Source: Sphaerochaeta pleomorpha str. Grapes
Lineage (GTDB): Bacteria > Spirochaetota > Spirochaetia > Sphaerochaetales > Sphaerochaetaceae
Length of the DNA stretch: 64,000 nt
Direction: 5' to 3'
Assembly (NCBI RefSeq): GCF_000236685.1
Contig: NC_016633.1
Span: forward strand, 3,038,001-3,102,000
Of this stretch, positions 1 through 64,000 are shown piece after piece. The notes beneath the pieces were generated by a model. That model saw only the letters and a list, made by a program, of their open reading frames with translations. It was not told where the DNA came from and made no database searches. Positions within the stretch are counted from its first letter, which is position 1. The number at the start of each line of letters is the position of its first letter. The position numbers and the translations under genes are program-made.

Positions 1-64
1 TGAATGGTCATAGGGCGACTATATCATATATGTGATTTCATTTCATTCTCATTTTGCATATTGA

Positions 65-1621
65 ATGCTAATATGGATGCAAATACCCATGGAAACACAT
101 AAGGAAAAAGGCCTGCGCCTGAATCTTTTTCGCAGAATATTTCTCTTTCTCATTGTCTTCTCCCTCTTCATATTCCTCCAGCTGGGAATGTCGATGTATC
201 GGGAACGATTCATCATGTATCCGATACAGAAGAGTTCCGGCAATGTCCAGAAAATCAGCCTGCTGCTCAACTCTTTGGGGCAGACACGGGAGGAGCTCTC
301 CTCCTATCGTTGGGATTTCGGGGATATTGCATCCCTTCTTTCCGAATTGAGGCGGGAAAATGAACTCTCTGAGAAAATTCTCGGAACCATTGATGCAAAT
401 ATGGAGAACATTGGGATTGAGCAATATCTTCTTGTGCAGGCAGTGGCTACTACCTACAAAAATTATCGTGGTTATCTTGATTATATGCAGGACTTGCTTA
501 TCAACAATTCCGTAAATGAAGCCTCCGAAGTGTATTACTCCGATCTCGAACCTTGCCTCCACTACCTCCATCTCTATGTCCAGCAGCTTATCGAGCGGGC
601 AATCATGGATAACCAATCTACCTACGACCGGTTGATGGGGCTTAACGATGATTTGGATTTCCTATACTCCCTGACGATTTTGGTTATGATCCTATTCGGG
701 TTCGCCGCCCTCAGGGAAGTCATACGGATCCTTTCCATTGTGCAGGAGATGGCAAGGTCTTCCAAAGCAATTGCGGCAGGAGACTATGACAGGCCTGAGA
801 TTTCTGTGCATCGAAAGGATGAAATTGGTGACATGGCGCACGCGTTCAATGAAATGAAGCAGGCGATGAGGAATCAGGTGAGGTTGCTCACTGCGAACAA
901 TGAGATGGAGAAAGAGATTCATAGAAAGAATACGGAGGCCTTGGCAATGCAGAACCTGCTCGAACGCGAGAAACTACAGTTGCTTCGAAGCCAGATAAAT
1001 CCTCATTTTCTCTTCAATACCATCAATGTGATTAAATACACGGCACAGGAGGAGCATGCAGCAGAAACCGATGCCCTGCTTTCTTCTCTTGCTCGTTTGT
1101 TCCGCTATGTTTTGGCTGATAATGAGGTGATGGTTCCTCTCTCCCGTGAGATTCGGATTGTGGATGAGTACTACAGCCTCTACAAGGCACGATTCAAGGA
1201 AAAAGTATCACTTTTCTGGGATGTCTCGCCTTCTCTTATATTGACCGAGACATTGGTTCCTTCCTTCTTTCTCCAGCCATTGGTGGAAAATGCATTCAAG
1301 CATGGACTTGGACCGAAAGAACTTTCGGGGAGTGTCTGGCTCACTTTGAAGGAGCTGGACGGATTGCTGTGTATTCGGGTCGAGGACGATGGGGTGGGAA
1401 TGGAGGTTCAACAGCTTCAGATACTGCAGAGCCGGCTACTCAATCCACCGGTTACCGGAGAGCATATAGGACTCTATTCTGTAGCAGCACGATTGAAGTT
1501 GCTCGATTCCCGTTGCCGCTTGGAGGTGGATTCAAGGAAGAGCGAAGGCACGGTAATTCGAGTTGAAATGCCATTGTTGGAAAAGAAAGGAGAAGAAGAT
1601 GATCAAACTGTTGATAGCTGA
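65..1621 (+). CDS. Sensor histidine kinase, LytS/YesM type, for the TRAP uptake operon
   Basis: Membrane sensor kinase that phosphorylates the response regulator encoded next to it. An N-terminal membrane helix (about residues 20-42), an extracytoplasmic part, a second helix near 205-220 and a HAMP linker lead into a His_kinase domain. The phospho-acceptor is His314 in the motif QINPHFLFN, typical of the LytS/YesM family. A HATPase domain with N-box (PLVENAFKHG) and G-box (EDDGVGM) follows. Length 518 aa is usual. The stop overlaps the regulator start by 23 bp, so the two are cotranslated. The start is uncertain: in-frame ATGs at 65, 77 and 89 all lack a clear ribosome-binding site. Ligand unknown; the following TRAP-type lipoprotein may present it. 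Confidence 0.9.
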   Translation: MLIWMQIPMETHKEKGLRLNLFRRIFLFLIVFSLFIFLQLGMSMYRERFIMYPIQKSSGNVQKISLLLNSLGQTREELSSYRWDFGDIASLLSELRRENELSEKILGTIDANMENIGIEQYLLVQAVATTYKNYRGYLDYMQDLLINNSVNEASEVYYSDLEPCLHYLHLYVQQLIERAIMDNQSTYDRLMGLNDDLDFLYSLTILVMILFGFAALREVIRILSIVQEMARSSKAIAAGDYDRPEISVHRKDEIGDMAHAFNEMKQAMRNQVRLLTANNEMEKEIHRKNTEALAMQNLLEREKLQLLRSQINPHFLFNTINVIKYTAQEEHAAETDALLSSLARLFRYVLADNEVMVPLSREIRIVDEYYSLYKARFKEKVSLFWDVSPSLILTETLVPSFFLQPLVENAFKHGLGPKELSGSVWLTLKELDGLLCIRVEDDGVGMEVQQLQILQSRLLNPPVTGEHIGLYSVAARLKLLDSRCRLEVDSRKSEGTVIRVEMPLLEKKGEEDDQTVDS

Positions 1622-2369
1622 TGATGAGAGCATTGAACGAGAGATTTTATGCACATTCCTCTCCCCCAATCCTCTTTTGGAAATCTATCAAGCGGAAAAT
1701 GGGCGGTTGGCCGTTACCTATGCATCGTTGTATGATGTGGATGTGGTGCTCATGGATATCGAGATGCCCTCACTCAATGGATTGGAAGCTTCCCAGAGGA
1801 TCCTGAAGGATAAACCTTCCACCCGAATAATTTTCATTACTGCCTATAGTGTATTCTCCTATGCCCGTGAAGCTGTCAAACTAGGAGTTCTCGATTACAT
1901 CCTGAAGCCGGTGGATAAGGAGGATGTTTTGAGGACCGTCAAGCGCGCGGTCAGTCAGGTCGAGGCTGAACGACAGCTGTTGGCTGTGCAATCATCGGAC
2001 GGCGAGTGCCTCGAGGAGGTGACCGACAAAGCAACTTTGATGATGGCCAAAGTGAAGAAATATCTTGAATACAGCTACATGAACTACGATCTCTCCCTGG
2101 ATTCGGTAAGTAGCCTGTTGAATATCAATTCATCCTATCTCAGCTGTATTTTCAAGCGATGCACTGGGATCAATTTTCTCGATTATATTACAAATCTCAG
2201 GATCAAGGCGGCAAAGGAACACCTTGCCGATCCTTTCAAGTCCGCCTCCGAAATAGCCACAATGGTGGGTTACGACAGTTCAAGCTATTTCACTCGTGCC
2301 TTTAAGAAAAACACCGGGCTTACTCCTACTGAATACCGAAACCAAGTGGGAAGGGGCCTGCGAAGATGA
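1599..2369 (+). CDS. AraC-type response regulator (YesN-like)
   Basis: Two-domain DNA-binding response regulator. The receiver domain occupies about residues 1-120 with acidic pocket ADDE near residue 8, phospho-acceptor Asp53 (LMDIEMP) and the Lys of LKPVDK. A C-terminal AraC/XylS double helix-turn-helix spans about 155-256 (SSYLSCIFKRCTG, IATMVGYDSSSYFTRAFKK). I chose the ATG at 1599 over the longer frame because AAAGGAGAAGA lies just upstream and the protein then begins directly with the receiver fold (MIKLLIADDES). Its end overlaps the next start by 4 bp. It probably activates the TRAP operon in response to the partner kinase; this is inferred from position. Confidence 0.92.
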   Translation: MIKLLIADDESIEREILCTFLSPNPLLEIYQAENGRLAVTYASLYDVDVVLMDIEMPSLNGLEASQRILKDKPSTRIIFITAYSVFSYAREAVKLGVLDYILKPVDKEDVLRTVKRAVSQVEAERQLLAVQSSDGECLEEVTDKATLMMAKVKKYLEYSYMNYDLSLDSVSSLLNINSSYLSCIFKRCTGINFLDYITNLRIKAAKEHLADPFKSASEIATMVGYDSSSYFTRAFKKNTGLTPTEYRNQVGRGLRR

Positions 2370-3355
2370 AAAGATTCCTGCTTGTCGCTCTGACTTTGGT
2401 CCTCGTGTGCTTCTCGTGTCGAAAAGATCAGCCGAGCCATCCAGAATTGGTACTCCGGTATGCAGATAATCAGAGCTCTGGGTACCCGACGGTTGAGGCG
2501 GCAAAGTATCTTGCAGAACTGGTGAAAGAGCGGACTGGAGGAAGAATAGAGCTCAGGGTGTATCCCGATAGTGTGCTGGGGTCCGAAACCAGCGTAATGC
2601 AGCAGATGTCCTACGGGGGTATCGATATGTCCCGTTTCTCGCTGGGGACTCTCTATCGTTTCTTCCCCGAGCTTTGGACGCTTCAGTTGCCTTACCTTTA
2701 CACCGATAACGAGCATATGTGGAGGGTCCTTGATGGGGAGATTGGAGACATGTACCTGCGCAATATGTCAGGTGAACGTATTGTCGGCTTGGCCTGGTAT
2801 GATGCAGGGGCCAGGAGTTTCTACACCAGAAACCCCATCGCAAATATCTCTTCACTGAAAGGCTTGACCATCCGGGTTCAAGAGAATGACATGATGAGCA
2901 GAACAATTGAATTGCTAGGTGCTGAGGCGGTGCAGATTCCTTATCAAGATATCTATTCCGCACTTCAGAAACTGCGTATCGATGGAGCGGAGAACAATCT
3001 CCCTAGTTACGTGTTCATGGACCACAACCAGGCCGCTCCCTATTTCTACCAAGATGAACACTTCCGATTGCCGGAGGTGGTGATGATCAGTGTAGATGCC
3101 CAAGAAAAGGTGGCGGCTGTCGATCCTTTGTTTGTCGATGTCCTTATCGAGTGTGCAAAGGAGAGCGGACTGTATGAACGAAAGCTTTGGCAGGAAGAGG
3201 AGAAACGCGCCTACGAGGCAGCAGTGGAATCCGGGGTGATATTCACCATTCCCAGCAAGGAAGACCTGCTTGAGCTGAAGAAATCCATGGAGCCACTGTA
3301 CGAGGAACTCAGCCCGCAACAGCGCGAAATTGTTAAGAGAATTGGCGATGCCTAG
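2366..3355 (+). CDS. TRAP DctP-like lipoprotein, probable sensory receptor
   Basis: TRAP-type solute-binding protein (DctP family, 329 aa) with a short lipoprotein signal: hydrophobic stretch to residue 17 and Cys18 in a relaxed spirochaetal lipobox (CFSC). Family hallmarks are visible: the A-x-x-L-A-E-L-V-K-E-R-T-G-G-R region, GLTIRVQENDM and the ALQKLRIDGAENN segment that contacts substrate. It overlaps the regulator stop (ATGA) and precedes a second, separate DctP with a different, cleavable signal peptide. A locus with two DctP proteins, one fused by translation to a kinase/regulator pair, suggests this one feeds the sensor rather than the permease. That role is inferred. Confidence 0.85.
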   Translation: MKRFLLVALTLVLVCFSCRKDQPSHPELVLRYADNQSSGYPTVEAAKYLAELVKERTGGRIELRVYPDSVLGSETSVMQQMSYGGIDMSRFSLGTLYRFFPELWTLQLPYLYTDNEHMWRVLDGEIGDMYLRNMSGERIVGLAWYDAGARSFYTRNPIANISSLKGLTIRVQENDMMSRTIELLGAEAVQIPYQDIYSALQKLRIDGAENNLPSYVFMDHNQAAPYFYQDEHFRLPEVVMISVDAQEKVAAVDPLFVDVLIECAKESGLYERKLWQEEEKRAYEAAVESGVIFTIPSKEDLLELKKSMEPLYEELSPQQREIVKRIGDA

Positions 3356-3477
3356 AGTTTTCAATTTTTTGGATAGGTTGCACTTTCTTTAACTGGCACT
3401 TGCGTTCCCGATTTCTCGCTCTTACATTTTTGCTTATGCCTGTGGTAATCAGGTCGAATGTATTAGAGGAGGCTATT

Positions 3478-4497
3478 ATGAAACGTGTAGCGTTTGTTCT
3501 TTTGGCACTTTTACTCTGTTCTTCCCAGGTTTTTGCTGCGGGAGAGAAAGAAAGTACAGCTGCAGCTCCTGCAGGCGAAAAAAACGTCAAGCTTGTATAC
3601 GCAGAGGTCAATCCACTTGATACCATTGTGGGAAAGACCGGCCTGTATTTCAAGGAACAGGTTGAAAAGCTCAGTGATGGTTCAGTTACCATCGACATCC
3701 AGGCTTCAGGTGTACTTGGCTCAGAGAATGATGTGCTTGACTCAATCCTCGGCGGTGCTACGTCGATCGATATGTCCAGAATCTCCGCCTTCGCACTTAC
3801 CAGCTATGGCGCTGAGAAGTCCAAGCTTCTTTCCATCCCGTTCACTTTTGAGAACCGGGCACATTTCTGGGCTTTTGCAAACTCCGAACTTGCTCCGGAA
3901 TTCCTGAACGAGCCCCAGACCATCGGTCTTCCTATCCGCGGAGTGTTTTACGGTGAGGAAGGGTTCAGACATTTCTTTACAGTCAAAAAGGTTGAAAAGA
4001 TGGGCGACCTCAAGGGAATGAAGCTTCGTGTATCCAACGACCCTGTTATGAACGGCATGGTAAAAGGTCTTGGTGCTTCTCCCACCGTTGTTTCCTTTGG
4101 TGAGCTGTATTCTGCTCTGCAGACCGGGGTCGTCGATGGAGCCGAACAGCCGATTGCAAACTACAAGTCCAATGCATTCCATGAAGTTGCCCCCAACATG
4201 ATTCTTGACGGCCATACCCTTGGTGCCATCCAGGTCATTATCACGGATAATGCTTGGAACAAGCTTTCCGAGAAGCAGAGAACCGCCATCATGGAAGCTG
4301 GAAAGCTTGCACAGGCGTATAATGCGCAGATTAGTGAAAATGCAGAGAACGAGGTTCTTACCTCACTCAAAACAGCAGGTGTGAATATTGTGGAAGTCAC
4401 CAACAAGGGTGAATGGGCCGACGCCTGTAAGGCTGTGATTGAACAGAATACCAAGAGCCAGGCAGCTCTGTATCAGAAAATCAAGGCTATGAAATAA
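3478..4497 (+). CDS. dctP: TRAP transporter substrate-binding protein DctP
   Basis: Periplasmic binding protein that hands a carboxylate-type substrate to the DctQM permease. The start is set at ATG 3478, preceded by AGAGGAGG; the upstream in-frame extension has no signal peptide and is rejected. The signal peptide MKRVAFVLLALLLCSSQVFA is followed by AGEKES, the style seen in Sphaerochaeta binding proteins. DctP features: KGMKLRVSNDPVM, a conserved Arg in that loop, and ALQTGVVDGAEQPI. Length 339 aa is normal. A strong stem-loop directly after the stop probably raises its expression above the permease genes. Confidence 0.93.
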   Translation: MKRVAFVLLALLLCSSQVFAAGEKESTAAAPAGEKNVKLVYAEVNPLDTIVGKTGLYFKEQVEKLSDGSVTIDIQASGVLGSENDVLDSILGGATSIDMSRISAFALTSYGAEKSKLLSIPFTFENRAHFWAFANSELAPEFLNEPQTIGLPIRGVFYGEEGFRHFFTVKKVEKMGDLKGMKLRVSNDPVMNGMVKGLGASPTVVSFGELYSALQTGVVDGAEQPIANYKSNAFHEVAPNMILDGHTLGAIQVIITDNAWNKLSEKQRTAIMEAGKLAQAYNAQISENAENEVLTSLKTAGVNIVEVTNKGEWADACKAVIEQNTKSQAALYQKIKAMK

Positions 4498-4515
4498 GGG
4501 TTTACAACCAGCGCC

Positions 4516-4547
4516 AGGTGGGATTGATGTTTCAATCCCACCTTTTC
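4516..4547 (+). terminator. Stem-loop attenuator between dctP and dctQ
   Basis: A perfect 12-bp stem (4516-4527 with 4532-4543) around a TGTT loop, followed by TTTTC. It lies between the binding-protein and permease genes on the same strand, so it likely acts as a partial terminator and 3'-end stabiliser for dctP mRNA. Confidence 0.75.
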
Positions 4548-4566
4548 AATTCTCAGGAGATTAACC

Positions 4567-5106
4567 ATGCCAAAGTTCTTTGCAACTGTGGACAAAATTA
4601 AAAAGGCATATGATTGGACAGATAGGATTGTACTGCTAGTTTGTAAAATTTTACTTATAGCTGACATTTCGATAACCAGTTATGCAGTAGCCGGCCGTAT
4701 GCTCAATCAGTACTTTCCCTTTCTGAAGGATCCGGCTTGGTCGGAAGAAGTGGTGCTGACCTGCATGTCCTATATGGCAGTTCTTTCCGCAGCCCTTGCC
4801 ATACGAAAGGGTTCACATATCAGGATGACGGCTTTCGATAAATATCTTCCCAAGCTTGCTATCAAGATTCTCGATATCCTCTCCGATATTGCCGTCCTCA
4901 GTCTTGGCTTGATCATGGCGCATGTCGGTTGGCGGTATGCCACAACGCTGGGAGGACGAGGCTTCTATGTTTCCATGCCGTGGCTTAGCCGATTTTGGAT
5001 GTATTTCCCTGTACCTCTTGCAGGAGTTGCCATGATCATTTTTGAGCTTGAGTCGATTTATAACCATATTAAGTCCTTCTATGTGAAGGAAGAGGAGAAG
5101 GCCTGA
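4567..5106 (+). CDS. dctQ: TRAP transporter small permease DctQ
   Basis: Small membrane subunit of a TRAP transporter, 179 aa, four predicted helices (around residues 18-38, 55-77, 95-117, 135-158). It carries the family motif W-S-E-E-V…F/MSYMAVLSAALAIRKGSHI, in which the conserved EE and the Arg/Lys-Gly-xHI turn are intact. AGGAGA sits 8 bases before the ATG. The stop overlaps the dctM start as TGATG, so the two permease subunits are translationally coupled. Confidence 0.93.
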   Translation: MPKFFATVDKIKKAYDWTDRIVLLVCKILLIADISITSYAVAGRMLNQYFPFLKDPAWSEEVVLTCMSYMAVLSAALAIRKGSHIRMTAFDKYLPKLAIKILDILSDIAVLSLGLIMAHVGWRYATTLGGRGFYVSMPWLSRFWMYFPVPLAGVAMIIFELESIYNHIKSFYVKEEEKA

Positions 5107-6422
5107 TGGACGTTAATAGCATCGCAGTCCTAATACTGCTAGGGAGCTTTTTTGTCATGATCTTTCTCCGTTTCCCTATCGCCTATGCGGTAGGCCTTTC
5201 CTCTGTCTTTTGCATGCTCTTCCAAGGGAACAATTTGAATGATATCTGCCGACTTATGGTCAAAGGCATCAGCTCGTTCTCCTTGATGGCTGTTCCTTTT
5301 TTCATCACCATGGGTGTGTTGATGGGTTCCGGTGGAATCTCACAAAAGCTCATCGCTTTGGCAAATGCCTGCGTAGGGTGGATGAGGGGAGGGTTGGCCC
5401 AAGTAAATATTGTTGCTTCCTACTTCTTCGGGGGCATCTCCGGGTCGGCTGCTGCCGATACTGCTTCCCTCGGTTCAATCCTCATTCCTATGATGGTCAA
5501 TGAAGGTTATGATGCAGACTTCTCCACTGCCGTCACCATTACCAGTTCCTGTGAGGGACTGCTTGTACCTCCGAGTCACAACATGGTCATCTATGCGACA
5601 ACGATAGGGGGAATTTCCGTTGGAAGCCTTTTCCTAGCCGGCTATCTACCTGGCGCGCTCCTTGCTGTCACCTTGATGATCGGCTCTTACATTTTCGCGG
5701 TGAAGCGCGGTTATCCAAAGGGAGAAAAGTTCAGTCCAAAGAACTTCATTATCCAGTTGGGGAAATCCTTCTGGGCGCTCGCAGCAGTTATAATCGTTGT
5801 CATCGGTGTTGTGGCAGGCTTTTTTACTGCCACTGAATCTGCTGCAATTGCAGTAATCTATTCCTTGATTGTTTCGGTCTTCGTGTACAAAGGCCTAACT
5901 TGGAAGGGTGTATGGAAGGTCTTGGATGATTGTGTGGGTACGCTTGCCATAGTACTCATTCTCATCTCTACTTCCTCAGTGTTCGGGTATTGTCTCACTA
6001 CGCTTCATGTTCCCGATCTTGCAGCTGCTGCAATCACCAGTCTTACCAGCAATAGGATACTTTTGATTTTGCTTTTGAATGTCATTCTCTTGGTGTTGGG
6101 TGCGATCATGGATATGGCACCGATCATTCTCATTGCAACTCCGATTTTGTTCCCGATAGCAACAGGAGCCTGTGGCCTCGATCCTATCCAGTTCGGCATT
6201 ATGGTGGTGCTCAACTGTGGTATCGGGCTGTTGACCCCTCCGGTAGGAGCAGTGCTGTTCATTGGGTCGGCTGTAGCAAAGATTTCCATGGAACGGGTTG
6301 TCAAGGCAACGCTTCCTTTCTATATGTGCATGATTATAGCGCTGCTGTTGGTATCATTCGTTCCAGACATCAGTCTTTTTCTGCCTAAAGTTATCGGGGG
6401 GTATGTTCCTTTTGGTGTGTAG
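5106..6422 (+). CDS. dctM: TRAP transporter large permease DctM
   Basis: Large permease of the TRAP transporter (438 aa, about 12 hydrophobic helices), importing substrate with Na+ or H+. Recognisable family motifs include the N-terminal RFPIAYAVGLSS, the glycine/alanine/serine-rich GGISGSAAADTASLGSILIP segment and the C-terminal GLLTPPVGAVLF region. The order DctP-DctQ-DctM is complete. The gene is followed by a strong intrinsic terminator that ends the operon. Confidence 0.94.
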   Translation: MDVNSIAVLILLGSFFVMIFLRFPIAYAVGLSSVFCMLFQGNNLNDICRLMVKGISSFSLMAVPFFITMGVLMGSGGISQKLIALANACVGWMRGGLAQVNIVASYFFGGISGSAAADTASLGSILIPMMVNEGYDADFSTAVTITSSCEGLLVPPSHNMVIYATTIGGISVGSLFLAGYLPGALLAVTLMIGSYIFAVKRGYPKGEKFSPKNFIIQLGKSFWALAAVIIVVIGVVAGFFTATESAAIAVIYSLIVSVFVYKGLTWKGVWKVLDDCVGTLAIVLILISTSSVFGYCLTTLHVPDLAAAAITSLTSNRILLILLLNVILLVLGAIMDMAPIILIATPILFPIATGACGLDPIQFGIMVVLNCGIGLLTPPVGAVLFIGSAVAKISMERVVKATLPFYMCMIIALLLVSFVPDISLFLPKVIGGYVPFGV

Positions 6423-6449
6423 TGTTTTAACGTAACGTATTTCATGTAC

Positions 6450-6490
6450 AAAGAGGCCATCTCAAAATCAAGTTTTGAAATGGCCTCTTT
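6450..6490 (+). terminator. Intrinsic terminator after dctM
   Basis: Long near-perfect hairpin: the arm AAAGAGGCCAT plus an inner CTCAAAA pairs with TTTTGAA plus ATGGCCTCTTT, with a small loop. The right arm ends in CTTTCG, so the terminal U run is short, but stem length and position 28 bp after the stop make termination very likely. The AAAG/CTTT ends let it work from either strand. Confidence 0.85.
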
Positions 6491-6518
6491 CGCATTTACC
6501 CAGGCATGGACAATACCC

Positions 6519-6556
6519 TGAGATCCCTTCGTCTCAGAATGCATGAAGGGATCTCA
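6519..6556. repeat. 12-bp perfect inverted repeat
   Basis: TGAGATCCCTTC (6519-6530) is repeated in inverted orientation at 6545-6556 around a 14-nt loop. It lies between the operon terminator and transposase remnants. It may be a second hairpin or a leftover insertion-sequence end; it lacks a U run. Confidence 0.6.
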
Positions 6557-6657
6557 TAAGATATAAGATGCCAAACACTGAAGCAAACTGTGAATGTCAA
6601 GGAAGTTTTTCATTGAGGAGGTGAAGACATTATCTTGGACTCCATAACGAGAGGGGA

Positions 6658-7161
6658 ATGTATTCATACGAAGAAAGGAAGAAAGCCGTTGAACTTTATA
6701 TAAAGTTTGACAAGAGCGCTTGTTCCGTCGTAAGGGAACTTGGGTATCCCACCGGGGTCCTGTGCAGTGCGACTCCCCACAAGCCGGCCGCTTATTTCCA
6801 GTATGACCTATCACGCTCCAGCGATGTGCTGAAGGGCATGGTGGGGGAGTACAACGGATATCTGCAGGCTGACGCCGACGCCGGCTACCAGACCAGCAAA
6901 CAGGATTACCGGTTCACCCTCTGCCTTTGTGCTGCGCACCTGAGGAGGAAATTCGTCGATGCCCAGAAGGCCGGCGCCTACAAGCAGGGTTCGCCCGGGT
7001 ACATCACCCTTGAACGAAAAATTCCGCCGGTGAAGCCGAGCTCACAGGCTCTTTTCTATCAGAAATACCAAACCGATTATATGTTCTTTACGCTGCTCAT
7101 TTGTCTCGTTTCAGTACTGAAAAGCATTCAACAAAAAACCAGGATTGGTTTCTGCTGTTGA
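6658..7161 (+). pseudogene. Decayed transposase remnants (IS3-like and IS66-like pieces)
   Basis: The open frame is a patchwork. Its first ~31 residues (MYSYEERKKAVELYIKF…VVRELGYP) resemble the helix-turn-helix start of an IS3-family OrfA. From about residue 45 it resembles IS66 transposase: LKGMVGEYNGYLQADADAGYQ, then CAAHLRRKFVDAQKAG, corresponding to the family's Asp-bearing strand and C-x-H-xRRkF region. The remaining catalytic core is missing and the tail (after about residue 125) matches nothing. No intact IS end or target duplication was seen. It cannot encode an active transposase. Two different families in one frame imply successive insertions and deletions. Confidence 0.7.
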
Positions 7162-7189
7162 CTATTTACAGAAATCAAGTTGACTGGTC

Positions 7190-7282
7190 TTGCCAGAGGA
7201 CGATGCAAGTCATGCTGTGGATGTGTTTTATGCTTATCCTACGGTTTATCAGACAGATCCCTTCATCAGAAGTAGCCAATAA
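7190..7282 (+). pseudogene. Fragment resembling the N-terminus of a DUF3089-type esterase
   Basis: Reading from 7190 gives LPEDDASHAVDVFYAYPTVY and then QTDPFIRSSQ to a stop at 7280. The DVFYxxPTxY block is characteristic of DUF3089 lipase-like proteins. The preceding codons (YLQKSS, stop, LV) also fit that family's start but contain a stop. No downstream catalytic part remains. It is scored as a gene relic from the block motif alone. Confidence 0.4.
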
Positions 7283-7416
7283 CCTATAACGCATTCCTTA
7301 CGTAAGAATGCATCTCTACTTTGGATAAATGTAATTGTGGAATTCCCATTTTCTATGCTAACTTTTCATGACAGGTGCACAAATTCATCTAGAATCGGAA
7401 GAAAACAAACCTTTAT

Positions 7417-7481
7417 CGTAAAATAACATACCTTTTTTCTCTTTGCTTTGGATTTGGCTTGAAAGCGTAAAATAATATACC
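7417..7481 (+). promoter_or_regulatory. Paired 16-bp direct repeats upstream of the sugar importer
   Basis: CGTAAAATAACATACC at 7417-7432 recurs with one change as CGTAAAATAATATACC at 7466-7481. Start-to-start distance is 49 bp, close to a whole number of helical turns, and the pair lies 124 bp or more before the binding-protein start. Direct repeats at such spacing are typical operators of AraC-type activators. The minus-strand AraC regulator at 12430-14019 is the natural candidate; this link is inferred. Confidence 0.55.
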
Positions 7482-7604
7482 AAACTCGATAGAATACAAC
7501 ATGTACTTCTGGTATTGCAGGATTTAGTCTTTTAGCAATGGAAGCGGCGTTGCCGCTGAATGACTATCCAAATTTTTTTTGTGATTCCTTAAAAGGAGGA
7601 GAAC

Positions 7605-8594
7605 ATGAAAAAAGCTCTAAGCATTATGTTGATTCTGGTTCTGTTGGGGGCAGGTGTTCTGTTCGCAGCTGGTGCAAAGGAAACTGCTGGTCAGACAAAG
7701 ATTGGTATTGTTAATCTGCCGCCAGAAGAATCCGGATATCGCCAGGCTAATGTTGAAGACATGAACAATGTGTTCTCAACTGCTAACGGCTATGATGCAA
7801 AGCAGACCAATACAGGCGACAACAGCGAGCAGATCGCTGCCGCTAAGGGTTACATTCGAGACGGAGTGGACTATCTCTTGATTTCAGCGGCTAACGCTTC
7901 TGGATGGGATGACACCCTGAAGTCAGCAAAAGATGCTGGTATTAAAGTAATTCTGTTTGACCGCGCAATCGATACTGACGCGTCCAATTACCAGGCAGCA
8001 ATCCTTTCGGATATGGGCTATGAAGGTAAGAAGGCAGTGGAATGGGTTTTGAACCTTGGTCTTAATAAGATCAATCTAATCCTCATTCGTGGACAGATGG
8101 GTTCTGCAGCTGAGATTGGCCGTAGTGCAGCAGTGCTCGAAGCTGCAAAAGCTGGAAAACTCAACATAGTTGCCGATGGAACTGGTGGAGATAGCTGGAG
8201 TCTTGAAGAAGCCCGTAAGGTTGTTGAAGCAGCAATTGCAGCTGGCAAAGATTTTAACGTCATCTATGCCCAGAACGATGGTATGGCACAAGGTGCAGTA
8301 CAGGCTCTCGAAGCAGCTGGCATCACTCATGGAAAGGGCGGAAAGGTCAAGGTCATTGGATTTGACTTTAACAGATTTGCACTTCGGAACGTACAGGCTG
8401 GTTACTGGGATGCCGACATGCAGTGCAACCCCCGTCAGGCAGCAGAGATCGCCAAGTGGATTAAGAGTGGAACCATTCCTAACGGAATCGTCTATCAGGA
8501 AGAGCTTCTCTTGACAACCGATACCATTACCGATGAACTCATCGATAAGTGGGGAATCAACGCAGATCCTGGTAAGGGCGTAGTCACAAGATAA
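7605..8594 (+). CDS. ABC sugar importer periplasmic binding protein (YtfQ/RbsB class)
   Basis: Peripla_BP_4-type pentose/hexose binding protein, 329 aa. A signal peptide ends LLGAGVLFAAGAKETAG. The first lobe has DGVDYLLISAANASGWDDTLKSAKDAGIKVILFDR, whose Asp/Arg end contacts sugar. The second lobe has NVIYAQNDGMAQGAVQALEAAG and KVIGFDFNRFAL. AAAAGGAGGAG is optimally placed before the ATG. It heads an operon with a double ATPase and two permeases, the layout of the E. coli galactofuranose importer ytfQRT-yjfF, so a furanose or similar sugar is plausible but not shown. Two hairpins follow the stop. Confidence 0.9.
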   Translation: MKKALSIMLILVLLGAGVLFAAGAKETAGQTKIGIVNLPPEESGYRQANVEDMNNVFSTANGYDAKQTNTGDNSEQIAAAKGYIRDGVDYLLISAANASGWDDTLKSAKDAGIKVILFDRAIDTDASNYQAAILSDMGYEGKKAVEWVLNLGLNKINLILIRGQMGSAAEIGRSAAVLEAAKAGKLNIVADGTGGDSWSLEEARKVVEAAIAAGKDFNVIYAQNDGMAQGAVQALEAAGITHGKGGKVKVIGFDFNRFALRNVQAGYWDADMQCNPRQAAEIAKWIKSGTIPNGIVYQEELLLTTDTITDELIDKWGINADPGKGVVTR

Positions 8595-8597
8595 GTA

Positions 8598-8670
8598 TTT
8601 GTAATAATTTACAAACACCACTATGTTAGATATGCAGTGCGGTACGCGGATATAATTCTGCATACCGCAC
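8598..8670 (+). promoter_or_regulatory. Two stem-loops between binding-protein and ATPase genes
   Basis: A perfect 7-bp repeat TTTGTAA/TTACAAA (8598-8615) is followed by a GTGCGGTA/TACCGCAC stem (8637-8644 with 8663-8670). Neither has a U run. In binding-protein operons such elements usually stabilise the upstream message and lower downstream expression. Confidence 0.55.
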
Positions 8671-8711
8671 CGCAGTTAGGTTGTACCGTATCAGTATAAG
8701 GAGATCTTTGA

Positions 8712-10220
8712 TTGTTGTCAGAAATCATACTTGAAATGAAGGATATCAGCAAATCATTTCCAGGGGTCAAAGCTCTGGATGGAGTGGACTTCAAGCTGCG
8801 AAAAGGTGAAATCCATGCCCTCATGGGCGAAAACGGGGCAGGTAAATCCACACTGATAAAAATCATTACCGGAGTCTACGAGAAAGACGCTGGTTTAATT
8901 ACCTTGCAGGGAGAACCTATCCACTTTAAGACGCCCCAAGAAGCGCAAGACAAAGGAATAGGTACAGTATATCAGGAAATAATGCTGTGTTCCAATTTGA
9001 CTGTGGCTGAAAATATGTTTATCGGCCGTAGTCACGGCCCAGTCGTTAAATGGAAACAGATGAACGAAAAAGCGGAACAGTTGCTTGCCTCACTCGGTAT
9101 TCCGGCAAGCCCAACGCAGGAACTTTCAAGCTGTTCGCTTGCAGTGCAACAGATGATTGCGATTGCTCGTGCAGTCGATATGGACTGTAAAATACTTATT
9201 CTGGACGAACCAACATCTTCTCTTGACGAAGATGAGGTACATAAACTCTTTGAGCTCATGCGTGAGCTGAAAGATAGAGGTGTGGGAATCATCTTTATTA
9301 CCCACTTTCTCGAACAAGTATACGAAATCAGCGACAGGATTACCGTGCTTCGCAATGGTAAGCTGGTCGGAGAATATGAAACAGCCTCACTTCCTCAAAT
9401 CGAACTGATCTCGAAGATGCTGGGGAATGTTCTTGAGGACATCACAAAACTAAAGAAACATGAGTCTGTTGTAACCGACACCTCAGACCCTGTCTTTGAA
9501 GGGATAGGGCTTTCCAGTGTTGCGGGGGTGAGACCCTTCAACTTTGCCATACAAAAAGGTGAAGTGAACGGGTTTGCCGGCCTCCTCGGTTCCGGACGCA
9601 GTGAAAGTGCCCGCGCGATTTTTACTGCAGACAAGGTAACAGGTGGCGAGGTGAAGATGAAGGGCAAACGGGTAAAGATCAAAACACCTTTACATGCCAT
9701 AAAGCAAGGAATAGGCTATCTGCCTGAGGACCGCAAGGGTGATGGTATTATTGCTGACCTGTCGGTACGGGACAATATCATCCTAACGCTGCAGGTCCTG
9801 AAAGGCTTTTTCAAACCTTTCTCATTAAAGCAGGCTGAGGAATTTGCCGATGATTATATTGAAAAGTTAAACATCAAGACTCCGACTGCCAATACTCCGA
9901 TCAGATCTCTGTCTGGAGGAAACCAGCAGAAAGTCATTCTGGCCCGCTGGCTGCTCACTCACCCAGAGTACTTGATTCTGGATGAACCAACCCGTGGAAT
10001 TGATGTTGGAACCAAAGTTGAGATTCAGAAACTTGTGATTCAACTTGCTAATGAAGGAATGAGCGTGACATTCATCTCCTCAGAAATTGGCGAGATGATC
10101 AGAACCTGTTCCCGCTTGATAGTCATGAAAGACCGTGAAATCGTAGGGGAACTCAGGGGAACGGGTTTGACGGAGAACGATGTAATGAACGTAATAGCAA
10201 AGGGAGGAAAGAACGTATGA
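8712..10220 (+). CDS. Sugar ABC transporter double ATPase (YtfR/MglA/RbsA class)
   Basis: Cytoplasmic ATPase of 502 aa with two fused nucleotide-binding domains. The first has Walker A GENGAGKST, Walker B KILILDEPTSSLD and the switch His of FITHF. The second has a degenerate P-loop region (FAGLLGSGRSESAR), the signature LSGGNQQKV and Walker B LILDEPTRGID. In the first half the signature is altered (ELSSCSLAVQQ), as is usual in this family. Translation probably starts at TTG 8712, eight bases after AAGGAGA at 8698; the next TTG at 8715 is also possible. The stop overlaps the next ATG (ATGA). Confidence 0.92.
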   Translation: MLSEIILEMKDISKSFPGVKALDGVDFKLRKGEIHALMGENGAGKSTLIKIITGVYEKDAGLITLQGEPIHFKTPQEAQDKGIGTVYQEIMLCSNLTVAENMFIGRSHGPVVKWKQMNEKAEQLLASLGIPASPTQELSSCSLAVQQMIAIARAVDMDCKILILDEPTSSLDEDEVHKLFELMRELKDRGVGIIFITHFLEQVYEISDRITVLRNGKLVGEYETASLPQIELISKMLGNVLEDITKLKKHESVVTDTSDPVFEGIGLSSVAGVRPFNFAIQKGEVNGFAGLLGSGRSESARAIFTADKVTGGEVKMKGKRVKIKTPLHAIKQGIGYLPEDRKGDGIIADLSVRDNIILTLQVLKGFFKPFSLKQAEEFADDYIEKLNIKTPTANTPIRSLSGGNQQKVILARWLLTHPEYLILDEPTRGIDVGTKVEIQKLVIQLANEGMSVTFISSEIGEMIRTCSRLIVMKDREIVGELRGTGLTENDVMNVIAKGGKNV

Positions 10221-11308
10221 GTAAAATGAAAAAAAGCTTTTCTCACCTTTTTCTCCCACTCTCGGTTATGGCTCTGCTTATTATCATCAATCTGGTAAAG
10301 GGCGCCGATTATTTCCGCATTACCATGGTTAATGGGGCATTATACGGAAATATCCCGAATATCTTGTTTGGGGCTTCGGAGTTAGTCATTTTGTCCATAG
10401 GTATGACTTTGATAACTGCATCTTCACGAGGACAGGACATCAGTATTGGGGAAAGTGCGACCATTACTTCCGCAATATTTGTCCAATATGTCCTTCAAGC
10501 CAGTGAGGTCACACCTCTTACCATAGTTGTAGCTTTCCTTTTAAGTTGCGTCGTGGGCTTGGTTCTTGGTGCATTTAACGGCACCCTGGTTTCTATATTC
10601 AAGGTTCAGCCGATGGTTGCATCCCTCATACTGTTTACCGGGGGCAGGTCTATAGCCTTTATGATCGACGGGAAATTGTCTCCCATCCTGGCTAACGATA
10701 TATCGAATAAAATCGGCACTGTAATACCGGGAATACCAATACCAACTCCAATTATCCTGACTGTTGTTTTCATTGTTCTTATCGCAGTGGTGTTCAAGAC
10801 AACGAATCTCAGGCTCTATGTAGAGGCTGTTGGAATAAACCCGAATGCGGCACGTCTGAATGGTATCAATCCAAAGAAAATCATATTTCTGACCTTTTTG
10901 ATTATGGGTTTCTGTTCTGCAGTTGCGGGCTTCATCGCAGTTAACAAGGCAGGTCGTCACGATAGTGTAAACTTGCTCAAACTGATCATGATGGATGCAA
11001 TCCTTGCCGTGGCAATAGGCGGAAACTCTCTAGGCGGTGGAAAGTTCAGCATTACCGGTTCCATAATCGGTGCATACACCATAGAGATGCTGAACAGGAC
11101 CCTGCTTAGGCTGGAGATTGAACCGGCGATGATCAAGGTATTCAAGGCAATCTTCATTATCATTCTCATGGTAGTTGCATCGCCTGTAGCCAGAGCTTTT
11201 TTCACGAAAGCACTGGATAAGGTACGCTCTTTAAATAAGAGAAAGGGAAGTGTCCCAAACGATGCTCATATTCCCACCATGAACATAGCAGGGAAGAAGG
11301 AGGAATAG
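10217..11308 (+). CDS. Sugar ABC transporter permease 1 (YtfT/RbsC class)
   Basis: Inner-membrane permease of the BPD_transp_2 (ribose/galactose) family, 363 aa with 8-10 helices. It shows RGQDISIGESATITSAIF, GAFNGTLVSIFKVQPMVASLIL and the EAVGINPNAARLNGINPKK loop, which contacts the ATPase. The protein ends in a polar tail after about residue 335. It is coupled to the ATPase gene by a 4-bp overlap and to the second permease by a 1-bp gap. Confidence 0.92.
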   Translation: MSKMKKSFSHLFLPLSVMALLIIINLVKGADYFRITMVNGALYGNIPNILFGASELVILSIGMTLITASSRGQDISIGESATITSAIFVQYVLQASEVTPLTIVVAFLLSCVVGLVLGAFNGTLVSIFKVQPMVASLILFTGGRSIAFMIDGKLSPILANDISNKIGTVIPGIPIPTPIILTVVFIVLIAVVFKTTNLRLYVEAVGINPNAARLNGINPKKIIFLTFLIMGFCSAVAGFIAVNKAGRHDSVNLLKLIMMDAILAVAIGGNSLGGGKFSITGSIIGAYTIEMLNRTLLRLEIEPAMIKVFKAIFIIILMVVASPVARAFFTKALDKVRSLNKRKGSVPNDAHIPTMNIAGKKEE

Positions 11309-11309
11309 G

Positions 11310-12395
11310 ATGGCTTCTGTGAACGTAATCAAACCAAAAACAAGGATGTCGAATTCGAATATTCTGTTTCTCATAGCTGCGGTCATATTTGTATTGATGT
11401 ACCTATTTGCAATCATCAGTTATCCAGGCAGTTTCACGCAGTTTCAGACTTTCTTCGACTTGTTCAATCTGAATGCTCCACTCATCATTATGACACTGGG
11501 TTTGTGCATCGTAATGGTCGGTGGAGGTATCGATATCTCTATTGGTTCAGTGTGCGGGTTGGTGACAATGGCCTGTGCCGTATTTCTGGAATCCGATAAG
11601 GGGAACATCGGTGGTGCCATCCTTATTTCTCTGGGCATAGGTATCGCTTTCGGTATCTTACAGGGGTATCTCATATCCTATCTAGAGATTCAACCGTTTA
11701 TCATTACCTTGTCAGGGTTGTTCTTGGCTCAGGGATTGCTGACCACACTTCACAAAGATCCAATCAACGTAACCATGCCTGCATTCGTGAGGTTAAGGGA
11801 TTTTGATATTGTGATTACATGGCTTGGCACGAAAAACAGACTGGGTGTTTTCATTCCGTGTGAAATTAAACCAGGCACGATAATTGTTGTAATCCTTCTT
11901 ATCCTGCTTGCATCCGTGATGAAGTGGTCTCGTTTCGGGCGCAATGTCTACGCCGTTGGTGGCAATAGTCATAGCGCTAATATGCTCGGCATCAACGTTA
12001 AGAAAACGATGTTTCTCACCTATGTGATAAGTGGATTGACAGCTGGTCTCGCGGGCTTTGTGTACATAATGACAACAGGAGCCGGCAATGTCGGGAATGC
12101 GTCTGGAGCCGAAATGAAAGCAATAGCTTCGGCTATCATTGGTGGTACACTGCTCAACGGCGGGGTAGGAAACCTGCTTGGGGCACCAATAGGCACCCTA
12201 ACTCTCTTGGTAATTAACGAACTGATCCGTGCAGCTGGTGTTCAATCAAACTTTCAAGCGATGGTAAGCGGACTTCTGCTATATTTCTTCATAGTGTTGC
12301 AAAGTATCATCATGTCGCTTCGTGACAAGAAGAGATTTAGTTTAGCTCTACCGTCTTGGCTGCGATTGTCAAACAAAGGACAGCCCGGAAACTAA
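11310..12395 (+). CDS. Sugar ABC transporter permease 2 (YjfF/RbsC class)
   Basis: Second permease of the same importer, 361 aa, same family as its neighbour but clearly diverged. It has GGGIDISIGSVCGLVTM, the AVGGNSHSANMLGINVKK ATPase-contact loop and GGTLLNGGVGNLLGAPIGT. Two different permeases per ATPase match the ytfT/yjfF arrangement, supporting a heterodimeric channel. It is the last gene of the operon and converges on the regulator at 12430 with 34 bp between the stop codons. Confidence 0.92.
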   Translation: MASVNVIKPKTRMSNSNILFLIAAVIFVLMYLFAIISYPGSFTQFQTFFDLFNLNAPLIIMTLGLCIVMVGGGIDISIGSVCGLVTMACAVFLESDKGNIGGAILISLGIGIAFGILQGYLISYLEIQPFIITLSGLFLAQGLLTTLHKDPINVTMPAFVRLRDFDIVITWLGTKNRLGVFIPCEIKPGTIIVVILLILLASVMKWSRFGRNVYAVGGNSHSANMLGINVKKTMFLTYVISGLTAGLAGFVYIMTTGAGNVGNASGAEMKAIASAIIGGTLLNGGVGNLLGAPIGTLTLLVINELIRAAGVQSNFQAMVSGLLLYFFIVLQSIIMSLRDKKRFSLALPSWLRLSNKGQPGN

Positions 12396-12431
12396 AGGAA
12401 GCCGTTACAGTCATAGAGGGACTACTTCCTT
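12395..12431. terminator. Candidate bidirectional terminator between convergent genes
   Basis: AAGGAAG pairs with CTTCCTT and an inner AGTC pairs with GACT, spanning both stop codons of the convergent genes. The stem is interrupted and U runs are short, so strength is doubtful. Confidence 0.4.
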
Positions 12432-14019
12432 AATTCAGGCATTTGCTTCCGGTTCTAAACTCCCGGGGGGAAATGCCTGTATATTTCTTGAAAATAAAAC
12501 TGAAATAATGGGGATCTCCAAATCCTACTTCATATGCGATATCCACGCTTCTCAGTTGTGTGGTCAGTAATAGGTCTTTTGATTTGTTTATTCGGACCCG
12601 TGTAAGATATTCGATGAAGGTTTCTCCGGTTTCCTGAGAAAAGATGGTACTGAAATGATTTGGGCTTACATTTGCGACCGATGCCACTGAATGCAGGGAA
12701 ATATCTTGGTCGGCAGAATGAAGGTTTATATACTGCTTCGCTTTCTGGATCATTTCATAATATTTTCCCGCTGATTTTGATTCCCTGAAATCTATGAACG
12801 TATTGAGGATTAATTTCACCCCGTCACAGAATGTCTCTTTTGAGCTTGCAATCTCTGAAAGCTGTGTTTTCTGTAATCCCCAGGGTATCACTTCCTGAAC
12901 AACACCACCCAGTTCATCAATGATCTTAGATATGGCAACCATAAGATCATACAGAAGGTAATATCCAATGAGTGTGGTCTGGAAAGGGTGTTCTCCTACC
13001 ATGGTGATGTATTGGGCAATGATTTCATCAATGCCTGACTTCTTCACATATTTCAGCCGCTCCGATATGGGACTTCCATCCAGTTTCAAGAAATCTATCT
13101 CGGAAAAGGCGTTCAGATCATGTGATCCGACTATGAGTTTCTGACCGGTCTTAACAGAGAATTTCACAGCTTTTTCCGCTTCAGCATATGATTGGGACAA
13201 GCTTCCGATTCGTTCAACCAATGAGCCTATTCCGATTACAACCATGCATTCTGTGTTTCGTTCAACCTCATATTTAATTGCCTGGCCTAATGTATAAGCA
13301 GTTTCCTCGAGAGATTCGGATACAAGCTGCTTCAACAACAAGATGATGGTATCCCTGCTTTGGGAGAAGCATAATACCTCTTCCTGATTGTCTATAAGGC
13401 TGTTTATATGGAGCTTGGCGGTAATCAAATCTGAATAGTTTTCTGAGGAGGTGGATAGCTTGATGATTACAACAAGGTAACCATGAGCAATGAGGTCGAT
13501 GCCCATATTACCGCCTTTCTCAAGTGCATCTTCCGTCTTTACGATTCCGGTTACAAGGTCGCATAACCAGCGTTCCTTAATTAGGTCAGAATTGGACTGG
13601 GCCTGCTGTTTTAGATTTTCTATACTTGAAAGATGGTTTTTCTCTTGTTCAATCCTATCTACCATTTTATTGAGTGTTGACAGCATATCTGAAGCGGAAA
13701 TGGGCTTTAGCATGTATTCATCAACACCAATTGATATAGCCTCTTGTGCATACTGAAATTCGTCATGACCTGAGATTATGATTATTTTTATCCAGGGAAG
13801 TATTTTTTTGATAATTCTCGAAAGACTGAGTCCATCAACAAAAGGCATCCTGATATCAGTAATCAGTATGTCAGGTTTCACATCCTTCATAATTGACAAG
13901 GCCATCTCACCATCTGAAGATTCACCTACAAGAACAAAAGGGCCTGTCCCAGACTGTATGCTGTTTCGCAGTCCTTCACGTACTACTATCTCATCTTCTG
14001 CAATAAAAACTTTATACAT
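12430..14019 (-). CDS. AraC-type response regulator (YesN-like, 529 aa)
   Basis: Large YesN-type regulator. The receiver domain (1-120) has AEDE at 8-10, phospho-acceptor Asp55 (LITDIRMP) and LKPISASD. A middle region of about 300 residues contains the family's degenerate GGDEF-like fold (VIIKLSTS, VVIGIGSLVERIGSLSQSYAEAEKA). The AraC DNA-binding domain covers about 420-525 (VASVANVSPNHFSTIFSQETG and VDIAYEVGFGDPHYFSFIFKK). It overlaps its kinase gene by 8 bp. It most likely controls the divergent-facing sugar importer through the direct repeats at 7417-7481; that is an inference. Confidence 0.92.
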   Translation of the reverse strand: MYKVFIAEDEIVVREGLRNSIQSGTGPFVLVGESSDGEMALSIMKDVKPDILITDIRMPFVDGLSLSRIIKKILPWIKIIIISGHDEFQYAQEAISIGVDEYMLKPISASDMLSTLNKMVDRIEQEKNHLSSIENLKQQAQSNSDLIKERWLCDLVTGIVKTEDALEKGGNMGIDLIAHGYLVVIIKLSTSSENYSDLITAKLHINSLIDNQEEVLCFSQSRDTIILLLKQLVSESLEETAYTLGQAIKYEVERNTECMVVIGIGSLVERIGSLSQSYAEAEKAVKFSVKTGQKLIVGSHDLNAFSEIDFLKLDGSPISERLKYVKKSGIDEIIAQYITMVGEHPFQTTLIGYYLLYDLMVAISKIIDELGGVVQEVIPWGLQKTQLSEIASSKETFCDGVKLILNTFIDFRESKSAGKYYEMIQKAKQYINLHSADQDISLHSVASVANVSPNHFSTIFSQETGETFIEYLTRVRINKSKDLLLTTQLRSVDIAYEVGFGDPHYFSFIFKKYTGISPREFRTGSKCLN

Positions 14020-15484
14020 TGAGTCCAGCCTCTGGTATGCTGAAATATACAGTAGTACCCTTTTTATACTGACTTGTTATTTGCAGCTTCGTGTCTTTAT
14101 CATAATACAGCTCAAGTCTCTTGTTAACATTGTATAATCCATAGATATTATTCAGATCTTCAAGATCGGCAGAACCACTAATCTGTTCCACGATAGATGC
14201 AAGCTTTTCTTCGGTCATACCGATACCATTGTCTTCCACGGAAAAACAAAGGTGATTGTCTTCACGCCAGCCCTTCACCGACAATAATCCACGACCTCTT
14301 TTGTACTTAATTCCATGGTACAATGCGTTTTCAACGAGAGGCTGGAGAAGAAGCTTCAATATTTGACAGTTAGCCATTTCAGGCTGGTACTCAATTGTAT
14401 AGTCCAGGATGTCACTGTATCTGATTTTCTGAATGGTCAGATAACTCCTGACATGTTCAAATTCTTCACTTACCGTTAAAAAGTCTTTACCTTTGTTGAG
14501 AGATATCCTGAAAAAGCTTGAAAATGCACGTGTGATGTCAATAACCTGATCATTCTTCTTTTCCTCGGCAAGCCAGACTATTGTATCGAATGTATTGTAG
14601 AGAAAATGGGGTGTAATCTGAGCCTGAAGAGCTTTCATCTCTGATTTTTGGAAATTCTGCTGTTCTCTGACATTTTCTGCGATTAAAGCCTGGATTTTGA
14701 CTGCCATGATGTTCAGGTTGTCGGTAAGGCCATCAAGCTCGCTTACCTGAGGAAGTTCCACTCTTGCAGTGAAATCTCCCTCAGCAATTCTCTTTGACAG
14801 GTTTTCAAGTTTCTTGATTGGATTATTGATACTGGCGGTAACTGAGCGCTGCGTTAGGATTGCGAAGATGGTAACAAGAAATACGGTGAAAATCTGGATT
14901 ATGGTAAGTGCGAAAGTAATGCGTTTGAAATGCTCATTTGATATTGTGGCCGACTCTATTACGCGTACCGTATAATTCTGAAGGATGTCAGAGATTAGGG
15001 CTGATACACCTCGAATTTCATCGAGGCTCTCCTCGTTTTCACTCACCAGGGAATGGTTTGCCATCTGGTTTCCCAGTCTGTCGACATTACGCTTCAGTGT
15101 ATCGACTGCACGACCGGCAACTTCGAGCATCTGTCTGTTCTCTCGATCTTCAGTCGTTCTCATGATATCTTCCAGGCTCTCATTGATGCCATCAATAATG
15201 TTGTACTGTCTGCCTTCCTCGAATTTCTTGTTTCCAGCCACGATGTCCCATACTTCATTGGAGATATCCATCTTCACCGTCTGGTTGAGGCGGTTCGTCT
15301 TACTGACACTGGTTATAATACGGTCATAGCGACCCATTTGGACAATAAACGAAAAAATCGTGATAACCGGAGGTGTTATCATCAGAAGGATTATGATTAC
15401 ATAGGAAATTTTAATTTTCTCTTTTATGCTACTACTCTTAAATACTGAAAAAATTCTTTCAATAATGGATATCTGTTTCTTCAT
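14012..15484 (-). CDS. Sensor histidine kinase (YesM-like, 490 aa)
   Basis: Membrane sensor kinase. Helices lie at about 26-48 and 190-210 and flank an extracytoplasmic helical sensor region of about 140 residues. A HAMP linker (about 213-265) and a His_kinase domain follow, with phospho-acceptor His293 (QITPHFLYNTFD), N-box PLVENALYHGIK and G-box EDNGIGM. The gene lies between the binding lipoprotein (1-bp gap) and the AraC regulator (8-bp overlap), giving a three-gene unit that reads lipoprotein, kinase, regulator. Confidence 0.92.
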   Translation of the reverse strand: MKKQISIIERIFSVFKSSSIKEKIKISYVIIILLMITPPVITIFSFIVQMGRYDRIITSVSKTNRLNQTVKMDISNEVWDIVAGNKKFEEGRQYNIIDGINESLEDIMRTTEDRENRQMLEVAGRAVDTLKRNVDRLGNQMANHSLVSENEESLDEIRGVSALISDILQNYTVRVIESATISNEHFKRITFALTIIQIFTVFLVTIFAILTQRSVTASINNPIKKLENLSKRIAEGDFTARVELPQVSELDGLTDNLNIMAVKIQALIAENVREQQNFQKSEMKALQAQITPHFLYNTFDTIVWLAEEKKNDQVIDITRAFSSFFRISLNKGKDFLTVSEEFEHVRSYLTIQKIRYSDILDYTIEYQPEMANCQILKLLLQPLVENALYHGIKYKRGRGLLSVKGWREDNHLCFSVEDNGIGMTEEKLASIVEQISGSADLEDLNNIYGLYNVNKRLELYYDKDTKLQITSQYKKGTTVYFSIPEAGLNV

Positions 15485-15485
15485 G

Positions 15486-16490
15486 CTAATACCCGCGGGG
15501 CTCTATGAGTGAAAGATCATCTGTTTCATAGAACACTTCTTCATGAACATATTGTAATCGTGGTATGCTCTCACCGGCTGCCAGTTTCTCAGCCAGCTCG
15601 ATTATTTCTGGACCGGTTTTTGGGTTGCACTCGATGACACAATTCACCTTGCCTCCGCGCAGCGCATCGATTGCTGCCTGCTGTGCATCAATAGTGATAA
15701 TGACGATATCTTTGCCAGGACGAAGTCCTTTCTCTTCCATCGCCTCGATAGCACCAAGGGTCATCCCGTCATTGTGGGAGTAAATGACATCGATATCATC
15801 ATACATCTCAAGAAATTCAATAGCCAACTCGTACCCTCTTGAGCGGAGGAAGTCACCTGATTTACTGTATATGATGCGGTATTCGGGATGGTCCTTTAGA
15901 ACTTCCCTAAAACCTTCAGCTCTTCCGAGTGCTACTGAAGAACCTTCTGTTCCGAATAACTCCACGATATTGATATGATCTTTGTCACGTTTGCTTTCAA
16001 ATGTATCCAATACAAATTGTCCGGCATTCCTGCCTTCTTTAAGGCTGTCGGTACCAATAAATCCTGCATATAACGATTGATTTTCGACATCAATTTTACG
16101 GTCAGTGACTAAAACAGGAATTCCGGCATCCCGGGCTTCTTGCAATACATTATCCCAACCATCAGTTACGATCGGTACAAATACTATTACATCAACTTGA
16201 TAAGCGATAAAGGAACGTAATGCTTTGATTTGATTCTCTTGTTTCTGTTCAGCATTGTCATATACCAGCTGCACCCCTCGCGCAGCTGCAGCTTCCTGTA
16301 CAGAACGGGTGTTACATGTTCTCCATGCGCTTTCAGCACCGATTTGCGAAAAACCTACAATAATCCCGTTGTCTTTTTCAATTTTGGAAGTATCCTTTTT
16401 TGATGCGTTGCATCCAAGAAAACAACATATGCATATGAAGAAAATGATAATACGGAATTGTTTACTGATTTTCTTTTTGGTTAGAAACAT
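15486..16490 (-). CDS. Sugar-binding lipoprotein, probable co-sensor for the kinase
   Basis: Peripla_BP_4 sugar-binding fold: IIVGFSQIGAESAWRTCNTRSVQEAAAARG, VDVIVFVPIVTDGWDNVLQEARDAG, VIYSHNDGMTLGAIEAMEEKG. Beginning at ATG 16490 puts a lipobox (FLGC, Cys27) after a hydrophobic stretch; the longer frame from 16541 would bury the signal and is less likely. AAAGGG lies upstream. It is membrane-anchored, sits 1 bp before a kinase and is separate from the importer's own binding protein at 7605. These facts suggest a sugar sensor that signals to the kinase, as in LuxP/LuxQ or ChvE-like schemes. It might also simply be a second importer subunit. Confidence 0.88.
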   Translation of the reverse strand: MFLTKKKISKQFRIIIFFICICCFLGCNASKKDTSKIEKDNGIIVGFSQIGAESAWRTCNTRSVQEAAAARGVQLVYDNAEQKQENQIKALRSFIAYQVDVIVFVPIVTDGWDNVLQEARDAGIPVLVTDRKIDVENQSLYAGFIGTDSLKEGRNAGQFVLDTFESKRDKDHINIVELFGTEGSSVALGRAEGFREVLKDHPEYRIIYSKSGDFLRSRGYELAIEFLEMYDDIDVIYSHNDGMTLGAIEAMEEKGLRPGKDIVIITIDAQQAAIDALRGGKVNCVIECNPKTGPEIIELAEKLAAGESIPRLQYVHEEVFYETDDLSLIEPRGY

Positions 16491-17195
16491 TGAAAAGACC
16501 CTTTTATGTGTAAGCTGACTAATTATACATTCACTACACAAGAATTAACAAGGAAAATTGCGGGTATGCATCCTTTCCTGCCGGTATTCTTGCAGCAGTA
16601 ATTTGCACAGCTTCAAGTCCAAAAAGTTCGCGCATTGTTTAGCATGATGAGATCTTTATAGAATAGGAAATGGTGGCTGTTTCCTTGGACGAATGATTCA
16701 CCCTATATGATTTTATCAATATAAGTACTTGATAATTCCAGGGAGAGGCTCCTGTTATGAGCAAAATTCTGCTCCGGCTAATATTTTAAAATGGTTTGCT
16801 TATGAGCATTTTGAATTGCGAACTGCCTACAGAAGACCTAAAGGATTTCCTTTTCATATTGGGCTGTTATCCTGGCGAAAGGAGCGTGTAGCTCCTTTAA
16901 ATCTTGTAGGTTGGGAAGTATGAGAGCACTGGCGGCACCAAGATGAGGGTGCATTATGTAATACATAGAAGTTATGTTGATCTATCTTTATACCGAAAGG
17001 AGAAGTTATCATAAAGACCGTTTTGGCAGTAAATCCGAATAGTAGGAAAACCACTGAAGCAATATGACTCCAAATGTGTCTACAGTTCTGAACACCTTTT
17101 TGGAACGTACCCCTGAAAGCTGGGCTTGAGCCTGGAGAGGATCTGAACCACAAGGTGTTTGGAGGCTGGTATGAATAATTTGAATTCTGTGCTGC
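16491..17195. other. Gene-poor gap before the recombinase island
   Basis: About 700 bp without a credible gene. Short frames here lack start signals and recognisable motifs. A small perfect hairpin AAAGGAGC-GTGTA-GCTCCTTT lies at 16878-16898, terminator-like but without a U run. Composition is AT-rich. This may be the junction between the sugar locus and the island. Confidence 0.5.
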
Positions 17196-17225
17196 TTGAC
17201 GTTTGTATTTCTAACTCTATATATT
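17196..17225 (+). promoter_or_regulatory. Putative promoter of the SymE-like gene
   Basis: TTGACG at 17196-17201 with TATATA at 17218-17223 (16-bp spacer; TATATT at 17220 gives 18). It leaves an untranslated leader of roughly 40 bases before GGGGAGG and the ATG at 17274. Such leaders are antisense-RNA targets in the SymE/SymR system; no antisense promoter was identified. Confidence 0.5.
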
Positions 17226-17273
17226 GTAACGAGTTAACTGTGTATTGCTATGGCTTGAGTAGGGGAGGTCGCC

Positions 17274-17609
17274 ATGAATTATCAAGATGATGAATTGATG
17301 CAATTCTTTTCAATGTTGGATCTTCACTCGAGCGCGGATCGGAGTAACCTAGATAACGTACTTGATAAAATCTCCTATCCTGAGCAATGTTTTGACCCCA
17401 TCAAACGATATCGTTTGGAGACTAAAACACACCGAAAGCTGAAGATCTGTGCCCAAAGTGGCTATAAATACCAGGCTGTTCCAGCAATAAGATTGCAGGG
17501 GAAATGGCTTGAACAGTTTGGTTTTTCTGTTGGTCAGGAAATCAATGTCCAATGCCAGAAGGGCTGTCTGATCATCCATTTGGAAGACAAGCCCTCTGAT
17601 GCACGATAG
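17274..17609 (+). CDS. SymE-family toxin-like protein
   Basis: 111 aa. The C-terminal half (about 54-104) matches the SymE toxin fold, an AbrB-like swapped-hairpin domain: RKLKICAQ, then PAIRLQGKWLEQFGFSVGQ and GCLIIHLED. SymE proteins are SOS-induced type I toxins held by an antisense RNA, and have been described as RNA- or nucleoid-acting. The first 50 residues are polar and unfamiliar. GGGGAGG precedes the ATG. It faces the recombinase operon tail-to-tail with a terminator between them. Family assignment is good; toxicity is unproven, and a DNA-binding role related to AbrB is possible. Confidence 0.8.
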   Translation: MNYQDDELMQFFSMLDLHSSADRSNLDNVLDKISYPEQCFDPIKRYRLETKTHRKLKICAQSGYKYQAVPAIRLQGKWLEQFGFSVGQEINVQCQKGCLIIHLEDKPSDAR

Positions 17610-17627
17610 CAAGCAATCAGATAACTG

Positions 17628-17665
17628 AAGGCAGGCTATGCTGATGCAAAACCTGCCTTTCATGA
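17628..17665. terminator. Terminator between the SymE-like gene and recombinase operon
   Basis: AAGGCAGG (17628-17635) pairs with CCTGCCTT (17652-17659) around a 16-nt loop, followed by TCATGATTTTT. It suits termination of the plus-strand gene. Confidence 0.7.
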
Positions 17666-17684
17666 TTTTTCTAAAAAGCAGAGG

Positions 17685-19709
17685 TCAGTCCCTTGAATCT
17701 CCTTCTTGCCCCCTGTGCTCGGAATAGCACTTTCGGCTGCAATATTTTCGGTTGGTGCCGTAGGTCACAAACGTCTCGCCACAGTTTTGACAAGTAACTT
17801 TGTTTGTAGCCCGTCCTTCGCCGGCTTTGAATTTTGCATACCGATTCCACCAATCCTGCCTGCAGCCGTCCGAGCAAAAAATCTTTTTCCTAAACCCGGG
17901 GGTATGCTCTAGCTCTTTTCCGCAAGTCTTGCAGAGCACATGCTCTCCATCTTCTTGTACAGCAGCCTCATTCCCCGAAGTTCTGGAAAGGCAGAAGCTG
18001 CGAACCTGTCCACGAGGAAGGTTCAGCTTTTCTCCGATCTTCGCATAAGACATTCCATCTCGCCGAAGACTGCTGATCTCAGTCATCTGTTTCTCTGTGA
18101 GAGGAGGGCGTTTCTTTTCCTCTTCGGATAAGTCAACCTTGATTTCAGATCCATCGCGGAAGATGAATCGGACATCATTTGGAGAATGCACCTTGAGATG
18201 ATCAACCAGTCCGCTCCATAGGTCCTCATCAAAACGCACGACCTGGCTATTCTGTTTCTTGAGATTATCGAAGAATGAAGTTGCAAGTGCTTTTTTGGCT
18301 ACCTTGTCCTGGATAGTATTGTCGAGCTCCTCTTTACGTTTCTCAGCCTGCTCATATCGTATCTGTAGTGCTTGATACTCTTGAGTATGGGTATATCCAT
18401 TGGATCTTGAGCTGGGTTGTCCGCTCGACATACGCTCCATGAGTTCGGCTGTAACACTCATGTCAGCTATGAGTGCCGTCCTTTCCCTTTCCAGACCAGC
18501 GGTATCGAAAACCGTATCGTAGACAAGTTTCTGTGTTTCAAGAATGCTGGATGAATCCTTCAGTAGTCTGTTGACTGCTACAACGAACATTCTCTGGACA
18601 TCCTGTTCTATCAAGTTGCCTGAGGTACATTGGGAGTGTGCCTTATCATATTTCCCATTGCATTGCCAAACCACTTTCTGATATTTGCTGTTTGGATGCC
18701 ATTTCTTCTCTCCAAACCAAGATCCGCACTGGGCACAGAGGATTCGTCCTGAAAGCATTCTCCGGCGGTTTCGTCTGCCAGGCATTCCATCGCGCCGTTT
18801 CATCTCGTTCTGGACTAGAGCAAACATTTCTTTGGATACGATCGGTTCATGATGGTCTTCCACATAGTACTGAGGTACCTCACCTTCGTTCACCTTCTGC
18901 TTGTGGGTAAGGAAATCTACGGTGAAGCTTTTTTGCAACAAGGCATCACCGATGTATTTTTCATTCTGCAGGATACTCTTTATGCAGGAGGAAACCCATT
19001 GTTTCCCACGTCCGGGTGAGGGGATGTTTTTCTCGGTGAGAATCTCGGCGATCCCATTCGGGCTCTTTCCCTGAAGGAACAGAGCGTAGATGAGTCTTAC
19101 CAATTCAGCTTGTTCCTCATTCACGACCATGTTTCCATCAGGCCCTTTGTCATACCCAAGGAAGTTGCTGTAGGGAACTGAAACCTTGCCATCCTTGGCT
19201 TGCTTTCGCTTACCCCATGTGGTGTTTTCGGAGATCGACCGGCTTTCTTCCTGTGCGATTGAGCTCATGATGGTTATCAATAATTCACCTTTTCCGTCGA
19301 AGGTCCAAATGTTTTCCTTCTCGAAGTAGCATTCTACATTCTTCTCCTTGAGCATGCGAATGGTGGTCAGGCTGTCTACAGTATTTCTGGCAAACCGGCT
19401 TACCGATTTTGTGACGATAAGATCGATCTCTCCCAATAAGGCGTCGTTTATCATCTGCTTGAAGCCTTCCCTGCGATTGGTGCTGGTCCCACTCACGCCT
19501 TCATCGGTATAAACCTTGATGAATTCCCAATCAGGACGACTCTTGATGAATTCGGTATAGTACTCGATCTGGGCTTCATAACTGGTGAATTGTTCATCAC
19601 TGTCAGTCGAAACCCGGGCATAGCCTGCGACCCTTCTTTTCGTTGAATGGGGGTTGTTGCGATTGTTTGTTATGATTTTCTTTGCTGGAATTATCCTTAC
19701 CTTTGCCAT
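17685..19709 (-). CDS. Large serine recombinase with C-terminal zinc-ribbon module
   Basis: 674 aa. The resolvase domain (about 25-170) has YARVSTDSDEQ with nucleophile Ser34, then DEGVSGTSTNRREGF and KSVSRFARN. The Recombinase domain (about 190-290) is followed by a zinc ribbon (CAQCGSWF…CNGKY…C) and a long coiled coil. From about residue 545 there is an extra module: a small helix-turn-helix (LTEKQMTEISSLRRDGMSYAKIGEKLNLP) and two zinc ribbons (CKTCGKELEHTPG…CSDGCRQDWWNRY; CQNCGETF…CSRKCY). That module is nearly the whole of the stand-alone proteins at 21213 and 22022. Such recombinases excise or integrate elements at short crossover sites. Its start overlaps the neighbouring recombinase gene by 13 bp. 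Confidence 0.93.
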   Translation of the reverse strand: MAKVRIIPAKKIITNNRNNPHSTKRRVAGYARVSTDSDEQFTSYEAQIEYYTEFIKSRPDWEFIKVYTDEGVSGTSTNRREGFKQMINDALLGEIDLIVTKSVSRFARNTVDSLTTIRMLKEKNVECYFEKENIWTFDGKGELLITIMSSIAQEESRSISENTTWGKRKQAKDGKVSVPYSNFLGYDKGPDGNMVVNEEQAELVRLIYALFLQGKSPNGIAEILTEKNIPSPGRGKQWVSSCIKSILQNEKYIGDALLQKSFTVDFLTHKQKVNEGEVPQYYVEDHHEPIVSKEMFALVQNEMKRRDGMPGRRNRRRMLSGRILCAQCGSWFGEKKWHPNSKYQKVVWQCNGKYDKAHSQCTSGNLIEQDVQRMFVVAVNRLLKDSSSILETQKLVYDTVFDTAGLERERTALIADMSVTAELMERMSSGQPSSRSNGYTHTQEYQALQIRYEQAEKRKEELDNTIQDKVAKKALATSFFDNLKKQNSQVVRFDEDLWSGLVDHLKVHSPNDVRFIFRDGSEIKVDLSEEEKKRPPLTEKQMTEISSLRRDGMSYAKIGEKLNLPRGQVRSFCLSRTSGNEAAVQEDGEHVLCKTCGKELEHTPGFRKKIFCSDGCRQDWWNRYAKFKAGEGRATNKVTCQNCGETFVTYGTNRKYCSRKCYSEHRGQEGDSRD

Positions 19710-21001
19710 GCATGCGCTCCGTTGTCATTGGTTTTTCTTCTTCTATCGATTGCTGCCTTATAGGCTTTTTCCCTGGAAGGCCAGAACCGGTTGATTTGCC
19801 GTCCATCACGAAAATGGAAGGTATATGAGCCCTCTCCATCACCGGAGATGTGATCGACCTCCTTGTAAAAGGCTTGCTCATCAAACTCGTCGATCCCCAA
19901 CATGAAATTGGACAGAATCTTCAACTGTTCCTCATTGATACCGATGCTCCTGCATCCTTTGATTCCATCTCTTCGGTTGGATTTGCATCTCCAATTCGCA
20001 TTGGTTGGTGTCTTGTAAGTCCGGATATAGTTGTTTCCGCATTTCTCGCAGATGATTTTACCGGTGAAACAACGCCGACTCACCTTCGGCATGTTGTACA
20101 CCCCGAGTTCTCTTCGACGGTCAATCTCTCTCGAGACGGCTTCGAATATTTCCCGCTTGATGATCGGTGGGTGCGTATCCTCGACATAGTACATGGGATG
20201 CTCCCCGCGATTCTTCTTCCGGGGCTGGGACATGAAATCCACGCAATACGTTTTCTGGAGCAAGGTATCACCGATATAACGCTCATTGTGTAGAATGGTA
20301 TGGATAGCCACATCATTGAAAGGTTTCCCAAAGTGTAGGATGGAACGATTGTTCAGTTCGTCTGCAATACGTTTCATCGACTTTCCCTTCAGATAATCCC
20401 TGAATATCTTTCTCACTACCTTTGCGGTCATCGGTTCAATGACGAGCTCCTTGCCGGTCCACCGGTATCCATAGACGCGGTGATGCAGGCTGATTCCCTT
20501 CTCGTAACGCTTTCTGACTCCCCACCTGAGGTTTTCAGAAGTACTTCTGCTTTCCTCTTGAGCAAATGATGCCAAGACGGTCAGAAGGAATTCTCCTGTA
20601 CTCGAGATTGTTTCAATATTTTCTTTCTCGAACCTGACATCGATGTTGAGTTCCTTCAACCGCCTTACAGTCTCAAGCAAGTCGACCGTGTTTCTGGCAA
20701 ATCGCGATATCGATTTCGTCAGCACAATATCAATCATGCCTTGCTCGCATTTGGTGATGAGTTCTTGGAATTGCGTTCTGCCAGATATCTGTGTTCCAGA
20801 GACGCCATCATCAATGTAGATCCCCTGGTATTCCCATTCAGGATTAGCTTGAATCAGTCTCTTGTAATGATCGACCTGGGATTCAAGCGAATGCTCTTGT
20901 CGTTCATGTACCGTAGAGACCCGTGCATAGGCTGCAACTCGCTTTTTTCGATTTTTGGTTGCCAGTTGCTTTGGTTTTTGTATCAGCTTAATTGTTCTCA
21001 C
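19697..21001 (-). CDS. Serine recombinase, TndX/Tn4451-like
   Basis: 434 aa with catalytic Ser29 in AAYARVSTVHERQ, DDGVSGTQISGRTQF and KSISRFARNTVDLLETV. The Recombinase domain shows VRKIFRDYLKGKSMKRIADELN. The zinc ribbon (ICEKCGNNYIRTYKT…WRCKSN) is intact. It starts at GTG 21001 after AGGAGG. It lacks the long coiled coil and the extra ribbon module of its downstream partner, so the two probably act as unlike subunits, as seen in other multi-recombinase elements. A promoter-like motif shared with two other genes lies just upstream. Confidence 0.93.
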   Translation of the reverse strand: MRTIKLIQKPKQLATKNRKKRVAAYARVSTVHERQEHSLESQVDHYKRLIQANPEWEYQGIYIDDGVSGTQISGRTQFQELITKCEQGMIDIVLTKSISRFARNTVDLLETVRRLKELNIDVRFEKENIETISSTGEFLLTVLASFAQEESRSTSENLRWGVRKRYEKGISLHHRVYGYRWTGKELVIEPMTAKVVRKIFRDYLKGKSMKRIADELNNRSILHFGKPFNDVAIHTILHNERYIGDTLLQKTYCVDFMSQPRKKNRGEHPMYYVEDTHPPIIKREIFEAVSREIDRRRELGVYNMPKVSRRCFTGKIICEKCGNNYIRTYKTPTNANWRCKSNRRDGIKGCRSIGINEEQLKILSNFMLGIDEFDEQAFYKEVDHISGDGEGSYTFHFRDGRQINRFWPSREKAYKAAIDRRRKTNDNGAHAWQR

Positions 21002-21013
21002 TGGTTCCTCCTA

Positions 21014-21030
21014 GGTCTATACATCCCTAC
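21014..21030 (-). promoter_or_regulatory. Shared promoter-like motif, copy 1
   Basis: On the minus strand GTAGGGATGTATAGACC, directly before AGGAGG and the GTG of the recombinase. TTGATT lies 19 bp upstream of TGTATA. The same element with the same TTG spacing occurs before the genes ending at 22438 and 57631. Confidence 0.5.
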
Positions 21031-21054
21031 GAATTGAGATTAAATCAAGTCATG

Positions 21055-21216
21055 TCAAGGAGATAGATTGCCAATTATTGGCTGGTATCTAACAATGAGT
21101 TTTCCTTGGACAGTCTTGAATTCCTCGTCAGTCAACAGGTCCTGAGCAAACAGATTCTTGATGAGCAAAAGAGCCATCTGGTAATCGGCCTCTGCCTTGA
21201 ACTGCTCTTTTGTCAT
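21055..21216 (-). CDS. Small SHOCT-like protein of the recombinase module
   Basis: 53 aa: MTKEQFKAEADYQMALLLIK followed by NLFAQDLLTDEEFKTVQGKL and a polar tail. The pattern L-L-T-D-E-E-F resembles SHOCT-like small helical domains that accompany serine recombinases in Firmicute elements. I chose ATG 21216, which overlaps the upstream gene's stop (ATGA) and follows AAGGAAG; the longer frame from 21315 only reads the neighbour out of frame. Function unknown; a role as an accessory to recombination is inferred from synteny. Confidence 0.75.
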   Translation of the reverse strand: MTKEQFKAEADYQMALLLIKNLFAQDLLTDEEFKTVQGKLIVRYQPIIGNLSP

Positions 21217-21632
21217 TTGCTTACTTCCTTCTTGAACCTTGTTTTGATATAGCACTCGTGGCTGCAGTAACTGCGTTTGGCATTCCCATATGCCGAGAAT
21301 GATTTGCCGCAGCAAACGCAGGTGAATTGGTAGAAGGCCTTACGCTTCACCTGATCCTGATGGGCATTCCACCAGTCCATGCGACAGCCATCCGAGCAGT
21401 ACTGTTTCTTCCTTTTGCCGGGAGTATGCTCCAAACGTTTACCACAGGTCTTGCAATAATCTTTTCCCAGATCTTGAGGAACATGGCTAGGAGATCTCCT
21501 ACCCCTGAGATTGTGGGTTCTACAGAAGGACCGGACGCAATCCTTGGATAACCCGAGCCTTGATGCGATGGTGGTGTATCCCAGACCATCATTTCTCATT
21601 TCAGTGATTTGTGTAGTTTCTTTTTCAGTCAT
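21213..21632 (-). CDS. Stand-alone HTH/zinc-ribbon protein A
   Basis: 139 aa: an N-terminal helix-turn-helix (MTEKETTQITEMRNDGLGYT… LGLSKDCVRSFC) and two treble-clef-like zinc ribbons (CKTCGKRLEHTPGKRKKQYC…C; CVCCGKSFSAYGNAKRSYCSHEC). It is homologous along its whole length to the final ~130 residues of the 674-aa recombinase and to protein B at 22022. It probably binds DNA. Fused and free copies in one locus suggest it helps recombinases choose sites or direction; that is inference. Confidence 0.8.
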   Translation of the reverse strand: MTEKETTQITEMRNDGLGYTTIASRLGLSKDCVRSFCRTHNLRGRRSPSHVPQDLGKDYCKTCGKRLEHTPGKRKKQYCSDGCRMDWWNAHQDQVKRKAFYQFTCVCCGKSFSAYGNAKRSYCSHECYIKTRFKKEVSK

Positions 21633-21895
21633 TGTGTTCTCCTGCTTGATACCGGAGAACCGTACCCCTGAAGTTTTTTGAAGCCCCTGAATGGCAAGGG
21701 AACAAGAGAACTATCGTCAATCTTCTGCTCCAATCCTTATGGCTTACTCTGATGAACTACATTGGAGTAATCTGCAGGAATCATTGGGTTTTGAAATTTG
21801 AGGTTGAGAGCTGAATCAGCGATAATGAAGAGGATTCGTGAAATTGGGAGATGCTTAACAACTCTTACTTGGTATGGTAATTGCTGGGAGTAATT

Positions 21896-21924
21896 AAAAA
21901 GATTGGCCGGTAAAAACCGGCCAA
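21896..21924 (-). terminator. Terminator after zinc-ribbon gene B
   Basis: On the minus strand TTGGCCGG and CCGGCCAA form a perfect 8-bp stem around TTTTTA, followed by TCTTTTT. It ends the transcript of the gene at 22022-22438, making that gene a separate unit from protein A and the recombinases. Confidence 0.8.
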
Positions 21925-22021
21925 ACACGATTCCAAAGAATACTATTCCTTGGATAGTTTCAACAAAATCCCTAGCAACTGATTTAAGGTTCGTTTCCTT
22001 AATCGAAGTTTGGGACCCCTG

Positions 22022-22438
22022 CTACTTTTCCCTCTTGGAAAAACGAGCCTTGATATAGCAAGAATGGCTGCAGTAGACTCTTTTTGCATTTCCGTATGAG
22101 CTGAAGGTCTTACCACATTCGGCGCATGTGAACGAATAGTATGCTTTTCGCTTCACCTTGTCCTGATGCGCATTCCACCAATCCATACGACAAGCATCCG
22201 AGCAGTACTGTTTCTTTCTCTTTCCAGGAGTGTGCTGCAAGTATCTCCCACAAGTTCGGCAAGTGTTGTTACCCACTTCCTTATCCACATGCGAGGAGGA
22301 TCTCCTCCCCGTAAGTCCGTGAGTCCTGCAATAAGATTTTACGCATTCCTTTGGAAGCCCTATTTGGTTTGCAATCGTAGAATATCCAAAGCCACTTTCT
22401 CTCATGTTCGTAATCTGCGTTGATTGTTGATCAGTCAT
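22022..22438 (-). CDS. Stand-alone HTH/zinc-ribbon protein B (paralogue of A)
   Basis: 138 aa, clearly a duplicate of protein A: TQITNMRESGFGYSTIANQ, RTHGLTGRRSSSHV, CRTCGRYLQHTPGKRKKQYC and CAECGKTFSSYGNAKRVYC align without gaps. All zinc-ligand cysteines are kept. The N-terminal helix differs most, which could change DNA specificity. GAGGAGAAGG precedes the ATG. It has its own terminator and its own copy of the GTAGGRATGTATAGACC promoter-like motif. Confidence 0.8.
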   Translation of the reverse strand: MTDQQSTQITNMRESGFGYSTIANQIGLPKECVKSYCRTHGLTGRRSSSHVDKEVGNNTCRTCGRYLQHTPGKRKKQYCSDACRMDWWNAHQDKVKRKAYYSFTCAECGKTFSSYGNAKRVYCSHSCYIKARFSKREK

Positions 22439-22462
22439 TACCTTCTCCTCGTTTAATTTGTT

Positions 22463-22479
22463 GGTCTATACATTCCTAC
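22463..22479 (-). promoter_or_regulatory. Shared promoter-like motif, copy 2
   Basis: Minus strand GTAGGAATGTATAGACC, about 25 bp before the ATG at 22438, with TTGACT 19 bp upstream of TGTATA. It matches copy 1 in all but one of 17 positions. Confidence 0.5.
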
Positions 22480-22875
22480 AAGTGGGATGTAAGTCAACTT
22501 GATAAAACGTTATAAAGAGAAAAGTTGGTAATCCTCAGCATAGGTGAAAGATACTTATTCGACTATACAGAAGGAGTCCGCTTTCTTGTCACTGTCATGA
22601 TAGCAAATGAACAGCAATCATCGCATACCGCTGACAGCTTCACATCAAGTATCCAGTAATGACCAAAACTGATGTGGAATAAGTTCATTTCGTCCTATGT
22701 GTTCTTCCATAAGCTTTCCAAAAAATAAGGTAATGATTGCTCATCCAAAGGACTCAGGAATGGGTAACACGGTTATCGTATCCCAAAACAGCTGCATTAT
22801 TTTCTTGGTTGATTGACAATTACTGTGATGGCCTCATAGTGTTACCATAGTCTACTATTAAAGGATGGTTCAAAT
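22480..22875. other. Intergenic stretch, no gene seen
   Basis: About 400 bp, AT-rich, between divergently read genes. It must hold the promoters of the zinc-ribbon gene (minus) and the hypothetical gene at 22876 (plus). A TTGATTGACA / TACCAT combination near 22810-22855 may serve the latter. No repeat or RNA gene was recognised. Confidence 0.4.
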
Positions 22876-23271
22876 ATGAAAAGCACAATCGATTATTCAG
22901 AAATTGTAAGCCTTTCGGGTATTAATGAGATCGAACAATTGGTGACTACTTATTACATCAAATATTATAGGGCACCCAAAGATCTTAAGGTGGAGATTTT
23001 ACAGTCACTCAAGGATGGTATGTTTACCGGTAAGTGCAACTATGCATTCTGGGGTCCCGGCCAATTTGATCCTTATCGGGATTTGCATAGTTATCCCTCG
23101 GTTGAACAAGCATTGCATTTTTCAATCAATGGCTTTCGGCATAATGATAAACCCGACTATCCGAATGACTTGGTTTTCTGGAGATCCGATAATGGAAAGT
23201 ACTTAGATGGTAATGGAAAGCAAGTGACTATTAAGGAAATCCAAGAAAGAAGAAATAGACTCAAGCATTAA
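22876..23271 (+). CDS. Hypothetical protein, 131 aa
   Basis: Not recognised. A soluble-looking protein with an N-terminal helical part and aromatic-rich centre (YAFWGPGQFDPYRDLHSYPSVEQALHF), ending in a basic helix (KEIQERRNRLKH). Ordinary codon use and the convincing ATG context (AAAGGATGG upstream) support a real gene. It precedes the HTH gene by 32 bp on the same strand, so the two may be cotranscribed island cargo. Confidence 0.6.
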   Translation: MKSTIDYSEIVSLSGINEIEQLVTTYYIKYYRAPKDLKVEILQSLKDGMFTGKCNYAFWGPGQFDPYRDLHSYPSVEQALHFSINGFRHNDKPDYPNDLVFWRSDNGKYLDGNGKQVTIKEIQERRNRLKH

Positions 23272-23303
23272 AAAACCTGATGTCTGATTATGGAGGGAAT
23301 GGG

Positions 23304-23774
23304 ATGTCTGAGGAAATCAAATCACGTGAGGATTTGTATAGGGCTGTTTGGTCAAAACCTATGATGAAATTGGCCGAAGAATTTGGAATATCAGGAAGAG
23401 GGCTGGCAAAATTATGTGAGAGGCTCAAGGTTCCTGTTCCTCCGAGAGGTTACTGGAGGAAAATCAGCCTTGGACAGTTAATCAAGAAGATACCTTTACC
23501 CGAGGTGGAATTCACCAAGTATGAGCTATGGAAAAATCAATCATCCCTTGATGATCTTGAAAGACGTAGAAAAGCAGAAGAAGAACGTTCAGCTATTTTC
23601 AACAATCCAGATATTGAGATTAAAGACAAAGACATCCAGGAGATTGCTTCCAATACATTACGGGCCGAACAAGCTAGAAATCCAATGGTGCTTGTGTCCG
23701 AGCAAGATATAACCAGCCCTCTGGTCAAGAAATTACTAATATCACAGACACGTAACAAAACTGCTCCACCATAG
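23304..23774 (+). CDS. HTH-domain hypothetical protein, probably truncated
   Basis: 156 aa from ATG 23304, chosen because GGAGGG lies just upstream; an in-frame ATG at 23280 is weaker. The N-terminus (SREDLYRAVWSKPMMKLAEEFGISGRGLAKLCERLKVPVPPRGYWRK) matches a helix-turn-helix start found in hypothetical proteins of phages and plasmids. Those proteins are usually much longer. Here the frame stops soon after a charged coiled stretch, so a C-terminal domain appears lost. Function unknown. Confidence 0.6.
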   Translation: MSEEIKSREDLYRAVWSKPMMKLAEEFGISGRGLAKLCERLKVPVPPRGYWRKISLGQLIKKIPLPEVEFTKYELWKNQSSLDDLERRRKAEEERSAIFNNPDIEIKDKDIQEIASNTLRAEQARNPMVLVSEQDITSPLVKKLLISQTRNKTAPP

Positions 23775-23798
23775 CAGGTGGACAAAGGGGACAATAGT

Positions 23799-25175
23799 TT
23801 AGGAATCGGAATCGTCGATGGTACGGTGGCGAGGAATGAGGAGTCGCTCGAACGGTATAGTGCTATTTGCCAAATAGAGCGGGAGAACGGTGAGCACAAT
23901 ATGCCAATTCTGCTGGATCAGATGGTCGATGAATACCAACTTCATCACCATCCAGGTTATGGTGATGATTACCATCAACATGTTGGCCCGGCGGAATCGA
24001 ACGAGGGGGCGGTTGTGGCCGAATCCTCCGCGAAGTGCCTGAATTCCCATCAACATGAGATACGGGTTGATAAAAATGATGTTCTCATTGAAGTAAGTCA
24101 CATCATGGTTGCTGACAATCATCATGAACGTAAGCAAGAGAGCCAGCCCACCTCCTGTAGTGTATAAAAGGAAATTGATTGTACCGTAGACGAATCGTCG
24201 TGCGCGGCGCAACGGAATCGGGAACTGAGTCTTCTGGAACCCTCCAAGGAGGATGGTCAGTATCGCGGTGCCGATTCCAAACAAGGTGAACCGAATGGTA
24301 TAACTTGTCCAGGAATCGAGTGGCCTTTCCCGTATCCCCCCAGTTGCCATATTCAGGATTTGACGTCCGGTGGTCAACGGCATAACATTGCCCTCTGTAT
24401 TGATGTAGGTGAACCCGAGGAGCGCCGATTCGAAAATTTGCGGGAGGAACATAGCCTCCCATAGGGTTATGGGTTTATCAATCGAGCCGCTTTGGAGAAA
24501 GTCAAGGATCCATTCGATTGCTGGGTTTGTTCGGGTATACCGACCGACGAGCATGCGAATCGTCTCCTCCATTGGGATTGAGGTGGACCAAGCCCGAAGT
24601 TGGCCGTCAGTCGCTTTGTCGATAATATCGCGGAGCCTCGTCGAACAGTTCTCCTCATACTGATGATACAGGTAGGTATTAGGACCCTCCTGGATGTTGT
24701 AGTTCAAGAATTTGAGTACCTCGAGTCGTGCTGAAAGAGGAAGGTCAAGAATAATCTCGGTCATATCCCTATTTTCTTTGATGGCGAGATCGATGCGTGC
24801 CGGGGTGGATGTCGCCCAGACCTCATAACTGAGCCGACCAAGCACGAATGTACGGTAGAAATCGTCTTTGAAGTTGAAAATTCCATAATCATACATCACG
24901 CTTTTGTTGTTACTTGTGTTTGTGGCCACAAGTCCCGAGTGGCCGAACCAACTATAAAGCGGATCGCCCCGACCCGTTGTCACCAACGAGATTCGCAAAT
25001 CCTTCACAGGTTCGGCTTCACCAGGTGCCAGGTCCCGCAGAAAGTTTCTACCTTCCAGAAGTTTTTCTGACGCATACGGATCAGTGAACATAGGTTCTTG
25101 GCGTAACGAGGCGCCAAAGAGCGAAGAGAGGGTGAGGAACACCAGAAAGATTGAACACAACCGGCTGCTGGACAT
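23799..25175 (-). CDS. DUF4105 / Lnb-like membrane protein
   Basis: 458 aa. A signal sequence (1-22) leads into an extracytoplasmic DUF4105 domain (about 58-240), now linked to Lnb, a lipoprotein N-acyltransferase with a Cys/His centre. Candidate catalytic residues are present: His79 in YSWFGHSGL and Cys177 in YEENCSTRLRD. Four to five membrane helices follow (from about 290). This is the architecture of a membrane-anchored NlpC/P60-like acyl transferase. Its role in lipoprotein acylation here is family-based inference. It runs opposite to the metal operon, and no strong ribosome-binding site precedes the ATG. Confidence 0.75.
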   Translation of the reverse strand: MSSSRLCSIFLVFLTLSSLFGASLRQEPMFTDPYASEKLLEGRNFLRDLAPGEAEPVKDLRISLVTTGRGDPLYSWFGHSGLVATNTSNNKSVMYDYGIFNFKDDFYRTFVLGRLSYEVWATSTPARIDLAIKENRDMTEIILDLPLSARLEVLKFLNYNIQEGPNTYLYHQYEENCSTRLRDIIDKATDGQLRAWSTSIPMEETIRMLVGRYTRTNPAIEWILDFLQSGSIDKPITLWEAMFLPQIFESALLGFTYINTEGNVMPLTTGRQILNMATGGIRERPLDSWTSYTIRFTLFGIGTAILTILLGGFQKTQFPIPLRRARRFVYGTINFLLYTTGGGLALLLTFMMIVSNHDVTYFNENIIFINPYLMLMGIQALRGGFGHNRPLVRFRRANMLMVIITITWMVMKLVFIDHLIQQNWHIVLTVLPLYLANSTIPFERLLIPRHRTIDDSDS

Positions 25176-25408
25176 ACGAGCATCATAGCACAGTACAACC
25201 TGTTTTGTATTATCGAGAGGTGAAGTATCAATCTTTGTGGTTGTTCAGTGAAGATATTACCTTTCCAGATAAGAGAGCATCAAGTTTGTAGGATGCAATG
25301 GATAGTGATTGCCACCTGCTTCTCGTTATGCTTCCTTCTTTTCTGCCATAGTCGCTTCCGGTAGAAACGTCTTGATTCCATAGAATGCCACATCTCAAGC
25401 GTGTGCAG

Positions 25409-25455
25409 TTGACAATATCTGGACGACTTGTTACAATTAAACAAACATTTAATTG
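25409..25455 (+). promoter_or_regulatory. Metal-efflux promoter with ArsR/SmtB-type operator
   Basis: TTGACA (25409-25414), a 17-bp spacer and TACAAT (25432-25437) form a near-consensus promoter. A perfect inverted repeat CAATTAAA-N6-TTTAATTG (25434-25455) overlaps the −10 box and start site. This is where a CadC/SmtB repressor would sit, so metal binding should release transcription of the two genes that follow. Confidence 0.8.
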
Positions 25456-25477
25456 TTGTAGATATGGAGAAACTTCT

Positions 25478-25849
25478 ATGAAACAAAAGATTCTTGAGCG
25501 ACACCCAGATGTATGTTCAGAGTACAGCATAAACTGTAGGGATAACGAGGGTGAGCTTCGCAGTTCGCTCTTTGAGGTATTGGGGCTCTCGGAGTTATTC
25601 CACGTACTCGCCGATGAGACGCGAACGAAGATTCTTTTCTTGCTTTCCAAGCAAGAGTTGTGTGTTTGTGATCTTGCTTATCTATTGGAGATGTCTTCAC
25701 CAGCGATTTCACACCATCTGCGATTGTTGAAGATGAGACACTTGGTTCGAGCACGACGGGAAGGCAAACAGGTGTTCTACACACTTGACGATGAGCATGT
25801 GCTGGCTCTGATCAAGACAAGTCAAGAACACTATAAGGAGGAGCGTTAA
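25478..25849 (+). CDS. ArsR/SmtB-family metal-sensing repressor, CadC-like
   Basis: 123 aa winged-helix repressor. The recognition region is SSPAISHHLRLLKMRHLV. The α3 site ELCVCDL supplies Cys62 and Cys64, and Cys13 and Cys20 in the N-terminal arm could complete a CadC-type soft-metal site. The α5 region (DDEHVLALIKTSQEHYKE) has Asp, His, His and Glu at positions fitting a zinc site. ATG 25478 follows GGAGA; the upstream frame extension is rejected because it runs through the operator. It lies 3 bp before the ATPase gene, and so probably autoregulates the pair for Cd/Pb/Zn. Confidence 0.92.
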   Translation: MKQKILERHPDVCSEYSINCRDNEGELRSSLFEVLGLSELFHVLADETRTKILFLLSKQELCVCDLAYLLEMSSPAISHHLRLLKMRHLVRARREGKQVFYTLDDEHVLALIKTSQEHYKEER

Positions 25850-25852
25850 ACT

Positions 25853-28024
25853 ATGTCAAAGAAAGAAAATATGAAGAAGTATCGTATCAATGGTCTGGAT
25901 TGTGCACAGTGTGCGAACGAGATCGAGTCGGGACTCCGTAAGATAGAGGGTTTTGAAGATGCGACGGTCAGCTTCGGAACCGAGTCGATTGTTATTCCTG
26001 AATCCGGCCTACAGACTGCCCAAGATGTGATCGCACGAATTGAACCGGATGCGCGAATCGTTGGCATCAATGTTGATTCACATACACATACCGACCATGG
26101 CCACTCCCACGATCATAACGGAACTTCTGGAGATGACGAAAATACAGGTTGGCGTGTTGTACGTATGGTGCTAGCCCTCGTTCTTACTGGAGCTGGAATC
26201 ATCTTCAATGAGACCCTTCATGCGACGCAGTATCAGGTGGCCGAGTACGTTGTCCTCCTTTCCGCATATCTGCTCGTCGGCGGACCGGTGCTGCTGAGTG
26301 CAGGAAGGAATATTCTTCGAGGTCGCCTGTTTGACGAAATGTTCCTGATGAGCGTTGCAACATTGGGAGCTATTGCCATCCATGAGTTACCTGAAGCGGT
26401 CGCGGTAATGCTTTTTTATTCCATCGGTGAGTACATACAGGACCTTGCTGTCGGTCGGTCGCGTAGATCGATATCCTCTTTGATGGACCTCCGTCCGGAT
26501 TCCGCGCGCGTTATCTCAGACGACGGAATGAGAGAAGTCAGTCCCGACGTTGTAGAGGTCGGTGCGATTATCGAGGTCCGGCCAGGAGAGCGTATCCCGC
26601 TTGATGGGGAAGTTACCCAAGGCGAATCGGCTGTTGATACATCCGCGCTTACCGGTGAGTCGGTCCCGCGATCGGTTGGGATTGGTGATACTGTACTTTC
26701 AGGTTTTGTGAACGACTCGGGAACGATACGGATCCGGGTTACTAAGCCATACAAGGAATCTTCAGTTTCCCGAATCCTTGAACTAGTGGAGGACGCCGCC
26801 GCCCGCAAGGCCCCCACAGAAAAATTCATTTCCAAATTCGCATCTGTCTATACACCGATTGTTGTCGGTCTTGCTGCGTTGGTCGCATTCTTGCCCCCCT
26901 TGTTTGTTCCGGGTGCCGTTTTGAGTGAGTGGGTCTACCGGGCTCTTGTTGTCCTTGTCATCTCTTGCCCCTGTGCTTTGGTCATTTCGGTACCGCTCGG
27001 TTATTTTGGGGGTATCGGAGGTGCGTCACGCAAAGGAATACTTATCAAGGGAGCAAACTACGTTGATGCCCTCAGGGATGTCTCTACAGTAGTCGTCGAC
27101 AAGACGGGAACACTTACGAAGGGCGTCTTTAAGGTGACAAAGACGGTGCCGAGAAACGGCTTCACCGCCGATGATGTGCTTCGTTTGGCGGCAAGCGCCG
27201 AAGCCCATTCGACGCATCCGATTGCACGATCAATAAGGGAAGCATACAAACACAACATCGACATGGAGACAATCACTGATGTTAAAGAGGAAAAGGGTTA
27301 TGGTGTGATCGCTCATGTAGGGGGTCGGAAGGTTATGGCCGGCAGTGATCGGCTCCTTCACCGTGAAAACATTGAGCATGGCGACTGCGACGCGGAAGGA
27401 ACGGTAGTGTATGTGGTGTTGGATAAAAGCTACGTAGGGCATCTGGTAATTGCTGATGAGATCAAAGCGGAAGCCGCCGAGGCTATAGCTGACCTGAGGG
27501 CTGCCGGTGTACAGCGGGTGGTGATGCTTACTGGAGATAATGAAGCGGTTGCTCGCAGTGTCGCCGAGGTTGTCAAAGTTGATTTGTGGTATGCCGGGCT
27601 ACTACCTGAAGATAAGGTGAGGATTGTCGAACAACTCTCTAAAGAGCTCCCGAAGGGGCAGCGATTGGCGTTCGTGGGAGATGGCATAAACGACGCTCCG
27701 GTTCTTATGCGTGCGGATGTCGGATTCGCAATGGGCGCACTCGGTTCGGATGCGGCTATAGAAGCTGCCGATGTGGTTCTTATGGATGACAAAGTCAACG
27801 GAATCGGCTCAGCGATACGTGTCGCCAAACATACCCGGTCGGTGGTCATGCAAAATATTTCCCTTGCGCTGCTAGTCAAGTTTGCCTTTCTGGCACTCGG
27901 TGCGGTCGGTTTCGCTACCATGTGGGAAGCGGTCATCGCGGATGTTGGGGTCTCCCTGCTTGCTGTCCTCAACTCGACACGGACGTTGCGGTATTCGCGA
28001 CGAATCGGTGATGGACCAAAGTAA
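25853..28024 (+). CDS. cadA: Heavy-metal P1B-type ATPase, Cd/Zn/Pb exporter
   Basis: 723 aa. An N-terminal metal-binding domain has GLDCAQCAN (Cys17, Cys20), followed by a His-rich linker at 77-88 (HTHTDHGHSHDH). Pump motifs are complete: TGES (267-270), the transport-site SCPC (Cys372, Cys374), phosphorylation Asp416 in DKTGTLT, STHPIA (HP 455-456) and GDGINDAP. The CPC motif with an adjacent Ser and the His-rich stretch point to divalent Zn/Cd/Pb. GGAGGAG precedes the ATG. It is cotranscribed with the CadC-like repressor; gene name is by family resemblance. Confidence 0.93.
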   Translation: MSKKENMKKYRINGLDCAQCANEIESGLRKIEGFEDATVSFGTESIVIPESGLQTAQDVIARIEPDARIVGINVDSHTHTDHGHSHDHNGTSGDDENTGWRVVRMVLALVLTGAGIIFNETLHATQYQVAEYVVLLSAYLLVGGPVLLSAGRNILRGRLFDEMFLMSVATLGAIAIHELPEAVAVMLFYSIGEYIQDLAVGRSRRSISSLMDLRPDSARVISDDGMREVSPDVVEVGAIIEVRPGERIPLDGEVTQGESAVDTSALTGESVPRSVGIGDTVLSGFVNDSGTIRIRVTKPYKESSVSRILELVEDAAARKAPTEKFISKFASVYTPIVVGLAALVAFLPPLFVPGAVLSEWVYRALVVLVISCPCALVISVPLGYFGGIGGASRKGILIKGANYVDALRDVSTVVVDKTGTLTKGVFKVTKTVPRNGFTADDVLRLAASAEAHSTHPIARSIREAYKHNIDMETITDVKEEKGYGVIAHVGGRKVMAGSDRLLHRENIEHGDCDAEGTVVYVVLDKSYVGHLVIADEIKAEAAEAIADLRAAGVQRVVMLTGDNEAVARSVAEVVKVDLWYAGLLPEDKVRIVEQLSKELPKGQRLAFVGDGINDAPVLMRADVGFAMGALGSDAAIEAADVVLMDDKVNGIGSAIRVAKHTRSVVMQNISLALLVKFAFLALGAVGFATMWEAVIADVGVSLLAVLNSTRTLRYSRRIGDGPK

Positions 28025-28964
28025 TGCATGATGCCGATGATTGTATCGGAAACATCGTTGGCTTGCATGAGATGTAATCACAGTGAGATTGAAGTGCGGT
28101 CGAGGTGTCTATTTAGAACACAAGTTTCCATATACCACGGTTCATCATCATTGCTGTAACAGTAATAACTGAATATCCGAAAGGAATAGGTTTTGATAAT
28201 TTTTGACAACTGATGCCAACGGGGGAGCCAGCAATGACTAGTCCCCTTGGCGGAATGAAACAACTGCAGGGGTATTTTGCTGGAATGGAAAACTATCCAA
28301 GTGGCAATAACAGACTGCCTCGCCTCGGGTATCTCCGATATGTTTCGTCATTATTTAAATCTGTTTGCATTTGGGCCCAAGGGAATGGGGGATACCGCTC
28401 AAGCATTGGGACCCGGACTACATATCCCCAGACAGCAATTGCGATGGTAGAAGTAATTGACTACTGCTCAAGATCAAAAGCTTCTCTTGGCTGTTTCCCC
28501 AAAAAATTCTTCAAGGTTTGAGGCTGAACGGAGAATAGTATTATCCACACGACTTCATTCGTCACGTTTATATCGAGGCAACAATAGATACAATCGTTGA
28601 CGAATAGGAGCCAGTTGTGTCCCCTTTATGAAAGTAGCGGATACATTGGGCAATATGGAACGAGACATGCCAGAAGCGTCCACAGGCGGCATACATTTCA
28701 TCAACCAACACTTACCGCTAACTCCTCCGGTGAATCTACCGCAACCTAAAAGGGTGGCAATAGTCACTTGACTGATTGCCTTGGTTTACTAGAGAGAATT
28801 TTATGAAGGATAAACATGTGTTGAAAATTCATTTTTTGTTCATATGGAGACATTAACGTTCAAAGACATGAATGCGCTTGTGTGAATACTGGACAATCAC
28901 GGCAAATCGCCGGGTGAGTAGGCCGGGGTCAATTCCAACTGACGAACGGTATATGAGGTGAGGT
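28025..28964. other. Long gap between the metal ATPase and the SPFH cluster
   Basis: About 940 bp with no convincing gene. Frames at 28213-28521 (plus) and 28555-28767 (minus) lack ribosome-binding sites and known motifs. A possible stem CCAAC-GGGG…CCCC-TTGG lies at 28216-28250. The promoter of the SPFH operon must lie near the right end; GAGGTGAGGT before 28965 is its ribosome-binding site. The area may be a deletion scar within the island. Confidence 0.4.
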
Positions 28965-30479
28965 ATGAACAGAAAAGAGAATACGATTCTGGTTACCATT
29001 GTTGCCAATTTATTGTTGGTTAGCCTAAAGTTCGGACTGGCGATTTGGTCCGGCAGTTTTGCATTGCGGGCAAGTGCTTGGCATTCCATGGGTGATGTGT
29101 TCATTTCCCTTTTTGTACTCGCAGGTCTGATTGCTGGTCGCTGGGAGGCAAAACGACGTCATCGCGTGGGATTAATAGAGAATATCGTTGCCTTGGTCGT
29201 CTCAGGATTCATTTTCTACGTGGCGTATACTATTTTCATTGAGGTAGTTCTTGCAGGCGAGCAAGCCGGACTGCGCAATCCATGGTTGGTGGCGCTTACG
29301 TCCCTACTTACGATTGCGGTAACCTACTTCATTGCCCGGCTTAAAAATTATGTGGGCAAAGCCACCAATTCTCCAAGTCTGATTGCAAGTGGCTATCATT
29401 CCCGAATGGATATGTACGCTTCAGCACTGGTAGTGACGAGTCTGATCGCTTCCGCTCTAGGTCTCGGTTCCCTGGATCTTATCGTCTCACTTGCTGTTAT
29501 TCTGCTCGTCCTCAAATCTGGATGGGAGATAGCAGCATCGGCAATAAAAGCTCTCTTCTCTGGTGGTCTTCTCAATCTGGAGGAGGATAATATCGCTCGC
29601 GTGAGGCGCCATACCAAGCGCTTCGCATCTATCGGTATTGGGGCACTAATAATCGGGATATTCTTATCAGGCGTCTATGCCATTCAACCTGATGAACGCG
29701 GTATCGTTCGGCAATTTGGTCAAGTAGTTGCTGATGTGGGACCGGGTTTGCATTATCGATTGCCGTTGGTCAGCCGGATGGACCGGGTAGCTCTCGACCG
29801 GGTGAGGCAACTGCAGACCGAGAACACTCTGGTGCTTACCGGAGACACCAACCTGATCGAAGTCAAGGTGGGTGTCCAGTACATCGTATCGGATCCAAAT
29901 GCATTCCTTTTTAATGTTGTGAACTCCGAGCAGCTTGTAGAACAAGAAGCTGAGTCATCCGTCCGACAGATTGTCGCGCAGCGAAGTGTTGATGAGCTTC
30001 TAACCACCGGAAGGGGGGAGATCAATAACCAAGCGAAGAATCTAACCCAGGCGCTGGTTGATGAGCATCAGGCTGGGTTGAAGATTGTAAATGTACAGCT
30101 ACTCGCGGTTAATCCTCCCTCCTCGGTTGCAGACGCATTCCGTGATGTATCCAGTGCGCGGGAAGACAGGAGCACATACATCAATGAAGCGATGGCCTAC
30201 CGAAATGAAGTCATCCCGTCTGCTCGGGGCCAGGCTGTTGGTATTATAGAGACCGCGCGGGCGGAAAAGACTCGAAAGATCGATTTCGCGATTGGGGAAG
30301 CGGCAGGCTTCGAGTCTCAACTGGCAGCCTATCTGGTTGCTCCCGGTGTGACCCGAACCCGTCTCTATCTCGAGACGCTCGAGAGAGTACTACCAAGTGT
30401 CAACAAATTTATCATCGATCCGACTGTACGGACCGACGGTACCGAGTTGTGGCTCACGAATCCTGAGGCAACGAAATGA
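28965..30479 (+). CDS. Fusion of CDF-type cation transporter and HflK-like SPFH protein
   Basis: 504 aa with two unrelated halves. Residues 1-200 form five to six helices like a cation diffusion facilitator, with both metal-site motifs kept: His40-x3-Asp44 (WHSMGD) on helix 2 and His145-x3-Asp149 (YHSRMD) on helix 5. The usual cytoplasmic CDF dimer domain is absent. Instead, after a basic linker, a single helix (about 222-240) leads into an HflK-like SPFH domain: QPDERGIVRQFGQVVADVGPGLHYRLP, LTGDTNLIEVKVGVQY and VADAFRDVSSAREDRSTYINEA. I infer a metal transporter embedded in an SPFH membrane cage. The junction is continuous in frame with no stop. Confidence 0.85.
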   Translation: MNRKENTILVTIVANLLLVSLKFGLAIWSGSFALRASAWHSMGDVFISLFVLAGLIAGRWEAKRRHRVGLIENIVALVVSGFIFYVAYTIFIEVVLAGEQAGLRNPWLVALTSLLTIAVTYFIARLKNYVGKATNSPSLIASGYHSRMDMYASALVVTSLIASALGLGSLDLIVSLAVILLVLKSGWEIAASAIKALFSGGLLNLEEDNIARVRRHTKRFASIGIGALIIGIFLSGVYAIQPDERGIVRQFGQVVADVGPGLHYRLPLVSRMDRVALDRVRQLQTENTLVLTGDTNLIEVKVGVQYIVSDPNAFLFNVVNSEQLVEQEAESSVRQIVAQRSVDELLTTGRGEINNQAKNLTQALVDEHQAGLKIVNVQLLAVNPPSSVADAFRDVSSAREDRSTYINEAMAYRNEVIPSARGQAVGIIETARAEKTRKIDFAIGEAAGFESQLAAYLVAPGVTRTRLYLETLERVLPSVNKFIIDPTVRTDGTELWLTNPEATK

Positions 30480-30597
30480 TGTCAAGGAGCATTGTCTCTG
30501 CGGAAATTTAATTGCCTCTCGATCAGGATCATTTGTCCATTTCAAAGGATGCCAGGAGGGACTTGATGCCCTTCCAAAGTATTATAGGAGGAACGTT

Positions 30598-31494
30598 ATG
30601 CGTGTGTTTCGTTACCTTATTCCGGCGCTGATTGCAGTTTCAGTCATTGTCGTTGGACTATCACTGTTTCAGGTAGACACTACTGAATATGTTATTGTTA
30701 CTCAGTTCGGCAAGCCAGTCAGGGCGATTACCGAGCCAGGTTTGTATGGTAAGTGGCCTGCTCCCGTACAGAGCGTCATCCGACTGGACCGGCGCTTGCA
30801 GATGTACAACGTAATGGAGACTGAATTGCTTACGAAAGATAAGAAGAATATCTTGGTCGAAGCCTATACAACATGGAAAATTGACGATCCGCTAAAATTT
30901 TTCACGAGTGTACGCGATCCTTCGGGGGCTAATAGCCGTCTCTCTGACATCATGTCGTCTGAATTGGGGGTGGCTCTGAGCCAATATGACTTGACAAATC
31001 TGGTCACGACAGATCCCGCATCGATGCAACTGACGACCATGACAGAACGGATCACCAACCAAGTTGCACTTCGAGTGGCACCTTACGGATTTTCCGTTAC
31101 AGATGTAAGGCTCAAGATGCTTAATTTCCCAGAGGCGAACCGACAGAGTGTTTTCCAGCGGATGCGTGCCGAACGTCAAAGAATCGCTCGGCAGCTACGA
31201 TCCGAAGGAACTGAGCTGGCTACCGTCATCCGTGCTGAGGCGGAGGCTGAACGGACAACAATCCTATCTGAAGCCCAGAAGCAGGCAGAACGTATCAGGG
31301 GAGAAGGAGAAGCTGAAGCCATTAGAATCTACGCCGAGGCATTTGGCCAGGATCCGGAATTCTACCAATTCCTACGCACTCTCGAAGCCTATGACGATGT
31401 CATTACACCGGGAACGACGCTCATTCTTCCCTCCGACTCCGAGTTGCTAAAGTATCTCGATGCTGATGGCACAGTCGTCCGACCCGGAGCCTGA
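30598..31494 (+). CDS. hflC: HflC-like SPFH protein
   Basis: 298 aa: one N-terminal helix (4-24), then SPFH domain (TTEYVIVTQFGKPVRAITEPGLYGKWP) and coiled coil with a run of EAEAERTTILSEAQKQAERI. The C-terminal LRTLEAYDDV is the HflC signature. HflC pairs with HflK to form a dome around FtsH. The ATG at 30598 has ATAGGAGGA upstream; the frame from 30397 overlaps the previous gene and is rejected. It stands between two HflK-like genes, an unusual one-C-two-K arrangement. Confidence 0.92.
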   Translation: MRVFRYLIPALIAVSVIVVGLSLFQVDTTEYVIVTQFGKPVRAITEPGLYGKWPAPVQSVIRLDRRLQMYNVMETELLTKDKKNILVEAYTTWKIDDPLKFFTSVRDPSGANSRLSDIMSSELGVALSQYDLTNLVTTDPASMQLTTMTERITNQVALRVAPYGFSVTDVRLKMLNFPEANRQSVFQRMRAERQRIARQLRSEGTELATVIRAEAEAERTTILSEAQKQAERIRGEGEAEAIRIYAEAFGQDPEFYQFLRTLEAYDDVITPGTTLILPSDSELLKYLDADGTVVRPGA

Positions 31495-31514
31495 AAGCGT
31501 AAAATGAGGAGATC

Positions 31515-32687
31515 ATGATGAATGACAGACATTCGAAAAACGATTCTTCGCCGGAATTCGAAGCAGATTCGAAACAGGTTGCAGAGGACATGAACGCAAA
31601 TAAATCCGAACCAGTCTTGAATAGGTTGCGTCAGGTTATCCATCGTGTTCGTGGAATGGTGAGGAAGGGATTTGAATCACAGGAAGACGGATTGTCACCA
31701 TTGGACGATGTGAAGAGTGCGTTTAAACATCTGGACCTTAGATTCATTGTAATGGCAGCAATATTGCTGATCATTCTAGTTTACATACTATCAGGCGTAT
31801 ACACTGTCCAACCTGGAGAAATAGGAGTGGTTCAACGGTTTGGCCGGGTGATCGCGACAAATGTGCCCGCCGGTTTGCATTATCGTTTACCATGGCCCAT
31901 TGAGTCTGAAACAGTTGTGAATATCGCACAGGTTCGCCGAGAGAGCGTGGGAGTATCGGAATCAGAGGAACATCCGCTTCACCTTGATGGTCCTCGAAAA
32001 CTGCAGGTTTTAAGTGGAGACACGAACATCATCGACTTTGAGGTAATTGTCCAGTATCAAATCAATGATCCTGTTGCTTATCTGTTCAATATCGACTATC
32101 CCGCGTACCAGTTGGTCAGGGATAGTGTTCGATCGGCGGTCGCTGGTCTCAGCGGGCGATCAGCAGTGGACGATATCTTGACAACTGCAAGACAGCAATT
32201 GCAGAACGATGTGCGTGATAAGGCTCAATCCGTGCTTGACGGATATGATAGCGGCATTCGCATCATCAGCACGAGTTTCCAGAAGGCATATCCCCCAGAA
32301 GTTGTAGCCGACGCGTTTCGTGATGTCTCGAGTGCAAGAGAAGACAAGGATAAGATGGTAAACGACGCTGAGGGGTACCGCAACAGTGTGGTCCCACAAG
32401 CAAGGGGCGAGGCGAAGAGCATCCTGTCCCAAGCAAAAAGCGCGGCACAAGCTCAAAAAGATAAAGCCGCAGGTGCTGCCCAGAGTTTTAATGCCGTACT
32501 GGCTCAATATCGTACGAACAGCAAGATTTTTGGAGAGGATGTGACCAAATTCCGATTGTATCTGGAGAAGATGGAGAAGGTTCTGCCCAAGGTGAACACG
32601 TATGTTGTTCCGCCATCCGAGAAAATTGATCTGCGTATTCTGAATGGAAGTAGAACGTCAACCTTTCCACCAAAACTGGACAGATGA
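31515..32687 (+). CDS. hflK: HflK-like SPFH protein
   Basis: 390 aa. A polar, variable N-terminus of about 75 residues precedes one helix (77-97) and an SPFH domain (VQPGEIGVVQRFGRVIATNVPAGLHYRLP). The HflK block VVADAFRDVSSAREDKDKMVNDAEGYRN and an Ala-rich coiled coil follow. It ends with LYLEKMEKVLPKVNTYVV, the HflK ending. In pairwise view it is close to the SPFH half of the fusion at 28965, suggesting duplication followed by capture of the transporter domain. Twenty bases separate it from hflC. Confidence 0.9.
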   Translation: MMNDRHSKNDSSPEFEADSKQVAEDMNANKSEPVLNRLRQVIHRVRGMVRKGFESQEDGLSPLDDVKSAFKHLDLRFIVMAAILLIILVYILSGVYTVQPGEIGVVQRFGRVIATNVPAGLHYRLPWPIESETVVNIAQVRRESVGVSESEEHPLHLDGPRKLQVLSGDTNIIDFEVIVQYQINDPVAYLFNIDYPAYQLVRDSVRSAVAGLSGRSAVDDILTTARQQLQNDVRDKAQSVLDGYDSGIRIISTSFQKAYPPEVVADAFRDVSSAREDKDKMVNDAEGYRNSVVPQARGEAKSILSQAKSAAQAQKDKAAGAAQSFNAVLAQYRTNSKIFGEDVTKFRLYLEKMEKVLPKVNTYVVPPSEKIDLRILNGSRTSTFPPKLDR

Positions 32688-32702
32688 GAGGAGAACGAAA
32701 GC

Positions 32703-34829
32703 ATGATTGAAGGCTGGCGACAGATATTACGTGACATTAGGGCTGCTTTAAAATTGCCGGTAAATGGATCAAACACACATCCGGGACAGAACGGTGATCA
32801 ACGGAACCCTGAGCAACTGGCGGGAGGAGAACCACCGGTCCATGGAAGTGATGCACAGATACTTGAGATGACACGTACGAAGAAGAATATTGAAGACGAT
32901 TCGCCACAGGTGTCTGATCTGAGCGAACAGCAAACCAATAAGATGGCTGAAAGCAAGATTCGTGCAAAAGGGTTTTCCGTTAGCTATACAGTGAAGTGGT
33001 GGATTGTTGTGATGATCGTGGTGTTGATTGGCACTTCGCTGTTGTTCGGTGAGAAGTTGTTCGGCAAAAGCGCACCGGCTCCGGGAGTCGTAGCGACTTT
33101 TGTTGGGGGGCAAGTAACTGTTGGGGATATACGAAAGCACATCGAGGAACTTGCGCTGAATGAACCTCAACTGAACGAACAGCTGCAAACTATTGAAGGT
33201 TATCGTGCGATGGTTGAGGAAATGGTATCGGACGAGTTGGTGCGGCAATGGTCGAAGACACGTGATGTTAAGCAAGAACAAGATTTCCGCCATGTGATGG
33301 AGCACATCGAAGAGGACATCAACCTTGGAGATATCGATGCAGCTCTGCACGAGAAGGGGATGGGGGTGAGTGAGGAGGATCTCCAGTCGTATTACGATGC
33401 CAATCGGGAAGATTTTGGTGAACTGACACTTACCCAGGCAAAGGATGATATCCGGTTGTTCCTGCAATCACAGCGGGAAGGAGAATTTGTCAAGCTTTAC
33501 ATTGATAATTTGAGGACTAATGCCAGCATCACCAGTAATCTTGAGCTACTTGAAGTACCAGAACCTAGCGAGTCGGACTACCTCAGGTTTTTTTCCGAAA
33601 ATGAGGAGAAATTTCAAGTACCAGCAAGGATACAGGTGGACGAAATCCGGATACCCGTTGGTGCTGATATCGAAGCGGCAAGGAACAAGGCTTCCCAAAT
33701 TCTTATTCGTTTACGGTCAGGTGAGACCTTGGGTGCCATTGGTACGACATCGGGAACATCTGTAAAATCGGGGTTGATTGTGAACAATGGCCAGAACCCA
33801 CCAGGTTACGATGAAGTTCTTGACAACTTGGATTACAAAGAGTTCAGTGAAGTGTTCCTGGCAGGAGAGTCCTTCTACATTCTTCGCCTGATCTCGAGAG
33901 AACCTCAGCGGACATTGACACTTTCCGAGGCTAAGCCAGCCATAAGGACTATTATTCTTCCGGAAATACAGGACCGATGGTTTGATTCAAAGAGCGATCA
34001 AACTTTGTTGACCGTTAATGGCCAACGACTGACTGTGGGAGAATTCTGGCAGGAATTCAAGGAACTCCCGACAAGTTTTGCATTGGAGTATCAAGGCATA
34101 CCAGGGTGGAAACTCCTTGCTGAACGATTAATCGATCGTCTTTTGCTATTGGATGACAGTTCGAGGCAACTGACAGATTCCGATGATTCCATTGCCATTG
34201 AAGAAGCCCAACTCGATGTACTTGCCCAAATGATGGAGCAGGAAGAGGTTGACGATCTCATTGAGGTGACTGAACAAGAGACCAAGACATATTATGAGGA
34301 AATCAAGGAAAAGCTTGTAAGACCACCACAGTCCCAAATCCGATTCATCATGGTGGATTTAGGCCAGTCCGAAGAAGATTCTCGCCGTGCGTGGGATCGT
34401 GCAAAGGAAGCCTACGAATTGCTTGTTCCTGGTCTCTTCAGAGATGGTTCGGATTTTGCCGATGTTGCTCGGGAATATTCTGACGATGAGACCACCGCCG
34501 AGCAGGGCGGCCTGTTGGAGGGCTGGATTGGTGAAGGTCCTGATCTATTTATGGAAACGGAAGTCCATAGTTTCCACCAATCGGTTATGGCGATCGATGT
34601 TGGAGAAATCAGCCGACCGTTTGAATGGAATGGGGCTATCTATATCATTCAGGTTACGGACAGGACCGAAGCAGAACAACTTACATTTGAAGAAGCCAAA
34701 CATTTCTTGGATGAGGATTTGCGTTCCCAGAAACATAAGGAGCTTCGCGATAGACTGTCTTCGAAGCTCATGGAGCGGTACGATGTCGAGTTCTATGAGA
34801 AAGAGCTGAAAGCGGCTTTCGATGAGTAA
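32703..34829 (+). CDS. Membrane-anchored parvulin-type foldase (PpiD/SurA-like)
   Basis: 708 aa. A cytoplasmic polar stretch (1-96), a single helix (98-118), then a periplasmic SurA/PpiD-like chaperone arm (about 125-290: TVGDIRKHIEELALNEPQLNEQ). A degenerate parvulin-like segment covers about 297-400, and a better-preserved parvulin domain covers about 540-665 (SQIRFIMVDLG, FADVAREYSDDETTAEQGGLLEGWIGEG, VGEISRPFEWNGAIYIIQV). It likely assists folding of envelope proteins beside the SPFH cage. The first gene in the row starts at 28965, spacings are short and all four genes share strand, so one operon is likely. Confidence 0.85.
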   Translation: MIEGWRQILRDIRAALKLPVNGSNTHPGQNGDQRNPEQLAGGEPPVHGSDAQILEMTRTKKNIEDDSPQVSDLSEQQTNKMAESKIRAKGFSVSYTVKWWIVVMIVVLIGTSLLFGEKLFGKSAPAPGVVATFVGGQVTVGDIRKHIEELALNEPQLNEQLQTIEGYRAMVEEMVSDELVRQWSKTRDVKQEQDFRHVMEHIEEDINLGDIDAALHEKGMGVSEEDLQSYYDANREDFGELTLTQAKDDIRLFLQSQREGEFVKLYIDNLRTNASITSNLELLEVPEPSESDYLRFFSENEEKFQVPARIQVDEIRIPVGADIEAARNKASQILIRLRSGETLGAIGTTSGTSVKSGLIVNNGQNPPGYDEVLDNLDYKEFSEVFLAGESFYILRLISREPQRTLTLSEAKPAIRTIILPEIQDRWFDSKSDQTLLTVNGQRLTVGEFWQEFKELPTSFALEYQGIPGWKLLAERLIDRLLLLDDSSRQLTDSDDSIAIEEAQLDVLAQMMEQEEVDDLIEVTEQETKTYYEEIKEKLVRPPQSQIRFIMVDLGQSEEDSRRAWDRAKEAYELLVPGLFRDGSDFADVAREYSDDETTAEQGGLLEGWIGEGPDLFMETEVHSFHQSVMAIDVGEISRPFEWNGAIYIIQVTDRTEAEQLTFEEAKHFLDEDLRSQKHKELRDRLSSKLMERYDVEFYEKELKAAFDE

Positions 34830-35173
34830 AAATTAAATATTCACGAACGGTTGGATTCGATTGCACTATTAGCCTTCCTGTTCTTTGAATTATATCATTG
34901 ACCGCGTTAAGGATCTCTAGGGAGACGTAGTGACTGAGCTCGACGGCGGGTATGATCAGAATCCGAGAGGCAGGGATCGTGTTCATAGACAGGTACAATT
35001 ACACCTTGGACTCTACTGGTGTATCATTATCCAGACCGATTGTGTGTTCAAGCATCTTTTCCTGGTTTAGGGAAGTTTGATAAGGAAGGTTGGTAAGATA
35101 CATGCCGCATCAGATTTTGGTTATGAATGGTTCCCTTAGTGCCTCAATAACAGTGATAGGTAATTGAGTATGC
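34830..35173. other. Intergenic stretch before the two-component pair
   Basis: About 340 bp, no open frame of note, no clear hairpin with a U run. It must contain the promoter of the OmpR-type regulator; I could not fix −35/−10 boxes with confidence. Confidence 0.35.
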
Positions 35174-35917
35174 TTGATATTAGTTCCATTCCCACATATG
35201 ATTATTTGCATGTCAACGCGGAAAAATTTGAAAGCCCGAGGAACAGTTCCAAGCATATTGGTGATAGATGATGAAGTTGCATTCGCGGACTACTTGTGTC
35301 GAGGCCTGAGTTATGAAGGATACAAAGTAACGGCTGCGCAGAATGCTGAGGAGGGTTGGGATCTGATCTTGCTTAGTAATCCAGACCTTGTGATTCTCGA
35401 CGTTGGATTGCCGGACGTGGATGGAATAAGTTTATGCCGTTCCCTTCGGCTTGAAAGACACCAAATGCCCATTTTAATGCTTACCGCACGTATCAATGTA
35501 TCTGATCGTGTATTGGGCTTGAATGCAGGCGCAGATGACTATTTACCGAAACCGTTTGCGTTTGATGAACTTATTGCAAGAATTTCAGCTCTGCTTCGCA
35601 GGACAGGTGCCAACGGCGATCAACTATGTCTTGGTGATTTGAGCCTTTATTCCCAAGAGAGAAGAATTCGAAGAAATGACATCACCATTTCACTGACACC
35701 AAAGGAGTTTGAACTGTTATACTTGCTCTTTCAACACCCCCGGCAGATTGTCCCCAGAGAGACAATATTATCTCATGTTTGGGGATTTGAGTATGAGCCG
35801 GAATCGAACGTCGTTGAGGTTTACATTCGCAGGCTTAGAAAAAAACTTGGCCCTCCGAATATGATAGAGACAGCTCACGGTCTTGGCTATATCTTACGGG
35901 AACCCGACCGAGTATGA
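35174..35917 (+). CDS. OmpR-family response regulator
   Basis: Up to 247 aa. The receiver (ILVIDDEVAFADYL; phospho-acceptor Asp in LVILDVGLPDVDG; Lys in YLPKPF) is followed by a winged-helix Trans_reg_C domain (LGDLSLYSQERRIRRNDITISLTPKEFELLYLL … SNVVEVYIRRLRKKLG). The start is unclear: TTG 35174, ATG 35198 and ATG 35210 are in frame and none has a good ribosome-binding site; the domain itself begins well after all three. It overlaps the kinase start by 4 bp. Context suggests it answers envelope or metal stress for the island. Confidence 0.9.
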   Translation: MILVPFPHMIICMSTRKNLKARGTVPSILVIDDEVAFADYLCRGLSYEGYKVTAAQNAEEGWDLILLSNPDLVILDVGLPDVDGISLCRSLRLERHQMPILMLTARINVSDRVLGLNAGADDYLPKPFAFDELIARISALLRRTGANGDQLCLGDLSLYSQERRIRRNDITISLTPKEFELLYLLFQHPRQIVPRETILSHVWGFEYEPESNVVEVYIRRLRKKLGPPNMIETAHGLGYILREPDRV

Positions 35918-37293
35918 TGTTATCATTGCGTCAACGTTTGATTATATGGCAAATGGGGTTCTTTGTAACAGCACTGGTGTCATTTGCGGCCATTTCGTAC
36001 AGCTTCCTAGCTGTAGGTATGGAATCTGGAATCGATGAAACATTGCGTGAAAGGGCAGAACATGTATCCGAAGCCCTTCAGGAGGTCCCAAACCGAGGAT
36101 TTGATATGATAGATAGCGCAACTGACGACTTTACGCAGTTGGGGGTTTATGTCCAAGTTTTAAAACCCGATGGAGAAGTAGTTGCTCGCTCTTATAACAT
36201 TGGACCGCACAGTCTCCCAGTCGACCAAGCTGTTATTGACCAAGTTCTCGGTGGCGATACACCCTACACAACGACTACTTTAAACGATCAACAGATTAGA
36301 CTCTATTATCAGCCTATTATTCGGGATGGAATCCCAGTGGGTGTGGTACAAGTGGGTCAATCACTTCAGGAATTGACTGAAACGCTGTTGCGGTTGAAAG
36401 CTCTTTATATGATTGGGATTGTCGTAACCCTCCTACTGGGAACTGGAATCAGCTTGTTCTTGCTTCAACTGAGTCTACGGCCTATTGTGGAGATTTCACG
36501 AACTGCGACTTTTATCTCCGAATCCGTCGATCTGAAAGCAAGATTACAGTATCGAAATGTTGGTGACGAAATTGGGCAGCTTATGCATGCATTCAATCTG
36601 ATGATGGAGCGACTGGAAACCGTAGTTGATTACCAGCGAAGATTCATCGCCGACACAGCTCATGAACTTCGAACGCCGTTGGCGACCATAAGGGGCAATG
36701 CCGATCTTCTGGTTCGCTTCGGACAAAATGCCGAGCGGAGGAATTTGGCTATTGCAGGTATTAAACAAGAGACTGACCGTACCACCCGTCTCGTGACAAA
36801 CCTTCTTTTAATTGCCCAGGCGGATGCCGGTCTGGTAATGGTACCAACACCGCTCGAGTTGGATGAGATCCTTTTGAGTGTCTACGAACAACTAATTTTC
36901 TTGCCAGGCAAAACAAGGGTTGTTTTAAAGCGGTGTGATTCCACAAAAGTGATGGGCGACAAGGACAGACTCAAGCAAGTTATCCTAAATCTGGTTGATA
37001 ATGCTCTTCGTCACACCGACCCTTCGGGTAGGGTGGTTTTGTCTTTGTGTTCCGATGAAAGGACGGCCCAACTCACCGTGAGTGATACTGGAACAGGCAT
37101 CGCTGAAGCCGATTTGCCACACATCTTCGACCGATATTACAAAGGTTCCGGTAAATCGTCGGGCTCCGGGTTGGGGCTTTCGATTGTCAAGTGGTTTGTC
37201 GCCGAACACTCTGGTGAAGTAAGCGTTGAGAGTAGGTTGGGGTATGGGACAACCTTCACCATTAGCTTGCCTACCTTGAGGGAGAAGGAATAG
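35914..37293 (+). CDS. EnvZ/BaeS-type sensor histidine kinase
   Basis: 459 aa. Helices at about 14-35 and 160-182 flank a periplasmic sensor loop of about 125 residues. HAMP (183-235), then HisKA with phospho-acceptor His250 (DTAHELRTPLATIRGN). HATPase motifs are N-box NLVDNALRH, G1 DTGTGI and G2 GSGLGLSI. It is coupled to the regulator by overlap. The ligand is unknown; neighbours (metal pump, SPFH cage, foldase) make envelope or metal stress plausible. Confidence 0.93.
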   Translation: MMLSLRQRLIIWQMGFFVTALVSFAAISYSFLAVGMESGIDETLRERAEHVSEALQEVPNRGFDMIDSATDDFTQLGVYVQVLKPDGEVVARSYNIGPHSLPVDQAVIDQVLGGDTPYTTTTLNDQQIRLYYQPIIRDGIPVGVVQVGQSLQELTETLLRLKALYMIGIVVTLLLGTGISLFLLQLSLRPIVEISRTATFISESVDLKARLQYRNVGDEIGQLMHAFNLMMERLETVVDYQRRFIADTAHELRTPLATIRGNADLLVRFGQNAERRNLAIAGIKQETDRTTRLVTNLLLIAQADAGLVMVPTPLELDEILLSVYEQLIFLPGKTRVVLKRCDSTKVMGDKDRLKQVILNLVDNALRHTDPSGRVVLSLCSDERTAQLTVSDTGTGIAEADLPHIFDRYYKGSGKSSGSGLGLSIVKWFVAEHSGEVSVESRLGYGTTFTISLPTLREKE

Positions 37294-37478
37294 TCGAACA
37301 GTATATAGATTATGGCATACAGCACGGATACAGGATTGGGCGGGTTTTCTGATTTTGGTCTTGCTGGAGTTCCTCGGAGGACGAGACCTACAACAGTTAC
37401 GCGTGGAACCAGTTTTTCTGCGACGGTAATTAAAGTAACTACAGGTGTAAGAAGCGACAAGTCTTCATACGGTATAAT

Positions 37479-38045
37479 CTATACTTGGATCTCCATCCCA
37501 TTCTTGAAAATAAACCGCACATCTTCTTTGCTGTAGATCACAGCATGATCGGCAAGGAAATACCAAAGGTGCTCGGTGAATTCGGTAACCACACCCTCCT
37601 GCTTCTTCAACCCTTGAGAAACAGTTCTGTTTTTGTCTTTCAAGACTTCCGTTCATGTATCGCGCCTTCCAAATTTGTCAGATGTTTGTTGACCTCGGTG
37701 TACTCGCTGCTAAGTTGTTTGAAACGGTCCTGATATGTGTGCTGGTCCATTGCTACATTGGCATTCTCGGTATTGAGTTTTTCCATGCGTGAGACAATTT
37801 CGCGACGTTCAACTCTCACCGCTTCCAGCTGTGCTTCATTTTGGGAAGTGTTGAAGATTTCTTCGGTTAGCTTCCCAAAGTTTCCTATGATTTCATCCTT
37901 ACGAGTGATGATACTGTTGACCGCTTTTACGAACATGTCTTGCAATGCATCCTCATACAAGTGTGGAGAGCTGCACTTGTGGTGACGATCAGCATATTTT
38001 TCATTGCACTGCCAGACAATCTTAATGAAATATTGGGAAGAGCTG
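37479..38045 (-). pseudogene. Frameshifted C-terminal remnant of a serine recombinase
   Basis: Minus-strand remnant of a recombinase like the one at 17685. Reading from about 38045 gives SQYFIKIVWQCNEKYADRH and HKCSSPHLYEDALQDMFVKAVNSI, the second half of the zinc ribbon, then the coiled coil (RVERREIVSRMEKLNTENANV). The frame breaks near 37640, but another frame continues with LKKQEGVVTEFTEHLWYFLA and YSKEDVRFIFKNGMEIQV to a stop at 37479, the usual recombinase ending. Catalytic and DNA-binding domains are missing. It marks the right side of the metal/stress island, next to the prophage. Confidence 0.8.
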
Positions 38046-38221
38046 TCCTCACAGTTAATACTATTGAAAAGATTGCAAACCAGATCAGTTCGCAGCAAAA
38101 GGTTCAAAACGATGATAGACATATAGATCTTTCTGAGTTTCCAACAGAGACGATTCTAGCAAAAGAGTAATTTACTTCATCCCTAAGAATATCGTCCCAA
38201 GCATTGGATATTCAATGCCGT

Positions 38222-39490
38222 TCATTGTTTGATACTCTGGATCCCATGCCGGTTCCCTTTCTCCATTGCTTCAACAGCCCAGTCGATCGGTTCCAATCCC
38301 TCAAGCCGGTTGTACTCGTCCCAGTACCGTCTGGCCCATTTGACCAGCAGCTTGGTTATCTCGCAGATGTAGGTCGTCCGCCTGAATTCGCCGAACTCCG
38401 AATAGCAACCTCCGATGCAGTATGAACAGGCACTCTCCACCTCGCAGGTCCTGCACTTTTCGTCGAGTGAGCAATTGGAGCGATAGGCGCCTTCGCGCAC
38501 TCTCAGAAAGTTCTCCTTGTGGGTAAACCCTTCCTTGGCAGTCCCGACGATGAACTCTGCCTTGTCGATTTGGGTATGCGGCAGCCATCTGATGCACGGA
38601 TAGATCCTACCGTCCACCGAGAGGGCAGGCATGGCTCCGCTTCCGCAGTGGCCGGTACAGTCCCAGTCAGGTCCTGTGGACAGGTGTGCGTAGCCGAATT
38701 GCTCCTTGCTGAGCATGCTCCAAAACAGATCGTCGCGATGCTCGAGTACATAGGCGGTGCACTTCTCCATCTGACGGTCCAACTCATCATAGTCGGTTTG
38801 TGTGCATCCGGTATCCTCCATGATGAAGTTCTGGTTGATGTACCGCAGTCCCAGCTGTTCATGCAAATACACCAGCGAGTCGTAAAGGTAGGGGATGCTC
38901 TGGCGGTTTGCGGTGGACTTTGTCTGCATCGACTGGATCGGGAAGGTCTTCTTATACCACGGCCAATGGCGGATGATGCTCTGCATCGAACCGGACCCAT
39001 CGGAGAACACCCGGTTTGCGTCATGGATCTCAGGACAGCCATCCAGCGATATGCCCACCAGCAAGAGGTCCTTGTATTTCTCGCAGAACCGCCTGGCCTG
39101 CTCGGAAAAGAGCGTGCCGTTGGTGGAAATGGAGAAATGAAGCTTGCCCCGCCAGTTTTTGGCATTGGGGGTATCGGTGGTCATCACCTTGGCCAGCGTG
39201 TAGGAGCAGATCTCATCCAAAAACGGCACATCCATGAAGCTGTCGCCACCGATGAAGTCCACAACCAACCCTTTCTGGTAGGCCTTGCGGAACACTGGAT
39301 CCGGATCATCGAGCAGCCCTGCAGGATCGGGATCGGTGAGGATGTGGCCGATGAATGCCTTCGCATCCTCCATCGAAAGCGTTCTTCTTCTCTTGTGCAC
39401 CTCATAGCAGTAGGTGCACCTGAGGTTGCAGTCTTCGGTGGTGTTCAGCGTCACGTTGAACAAGCCGGGTTCTCTAAAGGGAATGAGCAT
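38222..39490 (-). CDS. Radical SAM/SPASM enzyme, probable Cys-rich peptide maturase
   Basis: 422 aa from ATG 39490; the longer frame overlaps the previous gene. A radical SAM core binds [4Fe-4S] through Cys21, Cys25 and Cys28 (CNLRCTYCYE); a GG motif (FIGGDSFMD) and a Ser/Thr-rich STNGTLFS strand follow. The C-terminal third is a SPASM domain with auxiliary-cluster cysteines (CGSGAMPALSVDGRIYPC, then CSLDEKCRTCEVESAC and CIGGCYSEFG…C). This class includes sulfatase maturases and enzymes that crosslink Cys in RiPPs. Its start follows the Cys-rich gene's stop by one base (TGA-T-ATG), so that protein is the likely substrate; the reaction (thioether formation or other) is inferred. Confidence 0.9.
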   Translation of the reverse strand: MLIPFREPGLFNVTLNTTEDCNLRCTYCYEVHKRRRTLSMEDAKAFIGHILTDPDPAGLLDDPDPVFRKAYQKGLVVDFIGGDSFMDVPFLDEICSYTLAKVMTTDTPNAKNWRGKLHFSISTNGTLFSEQARRFCEKYKDLLLVGISLDGCPEIHDANRVFSDGSGSMQSIIRHWPWYKKTFPIQSMQTKSTANRQSIPYLYDSLVYLHEQLGLRYINQNFIMEDTGCTQTDYDELDRQMEKCTAYVLEHRDDLFWSMLSKEQFGYAHLSTGPDWDCTGHCGSGAMPALSVDGRIYPCIRWLPHTQIDKAEFIVGTAKEGFTHKENFLRVREGAYRSNCSLDEKCRTCEVESACSYCIGGCYSEFGEFRRTTYICEITKLLVKWARRYWDEYNRLEGLEPIDWAVEAMEKGNRHGIQSIKQ

Positions 39491-39491
39491 A

Positions 39492-40139
39492 TCAGCCTCC
39501 AATGCGGGATGAGTTCGAGCAACCGCTCGAGCAGGAATTCTTGCATGCACCCGAGCAGTTCACATTGCAACTGGCGTTGCAGTTGGTACTGCAGGAGGTA
39601 CAGCCCGAGCAGGCACTTTGGCAATTGCCGGTGCATCCACCACAGCCGCGACATCCTCCGCATCCGCTGCACCCATGGCACGAAACACACCACAGTCCCC
39701 CTTTACAGCTGTAGCAGTTGCCCGAACATCCGCTGCAGCCCGAACAACCGCTGCACCCGGTGCACGAACTGGTACATCCTCCGGTGCAATTGTGGCAGCC
39801 GTTGTAGCACGTCGAGGTACACGTATTGCTGCAATTGGCACAGCCGCGCAGATCATTGATGTCCTGTTTGTACTGGTCGATCTGGCTCAGCAGATTGGCG
39901 CTGATCAGGCTCCCCGTTGCAACCGATGAGATGGGGTAGGTGGTGTACAGAAGCGCGCGGGTATTACCCTGCAGAGCATCCTTCATCGAGTTCATATCCG
40001 AGGCTCTCATGGGAAGGCCGATGGCAAAGCCAGCAGGCGGGGAGAACACATAATAGTTGTCGTAGCGCTGGTAGCCGTTGACAAGGAAGGCCTCCTGGAT
40101 CGCCTCGAAGCGGCTTTTGATATCATTATAGGTTCCCAT
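39492..40139 (-). CDS. Cys-rich protein with ~95-residue head, candidate radical SAM substrate
   Basis: 215 aa. The first ~95 residues look like an ordinary folded domain (YNDIKSRFEAIQEAFLVNGY, YYVFSPPAGFAIGLPMRASD, LISANLLSQIDQYKQDINDL). The remainder is almost wholly Cys, Gly, Ser, Asn and Thr: I count about 31 Cys in the last ~115 residues, mostly spaced CxxC or CxxxC (GCSGCSGCSGC, CTGNCQSAC). ATG 40139 overlaps the upstream stop as TGATG, with AGGAG upstream; the GTG three bases earlier is less likely. No signal peptide. It is far larger than usual RiPP precursors, and lies directly after the tail fibre region. It may be a virion or tail-tip protein that is modified before assembly. Confidence 0.85.
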   Translation of the reverse strand: MGTYNDIKSRFEAIQEAFLVNGYQRYDNYYVFSPPAGFAIGLPMRASDMNSMKDALQGNTRALLYTTYPISSVATGSLISANLLSQIDQYKQDINDLRGCANCSNTCTSTCYNGCHNCTGGCTSSCTGCSGCSGCSGCSGNCYSCKGGLWCVSCHGCSGCGGCRGCGGCTGNCQSACSGCTSCSTNCNASCNVNCSGACKNSCSSGCSNSSRIGG

Positions 40140-40453
40140 CACGGCTCCTCATGGGCGAAGCACTCACCGTTGATCACCAGGAGCTCGCCCTCCGGGTAAT
40201 TGTAATGGCTACGGACGCGACGCTCCCAGGTGGCATACAGGAACCTGCCCTCCGCCATCTCGTCGAAGACAGCCTTGAAGTAGGCGTAGATGTCCCTGTC
40301 CTGCTCAAATCGGTAGGATGCGTACACCTCAGCCTTCAGGGCGGTCTGTGCGGTATTGATCTTATCGATCGCCAGTTGCATGTCGGCGATCTCACTGTCG
40401 TCCAAGATAAAGGGCAGCTTGGTCAGCTGCCGTCCACATTCATTGCATTGCAT
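40139..40453 (-). CDS. Small CxxC protein of the Cys-rich/radical SAM set
   Basis: 104 aa, starting at ATG 40453 after AGGAGG. It opens with MQCNECGRQL, one knuckle of a zinc ribbon, followed by helical polar sequence and an aromatic C-terminus (FLYATWERRVRSHYNYPEGELL). It is coupled to the Cys-rich gene by a TGATG overlap. It is not recognised; it could be a chaperone or partner for the Cys-rich protein, or a tail-fibre assembly factor. Confidence 0.7.
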   Translation of the reverse strand: MQCNECGRQLTKLPFILDDSEIADMQLAIDKINTAQTALKAEVYASYRFEQDRDIYAYFKAVFDEMAEGRFLYATWERRVRSHYNYPEGELLVINGECFAHEEP

Positions 40454-40464
40454 GGTTGTTCCTC

Positions 40465-43400
40465 CTAGTTCCATACAGCCCCCCACACCTTGTTGGCGGT
40501 GCCTTGTGTATTCACATTTCCCGTCACATTACCGGTGACGTTGCCACTCACATTCCCACTCACGCTCCCTTGCAGATTCCCATGGAACGTGTTCGCATGG
40601 ACATTCGCATATGGATTCGAGGACACGCCGATATCAAATTGGCTGGCTTGTTGGGGATACAGGGCCTTGGTATATGCTCCCTTCGCCTCGGCGATCACGG
40701 TGAAGGAGATCGAAAGGGCAGAGAACAGGTCGTTGCTGCGGATGCGAGAGGTAACTCCCCCGGCACCGGTGATCGTCAAACTGGTTCCCGACCAGCTTAC
40801 GATCGCAGGACTCGCCACAGGTCCTTCGATGCTGTTGTAGATGCGGCTCCAGGCAATGGCGATGCTTTGGAACATGTCGAAGGCCCCGGCAGCCACCTGG
40901 GTGCCAGCTTTGAAGATGCCTGCGAACTTGTAGTAGAACGAGCCTAGAGCTGCAGAAAGGTTGGTCCCGTCGAAGATGAACGTGCCGGCATAATAATCCT
41001 TTGCTGTGGTATGGCTGCTGATCTTTGCCCCCTGCCCATCCAGGAGGTTCACTCCCACATCATAGGCGCTGTAGTTGTAGGCTGCACTGAGTGTCCCGGC
41101 CGTATAGGAGGTGGGTGTTGCCTCACCCAGCGTTAGGGCACTGAGATACCCCGCGCTGTCGATGGCGTAGAACACCCGCTGTAGCGTGGTACCCGTCGAA
41201 ACGGGATTGGCTCCACTGGCGGCATAGACGGCAGCTCCCATTTTGGTGGGCGTGTAGCCCAGGGAGCGTTTGGACCAGATGGTTCCTCCGTTGCCCGAGA
41301 CATAGTAATACGCACTGCCGTATTCATAGGCGATGAAGAACCCGTTGCCCCAAGCTATGCTGCTGGGGCACGTGCTGGCGATATTGATTGCACTCCAGTT
41401 CATCCCGTCTGTGCTTCGATACACCGATGCTGATGAGAGGGTGACATAGCTTACCTGGATGTAGACGCCGTTTCCGTATGCGATTCGCGAGTTCATGAAA
41501 TCGTTATTGTAGGATGGGAATGGATGGGCACAGGTGAAACCTGCGGCTACCCATCCGCTTCCGTTGGTCGAGCGTTTCCAATCGGAGGCCCCTCCGCCAA
41601 GCACATGGGCGTAAAAGTATCCATTGGCGAAGAACAGGTTGTCGTAAGCCTCGCTGGACAGCTCGCTCCACGAAGTGCCGTTCGCTCCACCGGAGAGTAC
41701 CCGGCGTTGGACCGAGCCCGAGCAGATCGCCAGGAAGATACCATTGCCGAATGCCAGACCAATGGTGGAAGGATACGCAGTGCTCAGCGAATAGGATGAG
41801 ACCGAGCCCACGTTCCCGGTGGGAAATGATTTGAGCGTCGAGCCCCACGCGACTACCATCCTGCCGTTTCCCTCCGCCAAGTGAGGGGTTGATGAGGATG
41901 TCGAACTGATGCCAGATACTCGTCCGGTCGTACAGGCAGCCGGGTCATACAAAACGCCGCTGAGCACTTGGCGTACCTTGACCGTCTTGCCCGCAACCGT
42001 CGCATGGTCGAGGGTGCGGCTCTCGTAGTCGCTCCAGGTGCCCCCTCCATCGAGCGAGTACTGCTTCTTGCCTGCAACCTCAGCACCTGTGGAGGTGATT
42101 TTCGCAAGGTAGTTGACTCCTCCGAGCTTTAGTGGAGACTGGGTGTAAGCAGGCAGGGCAGGGACGGTGAAAGCGGTTCCCGCATTTGCCGTGGTGACCT
42201 GCTGGTTGAGCAGGCTGCGGTCCTGATCACGCTCGCCAGAAGAGGTGACATGCAACACGTTCTCGAAGACGGTGGATACAGAGCCACCTTCCACCTTGGT
42301 GGCCATGAACGAGCCGCCCTTGTGCACAACCGCGTTGGCTGCGACCAGGGCGATGAGGTCCCCCATCACCGTCCCCATGTCCCAATAGGGGGTGGAGGAC
42401 AACGAGCCGTTGAATGATTCGCCGGTACGTACCTCGTTGACGGTGCGCAGCACATCGGCATCAAGGCGCTCGATGCGGGTCTCCGAGAGATCGGCGTTGC
42501 GGATGACCGTACCGACGAACTCGCTGGTTCCGTCGCTGTTGATGATGAAGCCCGAGTTCCCATCCCCGATCGCATGCTTTCCCATCGAGCGGATGCGTCC
42601 GGTATCGATGATCTGCAGATCCTGTGTGGAGAGCACATCGATATTCGCCGACTGCGCATACAGGGTACGATAGTATGCGTACAGTGCGGTGGAGGTGACG
42701 GGAATATTCGCCCCACCGAGGAGCACCGCGTTGCCGCATTTGCTCATCGCCTCGGGATATTGGGCTGCGTTCTGGCTGGTGATGGGAATCCACGAACCGC
42801 TGGCGAACACCTGGGGAACGTAGTCGTCCCCCGTCTGCAGCACATAACAATCCCCTTCGATTGCATCGCTGATGGTCCCGGGACCTCCCAGGATCCCGTA
42901 GCTCCTGGTGTACTCGGTCACATCGTTGGCCGAGAGGGTGAGTGTGCGTATCATCGTCTCGGTACTACCCAGACGGGTATAAGACATCGTGCAGGTGATA
43001 TCGATCTGGGGTGGCGCCTGCTTCTTGGGGATGGTGAGTGTCAGCTCTCCTCCCGCATAGGATTCGGCATTGATCAGCCATTGGAAGGTAGCGTTCTCGT
43101 ACCCCCGGCTATCGGCAGTGAGGACCACGACCGAATTTTCCACGCTGCGTACATTGCGCTCATAGGTGCTTCGGTTGCTTTTGATGGAAAACGAGATCGA
43201 ATTGCGCAGCAGGGTGTTCGCCCCGACATCCAAAAAAGGTTCTGCGTAGGTGATATGGGGTTCTTGGGGAGTGGAGTCGCTCCACACCTGTTTGACGCGC
43301 GTCCAGTACTCATAACCGTAATACCAAGGGCCGGGCAAGCTTTCGCTCCACTGTGTAGCGGCCCCCGGAGATAACCCTTCTTCAAGAAGCGCGAACTGGT

Positions 43401-43782
43401 GGATCGGGGTGACACTGAGCCCATCGGATCCCGCCTCCCCGTCAGAGCCCGCCTCTCCGGTCTCACCATAGGAGACGAATGAGGTGGCCAGCAGCTCGGT
43501 CTTGGACGAATCGGTGTAGATCTGCACATCGAAGGCACCCGCCGAGCTGTAGCTGTACGAGCGAACTCCACCTGTCATGGTCCCGCTTGCACCGCTTTGG
43601 GCCCAGCTGCTGCCGTCCCAGCTGCGTGCATGCACGTATACCGAGGGTGTGTACAGCGACCCGTTCTTGTAGAAAGCCAGATCCAAAATCCCTGAGGAGG
43701 CAGAAGACATCGTCAGCTGCAGTTGGTACGAGGGAGCATCGCTGAGGGATGTGAGGGTATAGCTTGCGCCGGTTAGTGCCAT
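40465..43782 (-). CDS. Phage tail fibre / host-recognition protein
   Basis: 1105 aa. β-rich N-terminus, a short collagen-like patch (GETGEAGSDGEAGSDG, about 107-122), Ig-like material to about 300, then a region resembling siphovirus tail tip proteins (GGANIPVTSTALYAYYRTLYAQSANIDVLSTQDLQI … GFIINSDGTSEFVGTVIRNADLSETRIERLDADVL). About 600-900 holds propeller-like repeats (AFGNGIFLAICSGS, FFANGYFYAHV, AYGNGVYIQVSY, AWGNGFFIAYEYGS). The C-terminus has tandem GNVxGNVx repeats ending KVWGAVWN, common in fibre tips. It very probably contacts the host surface. Confidence 0.85.
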   Translation of the reverse strand: MALTGASYTLTSLSDAPSYQLQLTMSSASSGILDLAFYKNGSLYTPSVYVHARSWDGSSWAQSGASGTMTGGVRSYSYSSAGAFDVQIYTDSSKTELLATSFVSYGETGEAGSDGEAGSDGLSVTPIHQFALLEEGLSPGAATQWSESLPGPWYYGYEYWTRVKQVWSDSTPQEPHITYAEPFLDVGANTLLRNSISFSIKSNRSTYERNVRSVENSVVVLTADSRGYENATFQWLINAESYAGGELTLTIPKKQAPPQIDITCTMSYTRLGSTETMIRTLTLSANDVTEYTRSYGILGGPGTISDAIEGDCYVLQTGDDYVPQVFASGSWIPITSQNAAQYPEAMSKCGNAVLLGGANIPVTSTALYAYYRTLYAQSANIDVLSTQDLQIIDTGRIRSMGKHAIGDGNSGFIINSDGTSEFVGTVIRNADLSETRIERLDADVLRTVNEVRTGESFNGSLSSTPYWDMGTVMGDLIALVAANAVVHKGGSFMATKVEGGSVSTVFENVLHVTSSGERDQDRSLLNQQVTTANAGTAFTVPALPAYTQSPLKLGGVNYLAKITSTGAEVAGKKQYSLDGGGTWSDYESRTLDHATVAGKTVKVRQVLSGVLYDPAACTTGRVSGISSTSSSTPHLAEGNGRMVVAWGSTLKSFPTGNVGSVSSYSLSTAYPSTIGLAFGNGIFLAICSGSVQRRVLSGGANGTSWSELSSEAYDNLFFANGYFYAHVLGGGASDWKRSTNGSGWVAAGFTCAHPFPSYNNDFMNSRIAYGNGVYIQVSYVTLSSASVYRSTDGMNWSAINIASTCPSSIAWGNGFFIAYEYGSAYYYVSGNGGTIWSKRSLGYTPTKMGAAVYAASGANPVSTGTTLQRVFYAIDSAGYLSALTLGEATPTSYTAGTLSAAYNYSAYDVGVNLLDGQGAKISSHTTAKDYYAGTFIFDGTNLSAALGSFYYKFAGIFKAGTQVAAGAFDMFQSIAIAWSRIYNSIEGPVASPAIVSWSGTSLTITGAGGVTSRIRSNDLFSALSISFTVIAEAKGAYTKALYPQQASQFDIGVSSNPYANVHANTFHGNLQGSVSGNVSGNVTGNVTGNVNTQGTANKVWGAVWN

Positions 43783-43797
43783 GTGTTCTCCTTTTGG

Positions 43798-44844
43798 TCA
43801 GCTGACAGAACAGAAATAGGTGGCCTTGATCAACACGTCGTCGTGCGAGACGGATATTGCCTTCTTCTTGGTGGTGACGATCGAGCCATGGGCAACCGCC
43901 GTGGGGGTGAACGCCACCGCTGTTCCGTCCTTGTCGGTCTTGGTCCAGCTGTAGGTGAGGCTCACCCCGGTCCCGTCGATCTCCTCGCCGTTCTGATACA
44001 CACGGCAGATGAGGGTGGTGCTTCCCGTGTCGTTCTTGAAATAGCTTCCCGCGGTGGACTCGATGACCGCCTGGTAGGGATCGGTGACGTCCAGGATCGA
44101 AACGGCCTCGGTGTCGTAGCTGATGTTGAAAGTGTCGGAAGTGGCGTCGGTGTCCAGAATTGAGCACTTGAACATGGCAAACGAATCCACCATGGAAGGA
44201 GTGACAGCCAAGGTGGCCGCAGTTGCTCCTGCGATATTTTCCCAGACGGTCCCGTTGATCGATTTTTTCCACTGGTAGTCGAGGTTTGTCGTGTCCTTGG
44301 TGGTACCGCGGATGAGCTCGGCCTTGAGCGACAGGGAGGAGGGGCTGTGGTTCTTGAACTGGCTGCCTCCGGTGGCGTAAGCCCGGGCGACCACGAATGA
44401 GGTGCCGTTGGCCACCCGCGAGAGGGTGATGGCGACCGTCACGGGAAAGGCGAGGTTCAGAACCGGGTCGGTGTAGGTGCCGCTGAATTGGTAGTCGATC
44501 TGCCACACATCGGTCGTGAGCTTGTCCTCACTCACCGTGAGTACCCCGCTGGTGGCATTGATTGTTTCACCGTTGGAACCGCTGGTGACCGTAGTCCAGG
44601 TGGCAGAACCCGCGATGCGGCGCTTCCAGGTCTTGGCTGTCATGGTAGAAACGACATCGGTCCCTCCGGCCTTGCGCACCACGGGGGTGAGCTGCAGCGA
44701 GGTGTCTCCTGCCCACGAGGGGTTGAGGGTCTGGTTCGATGTATCGTACAGGCTGGTGAGGGGCAGATTGCTGTCGATACCGGTGATGAGGGAAATACCG
44801 TCGGTATAATCCATCAGCGTGAAACTGGCGCTTGTCTTTGCCAT
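43798..44844 (-). CDS. Tail protein with Ig-like domains
   Basis: 348 aa, all β-type sequence, no signal peptide or membrane helix. At least three Ig-like repeats can be seen; strands with W and C patterns recur (DYQWKKSINGTVWENI, LTYSWTKTDKDGTAVAF). The last ~90 residues parallel the end of the tail hub protein at 44857 (…TLICRVYQNGEEI… versus …TLTCHVHKNTTEI…), indicating a shared decorating module. It probably decorates the tail tip or baseplate, where Ig-like domains are common. Confidence 0.7.
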   Translation of the reverse strand: MAKTSASFTLMDYTDGISLITGIDSNLPLTSLYDTSNQTLNPSWAGDTSLQLTPVVRKAGGTDVVSTMTAKTWKRRIAGSATWTTVTSGSNGETINATSGVLTVSEDKLTTDVWQIDYQFSGTYTDPVLNLAFPVTVAITLSRVANGTSFVVARAYATGGSQFKNHSPSSLSLKAELIRGTTKDTTNLDYQWKKSINGTVWENIAGATAATLAVTPSMVDSFAMFKCSILDTDATSDTFNISYDTEAVSILDVTDPYQAVIESTAGSYFKNDTGSTTLICRVYQNGEEIDGTGVSLTYSWTKTDKDGTAVAFTPTAVAHGSIVTTKKKAISVSHDDVLIKATYFCSVS

Positions 44845-44856
44845 TGTATGTGCTCC

Positions 44857-46662
44857 TTATGCTTCGTAGCCGGTCAGGTCGATCTCACAGAAGAAGACCG
44901 TACGCCCGACGCAGTCTGCGTTTTTGATTTCGACACTCTTATGGGCGATTGCCTTTGATGAGGTGTTCCACCGCCCGTCATCGATCGGGTCGGCACTGAG
45001 GCGCTTCCACCGAAAGCGCGAGGCATCCAGCTCTTCGGTGATCTCGGTGGTGTTTTTGTGGACGTGGCAGGTGAGGATCGTATCGACCTGCTCGGGCCGG
45101 AAGATCGAGCCGTTGGACGACTGGATGGATACGGTGTACGACGATCCGTCCACCCCCGGTGGCCCCGGGGATCCGACGGTGTCGTTCTTGCCCCTGTCGA
45201 GTACCTGAAGGTAGGCTGGGGCACTCAGGTCGAATGCCGAGATGCCCACCGCCTCGTAGCGGTACACCGCACTCTCATCGGTGAAGGTGCGTGCGGTCAC
45301 CAGGACTGAAACATTCAGGCCGCTGAAGGCATCGTCGATCAGGCGTACCAGGGTGCCGCAATTCAAGTCGACGGCCGAGAAGAATGTGTACTGGCTGCCA
45401 GCATGGCGGTGGAACTGGCCCAGGAGGTTCGCATGTTCTTGGGCCAGGGTTCGCTCGTGTACGAACACCAGCTCCTCGGAAAGCAAATTGTCCGAATTTT
45501 CACCTTCGTAGACGCTGTCGGCTGTCCTGACGATGTTCGTGTCACGCACATAGATGATATCGGCATAGGCATCGAGTCTGGTGATGTGGTAGGCCAGCGT
45601 CCCGTTGTTGTGCGCCGCCACCTGCAGGTACGGACCGCCTGCAGCAGCGATGTTGGCGGTGATGTAGCCGCTTTCGGCGGTGAACTCGGTGCGCACGTTC
45701 GAGACGGCGATGATGTCGCTCGATCCCACGATATCGATCTCACTAGCGGCGTTGCAGGCTTCGATGAGGGCTAGAGTGCGGAAGCTGTCCGTCTGGGCTT
45801 CGGTCCACTCTCCTTGGGTATAGATTTCACTGCCGTCGAAGTGCGCACCACCTTCCAGCTTGAGGTAACAATACGGGTGCCCATCCCCTCTTTCTGTGGT
45901 ATTGCGGTACACCAGATAGTCGCCTGCCGTCCCTAAACGGGTAAATGAAACCCGCGCACTCTTGTACTGGCGGATCTTCTTGGAAAGCGTGATCGCCTTG
46001 CCTCCCACCACAACCAAGTCGTCCTTATCGAGGGTGGGAAGGTTCTCAGTGGAAGTGCAGTCCACCTTGAAGAGCCTGAGGTGTCCCAGTGCATCAAAGA
46101 AATACACATGACCCAGTTCATACACCAATTGGTCCAACAGCTCGCCGCAGGTGACCGATCCATCCACGCTTCGGGTGACCGGTGCAGTGAGGGAAATGCA
46201 ATCTGGTGATACGGTGATACCCGCTCTTGTGCAGATAGAGGCGATCGCCTCGCTGGCTGTGCAGTTGAATAGGTGCCGTCCACTTTCGATGAAAGCCTTT
46301 CCCAACAACCGGGTGCCGGTGTCCTCGATAGTGATCGCCAGCGCTTGCTTTCCGCTGTCGGTGAGCATCCAGTTGTAGCTGGTGGACAGGTATCCGGTGA
46401 ACACGGTTCCTGCCCCATCGGCGAGGATGGCTTTCACATCGCCTTCGGTGGCGATGATATCCTCGATTGCAGGGCAAGCCTTATCCAAGAGCAGATCAAC
46501 CTGATTCGAAGCGCTTTTCAAGCCGGACAGCAGCTGCTGGTGGAAGGTGATCGACCTGCGTGCGATATGCTGTTCGCCGATCGTCTGTACCAAGGAGTGT
46601 CCCTCCTCGAGGTCGCCTCCCAGGAAGGTGAGGGTGAGAGAGGGGCTGTGTATGATGCTCAT
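44857..46662 (-). CDS. Phage tail hub / tail-associated protein
   Basis: 601 aa, the first gene after the tape measure. The N-terminal ~200 residues resemble the gp27-like hub of siphovirus tails (QTIGEQHIARRSITFHQQ, VFTGYLSTSYNWMLTDSGKQALAITIEDTGTRLLGK, ASICTRAGITVSPD). After about residue 495 comes a GSPGPPG hinge and an Ig-like module matching that of the following protein. Such hubs connect tape measure, tube and fibres. No lysozyme motif was seen in it. Assignment rests on position plus overall style. Confidence 0.7.
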   Translation of the reverse strand: MSIIHSPSLTLTFLGGDLEEGHSLVQTIGEQHIARRSITFHQQLLSGLKSASNQVDLLLDKACPAIEDIIATEGDVKAILADGAGTVFTGYLSTSYNWMLTDSGKQALAITIEDTGTRLLGKAFIESGRHLFNCTASEAIASICTRAGITVSPDCISLTAPVTRSVDGSVTCGELLDQLVYELGHVYFFDALGHLRLFKVDCTSTENLPTLDKDDLVVVGGKAITLSKKIRQYKSARVSFTRLGTAGDYLVYRNTTERGDGHPYCYLKLEGGAHFDGSEIYTQGEWTEAQTDSFRTLALIEACNAASEIDIVGSSDIIAVSNVRTEFTAESGYITANIAAAGGPYLQVAAHNNGTLAYHITRLDAYADIIYVRDTNIVRTADSVYEGENSDNLLSEELVFVHERTLAQEHANLLGQFHRHAGSQYTFFSAVDLNCGTLVRLIDDAFSGLNVSVLVTARTFTDESAVYRYEAVGISAFDLSAPAYLQVLDRGKNDTVGSPGPPGVDGSSYTVSIQSSNGSIFRPEQVDTILTCHVHKNTTEITEELDASRFRWKRLSADPIDDGRWNTSSKAIAHKSVEIKNADCVGRTVFFCEIDLTGYEA

Positions 46663-48987
46663 CTAGGTTGTCACTCCGTAGTAATCCAGCCGCTCGAACT
46701 CGCCTCGGATCATCCGGGCGAAGGCGCGCATCCCGTCGCTGCCTACAACCGGTGCCTGCTGGTAGATGTTGATGGTCACTTGCGTCGCTCCCTGATACCC
46801 TGCGTTTCCCACTGCCGTGGTGGTGGAGACCGCGTCGGTTGCCACGCTCCCCTGGTCTGCGATCGCATCGATGTTCGCCAGGCGATCAGCAAGGCCGCTG
46901 AAGGCGTCGCTGGAAAAGGATCCGGGACTGGATGCATAGCTTTTCTTTCTGAACGGGTGCACCAGGTTGTAGGCCGCGGTGGCAATCACGGACCCGAGGT
47001 ACTGCACCCAGCTTCCGAGCCACGACAACAGGTCCGCGACGTACTGCAGTGGGCTCATGAGGATCGTGAACGCCTTGGCCACCAACAGCAGGATGGGTGA
47101 GAATGCCATCATGATGCCGCTGATGACCTGGAAGACCGGGGCAAGGCTTTGCAATACAGGGGTAAGGACCGCCATGAGGATGTTTCCCACCAAGGCGAAG
47201 GCTGTGTGCAGCACATCCAAGACCGGCAGGAACAGACTTGCCAAGGTGGTCCCGATCCAGGTGAAAGTGTCCACCAGTGGCTGGAACACCGCCGTGAGCG
47301 CCGGCTCCATCACCGATACGAACCCCTGGAGGATGGTGAGCAGGATGCCCAAGGGAGAGAGGGTATTGAAGATGATGTCGAGGATCGGCTGCAACGTTGA
47401 TATGATCGCGGTAACCCCTCCCAGCATCTCGGTGGCCACCATGCCCATAAGGCCTCCGCTTACGTCCCCGAACAGGCCGGTGAACACACTGGTCAATCCG
47501 TCAGAGAGCATCGAGGCGATCTGAGAGCCCATGCGTGTGTCGGTCTGCTTGGTGTTATCGGCTGTCTCAGCTGTAGAGGCTGCCGTGCCCTCACCACTGG
47601 AGGCGATCTGGGAAAGCAGCTTGGTCTGATTCGCCGCATCAGCCTTCTGGGCGATCGCCTCAAGGTCAGGTGCGACAATCTCATCGAGTGCAGTCTTGAA
47701 ATCAAGGCCGATATCGCCGTACAGGGAAGAGACCATGTCGGCACTATTGAGCACGACCGTCTGGGCGGTATCGATCGCATCGGTGAGCGCATCACGCAAC
47801 AGCGGTCCCAGATTCTCAAAGCTCTGGTCGGCTTGCTGCTTGTAGAAGGTCGCCTCATCCTTGCTTTCAGCGGCTCCCATATCAAGGTTTGCCAGCTTGT
47901 CACCCAGGCCGAAGATCTTTCCCACCCAGGTGCCCTGGATCTTGTCCCCCGCCTTGTTGATCGCATTCTGGAATGCCCCCAGGATCGCACTTTCGATGTT
48001 CAGCGCGATGTAGGTGACCCAGCTGATGATGCCCACCACTGCATTGCCCAGCAGCTTGGGAATGCTTTCGAACACCGCCTTGAGCATGGCACTGATGACG
48101 ATGCCGATATTCTGGGCTGTGGTGGTGATGATCAGCTTGAGCGAATCCCACTCGAATGTGCGCTTGAGCAACTCCCACACGGTGGAAAGCGTCAGCTTGA
48201 AAGCTTGGGGCAGGTTCTTCATCACCGCCCCTACGTAGTTGATGAGAGCAGTGAGGTTGGTCTTGATGCCGCTGAAAGCTACATCGAGGTTACCCAACCA
48301 CGGACCGAAGTTGTAATCGATGATGCCGCCCACCTGCTGGCGGATGTCGCCCCAGGTGTTCTTCATGTTCGTCAGGTGTTGGGCGGTATCCCCATCGGCC
48401 ATCATCGCCGAGTACTCTCCGAGCTTGTCGATCACCTTGTCGACCGCCGCTCCGTGTGCGAGCTCGTCCTTGGTGAGGCCATCGAGCTCGATGCCGAGCT
48501 TTCTCAGCTCCCCGGTGGCCCCGGTGTAAGAATCCAGCAGGTTCATCATCGAGCCGTTGAGGTCCTTGCCCGTCACGTTGGACAGGTACACTGCAGCCTC
48601 GGAGATGCTTTCAATTTCGTCGGCACTCTTGCCCAGGGCGGCCAGCTGGGCGACCATGGATTCGATATCGCCCTTGCCAGAGAGTGTCTGGCTGCTCAGC
48701 CGCTCGACCACGGCAGTAACCTTCTCATACGAGGTGCTGTCGCCCAGTGCGAGGGCGAGTTGCTTGTAGGATCGTTCGGCAGCGGAGAACTCGGAGAATG
48801 TTGAGCTCACCGCGCTTCCCAAAGCCTTCACTGAAGCGATGATCGCGGTGGCGGCGAAGGCGCCTTTAAGCACTCCACCCAGTTTGGTTGCAGCACCCTT
48901 GAGGCTTCCCAGGTCGGCTGCAGCTGATTTGACAGCCCCTCCGATGTCGTTCTGGCCTTTGATGATGACTTTCGCTTGTGCTGCCAT
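46663..48987 (-). CDS. Tail tape measure protein
   Basis: 774 aa from ATG 48987 (GGGGAAAG upstream); the frame starting at 49008 has no ribosome-binding site. The N-terminal part is helical and Ala/Gly-rich (AKVIIKGQNDIGGAVKSAAADLGSLKGAATKLGGVLKG), with a PhageMin_Tail-like block (about 75-190). A long hydrophobic middle has several membrane-like helices (about 510-690), typical of tape measures that line the tail and enter the host membrane. Its length should set tail length. It follows the frameshifted tail chaperone, as expected. Confidence 0.9.
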   Translation of the reverse strand: MAAQAKVIIKGQNDIGGAVKSAAADLGSLKGAATKLGGVLKGAFAATAIIASVKALGSAVSSTFSEFSAAERSYKQLALALGDSTSYEKVTAVVERLSSQTLSGKGDIESMVAQLAALGKSADEIESISEAAVYLSNVTGKDLNGSMMNLLDSYTGATGELRKLGIELDGLTKDELAHGAAVDKVIDKLGEYSAMMADGDTAQHLTNMKNTWGDIRQQVGGIIDYNFGPWLGNLDVAFSGIKTNLTALINYVGAVMKNLPQAFKLTLSTVWELLKRTFEWDSLKLIITTTAQNIGIVISAMLKAVFESIPKLLGNAVVGIISWVTYIALNIESAILGAFQNAINKAGDKIQGTWVGKIFGLGDKLANLDMGAAESKDEATFYKQQADQSFENLGPLLRDALTDAIDTAQTVVLNSADMVSSLYGDIGLDFKTALDEIVAPDLEAIAQKADAANQTKLLSQIASSGEGTAASTAETADNTKQTDTRMGSQIASMLSDGLTSVFTGLFGDVSGGLMGMVATEMLGGVTAIISTLQPILDIIFNTLSPLGILLTILQGFVSVMEPALTAVFQPLVDTFTWIGTTLASLFLPVLDVLHTAFALVGNILMAVLTPVLQSLAPVFQVISGIMMAFSPILLLVAKAFTILMSPLQYVADLLSWLGSWVQYLGSVIATAAYNLVHPFRKKSYASSPGSFSSDAFSGLADRLANIDAIADQGSVATDAVSTTTAVGNAGYQGATQVTINIYQQAPVVGSDGMRAFARMIRGEFERLDYYGVTT

Positions 48988-49013
48988 ACTCGCTTTCCCC
49001 TTATGCAATGTAA

Positions 49014-49034
49014 AGGGCGCCCCATGGACGCCCT
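49014..49034 (-). promoter_or_regulatory. Small hairpin between tail chaperone and tape measure
   Basis: On the minus strand AGGGCG and CGCCCT pair around TCCATGGGG, followed by TT. Too weak for sure termination; it may modulate tape-measure expression. Confidence 0.3.
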
Positions 49035-49038
49035 GTGA

Positions 49039-49661
49039 TTAGTGTTTCTGTGTCATTTTCTTAGCCTGCTCATGCACATGTCTCCGGTAGTTGAGCTGAA
49101 TCAGCTTGAGGATCTGCATGCTCATGTACGGCTGGTCCATGAGAGAACCAGCGAACGGTAGGTGCCTGAAGTCCCCGCTCTCAGAATCGCAGCAGGGAAG
49201 GAAGATATCGGTTATGTAGAAGAGCCAGTGGCCGTACTCGGCGTAGAGCTCTGCGCTTCTTCTTCCGTTGAAGACCTCGCAGCAGAGGGATGCGATCTGC
49301 CGCCGCTCGCGTCCGCACGGGAAAAAAAAGCGGCATGGGTGTATTCGTTGACGACCTTCACCGTCAGATCCAGCGACTCGAATACCAGAGAGGCAACCTC
49401 GCGGTTGTCCATCTTCTTTTTGGCATCCGCATCCTCGTAGAAGTTGTGGTCAACCAGGATCGAGGGAAGCAGATCACGAAGGAGGGTGAGTGTCTGGTTC
49501 TCCCCCTGCTCTGAGGCTTCCTTGAGTCGGAGCATCTCCAAGGTGGGCAGTTCCTTGAGTACGATATAGGCTTCATCGTCCGCCTTGAGGCCCACCAGTG
49601 TTCCCACTTCAATGCGCACCTTCTGTATGCACGCGTCATAATGTCTTGTCTTGATGAACAT
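49039..49661 (-). CDS. Tail assembly chaperone, frameshifted long form (G-T type)
   Basis: Reading from ATG 49661 and slipping back one base at T TTT TTT (49329-49323) joins the first 113 residues to a second frame. That frame is open for 94 more codons to a stop at 49039, giving about 207 aa. The extension (RRQIASLCCEVFNGRRSAEL, then YAEYGHWLFYITDIFLP … MQILKLIQLNYRRH) is protein-like and fills the gap before the tape measure. This mirrors the lambda G/GT scheme, in which the rare long form binds the tape measure. I checked that no stop interrupts the −1 frame. Confidence 0.8.
49212..49661 (-). CDS. Tail assembly chaperone, short form (G type)
   Basis: 149 aa from ATG 49661, preceded by GGAGG. 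The N-terminal part (MFIKTRHYDACIQKVRIEVG … LPTLEMLRLKEASEQGENQTLTLLRDLLPSILVDHNFYED) is helical; the last ~35 residues in the zero frame are a low-complexity Ser/Thr tail, which fits simple read-on past the slip site. Upstream in-frame codons to 50099 are a shadow of the tail tube gene and are excluded. It sits between tail tube and tape measure, as chaperones do. Confidence 0.8.
   Translation of the reverse strand: MFIKTRHYDACIQKVRIEVGTLVGLKADDEAYIVLKELPTLEMLRLKEASEQGENQTLTLLRDLLPSILVDHNFYEDADAKKKMDNREVASLVFESLDLTVKVVNEYTHAAFFSRADASGGRSHPSAARSSTEEEAQSSTPSTATGSST
49323..49329 (-). promoter_or_regulatory. Programmed −1 ribosomal frameshift site
   Basis: Heptamer T TTT TTT in the zero frame (GCT TTT TTT TCC) within a run of eight T. 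Slipping gives TTT TTT TTC CCG. GC-rich sequence follows and may form the stimulating structure, although I could not fix a single stem. Confidence 0.75.
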
Positions 49662-49666
49662 GTCTG

Positions 49667-50626
49667 TTATCCTCCGTAGGGTGTCGAAATCTTGTCGGTG
49701 ATCACGATGGTGATGGGCTCTTCGGTGCCCACACTGAGTGCCTCGCCTGCAACGGTGGAGCTGAGTATGCCCGTTCCCCCGACATTCGCATCCACCTCGC
49801 TGATCGCCACATGCGAGAGGGTGATGGTAATGCTGTGCCCTGCACCAGGGGATGAGAAGGTCAGCTGAACAGAAGCGTTCTCCTCGCTGGTCAGGTACGA
49901 ACTCTTGAGCGTTTCCACCTCGGCGCTGTAGGGGATCTCGAAGTTGATGGTCACAGCTCTCTTTCCATGCTGGGGCCTGCCTGCATACAGGCCCGAGGCA
50001 TAGGTACGCGGGGAGCTTTCGAGCGCGTTGTCGATCTTCAGTGATGCGCTGGTGATGTCGTACGTGCTTCCGTTGACCGTGAAGGTCGCATTGGTGCACC
50101 GGTACGAGGGGATGGAGAAGCTCTTCAGTGCCTCTTCAATGGTTCCGTTCTCTTCAGTGGTCCCCTTGATGTCTATGCTGCCCTTCACATAATCGCCGGC
50201 TGCGCAATCCAGGCTGAGGGCGCTGATGGTGCACCCCGCGTAGCGCTTGATTGCCGCCTTGCGGTCGATGGTGAAGGTGAGGCTGGGAAGTGCCTCGTTC
50301 ACATCGCAAAGGCCGATGGTGTGGGTGTACGATTCCGAGTCTCCCACCTGGGCGCAGGTGTCTTCTCCCCCCAGGGCGGCGTGCAGGATGAGACCGGCCG
50401 ATTCGGGCCGGAGGATGAAGCTCACCGAGCCCTCCACCGTCACCGCCAGAAGATCGCGGTTCGTAGCAGTCTTGCTTCCCAGCAGCGAACCCTCGTCACC
50501 TTTCTCGACAGCCACCTTGATGCTTTCACTGGTCAGATCGACCAGTGTTGTGGGACTGGCAGCTTGGGCGAAGGAGCTTTCCTTGCCTGCCTGCAGCCGC
50601 GATCCCGTTCCTGTGTAAAATGCCAT
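49667..50626 (-). CDS. Phage tail tube (major tail) protein
   Basis: 319 aa from ATG 50626; the extension to 50668 lacks a ribosome-binding site. The N-terminal MAFYTGTGSRLQAGKESSFAQ is a common tail-tube opening. β-rich body with repeated Ig-like texture (GTKTATNR, VEGSVSFILRPES, KGSIDIKGTTEENGTI, HSITITLSHVAISEVDANVG). It stands after the tail terminator-like gene and before the chaperone, the standard place for the major tail protein. Confidence 0.82.
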   Translation of the reverse strand: MAFYTGTGSRLQAGKESSFAQAASPTTLVDLTSESIKVAVEKGDEGSLLGSKTATNRDLLAVTVEGSVSFILRPESAGLILHAALGGEDTCAQVGDSESYTHTIGLCDVNEALPSLTFTIDRKAAIKRYAGCTISALSLDCAAGDYVKGSIDIKGTTEENGTIEEALKSFSIPSYRCTNATFTVNGSTYDITSASLKIDNALESSPRTYASGLYAGRPQHGKRAVTINFEIPYSAEVETLKSSYLTSEENASVQLTFSSPGAGHSITITLSHVAISEVDANVGGTGILSSTVAGEALSVGTEEPITIVITDKISTPYGG

Positions 50627-50649
50627 ATGCGTTTCCTCTCTTGTGGTAT

Positions 50650-51108
50650 CTAGAATTCCTTGGACCACTGCAAATCGATGCTTGCCTCGATGGCGGTGAC
50701 CGTCGTGCTTGCGGTTACGGCAGGGTAGTAGTCCATGTCGGTGATGCGCGCGTCCTCGATGAATCCTCCCAGCGTGGGATCACCTCGTACGAGTAGGTAC
50801 AGGGCTCCATACAGTGCGAATACACGCTTGACCAGAATCGCGTTGGGTGCACTCTTGCACAGGAGAAAGATGGTTGCGCGCATGGTGGCCAGGTCGCTGT
50901 TCATGCCCAGCGGCTCGAGGTTCTCATAATCGGGCTGGATGTAAAGCATCGTGGGTCGCCGCATGCTGTCCACATCAGGAAAGTCGATCTCTATGTTCTT
51001 ATCGTCGAAGTGCTCGATGGAAATTCCCTCTTCGCTCTCCTGCAATCCGACCAAATCGGTGGCAATCACCGCCTTGAGCCTTTCGAGCACCTGCATCTCG
51101 GTTATCAT
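50650..51108 (-). CDS. Probable tail terminator / tail completion protein
   Basis: 152 aa. αβ-type sequence (MITEMQVLERLKAVIATDL … EIDFPDVDSMRRPTMLYIQPDYENLEPLGMNSDLATMRATIFLLCK … ITAIEASIDLQW in outline), consistent with lambda gpU-like terminators. Its ATG overlaps the previous stop (ATGA). Assignment is mainly from position between the HK97 gp10-like gene and the tail tube gene. Confidence 0.6.
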   Translation of the reverse strand: MITEMQVLERLKAVIATDLVGLQESEEGISIEHFDDKNIEIDFPDVDSMRRPTMLYIQPDYENLEPLGMNSDLATMRATIFLLCKSAPNAILVKRVFALYGALYLLVRGDPTLGGFIEDARITDMDYYPAVTASTTVTAIEASIDLQWSKEF

Positions 51109-51623
51109 CGTTTACTCTCCTTTTCAATGCGCGCCACTTCCCGCTGCACCAGCTGATCGAGCTTCGTCTTGAAGGCCGTTGTGCTCAGGTACTTCTTCAC
51201 CGGAGCGGCCACAAAGTCGCGCTCGGGAAGCTTCACCGAGTGCACGCGCACCCATTTTCCGTCCTTCTGGAATGTGAGGTATCCCCCATCCTTGGCAGTG
51301 ATCCGAGCTCCCTTGGCCAGTGCGTAGCCGTAGAATACTTTGGTCTCTTGTGAGGAAGCTTTGGCCTCGACAATGACAGCTTTACCGCTACGGATCACGC
51401 GGCGGCTGATGCTCTTGTACAGCGCCCCACTACCTTTAGAGAGCCCTTGGGACTTGTAGGCCTTACGTACCTGGGCTCTTGCGGCCGTACCGATGCCGCC
51501 CAGAATGCGACGCATCGCCTTGTGCCGCTTCGCCCCCAGACCCTCGAGGAAGGAAAGTGCCTCATCCAGTTCGGTTTGAACTGATATGCTTTCAGTGCTG
51601 TATCGTTTCCGTCTCTCAAACAT
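51105..51623 (-). CDS. HK97 gp10-like neck/connector protein
   Basis: 172 aa from ATG 51623, the start chosen because the upstream gene's stop lies one base before it. A basic protein with AKRHKAMRRILGGIGTAARAQVRKAYKSQGL followed by KGSGALYKSISRRV and a C-terminal ERDFVAAPVKKYL, a frequent pattern in HK97 gp10-type proteins. It probably closes the head-tail joint. Confidence 0.7.
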   Translation of the reverse strand: MFERRKRYSTESISVQTELDEALSFLEGLGAKRHKAMRRILGGIGTAARAQVRKAYKSQGLSKGSGALYKSISRRVIRSGKAVIVEAKASSQETKVFYGYALAKGARITAKDGGYLTFQKDGKWVRVHSVKLPERDFVAAPVKKYLSTTAFKTKLDQLVQREVARIEKESKR

Positions 51624-51624
51624 G

Positions 51625-52170
51625 TCAGAACCCCAGGATGCGCAAGCTGTCCAGCGGTTGGAGGTATTTGCGGTAGTTGCTGTAATTGACGAACGTGCGG
51701 CTGTTGTCGGCAAAGCTCTTGCCTGTCAGGCCGATGTTCCCCCCGGTCTCGCTGAGCATGAGCGTGGCGATGCGTAGGATCGAGACGACGATCACCGAAG
51801 GCATCTGCTCGATTTCCCATCCAGCGGTGTAGCTGAGGCGGATATTGTCTTCCCCGATGGGAAACTTCGTGGCATGGTCGATGAAGCTGATGTAGTCGTC
51901 GTAGGTTTTCACCTGCGTGGTATCGATAGGCGTAGTCCCCATGATAAGAGACTCGACCGACTGGATATTGCGACAGGGTAGGTACAGGCGACGAGAGCCC
52001 GAGCCCGAGGCGACCACATCGGTATACTCCTGCTGCTTAGGATCGAAGCCCAAATACGAGGTCACGATATCCTCAGCAGTGGACAAGAAGGCGCCCTTGA
52101 GCTGCACGGCCTCGCTTACGTCCTCGTAGTTGCCGCTGTAGGTGTTGAACATGGCGATGCTTGCGATCAT
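51625..52170 (-). CDS. Head-tail connector (adaptor) protein
   Basis: 181 aa, rich in helices, with the region EAVQLKGAFLSTAEDIVTSYLGFDPKQQEYTDVV and then RLYLPCRNIQSVESLIMGTTPID typical of gp6/gp15-like adaptors that dock below the portal. Gene order (capsid, head fibre, adaptor, gp10-like) supports this. A GC-rich stem lies in the 80-bp gap before it. Confidence 0.65.
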   Translation of the reverse strand: MIASIAMFNTYSGNYEDVSEAVQLKGAFLSTAEDIVTSYLGFDPKQQEYTDVVASGSGSRRLYLPCRNIQSVESLIMGTTPIDTTQVKTYDDYISFIDHATKFPIGEDNIRLSYTAGWEIEQMPSVIVVSILRIATLMLSETGGNIGLTGKSFADNSRTFVNYSNYRKYLQPLDSLRILGF

Positions 52171-52250
52171 GTACTTCCTCCTTCATCAAGGTGATGGACA
52201 CCCCGGCTCTCACCGGGATGCCCCCAAAAATCCTTGGAATCCGTTTACTG

Positions 52251-52499
52251 TCAGCTGGCCATCAGGCCCGCACTCCTTAGCTTTGCCAGCAGTGCATTGA
52301 AATCCATCACGAGCTCTTCGATGGTGGTCGCTGTGCTATCGACTTGGCTGGCAGCAGGAGTGAAGTTTCCACCGGGCAGCCCATCGATGATCGCCGCAGG
52401 ATCGATGGTTACCTTCGCATTCGCTGCGAGGATGACCTCGCCGCCGATGACAGTTTTCTCACCGCCTTGCTCGCGGTAGTTCTTGGTGTTATATGACAT
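52251..52499 (-). CDS. Head fibre protein
   Basis: 82 aa. MSYNTKNYREQGGEKTVIGG and then EVILAANAKVTID match the small phage head-fibre family often encoded right after the capsid protein. A C-terminal coiled-coil-like helix (IEELVMDFNALLAKLRSAGLM) probably trimerises. The second Met (52499) is taken as start; the codon at 52502 is an alternative. It likely decorates the capsid surface. Confidence 0.75.
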   Translation of the reverse strand: MSYNTKNYREQGGEKTVIGGEVILAANAKVTIDPAAIIDGLPGGNFTPAASQVDSTATTIEELVMDFNALLAKLRSAGLMAS

Positions 52500-52511
52500 C
52501 AATTACCTCCC

Positions 52512-53714
52512 TTAGGCTTTCTGCTGCAGGACCTTGACGGCCTCGCCGAGTATCAGTCGCCCATCCACACGCTGGGATCCGAGGAAGCCAACCTGTCCGG
52601 TCGGTGCGAACAGTTCGCCCAGGCGCTTGAAGGTACGTCCCTGGCGGTCGGCGATCCAGTAGTACGAGAAGTCCCCGAAGGCCAGCGTCTTGGCCCCGCT
52701 TGCGATTTCGGGCATGTAGGCCGAAGTCTTCACCGGACAGCTGAGGATAGTGTCGGGAGTGCCTGCAGTCAGCGAAGGCTGCCAGATGTACTGTCCGTTG
52801 CCGTCCTTGAGCTTGCGAAGTGCCTTGACGGTGGCATCATTGGTCACCCACACCGCGTTCTTGCGGTACGGACTACGAAGCGCATAATACAGGTCGATGA
52901 CTTCGTCGGCATTCAGGGCGGTTGCGGAAGCCGCGTTGACGCCGATCTGTGCACCCCCTGTGGCCGCGAGGATACCCAGCGGCTTGCCCGATCCGTCCCC
53001 GGTGAAGAACGCTGCCTCTTCCTTGGCCCCGATGCGGCGGGCGAACTCGGTGGCGATGTAAGACTCGATGTCGAACACGCTGTCGTTGATGAGCTCCTCG
53101 CTCACCTTGATGATCGTACCCAGCTTGTAGGCGCTGATGGTCACCTGCCCGAAGCTGTCATCGCTCTCAGGATACGTTCCCTCCTCATCGATCCATGCCG
53201 CCTCGCCCTTGGATGCGGAAATGGGAATCTTGCGATCGCCGCTGGCAGTCTGGATGATCCTGGCAATTGAGCGGAACAGGTTCTCCTCCTCCAACGCTGT
53301 CACGAGGGTGTGTTCGAATTCGTCGGGCACCAGGTAGCCGCCTTCGGTGTCGGTGCCAACCTGCAATGCGTTACGCAGTTCTGGTGCGTTCTCGCGGCGT
53401 CTGAGGTGGTTCCAGAATGCCTTTCGATACTCGTCCGAAGCTCGTCCTGCTTTCTTCTCAGCCTTCTGCGCTCCATCGGGGCGGCTAGTGATCGGAGAGC
53501 CCACGTGCGCGTTCAGCTCACGCTCGAACGCCTCGATGCGCTCCTGTCGTTCGATCTCGTGGCCCAAATCCACGATCTCCTCTTCCATACGTTCGTAGGT
53601 GGTCCTATCCTCGGCGCTCAGGATGCCCTTGTCGTTGCGCCTGGAGTCGAGGAATGCCTTTGCCTGTTCCCAGGTCTTCGCGCGCTGTGCACGCATGTCG
53701 TTGATCTTTCCCAT
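52512..53714 (-). CDS. HK97-type major capsid protein
   Basis: 400 aa. The first ~100 residues are a charged coiled coil that serves as scaffold (Δ-domain) and would be removed by the protease encoded upstream. The HK97 fold follows: YLVPDEFEHTLVTALEEENLFRSIARIIQTASG, then GTIIKVSEELINDSVFDIESYIATEFARRIGAKEEAAFFTGDGSGKPLGIL in pattern, ending with YMPEIASGAKTLAFGDFSYYWIADRQG. Length and domain order are normal. Confidence 0.95.
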   Translation of the reverse strand: MGKINDMRAQRAKTWEQAKAFLDSRRNDKGILSAEDRTTYERMEEEIVDLGHEIERQERIEAFERELNAHVGSPITSRPDGAQKAEKKAGRASDEYRKAFWNHLRRRENAPELRNALQVGTDTEGGYLVPDEFEHTLVTALEEENLFRSIARIIQTASGDRKIPISASKGEAAWIDEEGTYPESDDSFGQVTISAYKLGTIIKVSEELINDSVFDIESYIATEFARRIGAKEEAAFFTGDGSGKPLGILAATGGAQIGVNAASATALNADEVIDLYYALRSPYRKNAVWVTNDATVKALRKLKDGNGQYIWQPSLTAGTPDTILSCPVKTSAYMPEIASGAKTLAFGDFSYYWIADRQGRTFKRLGELFAPTGQVGFLGSQRVDGRLILGEAVKVLQQKA

Positions 53715-53725
53715 TGTGTCTTCTC

Positions 53726-54454
53726 CTATTGGGGTTTGATGAGATTCAGTCGTTTCTCGAGCTCGTTAAGCCCGGCTGTGCCTTCCTCAGGTGGCTCCTG
53801 GTCTTCTGCGATTGCATATGTTTCGGTGATCTTGTTCATCAGTGAGAGCTGCGAGGTGCGCATCGAGAACGCATACGAGGCCTCATTGGACGCTTTCTTC
53901 GCGTCCTCGAGGATCGCATCGGCGAAGCCCAGCTCGATGGCCTTCTTCGCGTTCATCCACGTCTCGTTGTCCATCAGGTGGCTGATCTTCGCCCGGGTGA
54001 GGGTCGTCTTGATCTCGTAGGCGTTGACGATGCTTTCCTTCACCTCATCCAGCATGCCGATGGCCTTTTGCATGTCCTGATGGTTGCCATAGGCGAGCGT
54101 CATGGGATTGTGGATCATCATCAAGGCAGTGGGCGCCATGAGCACCCTCGTGCCCGCCATCGCGATGACCGAAGCTGCGCTCGCTGCGATCCCGTCGATC
54201 TTCACCGTGATTGCTCCCGGATAATCCATGAGCATCGCGTAGATGCGACTCGCTGCGATGCAATCCCCACCGGGGCTGTTGATCCAGATGGTCACCTCGC
54301 CGTTGTAGGCGAACAGCTCATCCTTGAACTGCTCGGGGGTGACATCATCATCGAACCAGCTCTCCTCGGCGATCGTGCCCGAAAGCTCAAGGATTCTCGC
54401 TCTGCCTTCGTCTTCGCTCTGGTTTTTCCATTGCCAGAACTTCTTGTTCTTCAT
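53726..54454 (-). CDS. ClpP-type prohead protease
   Basis: 242 aa of the S14-like (ClpP) phage protease family. Visible features: INSPGGDCIAASRIYAML, nucleophile Ser92 in GIAASAAS and catalytic His115 in MMIHNP. It matures the capsid protein by removing the scaffold region. Its start overlaps the portal gene's end by 68 bp. The C-terminal ~50 residues are polar, perhaps directing it into the prohead. Confidence 0.93.
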   Translation of the reverse strand: MKNKKFWQWKNQSEDEGRARILELSGTIAEESWFDDDVTPEQFKDELFAYNGEVTIWINSPGGDCIAASRIYAMLMDYPGAITVKIDGIAASAASVIAMAGTRVLMAPTALMMIHNPMTLAYGNHQDMQKAIGMLDEVKESIVNAYEIKTTLTRAKISHLMDNETWMNAKKAIELGFADAILEDAKKASNEASYAFSMRTSQLSLMNKITETYAIAEDQEPPEEGTAGLNELEKRLNLIKPQ

Positions 54455-55715
54455 TACTCTCCTCCTGGGATGTGTTGGTAACCTTGTCTGCGAATGCCCC
54501 TGCCCGAGAGAGGGGGAGCATGTTTCCGTTGATGAGGTAGAGGTTCCCCCCGTCCTCGTCGGCTATCTGGTCCATGTCCTCCAGCGTTCGGATATCGTTG
54601 GCACTCATCCAACCGTTCTGGCGCGCGGTGGCATACCCGCCCATGCGGCTCTGGTAGTCGCCACGCAGCAGACCCTCGACGTTGAAGCGAAAGAAATGCG
54701 TCTGCTTCTCATCGGAGGCCAACAGTGCTCGCGAAAGCGCCTGCTCCCAGCGGATGACCCACGGGTCGAGTGTGTACTTGACGAACTCCAGGGACTGCTG
54801 CTCGATGTTGCTGAACGAGGACTTCTCCAGGTCCCCCACCATGTGCGGAGGGACGCGGAAGATGCGTGCGATCTCGTTGATCTGGAACTTGCGTGTCTGC
54901 AAAAACTGCGCCTGCTCGGGCGAGATCGAGATGGGGGTGTATTTCATTCCCTCTTCGAGTACCGCGACCTTGTGCGAATTGGATGAGCCGCCGAATTGGC
55001 CTTGCCACGTATCGCGCAGGCGGGAAGGGTCCTTCACCGTTCCCGGGTGCTCCAGCACACCGCTGGGAGCCGCGCCGTTGGCGAAGAACTTCGCCCCATA
55101 CTCCTCGCAGGCGATCGCCATACCGATGGCATTCTTTGCCATAGCAATCGGCGAGTAGCCCACCAACCCGTCAAAGCCCAGGCCCGGTATGTGCAGCACC
55201 TCTGAGGCGTCCAGAACCACCGAGTTTCCCTGCATGGTGGGAGCGTCCTCGGCGCTGGTGGTGTATTGGTAGTAGAGCTTGCCATGCTTGTCGCGGTCGA
55301 CCTGCATGCGGTTGGGCATCAGCGGATAGAGCGCGGCAACCTGGCCCTTGCCGTTTCGGATGATCTGCGCATACGCATTGCCCCAGAGCAGCAGGTGGGT
55401 CATCAGCGTCTCGCGGAACACGAAGCTGGTCATTTCCGCATTGGGCTCGCTGTGCAGCAGGGTGTACAGCGGATGATCCTTGGCCTTGTGTTTGCTCGAG
55501 TCATCGTCGTGACGGTAGAGGTGTAGCGGCAGTCCTGCGATCGCCTCGGCGAGGATTCGCACGCATGCATAGACTGCGGTCATCTGCATCGACGATCGTT
55601 CGTTCACCGCCTTGCCGGATGTCGATCCTCCGAAGAGAAAACTGTATGAGGACCCGCTGGTCCTGTTTTGCGGTTTGTCACGCGTTCTGGTGACAAGCTT
55701 GGATAAGAGTCCCAT
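54387..55715 (-). CDS. HK97-family portal protein
   Basis: 442 aa. It contains NERSSMQMTAVYACVRILAEAIAGLPLHLY, HPLYTLLHSEPNAEMTSFVFRETLMTHLLLWGNAYAQIIR in pattern, and ISPEQAQFLQTRKFQINEIARIFRVPPHMVGD, all typical portal blocks. It forms the dodecameric DNA channel. A charged tail (about 415-442) extends into the region that overlaps the protease gene. Confidence 0.95.
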   Translation of the reverse strand: MGLLSKLVTRTRDKPQNRTSGSSYSFLFGGSTSGKAVNERSSMQMTAVYACVRILAEAIAGLPLHLYRHDDDSSKHKAKDHPLYTLLHSEPNAEMTSFVFRETLMTHLLLWGNAYAQIIRNGKGQVAALYPLMPNRMQVDRDKHGKLYYQYTTSAEDAPTMQGNSVVLDASEVLHIPGLGFDGLVGYSPIAMAKNAIGMAIACEEYGAKFFANGAAPSGVLEHPGTVKDPSRLRDTWQGQFGGSSNSHKVAVLEEGMKYTPISISPEQAQFLQTRKFQINEIARIFRVPPHMVGDLEKSSFSNIEQQSLEFVKYTLDPWVIRWEQALSRALLASDEKQTHFFRFNVEGLLRGDYQSRMGGYATARQNGWMSANDIRTLEDMDQIADEDGGNLYLINGNMLPLSRAGAFADKVTNTSQEESNEEQEVLAMEKPERRRRQSENP

Positions 55716-55733
55716 ATGTGTATCTCCTGATTC

Positions 55734-57335
55734 CTAGATGAAGAGGATGCCTCGGTCCTCGTAGACCGATTCGCGCACTTCGTTGCCGCACCTGATCGCC
55801 CGGTCCAGTGCCATGATCGTGGCAACCGCGCCGTCGATCTTCTCGGTGGACTTCTGCTTGTCGGGCTTGATGTTCCCAGCCGGATCGGTGCGGATGAAAA
55901 TGTTGTCCATCATCCAGCGGAGCACCGGATGGCCTGCATGTGCGATACTCCGCCCCAATACCAGCTTCATCAGCTCCTTGGTCGGGGGGCTCATATCTTT
56001 GAATCCCTGTCCGAAGGGCACCACCGTGTAGCCCATGCCCTCAAGGTTCTGCACCATCTGCACCGCTCCCCAACGGTCGAACGCGATCTCTCGGATGTTG
56101 TATCTCTTGCCGAGCTCGCCGATGAAGGCCTCGATGAAGCCGTAGTGGACCACGTTGCCTTCGGTGGTCTGTACGTGGCCGGTTCGTTCCCATACGTCGT
56201 AGGGCACATGATCACGCCTCACACGCAGGCCCAGGCTGTCCTCGGGTATCCAGAACCAGGGGAGGATCACGAACTTGTCATTTTCATTCCTGGGTGGGAA
56301 TACGAGCACGAACGCAGTGATATCGGTGGTGCTTGAGAGGTCCAGTCCCCCGTAACAGACCCTGCCCTCGAGCTCCTCGGCATCGACGGGGAAGTTGCAC
56401 AGGTCCCATTTCTCCATCGGCATCCAGCGAACAGCCTGCTTGACCCATTGGTTGAGCCTGAGCTGACGAAACACGTTCTCCTCGCCCGGGTTCTGCCTTG
56501 CGCTGTCACAGGCCGCCTTCACCTTCTCGAGGGTGATGGTATGCCCAAGCGACGGGTTGGCTTTCTTCCATGTCTTTGTATCGGTCCAGTCGTCGTCCTC
56601 TTCTGAGCCGTAGATCACCGGGTAGAAGGTCTTGTCGTGTTTGCGACCTTCGATGATGTCCTTGGCCTTCTGGTGCTGCTCGTAGCAGATGGAGTGCTGG
56701 TCGGTGCCTGCGGTGGTGATCAGAAAGAACAGCGGCTGGGCCCTGGCATCGCCCGAGCCCTTGGTCATGACATCGAAGAGCTTGCGGTTGGGCTGGGTGT
56801 GCAGTTCGTCGAAGACCACCCCATGGATATTGAATCCGTGCTTGGAGTAGGCCTCTGCGCTCAGCACCTGGTAGAAGCTGTTGGTCGGCAGGTACACGAT
56901 GCGCTTGGTGGCGGCGAGGATCTTGACGCGTCGATTCAGCGAGGGACACATGCGCACCATGTCCGCTGCCACCTCGAAGACGATCGAGGCCTGCTGGCGG
57001 TCGGCCGCGCATCCGTAGACCTCGGCGCGTTCCTCGAAGTCCCCGCAGGTAAGCAGCAGCGCCACCGCAGCTGCAAGTTCGCTCTTGCCGTTCTTCTTGG
57101 GAATCTCGATGTAGGCGGTGTTGAACTGCCGATATCCATCGGTCTTGACGATACCGAACAGGTCGCGGATGATTCTCTCCTGCCAGGGAAGCAGCTTGAA
57201 GGGCTTTCCCGCCCAAACCCCCTTGGTGTGGCAGAGGCATTCGATGAACCCAACTGCACGGTCGGCCAGGGTCTTGTCGTAGGTCGATTCCTTTGCCATG
57301 AAGGATGTAGGGGTGTATTTCTTCGGTTTCGGCAT
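55734..57335 (-). CDS. terL: Terminase large subunit
   Basis: 533 aa packaging motor. ATPase: Walker A near 79-85 (PKKNGKSE), Walker B Asp176-Glu177 (GVVFDELH), coupling motif LITTAGT. Nuclease: GGLDLSSTTD (first Asp), IREIAFDRWGA, and DGAVATIMALDRA near the end. This is the HK97-type Terminase_1 family. No small terminase gene is visible upstream, where a DUF7678 gene and a terminator are found instead. Confidence 0.95.
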   Translation of the reverse strand: MPKPKKYTPTSFMAKESTYDKTLADRAVGFIECLCHTKGVWAGKPFKLLPWQERIIRDLFGIVKTDGYRQFNTAYIEIPKKNGKSELAAAVALLLTCGDFEERAEVYGCAADRQQASIVFEVAADMVRMCPSLNRRVKILAATKRIVYLPTNSFYQVLSAEAYSKHGFNIHGVVFDELHTQPNRKLFDVMTKGSGDARAQPLFFLITTAGTDQHSICYEQHQKAKDIIEGRKHDKTFYPVIYGSEEDDDWTDTKTWKKANPSLGHTITLEKVKAACDSARQNPGEENVFRQLRLNQWVKQAVRWMPMEKWDLCNFPVDAEELEGRVCYGGLDLSSTTDITAFVLVFPPRNENDKFVILPWFWIPEDSLGLRVRRDHVPYDVWERTGHVQTTEGNVVHYGFIEAFIGELGKRYNIREIAFDRWGAVQMVQNLEGMGYTVVPFGQGFKDMSPPTKELMKLVLGRSIAHAGHPVLRWMMDNIFIRTDPAGNIKPDKQKSTEKIDGAVATIMALDRAIRCGNEVRESVYEDRGILFI

Positions 57336-57361
57336 AACTTATTTCATTCCTCAGGGCAAAC

Positions 57362-57383
57362 AAAAAGGACCCGGCGTGGGTCC
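57362..57383 (-). terminator. Intrinsic terminator upstream of the large terminase
   Basis: On the minus strand GGACCC-ACGCC-GGGTCC followed by TTTTTG. It should end transcripts from the DUF7678 gene. The head genes then need their own promoter or phage antitermination. Confidence 0.8.
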
Positions 57384-57406
57384 CTTCAAGTGGTGGGTAC
57401 TTGTTG

Positions 57407-57631
57407 TCAGTTGTATGTTTTCTTCAGGCTCACAAGGGCCTGCCTGGTATCAGTGTCACGTGGCCTGATGTCCCAGCCGCGGTCATAGTTGCATACGACG
57501 TTGCCATTCCTCTTGAGCATCAGCTTGGAGATCCTGCCCTCGTCGATCCCGTATTCCGAACCCTCCCCGTACACCTTGATACAGTAGGTGAAAACGCTCT
57601 TCCCGATCTCCAAAGTTCCTTCTCTCCACAT
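57407..57631 (-). CDS. DUF7678-like small phage protein
   Basis: 74 aa: MWREGTLEIGKSVFTYCIK, then EYGIDEGRISKLMLKRNGNV and CNYDRGWDIRPRD. This compact β-rich pattern is common in prophages of Firmicutes and relatives; function unknown. Its upstream region carries the third copy of the promoter-like motif found before two recombinase-module genes. It is closed by a terminator. Confidence 0.7.
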   Translation of the reverse strand: MWREGTLEIGKSVFTYCIKVYGEGSEYGIDEGRISKLMLKRNGNVVCNYDRGWDIRPRDTDTRQALVSLKKTYN

Positions 57632-57657
57632 GCTCTTGCCTCCGTGTCCGTTTTGTT

Positions 57658-57674
57658 GGTGTATACATCCCTCA
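57658..57674 (-). promoter_or_regulatory. Shared promoter-like motif, copy 3
   Basis: Minus strand TGAGGGATGTATACACC, with TTGCTA 19 bp upstream of TGTATA, the same geometry as copies 1 and 2. It lies about 30 bp before the DUF7678 start. Confidence 0.5.
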
Positions 57675-57767
57675 AATCGGAAACTATAGCAACCTGTTAC
57701 AGAGCAATAATTTGAAGAAACACACTACTGGTGCAGAGTCGGGTATGACACCTTGTGAAGGCTCCTG

Positions 57768-57947
57768 TCATCCTTCGCCTGTGAGTATGAAGTGAGCGTA
57801 TTCCCTTGTGTTGTCCCCATCAAGGTAGTCGACAAGTTCCGTAAGTCCCATCTGGGAGGCAATCCACTGGACCGCCCCCGTGTTGAACATGTTCGTCAGA
57901 CCGCTGTCACGTACCTTGAGGATCTGATCCCTTATCTGCTCAGTCAT
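57768..57947 (-). CDS. DUF5049-like small protein
   Basis: 59 aa from ATG 57947 (GGAGG upstream), overlapping the end of the GGCT gene. MTEQIRDQILKVRDSGLTNM followed by FNTGAVQWIASQMGLTELVDYL and an acidic tail ending FILTGEG fits DUF5049, a family encoded beside phage amidoligase genes. Function unknown; co-translation suggests it belongs to that cassette. Confidence 0.7.
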   Translation of the reverse strand: MTEQIRDQILKVRDSGLTNMFNTGAVQWIASQMGLTELVDYLDGDNTREYAHFILTGEG

Positions 57948-58386
57948 TGGCGGCCTCCATCGATTCCATAACCGCCTGCTTGAGGATACCTTCATCGAAG
58001 CCACAGTCGTAGTAACCGTCAAGGATGGTCGAGTAATAGTATGCATCCGGCATCGCCAGCGGAGGTCCTTCGTTCATGACGTAGGCCATCGCCACCAACT
58101 CATCCCCGTCAAGGTTCACCATCAAGCGCTTTTTACGGTACAGGTGGGGGTGCCCTTCGTAGCGGTCCAAGGCCTTCTCGCACTTCTCGGTGATCTGCCA
58201 AAGCAGCACCGGAACCCTTGCTCCTCGTTTCATTTCGATGGTGGCCACGCCAGTATGTCGGCCTCCCCGAAACAACAGCTGATAATCATGCAGTACTGTT
58301 GTTCCGATGACTGCGGCATCGGGGCATCGCTCTCCCATCTGTTCGAGGTTCAGATTGCTTCCATAGGCCAGATAGACTTTCTTCAT
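57940..58386 (-). CDS. Gamma-glutamylcyclotransferase-like protein (AIG2/GGCT fold)
   Basis: 148 aa. The substrate loop AYGSNLN (near 8) and the block RYEGHPHLYRKKRLMV, holding the catalytic Glu, are intact. GGCT enzymes open γ-glutamyl-amine bonds to give 5-oxoproline. Here it sits between an amidoligase and a DUF5049 gene. In this arrangement it may remove or trim the amide bonds the ligase makes. GAAGGAG precedes the ATG. Confidence 0.85.
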   Translation of the reverse strand: MKKVYLAYGSNLNLEQMGERCPDAAVIGTTVLHDYQLLFRGGRHTGVATIEMKRGARVPVLLWQITEKCEKALDRYEGHPHLYRKKRLMVNLDGDELVAMAYVMNEGPPLAMPDAYYYSTILDGYYDCGFDEGILKQAVMESMEAAND

Positions 58387-58466
58387 CGTTGTTACACTCC
58401 TTCACTTGGTCTTCTACCACCCCAAGGGCGGTTGTCCCGCCCTCAGGTTGCAGATCCGTCGCCCCT

Positions 58467-59372
58467 TCAGGCGGCAACCCGCCGTCTCCATGCGGCGGAT
58501 CCGGTGAGGCGCTTGGTCAGGTGCTCCCGGCAGGCTTTGAACTCGTCGCCGATGAAGCCGATGCGGTTGAGGTAGGTGCGCATCGCGAACTTCTCGTTCT
58601 CGGCCTGGGGCTTCTTGGTGCTCGCCGAGCTTTGTGTGAGCGCTTGGCTGTTCAGCGCGAGGGCGAGGACTATGTAGCTTCTGACCTCCCCGGCGTGCAG
58701 AGTGCTGTTGAAACCGCGTAGCTCGACAGTTTTGTGGCCGTGGAAGAAAGAGTGCAGGTTCAAGAAATGGTAGCGGCTTTCGTGGTAGTGTGCGTCCCGG
58801 TTTCCCCGGTAGCCTTCGTACCAGATGCTCTCGATCTTGGCGAAGGTGGTCGGCTTGGCTCGGTTCATGGTCGCCACAAGGTGCTCGTCCATCCTCTTGC
58901 AGTACCGTGCCCGTGAAGCCTCTATGCCGAGGGCCTTGTAGAACAGGTCGTTTCGGGCGTAGATGATGTTCACAAAGTTTCTGATCGAGCGTGGTGTGTG
59001 CGGCTGGCCATCAAGGTGGATGTGGATGCCGCAGGAGCTGTTGGTGAAGGCCCCGGCCTTGCGCAGTGCCCTGATGACCTCCTGCAGGTTCTCGATGTCA
59101 GCTTCGTAGGTGAGGATCGGGCTGACCAACTCGACGCTATACAGGCGTGATGCACTCTCTTTGATCCCTCGAGTCTTGGTTTCGCATCGAATGGATCCGT
59201 CATAGGTGAACTTCCATGTGCGGCCATCGAAGGTCTTCAGTTCGTAGGTGTCGTAGTAGGAACCACCGTAGAGCAGCTCTCCACCGAGGACCGTCTGGGC
59301 AGCCAGGGCTGCGTCCTTGCGGGTGATGCCTGACATCTCTATCTCGATTCCGAACCGTGTTGTCTTTTCCAT
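58467..59372 (-). CDS. Phage amidoligase (COOH-NH2 ligase, Amidoligase_2)
   Basis: 301 aa from ATG 59372. A glutamine-synthetase-like fold signalled by FGIEIEM, DGSI, SVELVSPIL, SSCGIHIHLDG and VELRGFNSTLH; the Glu, His and Arg residues expected to hold metal-ATP are present. These enzymes join carboxyl and amine groups, possibly modifying peptides, glutamate or cell-wall parts. Pairing with GGCT in prophages has been predicted from comparative genomics. Target unknown. The final ~20 residues are Arg-rich. Confidence 0.85.
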   Translation of the reverse strand: MEKTTRFGIEIEMSGITRKDAALAAQTVLGGELLYGGSYYDTYELKTFDGRTWKFTYDGSIRCETKTRGIKESASRLYSVELVSPILTYEADIENLQEVIRALRKAGAFTNSSCGIHIHLDGQPHTPRSIRNFVNIIYARNDLFYKALGIEASRARYCKRMDEHLVATMNRAKPTTFAKIESIWYEGYRGNRDAHYHESRYHFLNLHSFFHGHKTVELRGFNSTLHAGEVRSYIVLALALNSQALTQSSASTKKPQAENEKFAMRTYLNRIGFIGDEFKACREHLTKRLTGSAAWRRRVAA

Positions 59373-59579
59373 GCCGTCTACCTCTCTTTGGTGTGTTTTT
59401 CTTCGTACTGTAGTAATCACTCAAAGAGGGATATATAGCAAGTGTATATAAGCAAATAAGATACACTATTTTAGTATTATGAATGGATCGAATTTTTGTT
59501 GCCTTTTTACGGACCCTGTATGACAATGCATGAGGTTCCCAACCCGGATTCCATACCAGAAACAACCTAGGAGATCCTC

Positions 59580-60329
59580 TTGAGCAACACCAATTCGATA
59601 TTCACGATGCATGATGTGCCCGTTTTCAGGGCACTGGACAGTATCAGCATGAAAACCTTCCAGCTTCTCATGGGCTGCGGTACGATCGACCCGGTCAATC
59701 CATCGCTCTTCGTGCTGGGCTTTGGGAGGACCGAACATCTGTATGAGGCTGACATGCTCGTCCTGGAGCTGAGCCCGCTATCAGTGCGAGTGATAGAGGT
59801 CGGCAAGGCAGCCCTGGGTGATCTTCCTGCCTTCGAGATGAACCTCGAGCCTCTGTTCGCCCTGATGGGACCGGCCTGTCCGTCCCTTCTGCTCTCGCCT
59901 ACGATGCTGCCTCCGATGATCGTGGAGAAGCTGTACCATCTGTACTTCCGTTCACGAAACGACGGCTGGCGGCTCCTTAAGGGTGTGAGATGCTATCCGT
60001 GTAACCCGTTCAAACGAGTGAGAAGAGAGCTTGGGGCACGATACAATGCCTCCGGCCCATTGAAGGACCGAAGGCTGGAAAGAGATGAGGCAACGGAACT
60101 GGCATCGCTGTTGCTTGAAAAAAGGGCCAGCGATATGGAATGGAAGACCTTCATCCTCTCATGGGGCGACGCCGCCAGCAATGCACTTGATGAGGATCCG
60201 TCGACCCTTGTCATGAGCCTTGAGGATTTCCTTTCCCTTTACGACGACCTTCAGGAAACCTGCCGTCTCAAGTGGAAAAGGCACACTAGAAGATCTTATG
60301 CCGGGGGATCTCCTCACCCGGTTTCCTGA
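59580..60329 (+). CDS. Plus-strand hypothetical protein within the prophage
   Basis: 249 aa, TTG start with AGGAG nine bases upstream. Not recognised: a soluble protein with MKTFQLLMGCGTIDPVNPSLFVLGFGRTEHLYEADMLV in outline, a Cys-containing middle (GVRCYPCNPFKRV) and an acidic C-terminus. It is the only convincing gene reading against the late operon and its last 44 bp overlap the DUF4314 gene. It may be a lysogen-expressed cargo gene (moron) or a regulator. Confidence 0.65.
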   Translation: MSNTNSIFTMHDVPVFRALDSISMKTFQLLMGCGTIDPVNPSLFVLGFGRTEHLYEADMLVLELSPLSVRVIEVGKAALGDLPAFEMNLEPLFALMGPACPSLLLSPTMLPPMIVEKLYHLYFRSRNDGWRLLKGVRCYPCNPFKRVRRELGARYNASGPLKDRRLERDEATELASLLLEKRASDMEWKTFILSWGDAASNALDEDPSTLVMSLEDFLSLYDDLQETCRLKWKRHTRRSYAGGSPHPVS

Positions 60330-60534
60330 CCATGTCGACACCCGGCACCACACCCAGTGTCGAGCCGGTCTCCCAGGCAACGTGCAAGGTCCCGATGTCG
60401 TCCACCTGGATCACGACTCCCTTGGTCCCCTTGGGTGGGGCTTGCTCGTCATCCATGTGCACCAGCTCAACCGTACATCCCTTTGGGTATTGGAGTTTGA
60501 GTACCTCAATTCGTTTCTTGTTCATCTCATCCAT
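60286..60534 (-). CDS. DUF4314-like small phage protein
   Basis: 82 aa: a short helix, then YPKGCTVELVHMDDEQAPPK and GTKGVVIQVDDIGTLHVAWE, the SH3-like pattern of DUF4314. Frequent in prophages of gut bacteria; function unknown. GGAGGG lies upstream of the ATG. Confidence 0.8.
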   Translation of the reverse strand: MDEMNKKRIEVLKLQYPKGCTVELVHMDDEQAPPKGTKGVVIQVDDIGTLHVAWETGSTLGVVPGVDMVRKPGEEIPRHKIF

Positions 60535-60598
60535 GGTGTACCCTCCTTGTCAGGCTGCATTGATTGCCTAGGTTTCCGCTAATAGCAAGTCCCATACC

Positions 60599-60961
60599 CT
60601 AAGGTTTTGACAACGCATCCAGGATAAGGCCGATCTGGCGCAGGTATTGCTCGTAGCGGTGAGCGAAAAGCGGAAGTTCGTTCTCCCCGTAGTCCAGAAG
60701 CTTGTCGGCATCCGTCTCCGATATGCAGTACAATCCATTCTGGTATGTCCAGTTCAGGGTGGGGAAGGCCGGGATCATCGGTGCTTCGGGAGCCATCGAG
60801 ACCAGGACCTGACGATACGGATCATTCTCCTCCACCGTTGGCACGCTCGTGCAGCCGGTTGAGACGATCAAGACGGCCGGCAGAATCACCGCTTTCAGGA
60901 GGTTCGATCTTTTCAGGAGGTTTTTCTTGGGTGATGGTGGTGATCTTCTGCTGTACTTCAT
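60599..60961 (-). CDS. Outer-membrane spanin lipoprotein (Rz1-like)
   Basis: 120 aa. A basic N-terminus and hydrophobic stretch end in a lipobox (VSTGC, Cys37), followed by a soluble part with a helical C-terminus (HRYEQYLRQIGLIL). It begins inside the inner-membrane spanin gene in another frame, a 140-bp overlap that is the classic Rz/Rz1 arrangement. It would disrupt the outer membrane at lysis. It is longer than the lambda protein. Confidence 0.75.
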   Translation of the reverse strand: MKYSRRSPPSPKKNLLKRSNLLKAVILPAVLIVSTGCTSVPTVEENDPYRQVLVSMAPEAPMIPAFPTLNWTYQNGLYCISETDADKLLDYGENELPLFAHRYEQYLRQIGLILDALSKP

Positions 60962-61112
60962 CGATCTTCTCCAATTCCTGTTCTCGTTTCTTCACCGTAA
61001 ATTGGGCTTGCTGGATATCCTTTTTCAGGTCCTTGGTCTTGTGTGCCTGCAATCGTGTGATCCCCAGCAACCCCAGGATGATGAGGATCAGCATCTGCAT
61101 GATTTCATTCAT
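60822..61112 (-). CDS. Inner-membrane spanin (Rz-like)
   Basis: 96 aa: one N-terminal helix (6-20), then a long charged coiled coil (KTKDLKKDIQQAQFTVKKRE…IDEVQQKITTIT) and a polar tail. Type II membrane topology plus coiled coil plus embedded lipoprotein gene identify an i-spanin. It overlaps the holin candidate's end by 8 bp. Confidence 0.75.
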   Translation of the reverse strand: MNEIMQMLILIILGLLGITRLQAHKTKDLKKDIQQAQFTVKKREQELEKIDEVQQKITTITQEKPPEKIEPPESGDSAGRLDRLNRLHERANGGGE

Positions 61113-61416
61113 CGGCTTTTCTCTCCATAAACTTTTTGACCAGTGGTTTCCAGAATGCCATGCACGCAGGAAGCTGCAGCAGGTAGATCACAATGGTGTA
61201 CAGGACCACCAGGTATGGCGTGGGGTTCAGGCCGCCGTCGATGCCGGTCCCCACAACGATGCGGAATGTCACATACCCCAGGAGCGCCGAGCAGGCGAGG
61301 GCGACCAGTTTGATCTCGTTCTCGCTTGCCCTGTCACGGCGAAGGCTTTTCTTGTAGAGCTCCATCACCAAGCCTAAAAAGGCGGCGAAGGCAAGTAATA
61401 TGGCACTGAGGATCAT
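61105..61416 (-). CDS. Holin candidate, three helices
   Basis: 103 aa with helices near 1-20, 37-57 and 66-90 and a basic C-terminus (WKPLVKKFMERKADE). Size, topology and position between another small membrane gene and the spanins fit a class I-like holin. No family motif was recognised. Overlaps both neighbours by a few bases. Confidence 0.65.
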   Translation of the reverse strand: MILSAILLAFAAFLGLVMELYKKSLRRDRASENEIKLVALACSALLGYVTFRIVVGTGIDGGLNPTPYLVVLYTIVIYLLQLPACMAFWKPLVKKFMERKADE

Positions 61417-61718
61417 GTATGCTCCCCCTTGCTCCCAAGCAGCGACAGAAAGTAATCGTCCATCTTCTTCTCCTGCTCCTCACTCTCCCCGTTGATCTCA
61501 TGGGTCCTCAGCGACTTGAAGATGACCTTGTCGTTCTCCAGTGCCATGACCAAGCCCATCTGGATCCTGCTGATGGTGGTCTTGATTTCCCTGAGGTCCT
61601 TGGCATAGGCAAGCCTGTCGTCGCTTTTCTTTGCAAGACGGTTGAGCAGCCACAGGACGATGCCCCCCGAGCCGAACAGGCATACCGAGAGAGTGGTGAC
61701 GAGGGTGATCTCATCCAT
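61413..61718 (-). CDS. Small membrane protein of the lysis cluster
   Basis: 101 aa: one N-terminal helix (about 6-27), then a charged helical cytoplasmic part (RLAKKSDDRLAYAKDLREIKTTISRIQMGL). It resembles single-helix holin accessory proteins such as XhlA or antiholins. It overlaps its neighbours by 4 and 8 bp, so it is translated with the lysis genes. Exact role uncertain. Confidence 0.6.
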   Translation of the reverse strand: MDEITLVTTLSVCLFGSGGIVLWLLNRLAKKSDDRLAYAKDLREIKTTISRIQMGLVMALENDKVIFKSLRTHEINGESEEQEKKMDDYFLSLLGSKGEHT

Positions 61719-62955
61719 CCTGGGCCTCCTGGGAGGCGACTACCTCATAGGGGTAATCCAATCCGTCGCGCTGGACGGTCACCCCTGACGTCGAGCCGGT
61801 GAGTTCGATGTAGCGCCTGACGATGACGTCGCAGTACTTCTCATCCAGCTCGATGGTGGCACAGCTCCGTTCGGTCTGCTCACAGGCGACCAGGGTGCTG
61901 CCGCTGCCGCCGAACGGGTCGAGCACCAGCGTGTTGCTCATCGAGGAGTTCATGATCGGGTAGGCCAGGAGGGCCACCGGCTTCATCGTGGGATGCTCGC
62001 CGTTCTTCTTGGGCTTGTCGAATTCCCAGATGGTCGATTCCTTGCGCCCGGTGTACCACAGGTGTTTGCCCTTCTTCTTCCATCCGAAGAGCACCGGCTC
62101 GTGCTGCCACTGGTAGGGCGAGCGGCCGAGCACCAGCGACTGCTTTTTCCAGATGCAGGTGCCCGAGAGGTAGAAACCCGCCTCACAGAAGGCCTTACGG
62201 AAGTTCAGTCCCTCGGTATCGGCATGGAATACGTAGATGGAGGCATCGTCGGCCATGTGCTTTGCGGTGTTCGTGAAGGCATCGAGCAGGAACTGCAGAA
62301 AAGCATCGCCTGCCATATTGTCGTTCTTGATCTTGCCGGCCGAGCCCTCATAGTTGACGTTGTAGGGTGGGTCGGTGACCACCAGGTTCGCCTTGGCACC
62401 CGCCATGAGCAGCTCGAATGTCTCGGCCTTGGTGCTGTCCCCGCATACCAAGCGGTGCCTTCCCAGTTTCCACAGGTCCCCACTCTTGGTGAGCGCTGGC
62501 TTTTCCAGTTCTGCTTCCACGTCGAAGTCGTCGTCGTGCACACCGTCGGCAAGCGAGTCCTTGAACAGGTCGTCGATCTCTGCCGGGTCGAAGCCGGTGA
62601 GCGATACGTCGAAGTCCAGACCCTGCAGATCGGTTATGAGCAAGGCCAACTTGTCCTTGTCCCACTCGCCGCTGATCTTGTTCAGTGCAATGTTGAGGGC
62701 CTTTTCCTTGTCCTCGGAGAGATCCACGACCACGCACTCGAGCTCGGTGTGCCCGGCATCCCTGAGGATTTTCAACCTCTGGTGGCCCCCTACGACCCGG
62801 CCGGTGGTCCTGTTCCAGATCACCGGTTCGACGTAGCCGAACTGCTCGATGGAGCGCTTGAGCTTCTCATACTCGGCATCGCCGCTCTTAAGGTCCTTGC
62901 GCGGGTTGTAGTCAGCAGGCAGCAACTCATCGATGTGTTTCTGTTCAATGGTCAT
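61711..62955 (-). CDS. ParB-domain DNA methyltransferase (β-class, N6-A or N4-C)
   Basis: 414 aa from ATG 62955 (AGGGAGA upstream; TTG 62961 is the alternative). Residues 1-110 form a ParB/Srx-like nuclease-fold domain (LLPADYNPRKDL, VVGGHQRLKILRDAG). The methylase has motif IV DPPY near 195-198 before the SAM motif DPFGGSGST near 347, the β-class order. Such phage enzymes protect DNA from host restriction or mark it. It is coupled to the SAM synthetase gene by an 11-bp overlap. Confidence 0.92.
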   Translation of the reverse strand: MTIEQKHIDELLPADYNPRKDLKSGDAEYEKLKRSIEQFGYVEPVIWNRTTGRVVGGHQRLKILRDAGHTELECVVVDLSEDKEKALNIALNKISGEWDKDKLALLITDLQGLDFDVSLTGFDPAEIDDLFKDSLADGVHDDDFDVEAELEKPALTKSGDLWKLGRHRLVCGDSTKAETFELLMAGAKANLVVTDPPYNVNYEGSAGKIKNDNMAGDAFLQFLLDAFTNTAKHMADDASIYVFHADTEGLNFRKAFCEAGFYLSGTCIWKKQSLVLGRSPYQWQHEPVLFGWKKKGKHLWYTGRKESTIWEFDKPKKNGEHPTMKPVALLAYPIMNSSMSNTLVLDPFGGSGSTLVACEQTERSCATIELDEKYCDVIVRRYIELTGSTSGVTVQRDGLDYPYEVVASQEAQDG

Positions 62956-64000
62956 GATCAAGTTCTCCCTTGAGCGCCTCGATATACCGCTCGCTCACCT
63001 GTTCCCACGCAAAGAGGGAATTGCCGAAATGGCCGTAGCAGGAGGTAAGGTTGTATATGGGACTGCGCAGCCCCAACTCCTCGATGATGTCCTTCGGCTT
63101 GAGGCTGAAAACCTTACTCACTGCCTCGGCAAGCCTGGCATCATCAACCCTGCCGGTTGCGAATGTGTGTACATTCACGGCAACAGGCTCGGCCTTTCCG
63201 ATGGCGTAGGAGATCGCTACACCGCAGCGCTTGGCAAGACCGGCTGAGACGATGTTCTTGGCGATCATGCGCGCCATGTAAGCCCCGCTTCGGTCCACCT
63301 TGGTCGCATCCTTGCCGCTGAAGGCGCCACCTCCGTGGAGTGCCAGGCCCCCGTAGGTGTCCACCATGATCTTGCGACCTGTCAGGCCGGTGTCGGCACC
63401 GGGCCCGCCCTCAACGAAACGGCCGGATGGGTTGATGAGGATACGGGTGTGTGCATCGATGGGGAAGTGAATGAAGGCAGGCTCGAGCACCTTTTCGATG
63501 AGCTCGCCCTTGAGGGTGTCCAGATTCTTGTCACGCTCATGCTGGACCGAGACGATGACGGCGGACACCCTGACGGGCTTGTCATTCTCGTACTCCACCG
63601 ATACCTGTGCCTTGCCGTCGCTGCGGATTCCCATGATGGTTCCGTTCTTCCTGCACGTGTCCAGGATGCTGCAGATGCGGTGGGAGAGTTCAAGAGGCAA
63701 GGGGATGCAGGTGGGTGTCTCGTCGGTTGCATATCCGTACACCGTGCCCTGGTCCCCGGCTCCCAATTCATCCACCTTACCCTCGGCATCCCTGATCTCC
63801 AGGGCTGTATCGACGCCGCCTGCAATGTCCGGACTCTGGTTGTGGAGGAACACGCTGATGGTGAATTCCTTGGGGTTGTAGCCACACTCTGCAAGGGCGG
63901 TCCGTACGGTTTGGCGTATGTTGACCTTGGTGCGGCTGGTGATCTCTCCGGCGACGATGATCCGGCCCTTGGTCGCCATGACCTCGCAGGCCACGCGCGA
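62945..64000 (-). CDS. metK: S-adenosylmethionine synthetase, cut by the window edge
   Basis: About 351 residues visible; the N-terminus (the usual GHPDK ATP motif) lies beyond 64000. Recognisable: ACEVMATKGRIIVAGEITS, GAGDQGTVYGYATDETP, GPGADTGLTGRKIMVDTYGG and the P-loop-like GGGAFSGKDATKVDRSGAY, all intact. It makes SAM from ATP and methionine. It overlaps the DNA methylase gene, so it belongs to the phage operon rather than to the host chromosome. It could supply cofactor for that enzyme and for the phage radical SAM protein. Confidence 0.93.
   Translation of the reverse strand, partial: SRVACEVMATKGRIIVAGEITSRTKVNIRQTVRTALAECGYNPKEFTISVFLHNQSPDIAGGVDTALEIRDAEGKVDELGAGDQGTVYGYATDETPTCIPLPLELSHRICSILDTCRKNGTIMGIRSDGKAQVSVEYENDKPVRVSAVIVSVQHERDKNLDTLKGELIEKVLEPAFIHFPIDAHTRILINPSGRFVEGGPGADTGLTGRKIMVDTYGGLALHGGGAFSGKDATKVDRSGAYMARMIAKNIVSAGLAKRCGVAISYAIGKAEPVAVNVHTFATGRVDDARLAEAVSKVFSLKPKDIIEELGLRSPIYNLTSCYGHFGNSLFAWEQVSERYIEALKGELDHDH

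Follow-up and report, generated by a model that had tools for sequence, protein, structure and literature searches.

A radical SAM/SPASM enzyme and a cysteine-array protein encoded behind a prophage tail fibre gene: a probable system for modifying a fibre-associated protein

Enzymes of the radical SAM/SPASM type carry a motif of seven cysteines, CX9-15GX4C-CX2CX5CX3C-C, in the SPASM domain (PMC6231123). One of them, CteB, is known to crosslink a Cys-rich peptide through thioethers (PMC8326336, PMC6231123), and the bridges of freyrasin are known to connect Cys to Asp (PMC8326336). Radical SAM genes have been reported in phages as well, where they are described as unusual or metabolic and their substrate is left unnamed (PMC12390700, PMC2853527). 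No description of a radical SAM enzyme paired with a Cys-array tail protein has been found in the open-access papers searched. In the current analysis a candidate for such a pair has been identified in a stretch of 64,000 nucleotides of Sphaerochaeta pleomorpha str. Grapes (NC_016633.1, positions 3,038,001 to 3,102,000), referred to here as the window, which belongs to a host genome of 3.59 Mb.

The window harbours a real prophage, with identified genes for terminase, portal, head protease and major capsid in addition to tail genes, and with replication and lysogeny-like genes that extend past the window edge. The minus strand encodes a tail hub/baseplate-type protein (44857..46662), used as the query for finding sibling prophages, a tail protein of phrog_3267 (43798..44844), which belongs to the same late operon as the genes of interest, and a tail fibre protein of 1105 aa (40465..43782). 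Directly downstream of the fibre gene is a translationally coupled cassette of three genes on the same strand. These encode a small accessory protein of 104 aa (40139..40453; ATG 40453, stop 40139), a Cys-array protein of 215 aa, the proposed substrate and a putative fibre-associated virion protein (39492..40139; ATG 40139, stop 39492), and a radical SAM/SPASM enzyme of 422 aa, the proposed maturase of the array (38222..39490; ATG 39490, stop 38222). Shine-Dalgarno-like runs precede all three starts (AGGAGG, GAGGAG and GGAGG), the first of which, recognised by sequence at 40461..40466 on the minus strand, overlaps the stop codon of the fibre gene. The accessory gene ends and the Cys-rich gene begins within a shared TGATG, and a gap of 1 nt separates the stop of the Cys-rich gene from the start of the enzyme gene; an alternative GTG start of the Cys-rich gene is possible one codon upstream of ATG 40139. 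An earlier sequence-only reading of this DNA had described overlapping or abutting coupled genes that follow the tail fibre gene in the late operon, and both descriptions are borne out, the fibre gene ending at 40465 and the accessory gene starting at 40453. Close copies of the cassette occur in four other genomes (G005, G025, G029 and G004) with enzyme identities of 94-98%. All three genes are under strong purifying selection: against six copies the enzyme has a dN/dS of 0.04-0.06, the Cys-rich protein one of 0.05-0.09 and the accessory protein one of 0.05-0.13.

Two further genes of the prophage have been noted. Directly behind the cassette is a fragment of a serine integrase (160 aa, 37640-38122, minus strand) that matches the C-terminal part only of its family (phrog_95 positions 398-515 of 651), and the prophage may be unable to excise unaided. 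An S-adenosylmethionine synthetase is encoded at 61711-63994 on the minus strand, with 48% identity to the enzyme that the host encodes in another part of the genome, by a gene that overlaps a ParB/DNA-methyltransferase gene; the phage could in this way supply SAM for methylation and for the radical SAM enzyme.

The enzyme has the CX3CX2C motif of the radical SAM superfamily at C21, C25 and C28, and its match to PF04055 (33.2 bits) exceeds the cut-off of 29.5. Seven SPASM cysteines (C282, C299, C346, C349, C355, C358 and C376) are invariant in 16 relatives and are arranged as C282-X11-G-X4-C299, C346-X2-C349-X5-C355-X2-C358 and C376, with one X2 where the motif has X3, so that all the cluster cysteines reported from the bare sequence are indeed present. 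Comparison with radical SAM peptide-maturase families assigns TIGR04115 as the best NCBIfam match (228.2 bits, 1.9e-67), at a score that misses the family cut-off of 350 bits, followed by PapB (NF047865, 1.6e-37) as the second-best family match and by the SCIFF maturases; the enzyme also matches phrog_1802 (5e-37). The nearest solved structure is CteB (5wgg, E 6.9e-47), which aligns across the whole SAM barrel and SPASM domain. The alignment starts after the N-terminal domain of CteB, at residue 94, and the SAM motif of the window enzyme begins at residue 21; a fused RRE is absent from this enzyme, there being no room for it N-terminal of the SAM motif. In the tree the enzyme belongs to a 100/100 clade together with viral contigs, a Treponema prophage and chromosomal copies of Termititenax. 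Phage relatives of a second clade (L041, L043, L045, L048, L049, L055 and L057) exceed the TIGR04115 cut-off, and the known family itself therefore includes phage members.

A similarity to prokaryotic viperins (1.7e-07) is confined to the SAM barrel and is of superfamily level, and a viperin identity was rejected. This weak likeness and the restriction-like genes in the downstream cargo of one sibling prophage would fit a modified array that acts inside the infected cell, in superinfection exclusion or counter-defence, and is no part of the virion. The superfamily-level nature of the likeness, the position in the late operon and the fusions of arrays to fibre domains make this highly improbable.

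All 31 cysteines of the Cys-array protein are placed within residues 100-207 of 215, in agreement with the count of about 31 made earlier for the last ~115 residues. They follow one another at a spacing of 3 (15 times), 4 (14 times) or 6 (once), that is 15 CX2 and 14 CX3, and no other ORF among the 293 of at least 60 aa in the window has such an array. Seven close copies retain 31/31 cysteines, although the codons of 18 have changed synonymously, and 12 of the 85 other columns in the region vary; the cysteines are therefore under selection, beyond chance. Asp and Glu are absent between the cysteines of the window array, and freyrasin-type Cys-to-Asp bonds are thus excluded by composition. Residues 1-99 form a tail-type N-terminal domain, a type that aligns with the N-terminal domain of the S74 fibre group in one pairwise profile comparison (hhalign 94%). 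The arrays of the relatives contain from 13 to 137 cysteines, with a spacing of 3, 4 or 5 that is kept while the sequence changes, and those of L007, L035 and L119 are almost pure CX3, unlike the mixed CX2/CX3 of the window. An AlphaFold model of the Cys-rich protein was discarded (pLDDT 36.7).

Dense thiols in the absence of charged residues readily bind metals, and SPASM enzymes are known for several reaction types, which would be in accordance with an array that is a redox domain or binds metals or clusters (Zn, Cu, Fe-S), beside an enzyme with another task, such as a single modification or an epimerisation. We consider this quite unlikely, since the His/Asp/Glu pattern is absent, 13 to 137 cysteines at a kept spacing suit a repeat that is processed stepwise, and the closest solved relative of the enzyme is thioether-forming.

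The N terminus of the accessory protein is MQCNEC, which contains the CxxC reported earlier for the window protein; CxxC is not a constant feature, being absent from the homologues of L118 and L032. Homologues of this protein adjoin the cassette in L007, L008, L032 and L118. AlphaFold predicts a helical hairpin (pLDDT 90), for which fold and sequence searches retrieved only generic helical hairpins with Z under 8 and no named relative. The accessory gene is a conserved third gene of the cassette, and its product is probably a partner of the modification. PqqD presents the substrate to PqqE (PMC8326336), and the accessory protein may have an analogous role or could supply an RRE function in trans, though its predicted fold is a helical hairpin.

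Viral and genome scans have been used to collect relatives of the enzyme down to ~25% identity, and pairing was counted over distinct loci with 1.5 kb of sequence on both sides, a Cys-array ORF being accepted within 1.5 kb on the same strand. At profile scores of at least 400 a Cys array is found beside the enzyme in 35 of the 36 distinct loci, the lone exception (L130) being a chromosomal enzyme with a C-terminal extension. The array adjoins the enzyme in 3/7 loci at scores of 230-400 and in 7/46 at 100-230. The converse search, started from Cys-repeat DNA patterns, gave eight proteins of this architecture with readable flanks (L317, L318, L336, L364, L366, L398, L402 and L426), all eight adjoined by the enzyme, and four more that are cut by contig ends. 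Other matches to the DNA patterns were set aside; they are mostly antisense or out-of-frame readings of repeats, DCxDC types and a Bacillus-type protein. The accessory protein also recurs within the enzyme clade. The sequence-only reading had pointed to two observations that would speak against the pair, namely enzyme homologues lying beside other substrates such as sulfatases and a Cys-rich protein occurring widely in the absence of a radical SAM gene. High-scoring relatives adjoin Cys arrays rather than sulfatases, and the enzyme accompanies every array protein that could be read on its flanks. These neighbourhoods strongly suggest that the enzyme and the Cys-array protein belong together and that the array is the substrate. 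A decayed enzyme gene with in-frame stops has also been observed, in a related Sphaerochaetaceae genome (L013, G012:C2:782868-786524), with no adjoining Cys-array gene.

Cassettes placed in the tail module after fibre genes have been identified in unrelated phages, which include, besides the window, L007, L045, L060, L135 and L136; siphophages, Mu-like phages and jumbo phages are all represented. In L136, L135 and L045 the cassette follows fibre or baseplate genes, in the 258-kb phage L007 it follows the fibres, and in the Mu-like L060 it is situated within the tail operon, with fibre genes on one side and the sheath gene (phrog_23, 6.8e-125) on the other. Several arrays are themselves fused to fibre or repeat domains. 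The array of L060 constitutes the C-terminus of a collagen-type fibre protein with phrog fibre matches, that of L037 follows an RCC1 propeller (PF13540, 2.5e-27), and in aquatic phages an array of CNCNYCTCNCNY repeats is followed by the Peptidase_S74 fibre chaperone domain, which scores above cut-off in 4/4 proteins tested; three radical SAM genes are present just upstream of these S74-fused arrays.

Some further arrangements have been observed in the phage sequences. Loci L073-L105 of aquatic phages, for example L105:7385-11859, encode several consecutive radical SAM enzymes and a protein in which Peptidase_S74 comes after CNCNYCTCNCNY repeats, and then glycosyltransferase-like proteins and further radical SAM enzymes. 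Two phage radical SAM maturases (L006:7410-9455 and L318:3006-5381, minus strand) are apparently interrupted by inteins inside CX3CX2C. The 195-kb phage L006 also has GITPYD/GITPFD repeats within or at the end of several proteins (5817-7328 and 11273-11749), near the intein-bearing radical SAM gene that has no Cys array, and they are possibly a different substrate tag.

The sibling prophages provide a natural comparison. The 1105-aa fibre is 96% identical in the cassette-bearing prophages L442 and L443, and the siblings L440 and L441 have unrelated fibres of 646 and 697 aa instead and are devoid of the cassette. The genome G029 contains three related prophages (portal 99, 96 and 86%); the cassette is present only where the fibre is that of 1105 aa, which implies that the cassette travels with the fibre type and is dispensable for general virion assembly. 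The cargo behind the cassette is variable among siblings and encoded on the opposite strand, while the cassette is constant. In one sibling this cargo includes two opposite-strand genes that may be restriction genes of the McrB/McrC type (L029:14459-17796). The position after the fibre genes, the fusions with fibre domains and the lack of the cassette in siblings with another fibre are the grounds for the assignment to the tail, and there is good reason from these gene arrangements to place the Cys-array protein in the virion. That a polypeptide of the tail tip or virion is crosslinked before its assembly, as the sequence-only reading had suggested, is the best-supported reading in view of the pairing, the fibre fusions and the sibling prophages.

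Related cassettes are not restricted to phages. In Termititenax/Margulisbacteria (L114-L132) ordinary chromosomal genes surround stand-alone cassettes of Cys array, accessory and radical SAM enzyme. In the assemblies examined one genome has as many as five such loci, the arrays reach 137 Cys, and some of the cassettes adjoin small HTH genes. A human-gut contig (L446:2222-6270), which comes from a phage collection and is read as chromosomal, encodes a CXXX-repeat protein with a Tat-signal-like leader, a radical SAM enzyme, a second Cys-bearing protein and tatA- and tatC-like genes, and probably represents a cell-surface version of the system. The machinery therefore also serves cells, with a use beyond virions. 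RiPP-type pairs had earlier been regarded as normally free-standing loci and the present one as set apart by its place behind the fibre gene; the place in a phage tail operon stands, and the system is found outside phages too.

Such chromosomal systems, one of them with a Tat signal, lend some weight to the possibility that the Cys-array protein is a secreted peptide (a bacteriocin, signal or toxin) carried as lysogenic-conversion cargo unrelated to the virion, as do the membership of the enzyme in a family of RiPP maturases and the position of the cassette, which is the final gene set and adjoins the integrase remnant, a place that lysogenic-conversion genes occupy as well. Leader removal and export, as for ranthipeptides and sactipeptides, would be required of a distant host gene, if any, since neither the three coupled genes nor those that come next encode a protease or a transporter. 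The cassette is on the same strand as the fibre gene and coupled to it, and it is kept while the opposite-strand cargo behind it changes between siblings. Mu-like phages and large jumbo phages have it inside their tail operons. Arrays are fused to fibre domains, and the proteins, of 215 to >700 aa, are far above the usual length of RiPP precursors. The secreted peptide is accordingly an unlikely explanation.

The arrangement extends to cultured jumbo phages. Erwinia phage Phobos and Salmonella phages SEGD1 and SPN3US have two radical SAM genes behind a virion structural gene, and Cys-array ORFs are found between the structural gene and the pair, for example one of 134 aa with 20 Cys and others of 128 and 132 aa with 21 Cys each (L444:6133-6519, L444:6532-6930; L447:6503-6907; NC_027402 143413-143817). 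In NC_027402 such ORFs occupy about 143.4-144.2 kb of the minus strand. GenBank records either lack these Erwinia and Salmonella genes or give them in a wrong reading frame or on the other strand, and one of the ORFs matches 45 phage records at the DNA level. SPN3US gp168 is reported as a candidate baseplate or tail fibre protein from mass spectrometry of virions (PMC5694885), and the gene adjoining this cluster is, judged by its length (5.2 kb), presumably gp168. The 7 kDa virion protein gp172 of SPN3US was also considered, but from the gene order it is presumably none of the Cys-array ORFs.

On the strength of gene content and order we propose that the cassette probably makes a modified tail-fibre-associated protein. 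The N-terminal ~100 residues of the Cys-array protein, a helical module that is also seen in phage fibre proteins, would probably be its point of attachment to the fibre or to the tail tip, and the C-terminal ~110 residues would expose a Cys every 3-4 residues. During late infection the radical SAM/SPASM enzyme, aided by the accessory protein, would modify the array. Most likely, cysteines would be joined through thioether bonds to a carbon in the backbone or side chain of a neighbouring Gly, Ser, Thr or Asn. The thioether chemistry, held with moderate confidence, is considered probable because the closest characterised relatives make thioethers and the array offers thiols beside Gly, Ser, Thr, Asn and Ala only. 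The product might be a rigid, reduction-proof and protease-resistant tip that contacts the host surface and is formed in the absence of oxygen or disulfides; a role in adsorption is suggested with weak to moderate confidence. A disulfide-free tip suits anaerobic hosts, and since phages of Salmonella and Erwinia also have the array, anaerobiosis is not the whole explanation. There is about an even chance that, in many unrelated tailed phages, the fibre tip that contacts the receptor is made from a radical-crosslinked Cys/Gly array by a phage-encoded radical SAM/SPASM enzyme; such tips would form a class of post-translationally modified virion proteins, and tip and fibre would be exchanged as one module of host recognition. 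RiPP-style maturation is apparently used on virion fibres. Such a role would explain what the radical SAM genes seen time and again in the structural clusters of phages do. It would also add enzyme-made crosslinks to the known routes of phage fibre stabilisation, and few peptide substrates of thioether-forming enzymes would be larger than these arrays of up to 137 Cys. As the SPN3US-group phages apparently share the arrangement in ORFs that are missing or in the wrong frame, existing virion mass-spectrometry data could be searched again.

Among the known systems, those of TIGR04115 share with the window the best family match and a Cys-repeat partner next door. They differ in that the window enzyme, at 228 against 350 bits, belongs to a separate 100/100 clade, and in that its partner, as compared with the CXXX targets of that family, alternates CX2 and CX3 and is a 215-aa protein with a tail-type domain. 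CteB and the SCIFF ranthipeptides (5wgg) share the alignment of SAM barrel and SPASM domain and a Cys-rich substrate, but the window enzyme lacks the N-terminal RRE, and dozens of Cys in a proposed fibre-associated protein take the place of six in a short precursor peptide. PapB of freyrasin (NF047865) has in common with the window its rank as second-best family match and a repeated Cys motif, which there gives many crosslinks. The Chimalliviridae/SPN3US-like and Campylobacter CP220-like phages resemble the window in having radical SAM genes within structural clusters, whereas their enzymes are only 25-31% identical to that of the window.

Follow-up and report, generated by a model that had tools for sequence, protein, structure and literature searches.

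A cysteine-rich protein paired with a radical SAM/SPASM enzyme in the tail module of a Sphaerochaeta prophage: a candidate cross-linked tail appendage

A gene in the analyzed stretch of the Sphaerochaeta pleomorpha str. Grapes genome (the window; 64,000 nucleotides, NC_016633.1 positions 3,038,001 to 3,102,000) encodes a protein with a Cys-free head and a tail made up largely of Cys, Gly, Ser, Asn, and Thr. It stands at the end of a prophage, directly followed by a gene for a radical SAM/SPASM enzyme, which raises the question of what such a chain is for and what the enzyme does to it. The best reading of the locus, held with moderate confidence, is a tail-appendage protein whose companion radical SAM enzyme cross-links its Cys-rich end. 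What is directly observed is the gene set, the conservation of its members, and how often they occur together in different phages. The leading alternatives would make the protein a secreted peptide or a tip that binds metal.

Prophage setting and sequence of the Cys-rich protein

The prophage lies on the minus strand with terminase, portal, and capsid genes followed by the tail genes and the cassette placed last. Its siphovirus tail module closes with three genes encoding, in order, a small helical protein, the Cys-rich protein, and a radical SAM/SPASM maturase. The features are as follows, by window coordinate.

38222..39490, minus strand, radical SAM/SPASM maturase, 422 amino acids, ATG 1 nucleotide past the Cys-gene stop
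38363..38659, minus strand, SPASM-type Cys region of the maturase, residues 278-376 (C..G-X4-C and CX2CX5CX2CX3C ... C)
39407..39430, minus strand, radical SAM CX3CX2C motif, CNLRCTYC, residues 21-28
39492..40139, minus strand, Cys-rich protein (putative tail appendage), 215 amino acids, ATG at 40139, alternative GTG at 40142
39519..39842, minus strand, Cys-rich region from first to last Cys, residues 100-207, 31 Cys, CxxC/CxxxC
39843..40139, minus strand, Cys-free head, residues 1-99, three helix-turn motifs, aligned by hhalign to the heads of S74-bearing fibers
40139..40453, minus strand, small accessory protein, 104 amino acids, CxxC start followed by a helical hairpin
40465..43782, minus strand, large protein of 1105 amino acids directly upstream of the cassette, presumed from its position to be a tail fiber
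43798..44844, minus strand, tail protein phrog_3267 (PHROG match)
44857..46662, minus strand, tail-fiber-like gene of the tail module
46663..49008, minus strand, tape-measure-like gene of the tail module

The Cys-rich gene shares its strand with the terminase, portal, capsid, tape-measure-like, and tail genes and is on this basis assigned to the tail module. The stop codon of the small-protein gene and the Cys-gene ATG overlap as TGATG, and a GGAGG sequence spans the Cys-gene stop, 1 nucleotide before the maturase ATG; the overlap, the 1-nucleotide gap, and the GGAGG together suggest balanced co-expression of the cassette. The 1105-amino acid protein has no family match with a usable E-value in NCBIfam, Pfam, or PHROG.

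The prophage cassette is patchily distributed among hosts; the enzyme is carried by 9 of 100 genomes of the family. A relative in the same genus, matched with partial query coverage, has two in-frame stops (G067:C2:784368-785024), so decayed copies of the enzyme exist. At the edge of the prophage a 160-amino acid fragment (37640-38122) looks like an integrase C-terminus; either it marks the attachment end, or the prophage has perhaps decayed in part. Outside the prophage, a lower-GC segment (17685-21001) holds two adjoining large genes that look by eye like serine recombinases, and two related proteins of 138-139 amino acids (21213-22438) adjoin this pair.

The first-pass annotation described a precursor of unusual design with a head of ~95 residues lacking Cys and a CxxC/CxxxC tail of ~115. 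The two parts are confirmed as a 99-amino acid head with no Cys and a 116-amino acid tail containing all 31 Cys (residues 100-207), and the term precursor fits a gene followed immediately by a maturase. Starting at the GTG one codon before the ATG gives a 216-amino acid form; after residue 100 of this form the composition is C31 S23 G23 N12 T9 plus 17 others, ~85% C/G/S/N/T. The Cys-to-Cys steps are +3 in 15 cases (CxxC), +4 in 14 cases (CxxxC), and +6 once. A tblastn search with the Cys-rich protein against the phage collection returned no matches.

Selection was measured on 8 distinct nucleotide sequences (the window and 7 relatives from viral contigs and Sphaerochaeta-type MAGs; 28 pairs). 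The dN/dS ratio is 0.024 for the tail compared with 0.108 for the head, the tail being the most conserved part, and that of the enzyme is 0.044, computed on a set that includes duplicates. Third codon positions account for 78 of the 92 variable tail sites in the 8 sequences, all 31 Cys are unchanged and protein length is constant in 8/8, and 19 of the 31 Cys codons vary synonymously (nine sequences, two identical). Chance or a low-complexity artifact is ruled out by the dN/dS, the third-position bias, and the invariant Cys. The tail frame is thus strongly conserved, and the pattern is not what a flexible linker or a newly expanded repeat would produce, in agreement with the earlier view that the tail is not a simple recent expansion. 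In the same 8 sequences four of the five alternative tail frames have dN/dS of 1.4-9.4, and the fifth, an antisense frame using the same wobble position, has 0.089. An antisense ORF of 446 amino acids (38519-39859) was rejected as a true gene because dN/dS is lowest in the Cys frame, which the wobble-sharing antisense frame merely follows. Rapid variation in tail length between related phages, which the annotation had proposed to look for, is not seen within the clade, where all 8 lengths are equal. Elsewhere length does differ, widely among distant phages and by one 8-residue unit gained or lost between the near-identical phages L081 and L082.

The head was also proposed to be a structural phage protein. 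The profile comparison by hhalign aligns the window head group (A4) to a head group of S74-bearing fibers (A7) with 81% probability over 80 columns, the negative controls giving 0.4% and 0.2%; the likeness to gut-phage heads is weak, with 33% probability over 20 columns only. This likeness, together with the Cys runs fused to fibers in other phages described below, lends support to a structural protein; the AlphaFold monomer of the head has a mean pLDDT of only 48. The head has no Pfam or PHROG match, its sequence profile finds just two weak matches in the PDB (E 0.33 and 0.78), and no non-virion family, such as a host regulator, is matched among NCBIfam, Pfam, PHROG, and PDB profiles.

The paired enzyme and the small accessory protein

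PF04055 (Radical_SAM) matches the enzyme above its cut-off, with the cluster motif CNLRCTYC, and the SPASM-type cysteines are present as C282-X11-G-X4-C299, CX2CX5CX2CX3C at 346-362, and C376. The best NCBIfam model is TIGR04115 (CXXX-repeat peptide maturase), which aligns over nearly the full length with 228 bits against a cut-off of 350; this cut-off is exceeded in none of 149 genomes of the phylum. The PapB ranthipeptide maturase model follows with 129 bits (cut-off 340), then nif11, SCIFF (74 bits, cut-off 425), CcpM, and QhpD (TIGR03906, 67 bits), all far under their cut-offs. All six of the top models describe maturases that act on Cys-rich or thioether substrates, a chemistry covered in part by PMC8326336. 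PADLOC yields just weak viperin-like matches to the radical SAM core, and a role as a defense gene was set aside.

By sequence, the top PDB match is the CteB structure 5wgg. The alignment begins at 5wgg residue 100, and the window enzyme has its radical SAM motif from residue 21 onward, leaving no space for an N-terminal recognition domain (RRE).

SPASM enzymes perform several chemistries, and the enzymes of the lake-phage group are short (207-299 amino acids) with no recognizable SPASM motif, so that their chemistry may differ and more than one chemistry is possible. These points, and the dominance of Asn, Thr, and Tyr in some of the repeats, are what favors a virion protein carrying another radical SAM modification (epimerization, a C-C cyclophane, or oxidation) with the Cys forming disulfides after release. 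The six best NCBIfam matches, all to maturases of Cys-rich or thioether substrates, point away from this account, which is the least probable of those considered. In one related enzyme (L005, 5410-7455) an in-frame insert of ~170 residues lies inside the CX3CX2C motif and ends in an intein-like VHN ahead of a Cys; Pfam identifies no intein there, and the insert would begin with Asp.

A member of the small-protein family is found directly upstream of the Cys-rich gene in 17/17 untruncated loci of the window subgroup (window included). AlphaFold predicts a helical hairpin with a mean pLDDT of 89. Foldseek finds nothing at E 0.001 in PDB and BFVD, a second structure comparison gives generic helical hairpins only (best Z 9.2), and neither Pfam nor NCBIfam gives a match at E 0.1, curated RRE (PqqD-like) families included. 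In several phages a CxxC pair opens the protein. With an enzyme that has no recognition domain of its own, a presenting role for the small protein is plausible. Other subgroups have different small proteins adjoining the Cys-rich gene and enzyme or lying between them. Separately, an acidic protein of 124-134 amino acids with a DDYEKF motif conserved near its end is encoded in loci L058-L080 (~8783-9216) and sits between the radical SAM and fiber genes in 8/8 lake-type loci examined.

Recurrence of the pairing and its links to fibers

Related loci were fetched by enzyme patterns and not by Cys content, with seven more (L099-L105) hand-picked from phage records, and were screened for same-strand ORFs of at least 80 amino acids having at least 10 Cys per 60 amino acids within 4 kb of the enzyme. 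The count of 94 loci leaves out the window, L001-L011 (mostly duplicates or the window's own copy; L005 is distinct), L106, and L107 onward. A Cys-rich ORF is present within 4 kb in 78 of the 94 radical SAM loci. When the enzymes, mostly from phages, are clustered at 85% identity, 45 of 55 clusters have a Cys-rich neighbor, or 44 of 55 (Salmonella phage SPN3US among them) after removal of L090, whose Cys-rich ORF was dropped as a spurious GC-rich frame; the remaining 11 clusters have no true Cys-rich neighbor inside 4 kb, several of these misses being contig ends. The density of Cys-rich ORFs is 92 per 684 kb within 4 kb of the enzyme compared with 4 per 549 kb beyond it, a difference of ~18-fold.

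The Cys regions of distant phages span 27-377 residues with 12-92 Cys, and the spacing depends on the lineage (predominantly 4; 3 together with 4; 5; or 2). This variation bears on the idea in the first-pass annotation of a metal-loaded tip, in which the Cys run would bind Zn, Fe, or Fe-S clusters in the virion. Such an account, with a tip that might imitate or make use of receptors for metal uptake or be stiffened by its metal, and an enzyme acting otherwise or preparing the site, is improbable. A Cys content of 29% in a CxxC/CxxxC arrangement would suit metal binding, as would the CxxC pair opening the small protein in several phages. The near-constant pairing with a radical SAM enzyme and the free variation of Cys number and spacing among lineages count against this account; together they fit enzymatic cross-linking better than a single cluster geometry.

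Several further loci differ in arrangement. L005 has no Cys-rich neighbor, but a Cys-rich stretch occurs ~70 kb from the enzyme in the same record (G248); it is very long, lies at 194108-195457 with 50 pattern matches, and reaches the contig end. At 224-3806 of L072, three adjoining ORFs with 35, 35, and 57 Cys in CxCNSRT repeats lie more than 4 kb from the radical SAM gene. In the large phages of L016, L017, and L023 the cassette is beside glycosyltransferase-like or other genes and not obvious tail genes. Campylobacter phage CP220 (L106), which has no match to the enzyme query and is not among the 94 loci, has several radical SAM genes in a 30.8-kb region and no Cys-rich gene by the same screen, and Campylobacter phages were accordingly dropped as additional examples. 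The CP220/CPt10 paper gives 11 and 12 radical SAM proteins, respectively, of unclear role.

The connection to fibers is seen in 7 of 16 hand-picked Cys-rich proteins in which Pfam places Peptidase_S74 (PF13884) directly after the Cys run. L043 is a recognizable tail fiber (phrog_2631, 2.7e-32) with a C-terminal Cys run, the tail-fiber-like protein of L044 likewise ends in one, and S74-less relatives (L060, L057, and L080) terminate at the same point. S74 chaperones cleave themselves off trimeric fibers; if this occurs here, the Cys run would be the very end of the mature fiber.

In cultivated phages (Cronobacter phage CR5, Erwinia phage Asesino, and Salmonella phage SPN3US), a pair of Cys-rich ORFs is flanked by a virion structural gene on one side and two radical SAM genes on the other (3/3 regions examined). 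The Cys-rich genes of SPN3US and CR5 are absent from public annotation or given there in the wrong frame: of the two SPN3US ORFs (L105, 5070-5462 and 5473-5877), the first lacks a CDS and the second is overlain by gp166 in a different frame, and in CR5 (L099, 4127-4932) a minus-strand CDS is annotated at 4362-4574 opposite the Cys-rich ORFs. Just upstream of the SPN3US Cys-rich ORFs is gp168, described in PMC5105663 as a tail protein like phiKZ gp131 at the baseplate periphery. The main texts of two SPN3US papers, PMC5105663 among them, make no mention of gp163-gp167.

These fiber fusions and S74 chaperone domains among the relatives weigh against the Cys-rich protein being a secreted modified peptide, that is, a phage-borne RiPP precursor that kills competitors, signals, or excludes phages and is not part of the virion. 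The head of ~99 residues is also unlike a leader, and nothing next to the window cassette looks like a transporter or leader peptidase. Although the enzyme-substrate logic is that of ranthipeptides and sactipeptides, and L102 couples a Cys-rich region with a twin-arginine-like leader next to a related enzyme, the secreted peptide is an unlikely reading for the window. The L102 protein (2222-2746, in a 6.8-kb record called phage) is possibly bacterial and a secreted counterpart, its leader indicating that similar Cys-rich proteins can be secreted peptides.

Proposed cross-linking and comparison with known systems

In the favored reading, that of a cross-linked tail appendage, the ~99-residue head would probably assemble the protein into or onto the tail-tip or fiber complex, a role put forward tentatively. 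There is strong reason to regard the ~108-residue Cys/Gly/Ser/Asn/Thr end as what the radical SAM/SPASM enzyme of the next gene downstream probably acts on. By analogy with its families, the enzyme most likely forms thioether staples between neighboring residues and the sulfur atoms of many of the 31 Cys. Ahead of virion assembly, stapling would give a flexible low-complexity chain the form of a stiff rod or tip that resists proteases, and the evidence for a location in the virion is moderate. The small helical protein may present the substrate to the enzyme or keep it unfolded, again a tentative assignment. The same pairing in many unrelated phages points to viruses stapling sections of their tails by chemical means. 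Whether many tailed phages (spirochete prophages and lake, gut, and jumbo phages) build radical-SAM-stapled tail or fiber tips with up to ~90 Cys per chain is evenly balanced.

If this is correct, it would represent a new class of virion-protein maturation in which radical chemistry hardens viral surface parts, a low-complexity chain becoming a rigid, protease-proof spike. Many radical SAM genes of phages, at present labeled auxiliary or hypothetical, would then have a function. The cultivated phages SPN3US, CR5, and Asesino carry the gene set, making the idea testable now, and the enzymes are a possible source of catalysts for multiply cross-linked proteins.

This kind of enzyme is already known. 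Searches of an open-access full-text library, with few subscription papers or preprints, gave no account of such an enzyme acting on tail appendages of phages or accompanying their Cys-rich tail proteins. Phage radical SAM genes are treated as metabolic in one paper and as variable cassettes in another (PMC2853527 and PMC7029224).

The TIGR04115 maturases of CXXX-repeat peptides provide the best model for the enzyme and have, by family name, a Cys-repeat partner. The window enzyme is below the cut-off of this family, and its partner is a phage tail-module protein of ~215 amino acids with a conserved head and an accessory protein. The ranthipeptide systems (SCIFF/CteB, PapB, and freyrasin) are similar in pairing a radical SAM/SPASM enzyme with a Cys-rich substrate, 5wgg being the best PDB match. 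In a clear difference with these, the window enzyme has no N-terminal recognition domain, and the substrate is much longer, is placed among tail genes, and has a tail almost free of Asp and Glu. The S74 (PF13884) fibers resemble the window protein in the Cys run preceding S74 in seven proteins and in the alignment of the window head to their heads, whereas the window protein has no S74. Ordinary S74 fibers are not known to have a Cys run or a dedicated radical SAM enzyme.

The Cys-rich proteins of SPN3US-type jumbo phages (phrog_6085, function unknown) are likewise encoded near a baseplate or fiber gene and radical SAM genes; they differ in a shorter head (about 46-49 amino acids), in having two Cys genes and two radical SAM genes, and in being partly unannotated. 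QhpD, the radical SAM enzyme that cross-links a subunit of quinohemoprotein amine dehydrogenase (PMC8326336), shares with the proposed system a working protein subunit, not a secreted peptide, as its target. The QhpD target is a subunit of a cellular enzyme with few cross-links, compared with a putative viral appendage containing dozens of Cys.
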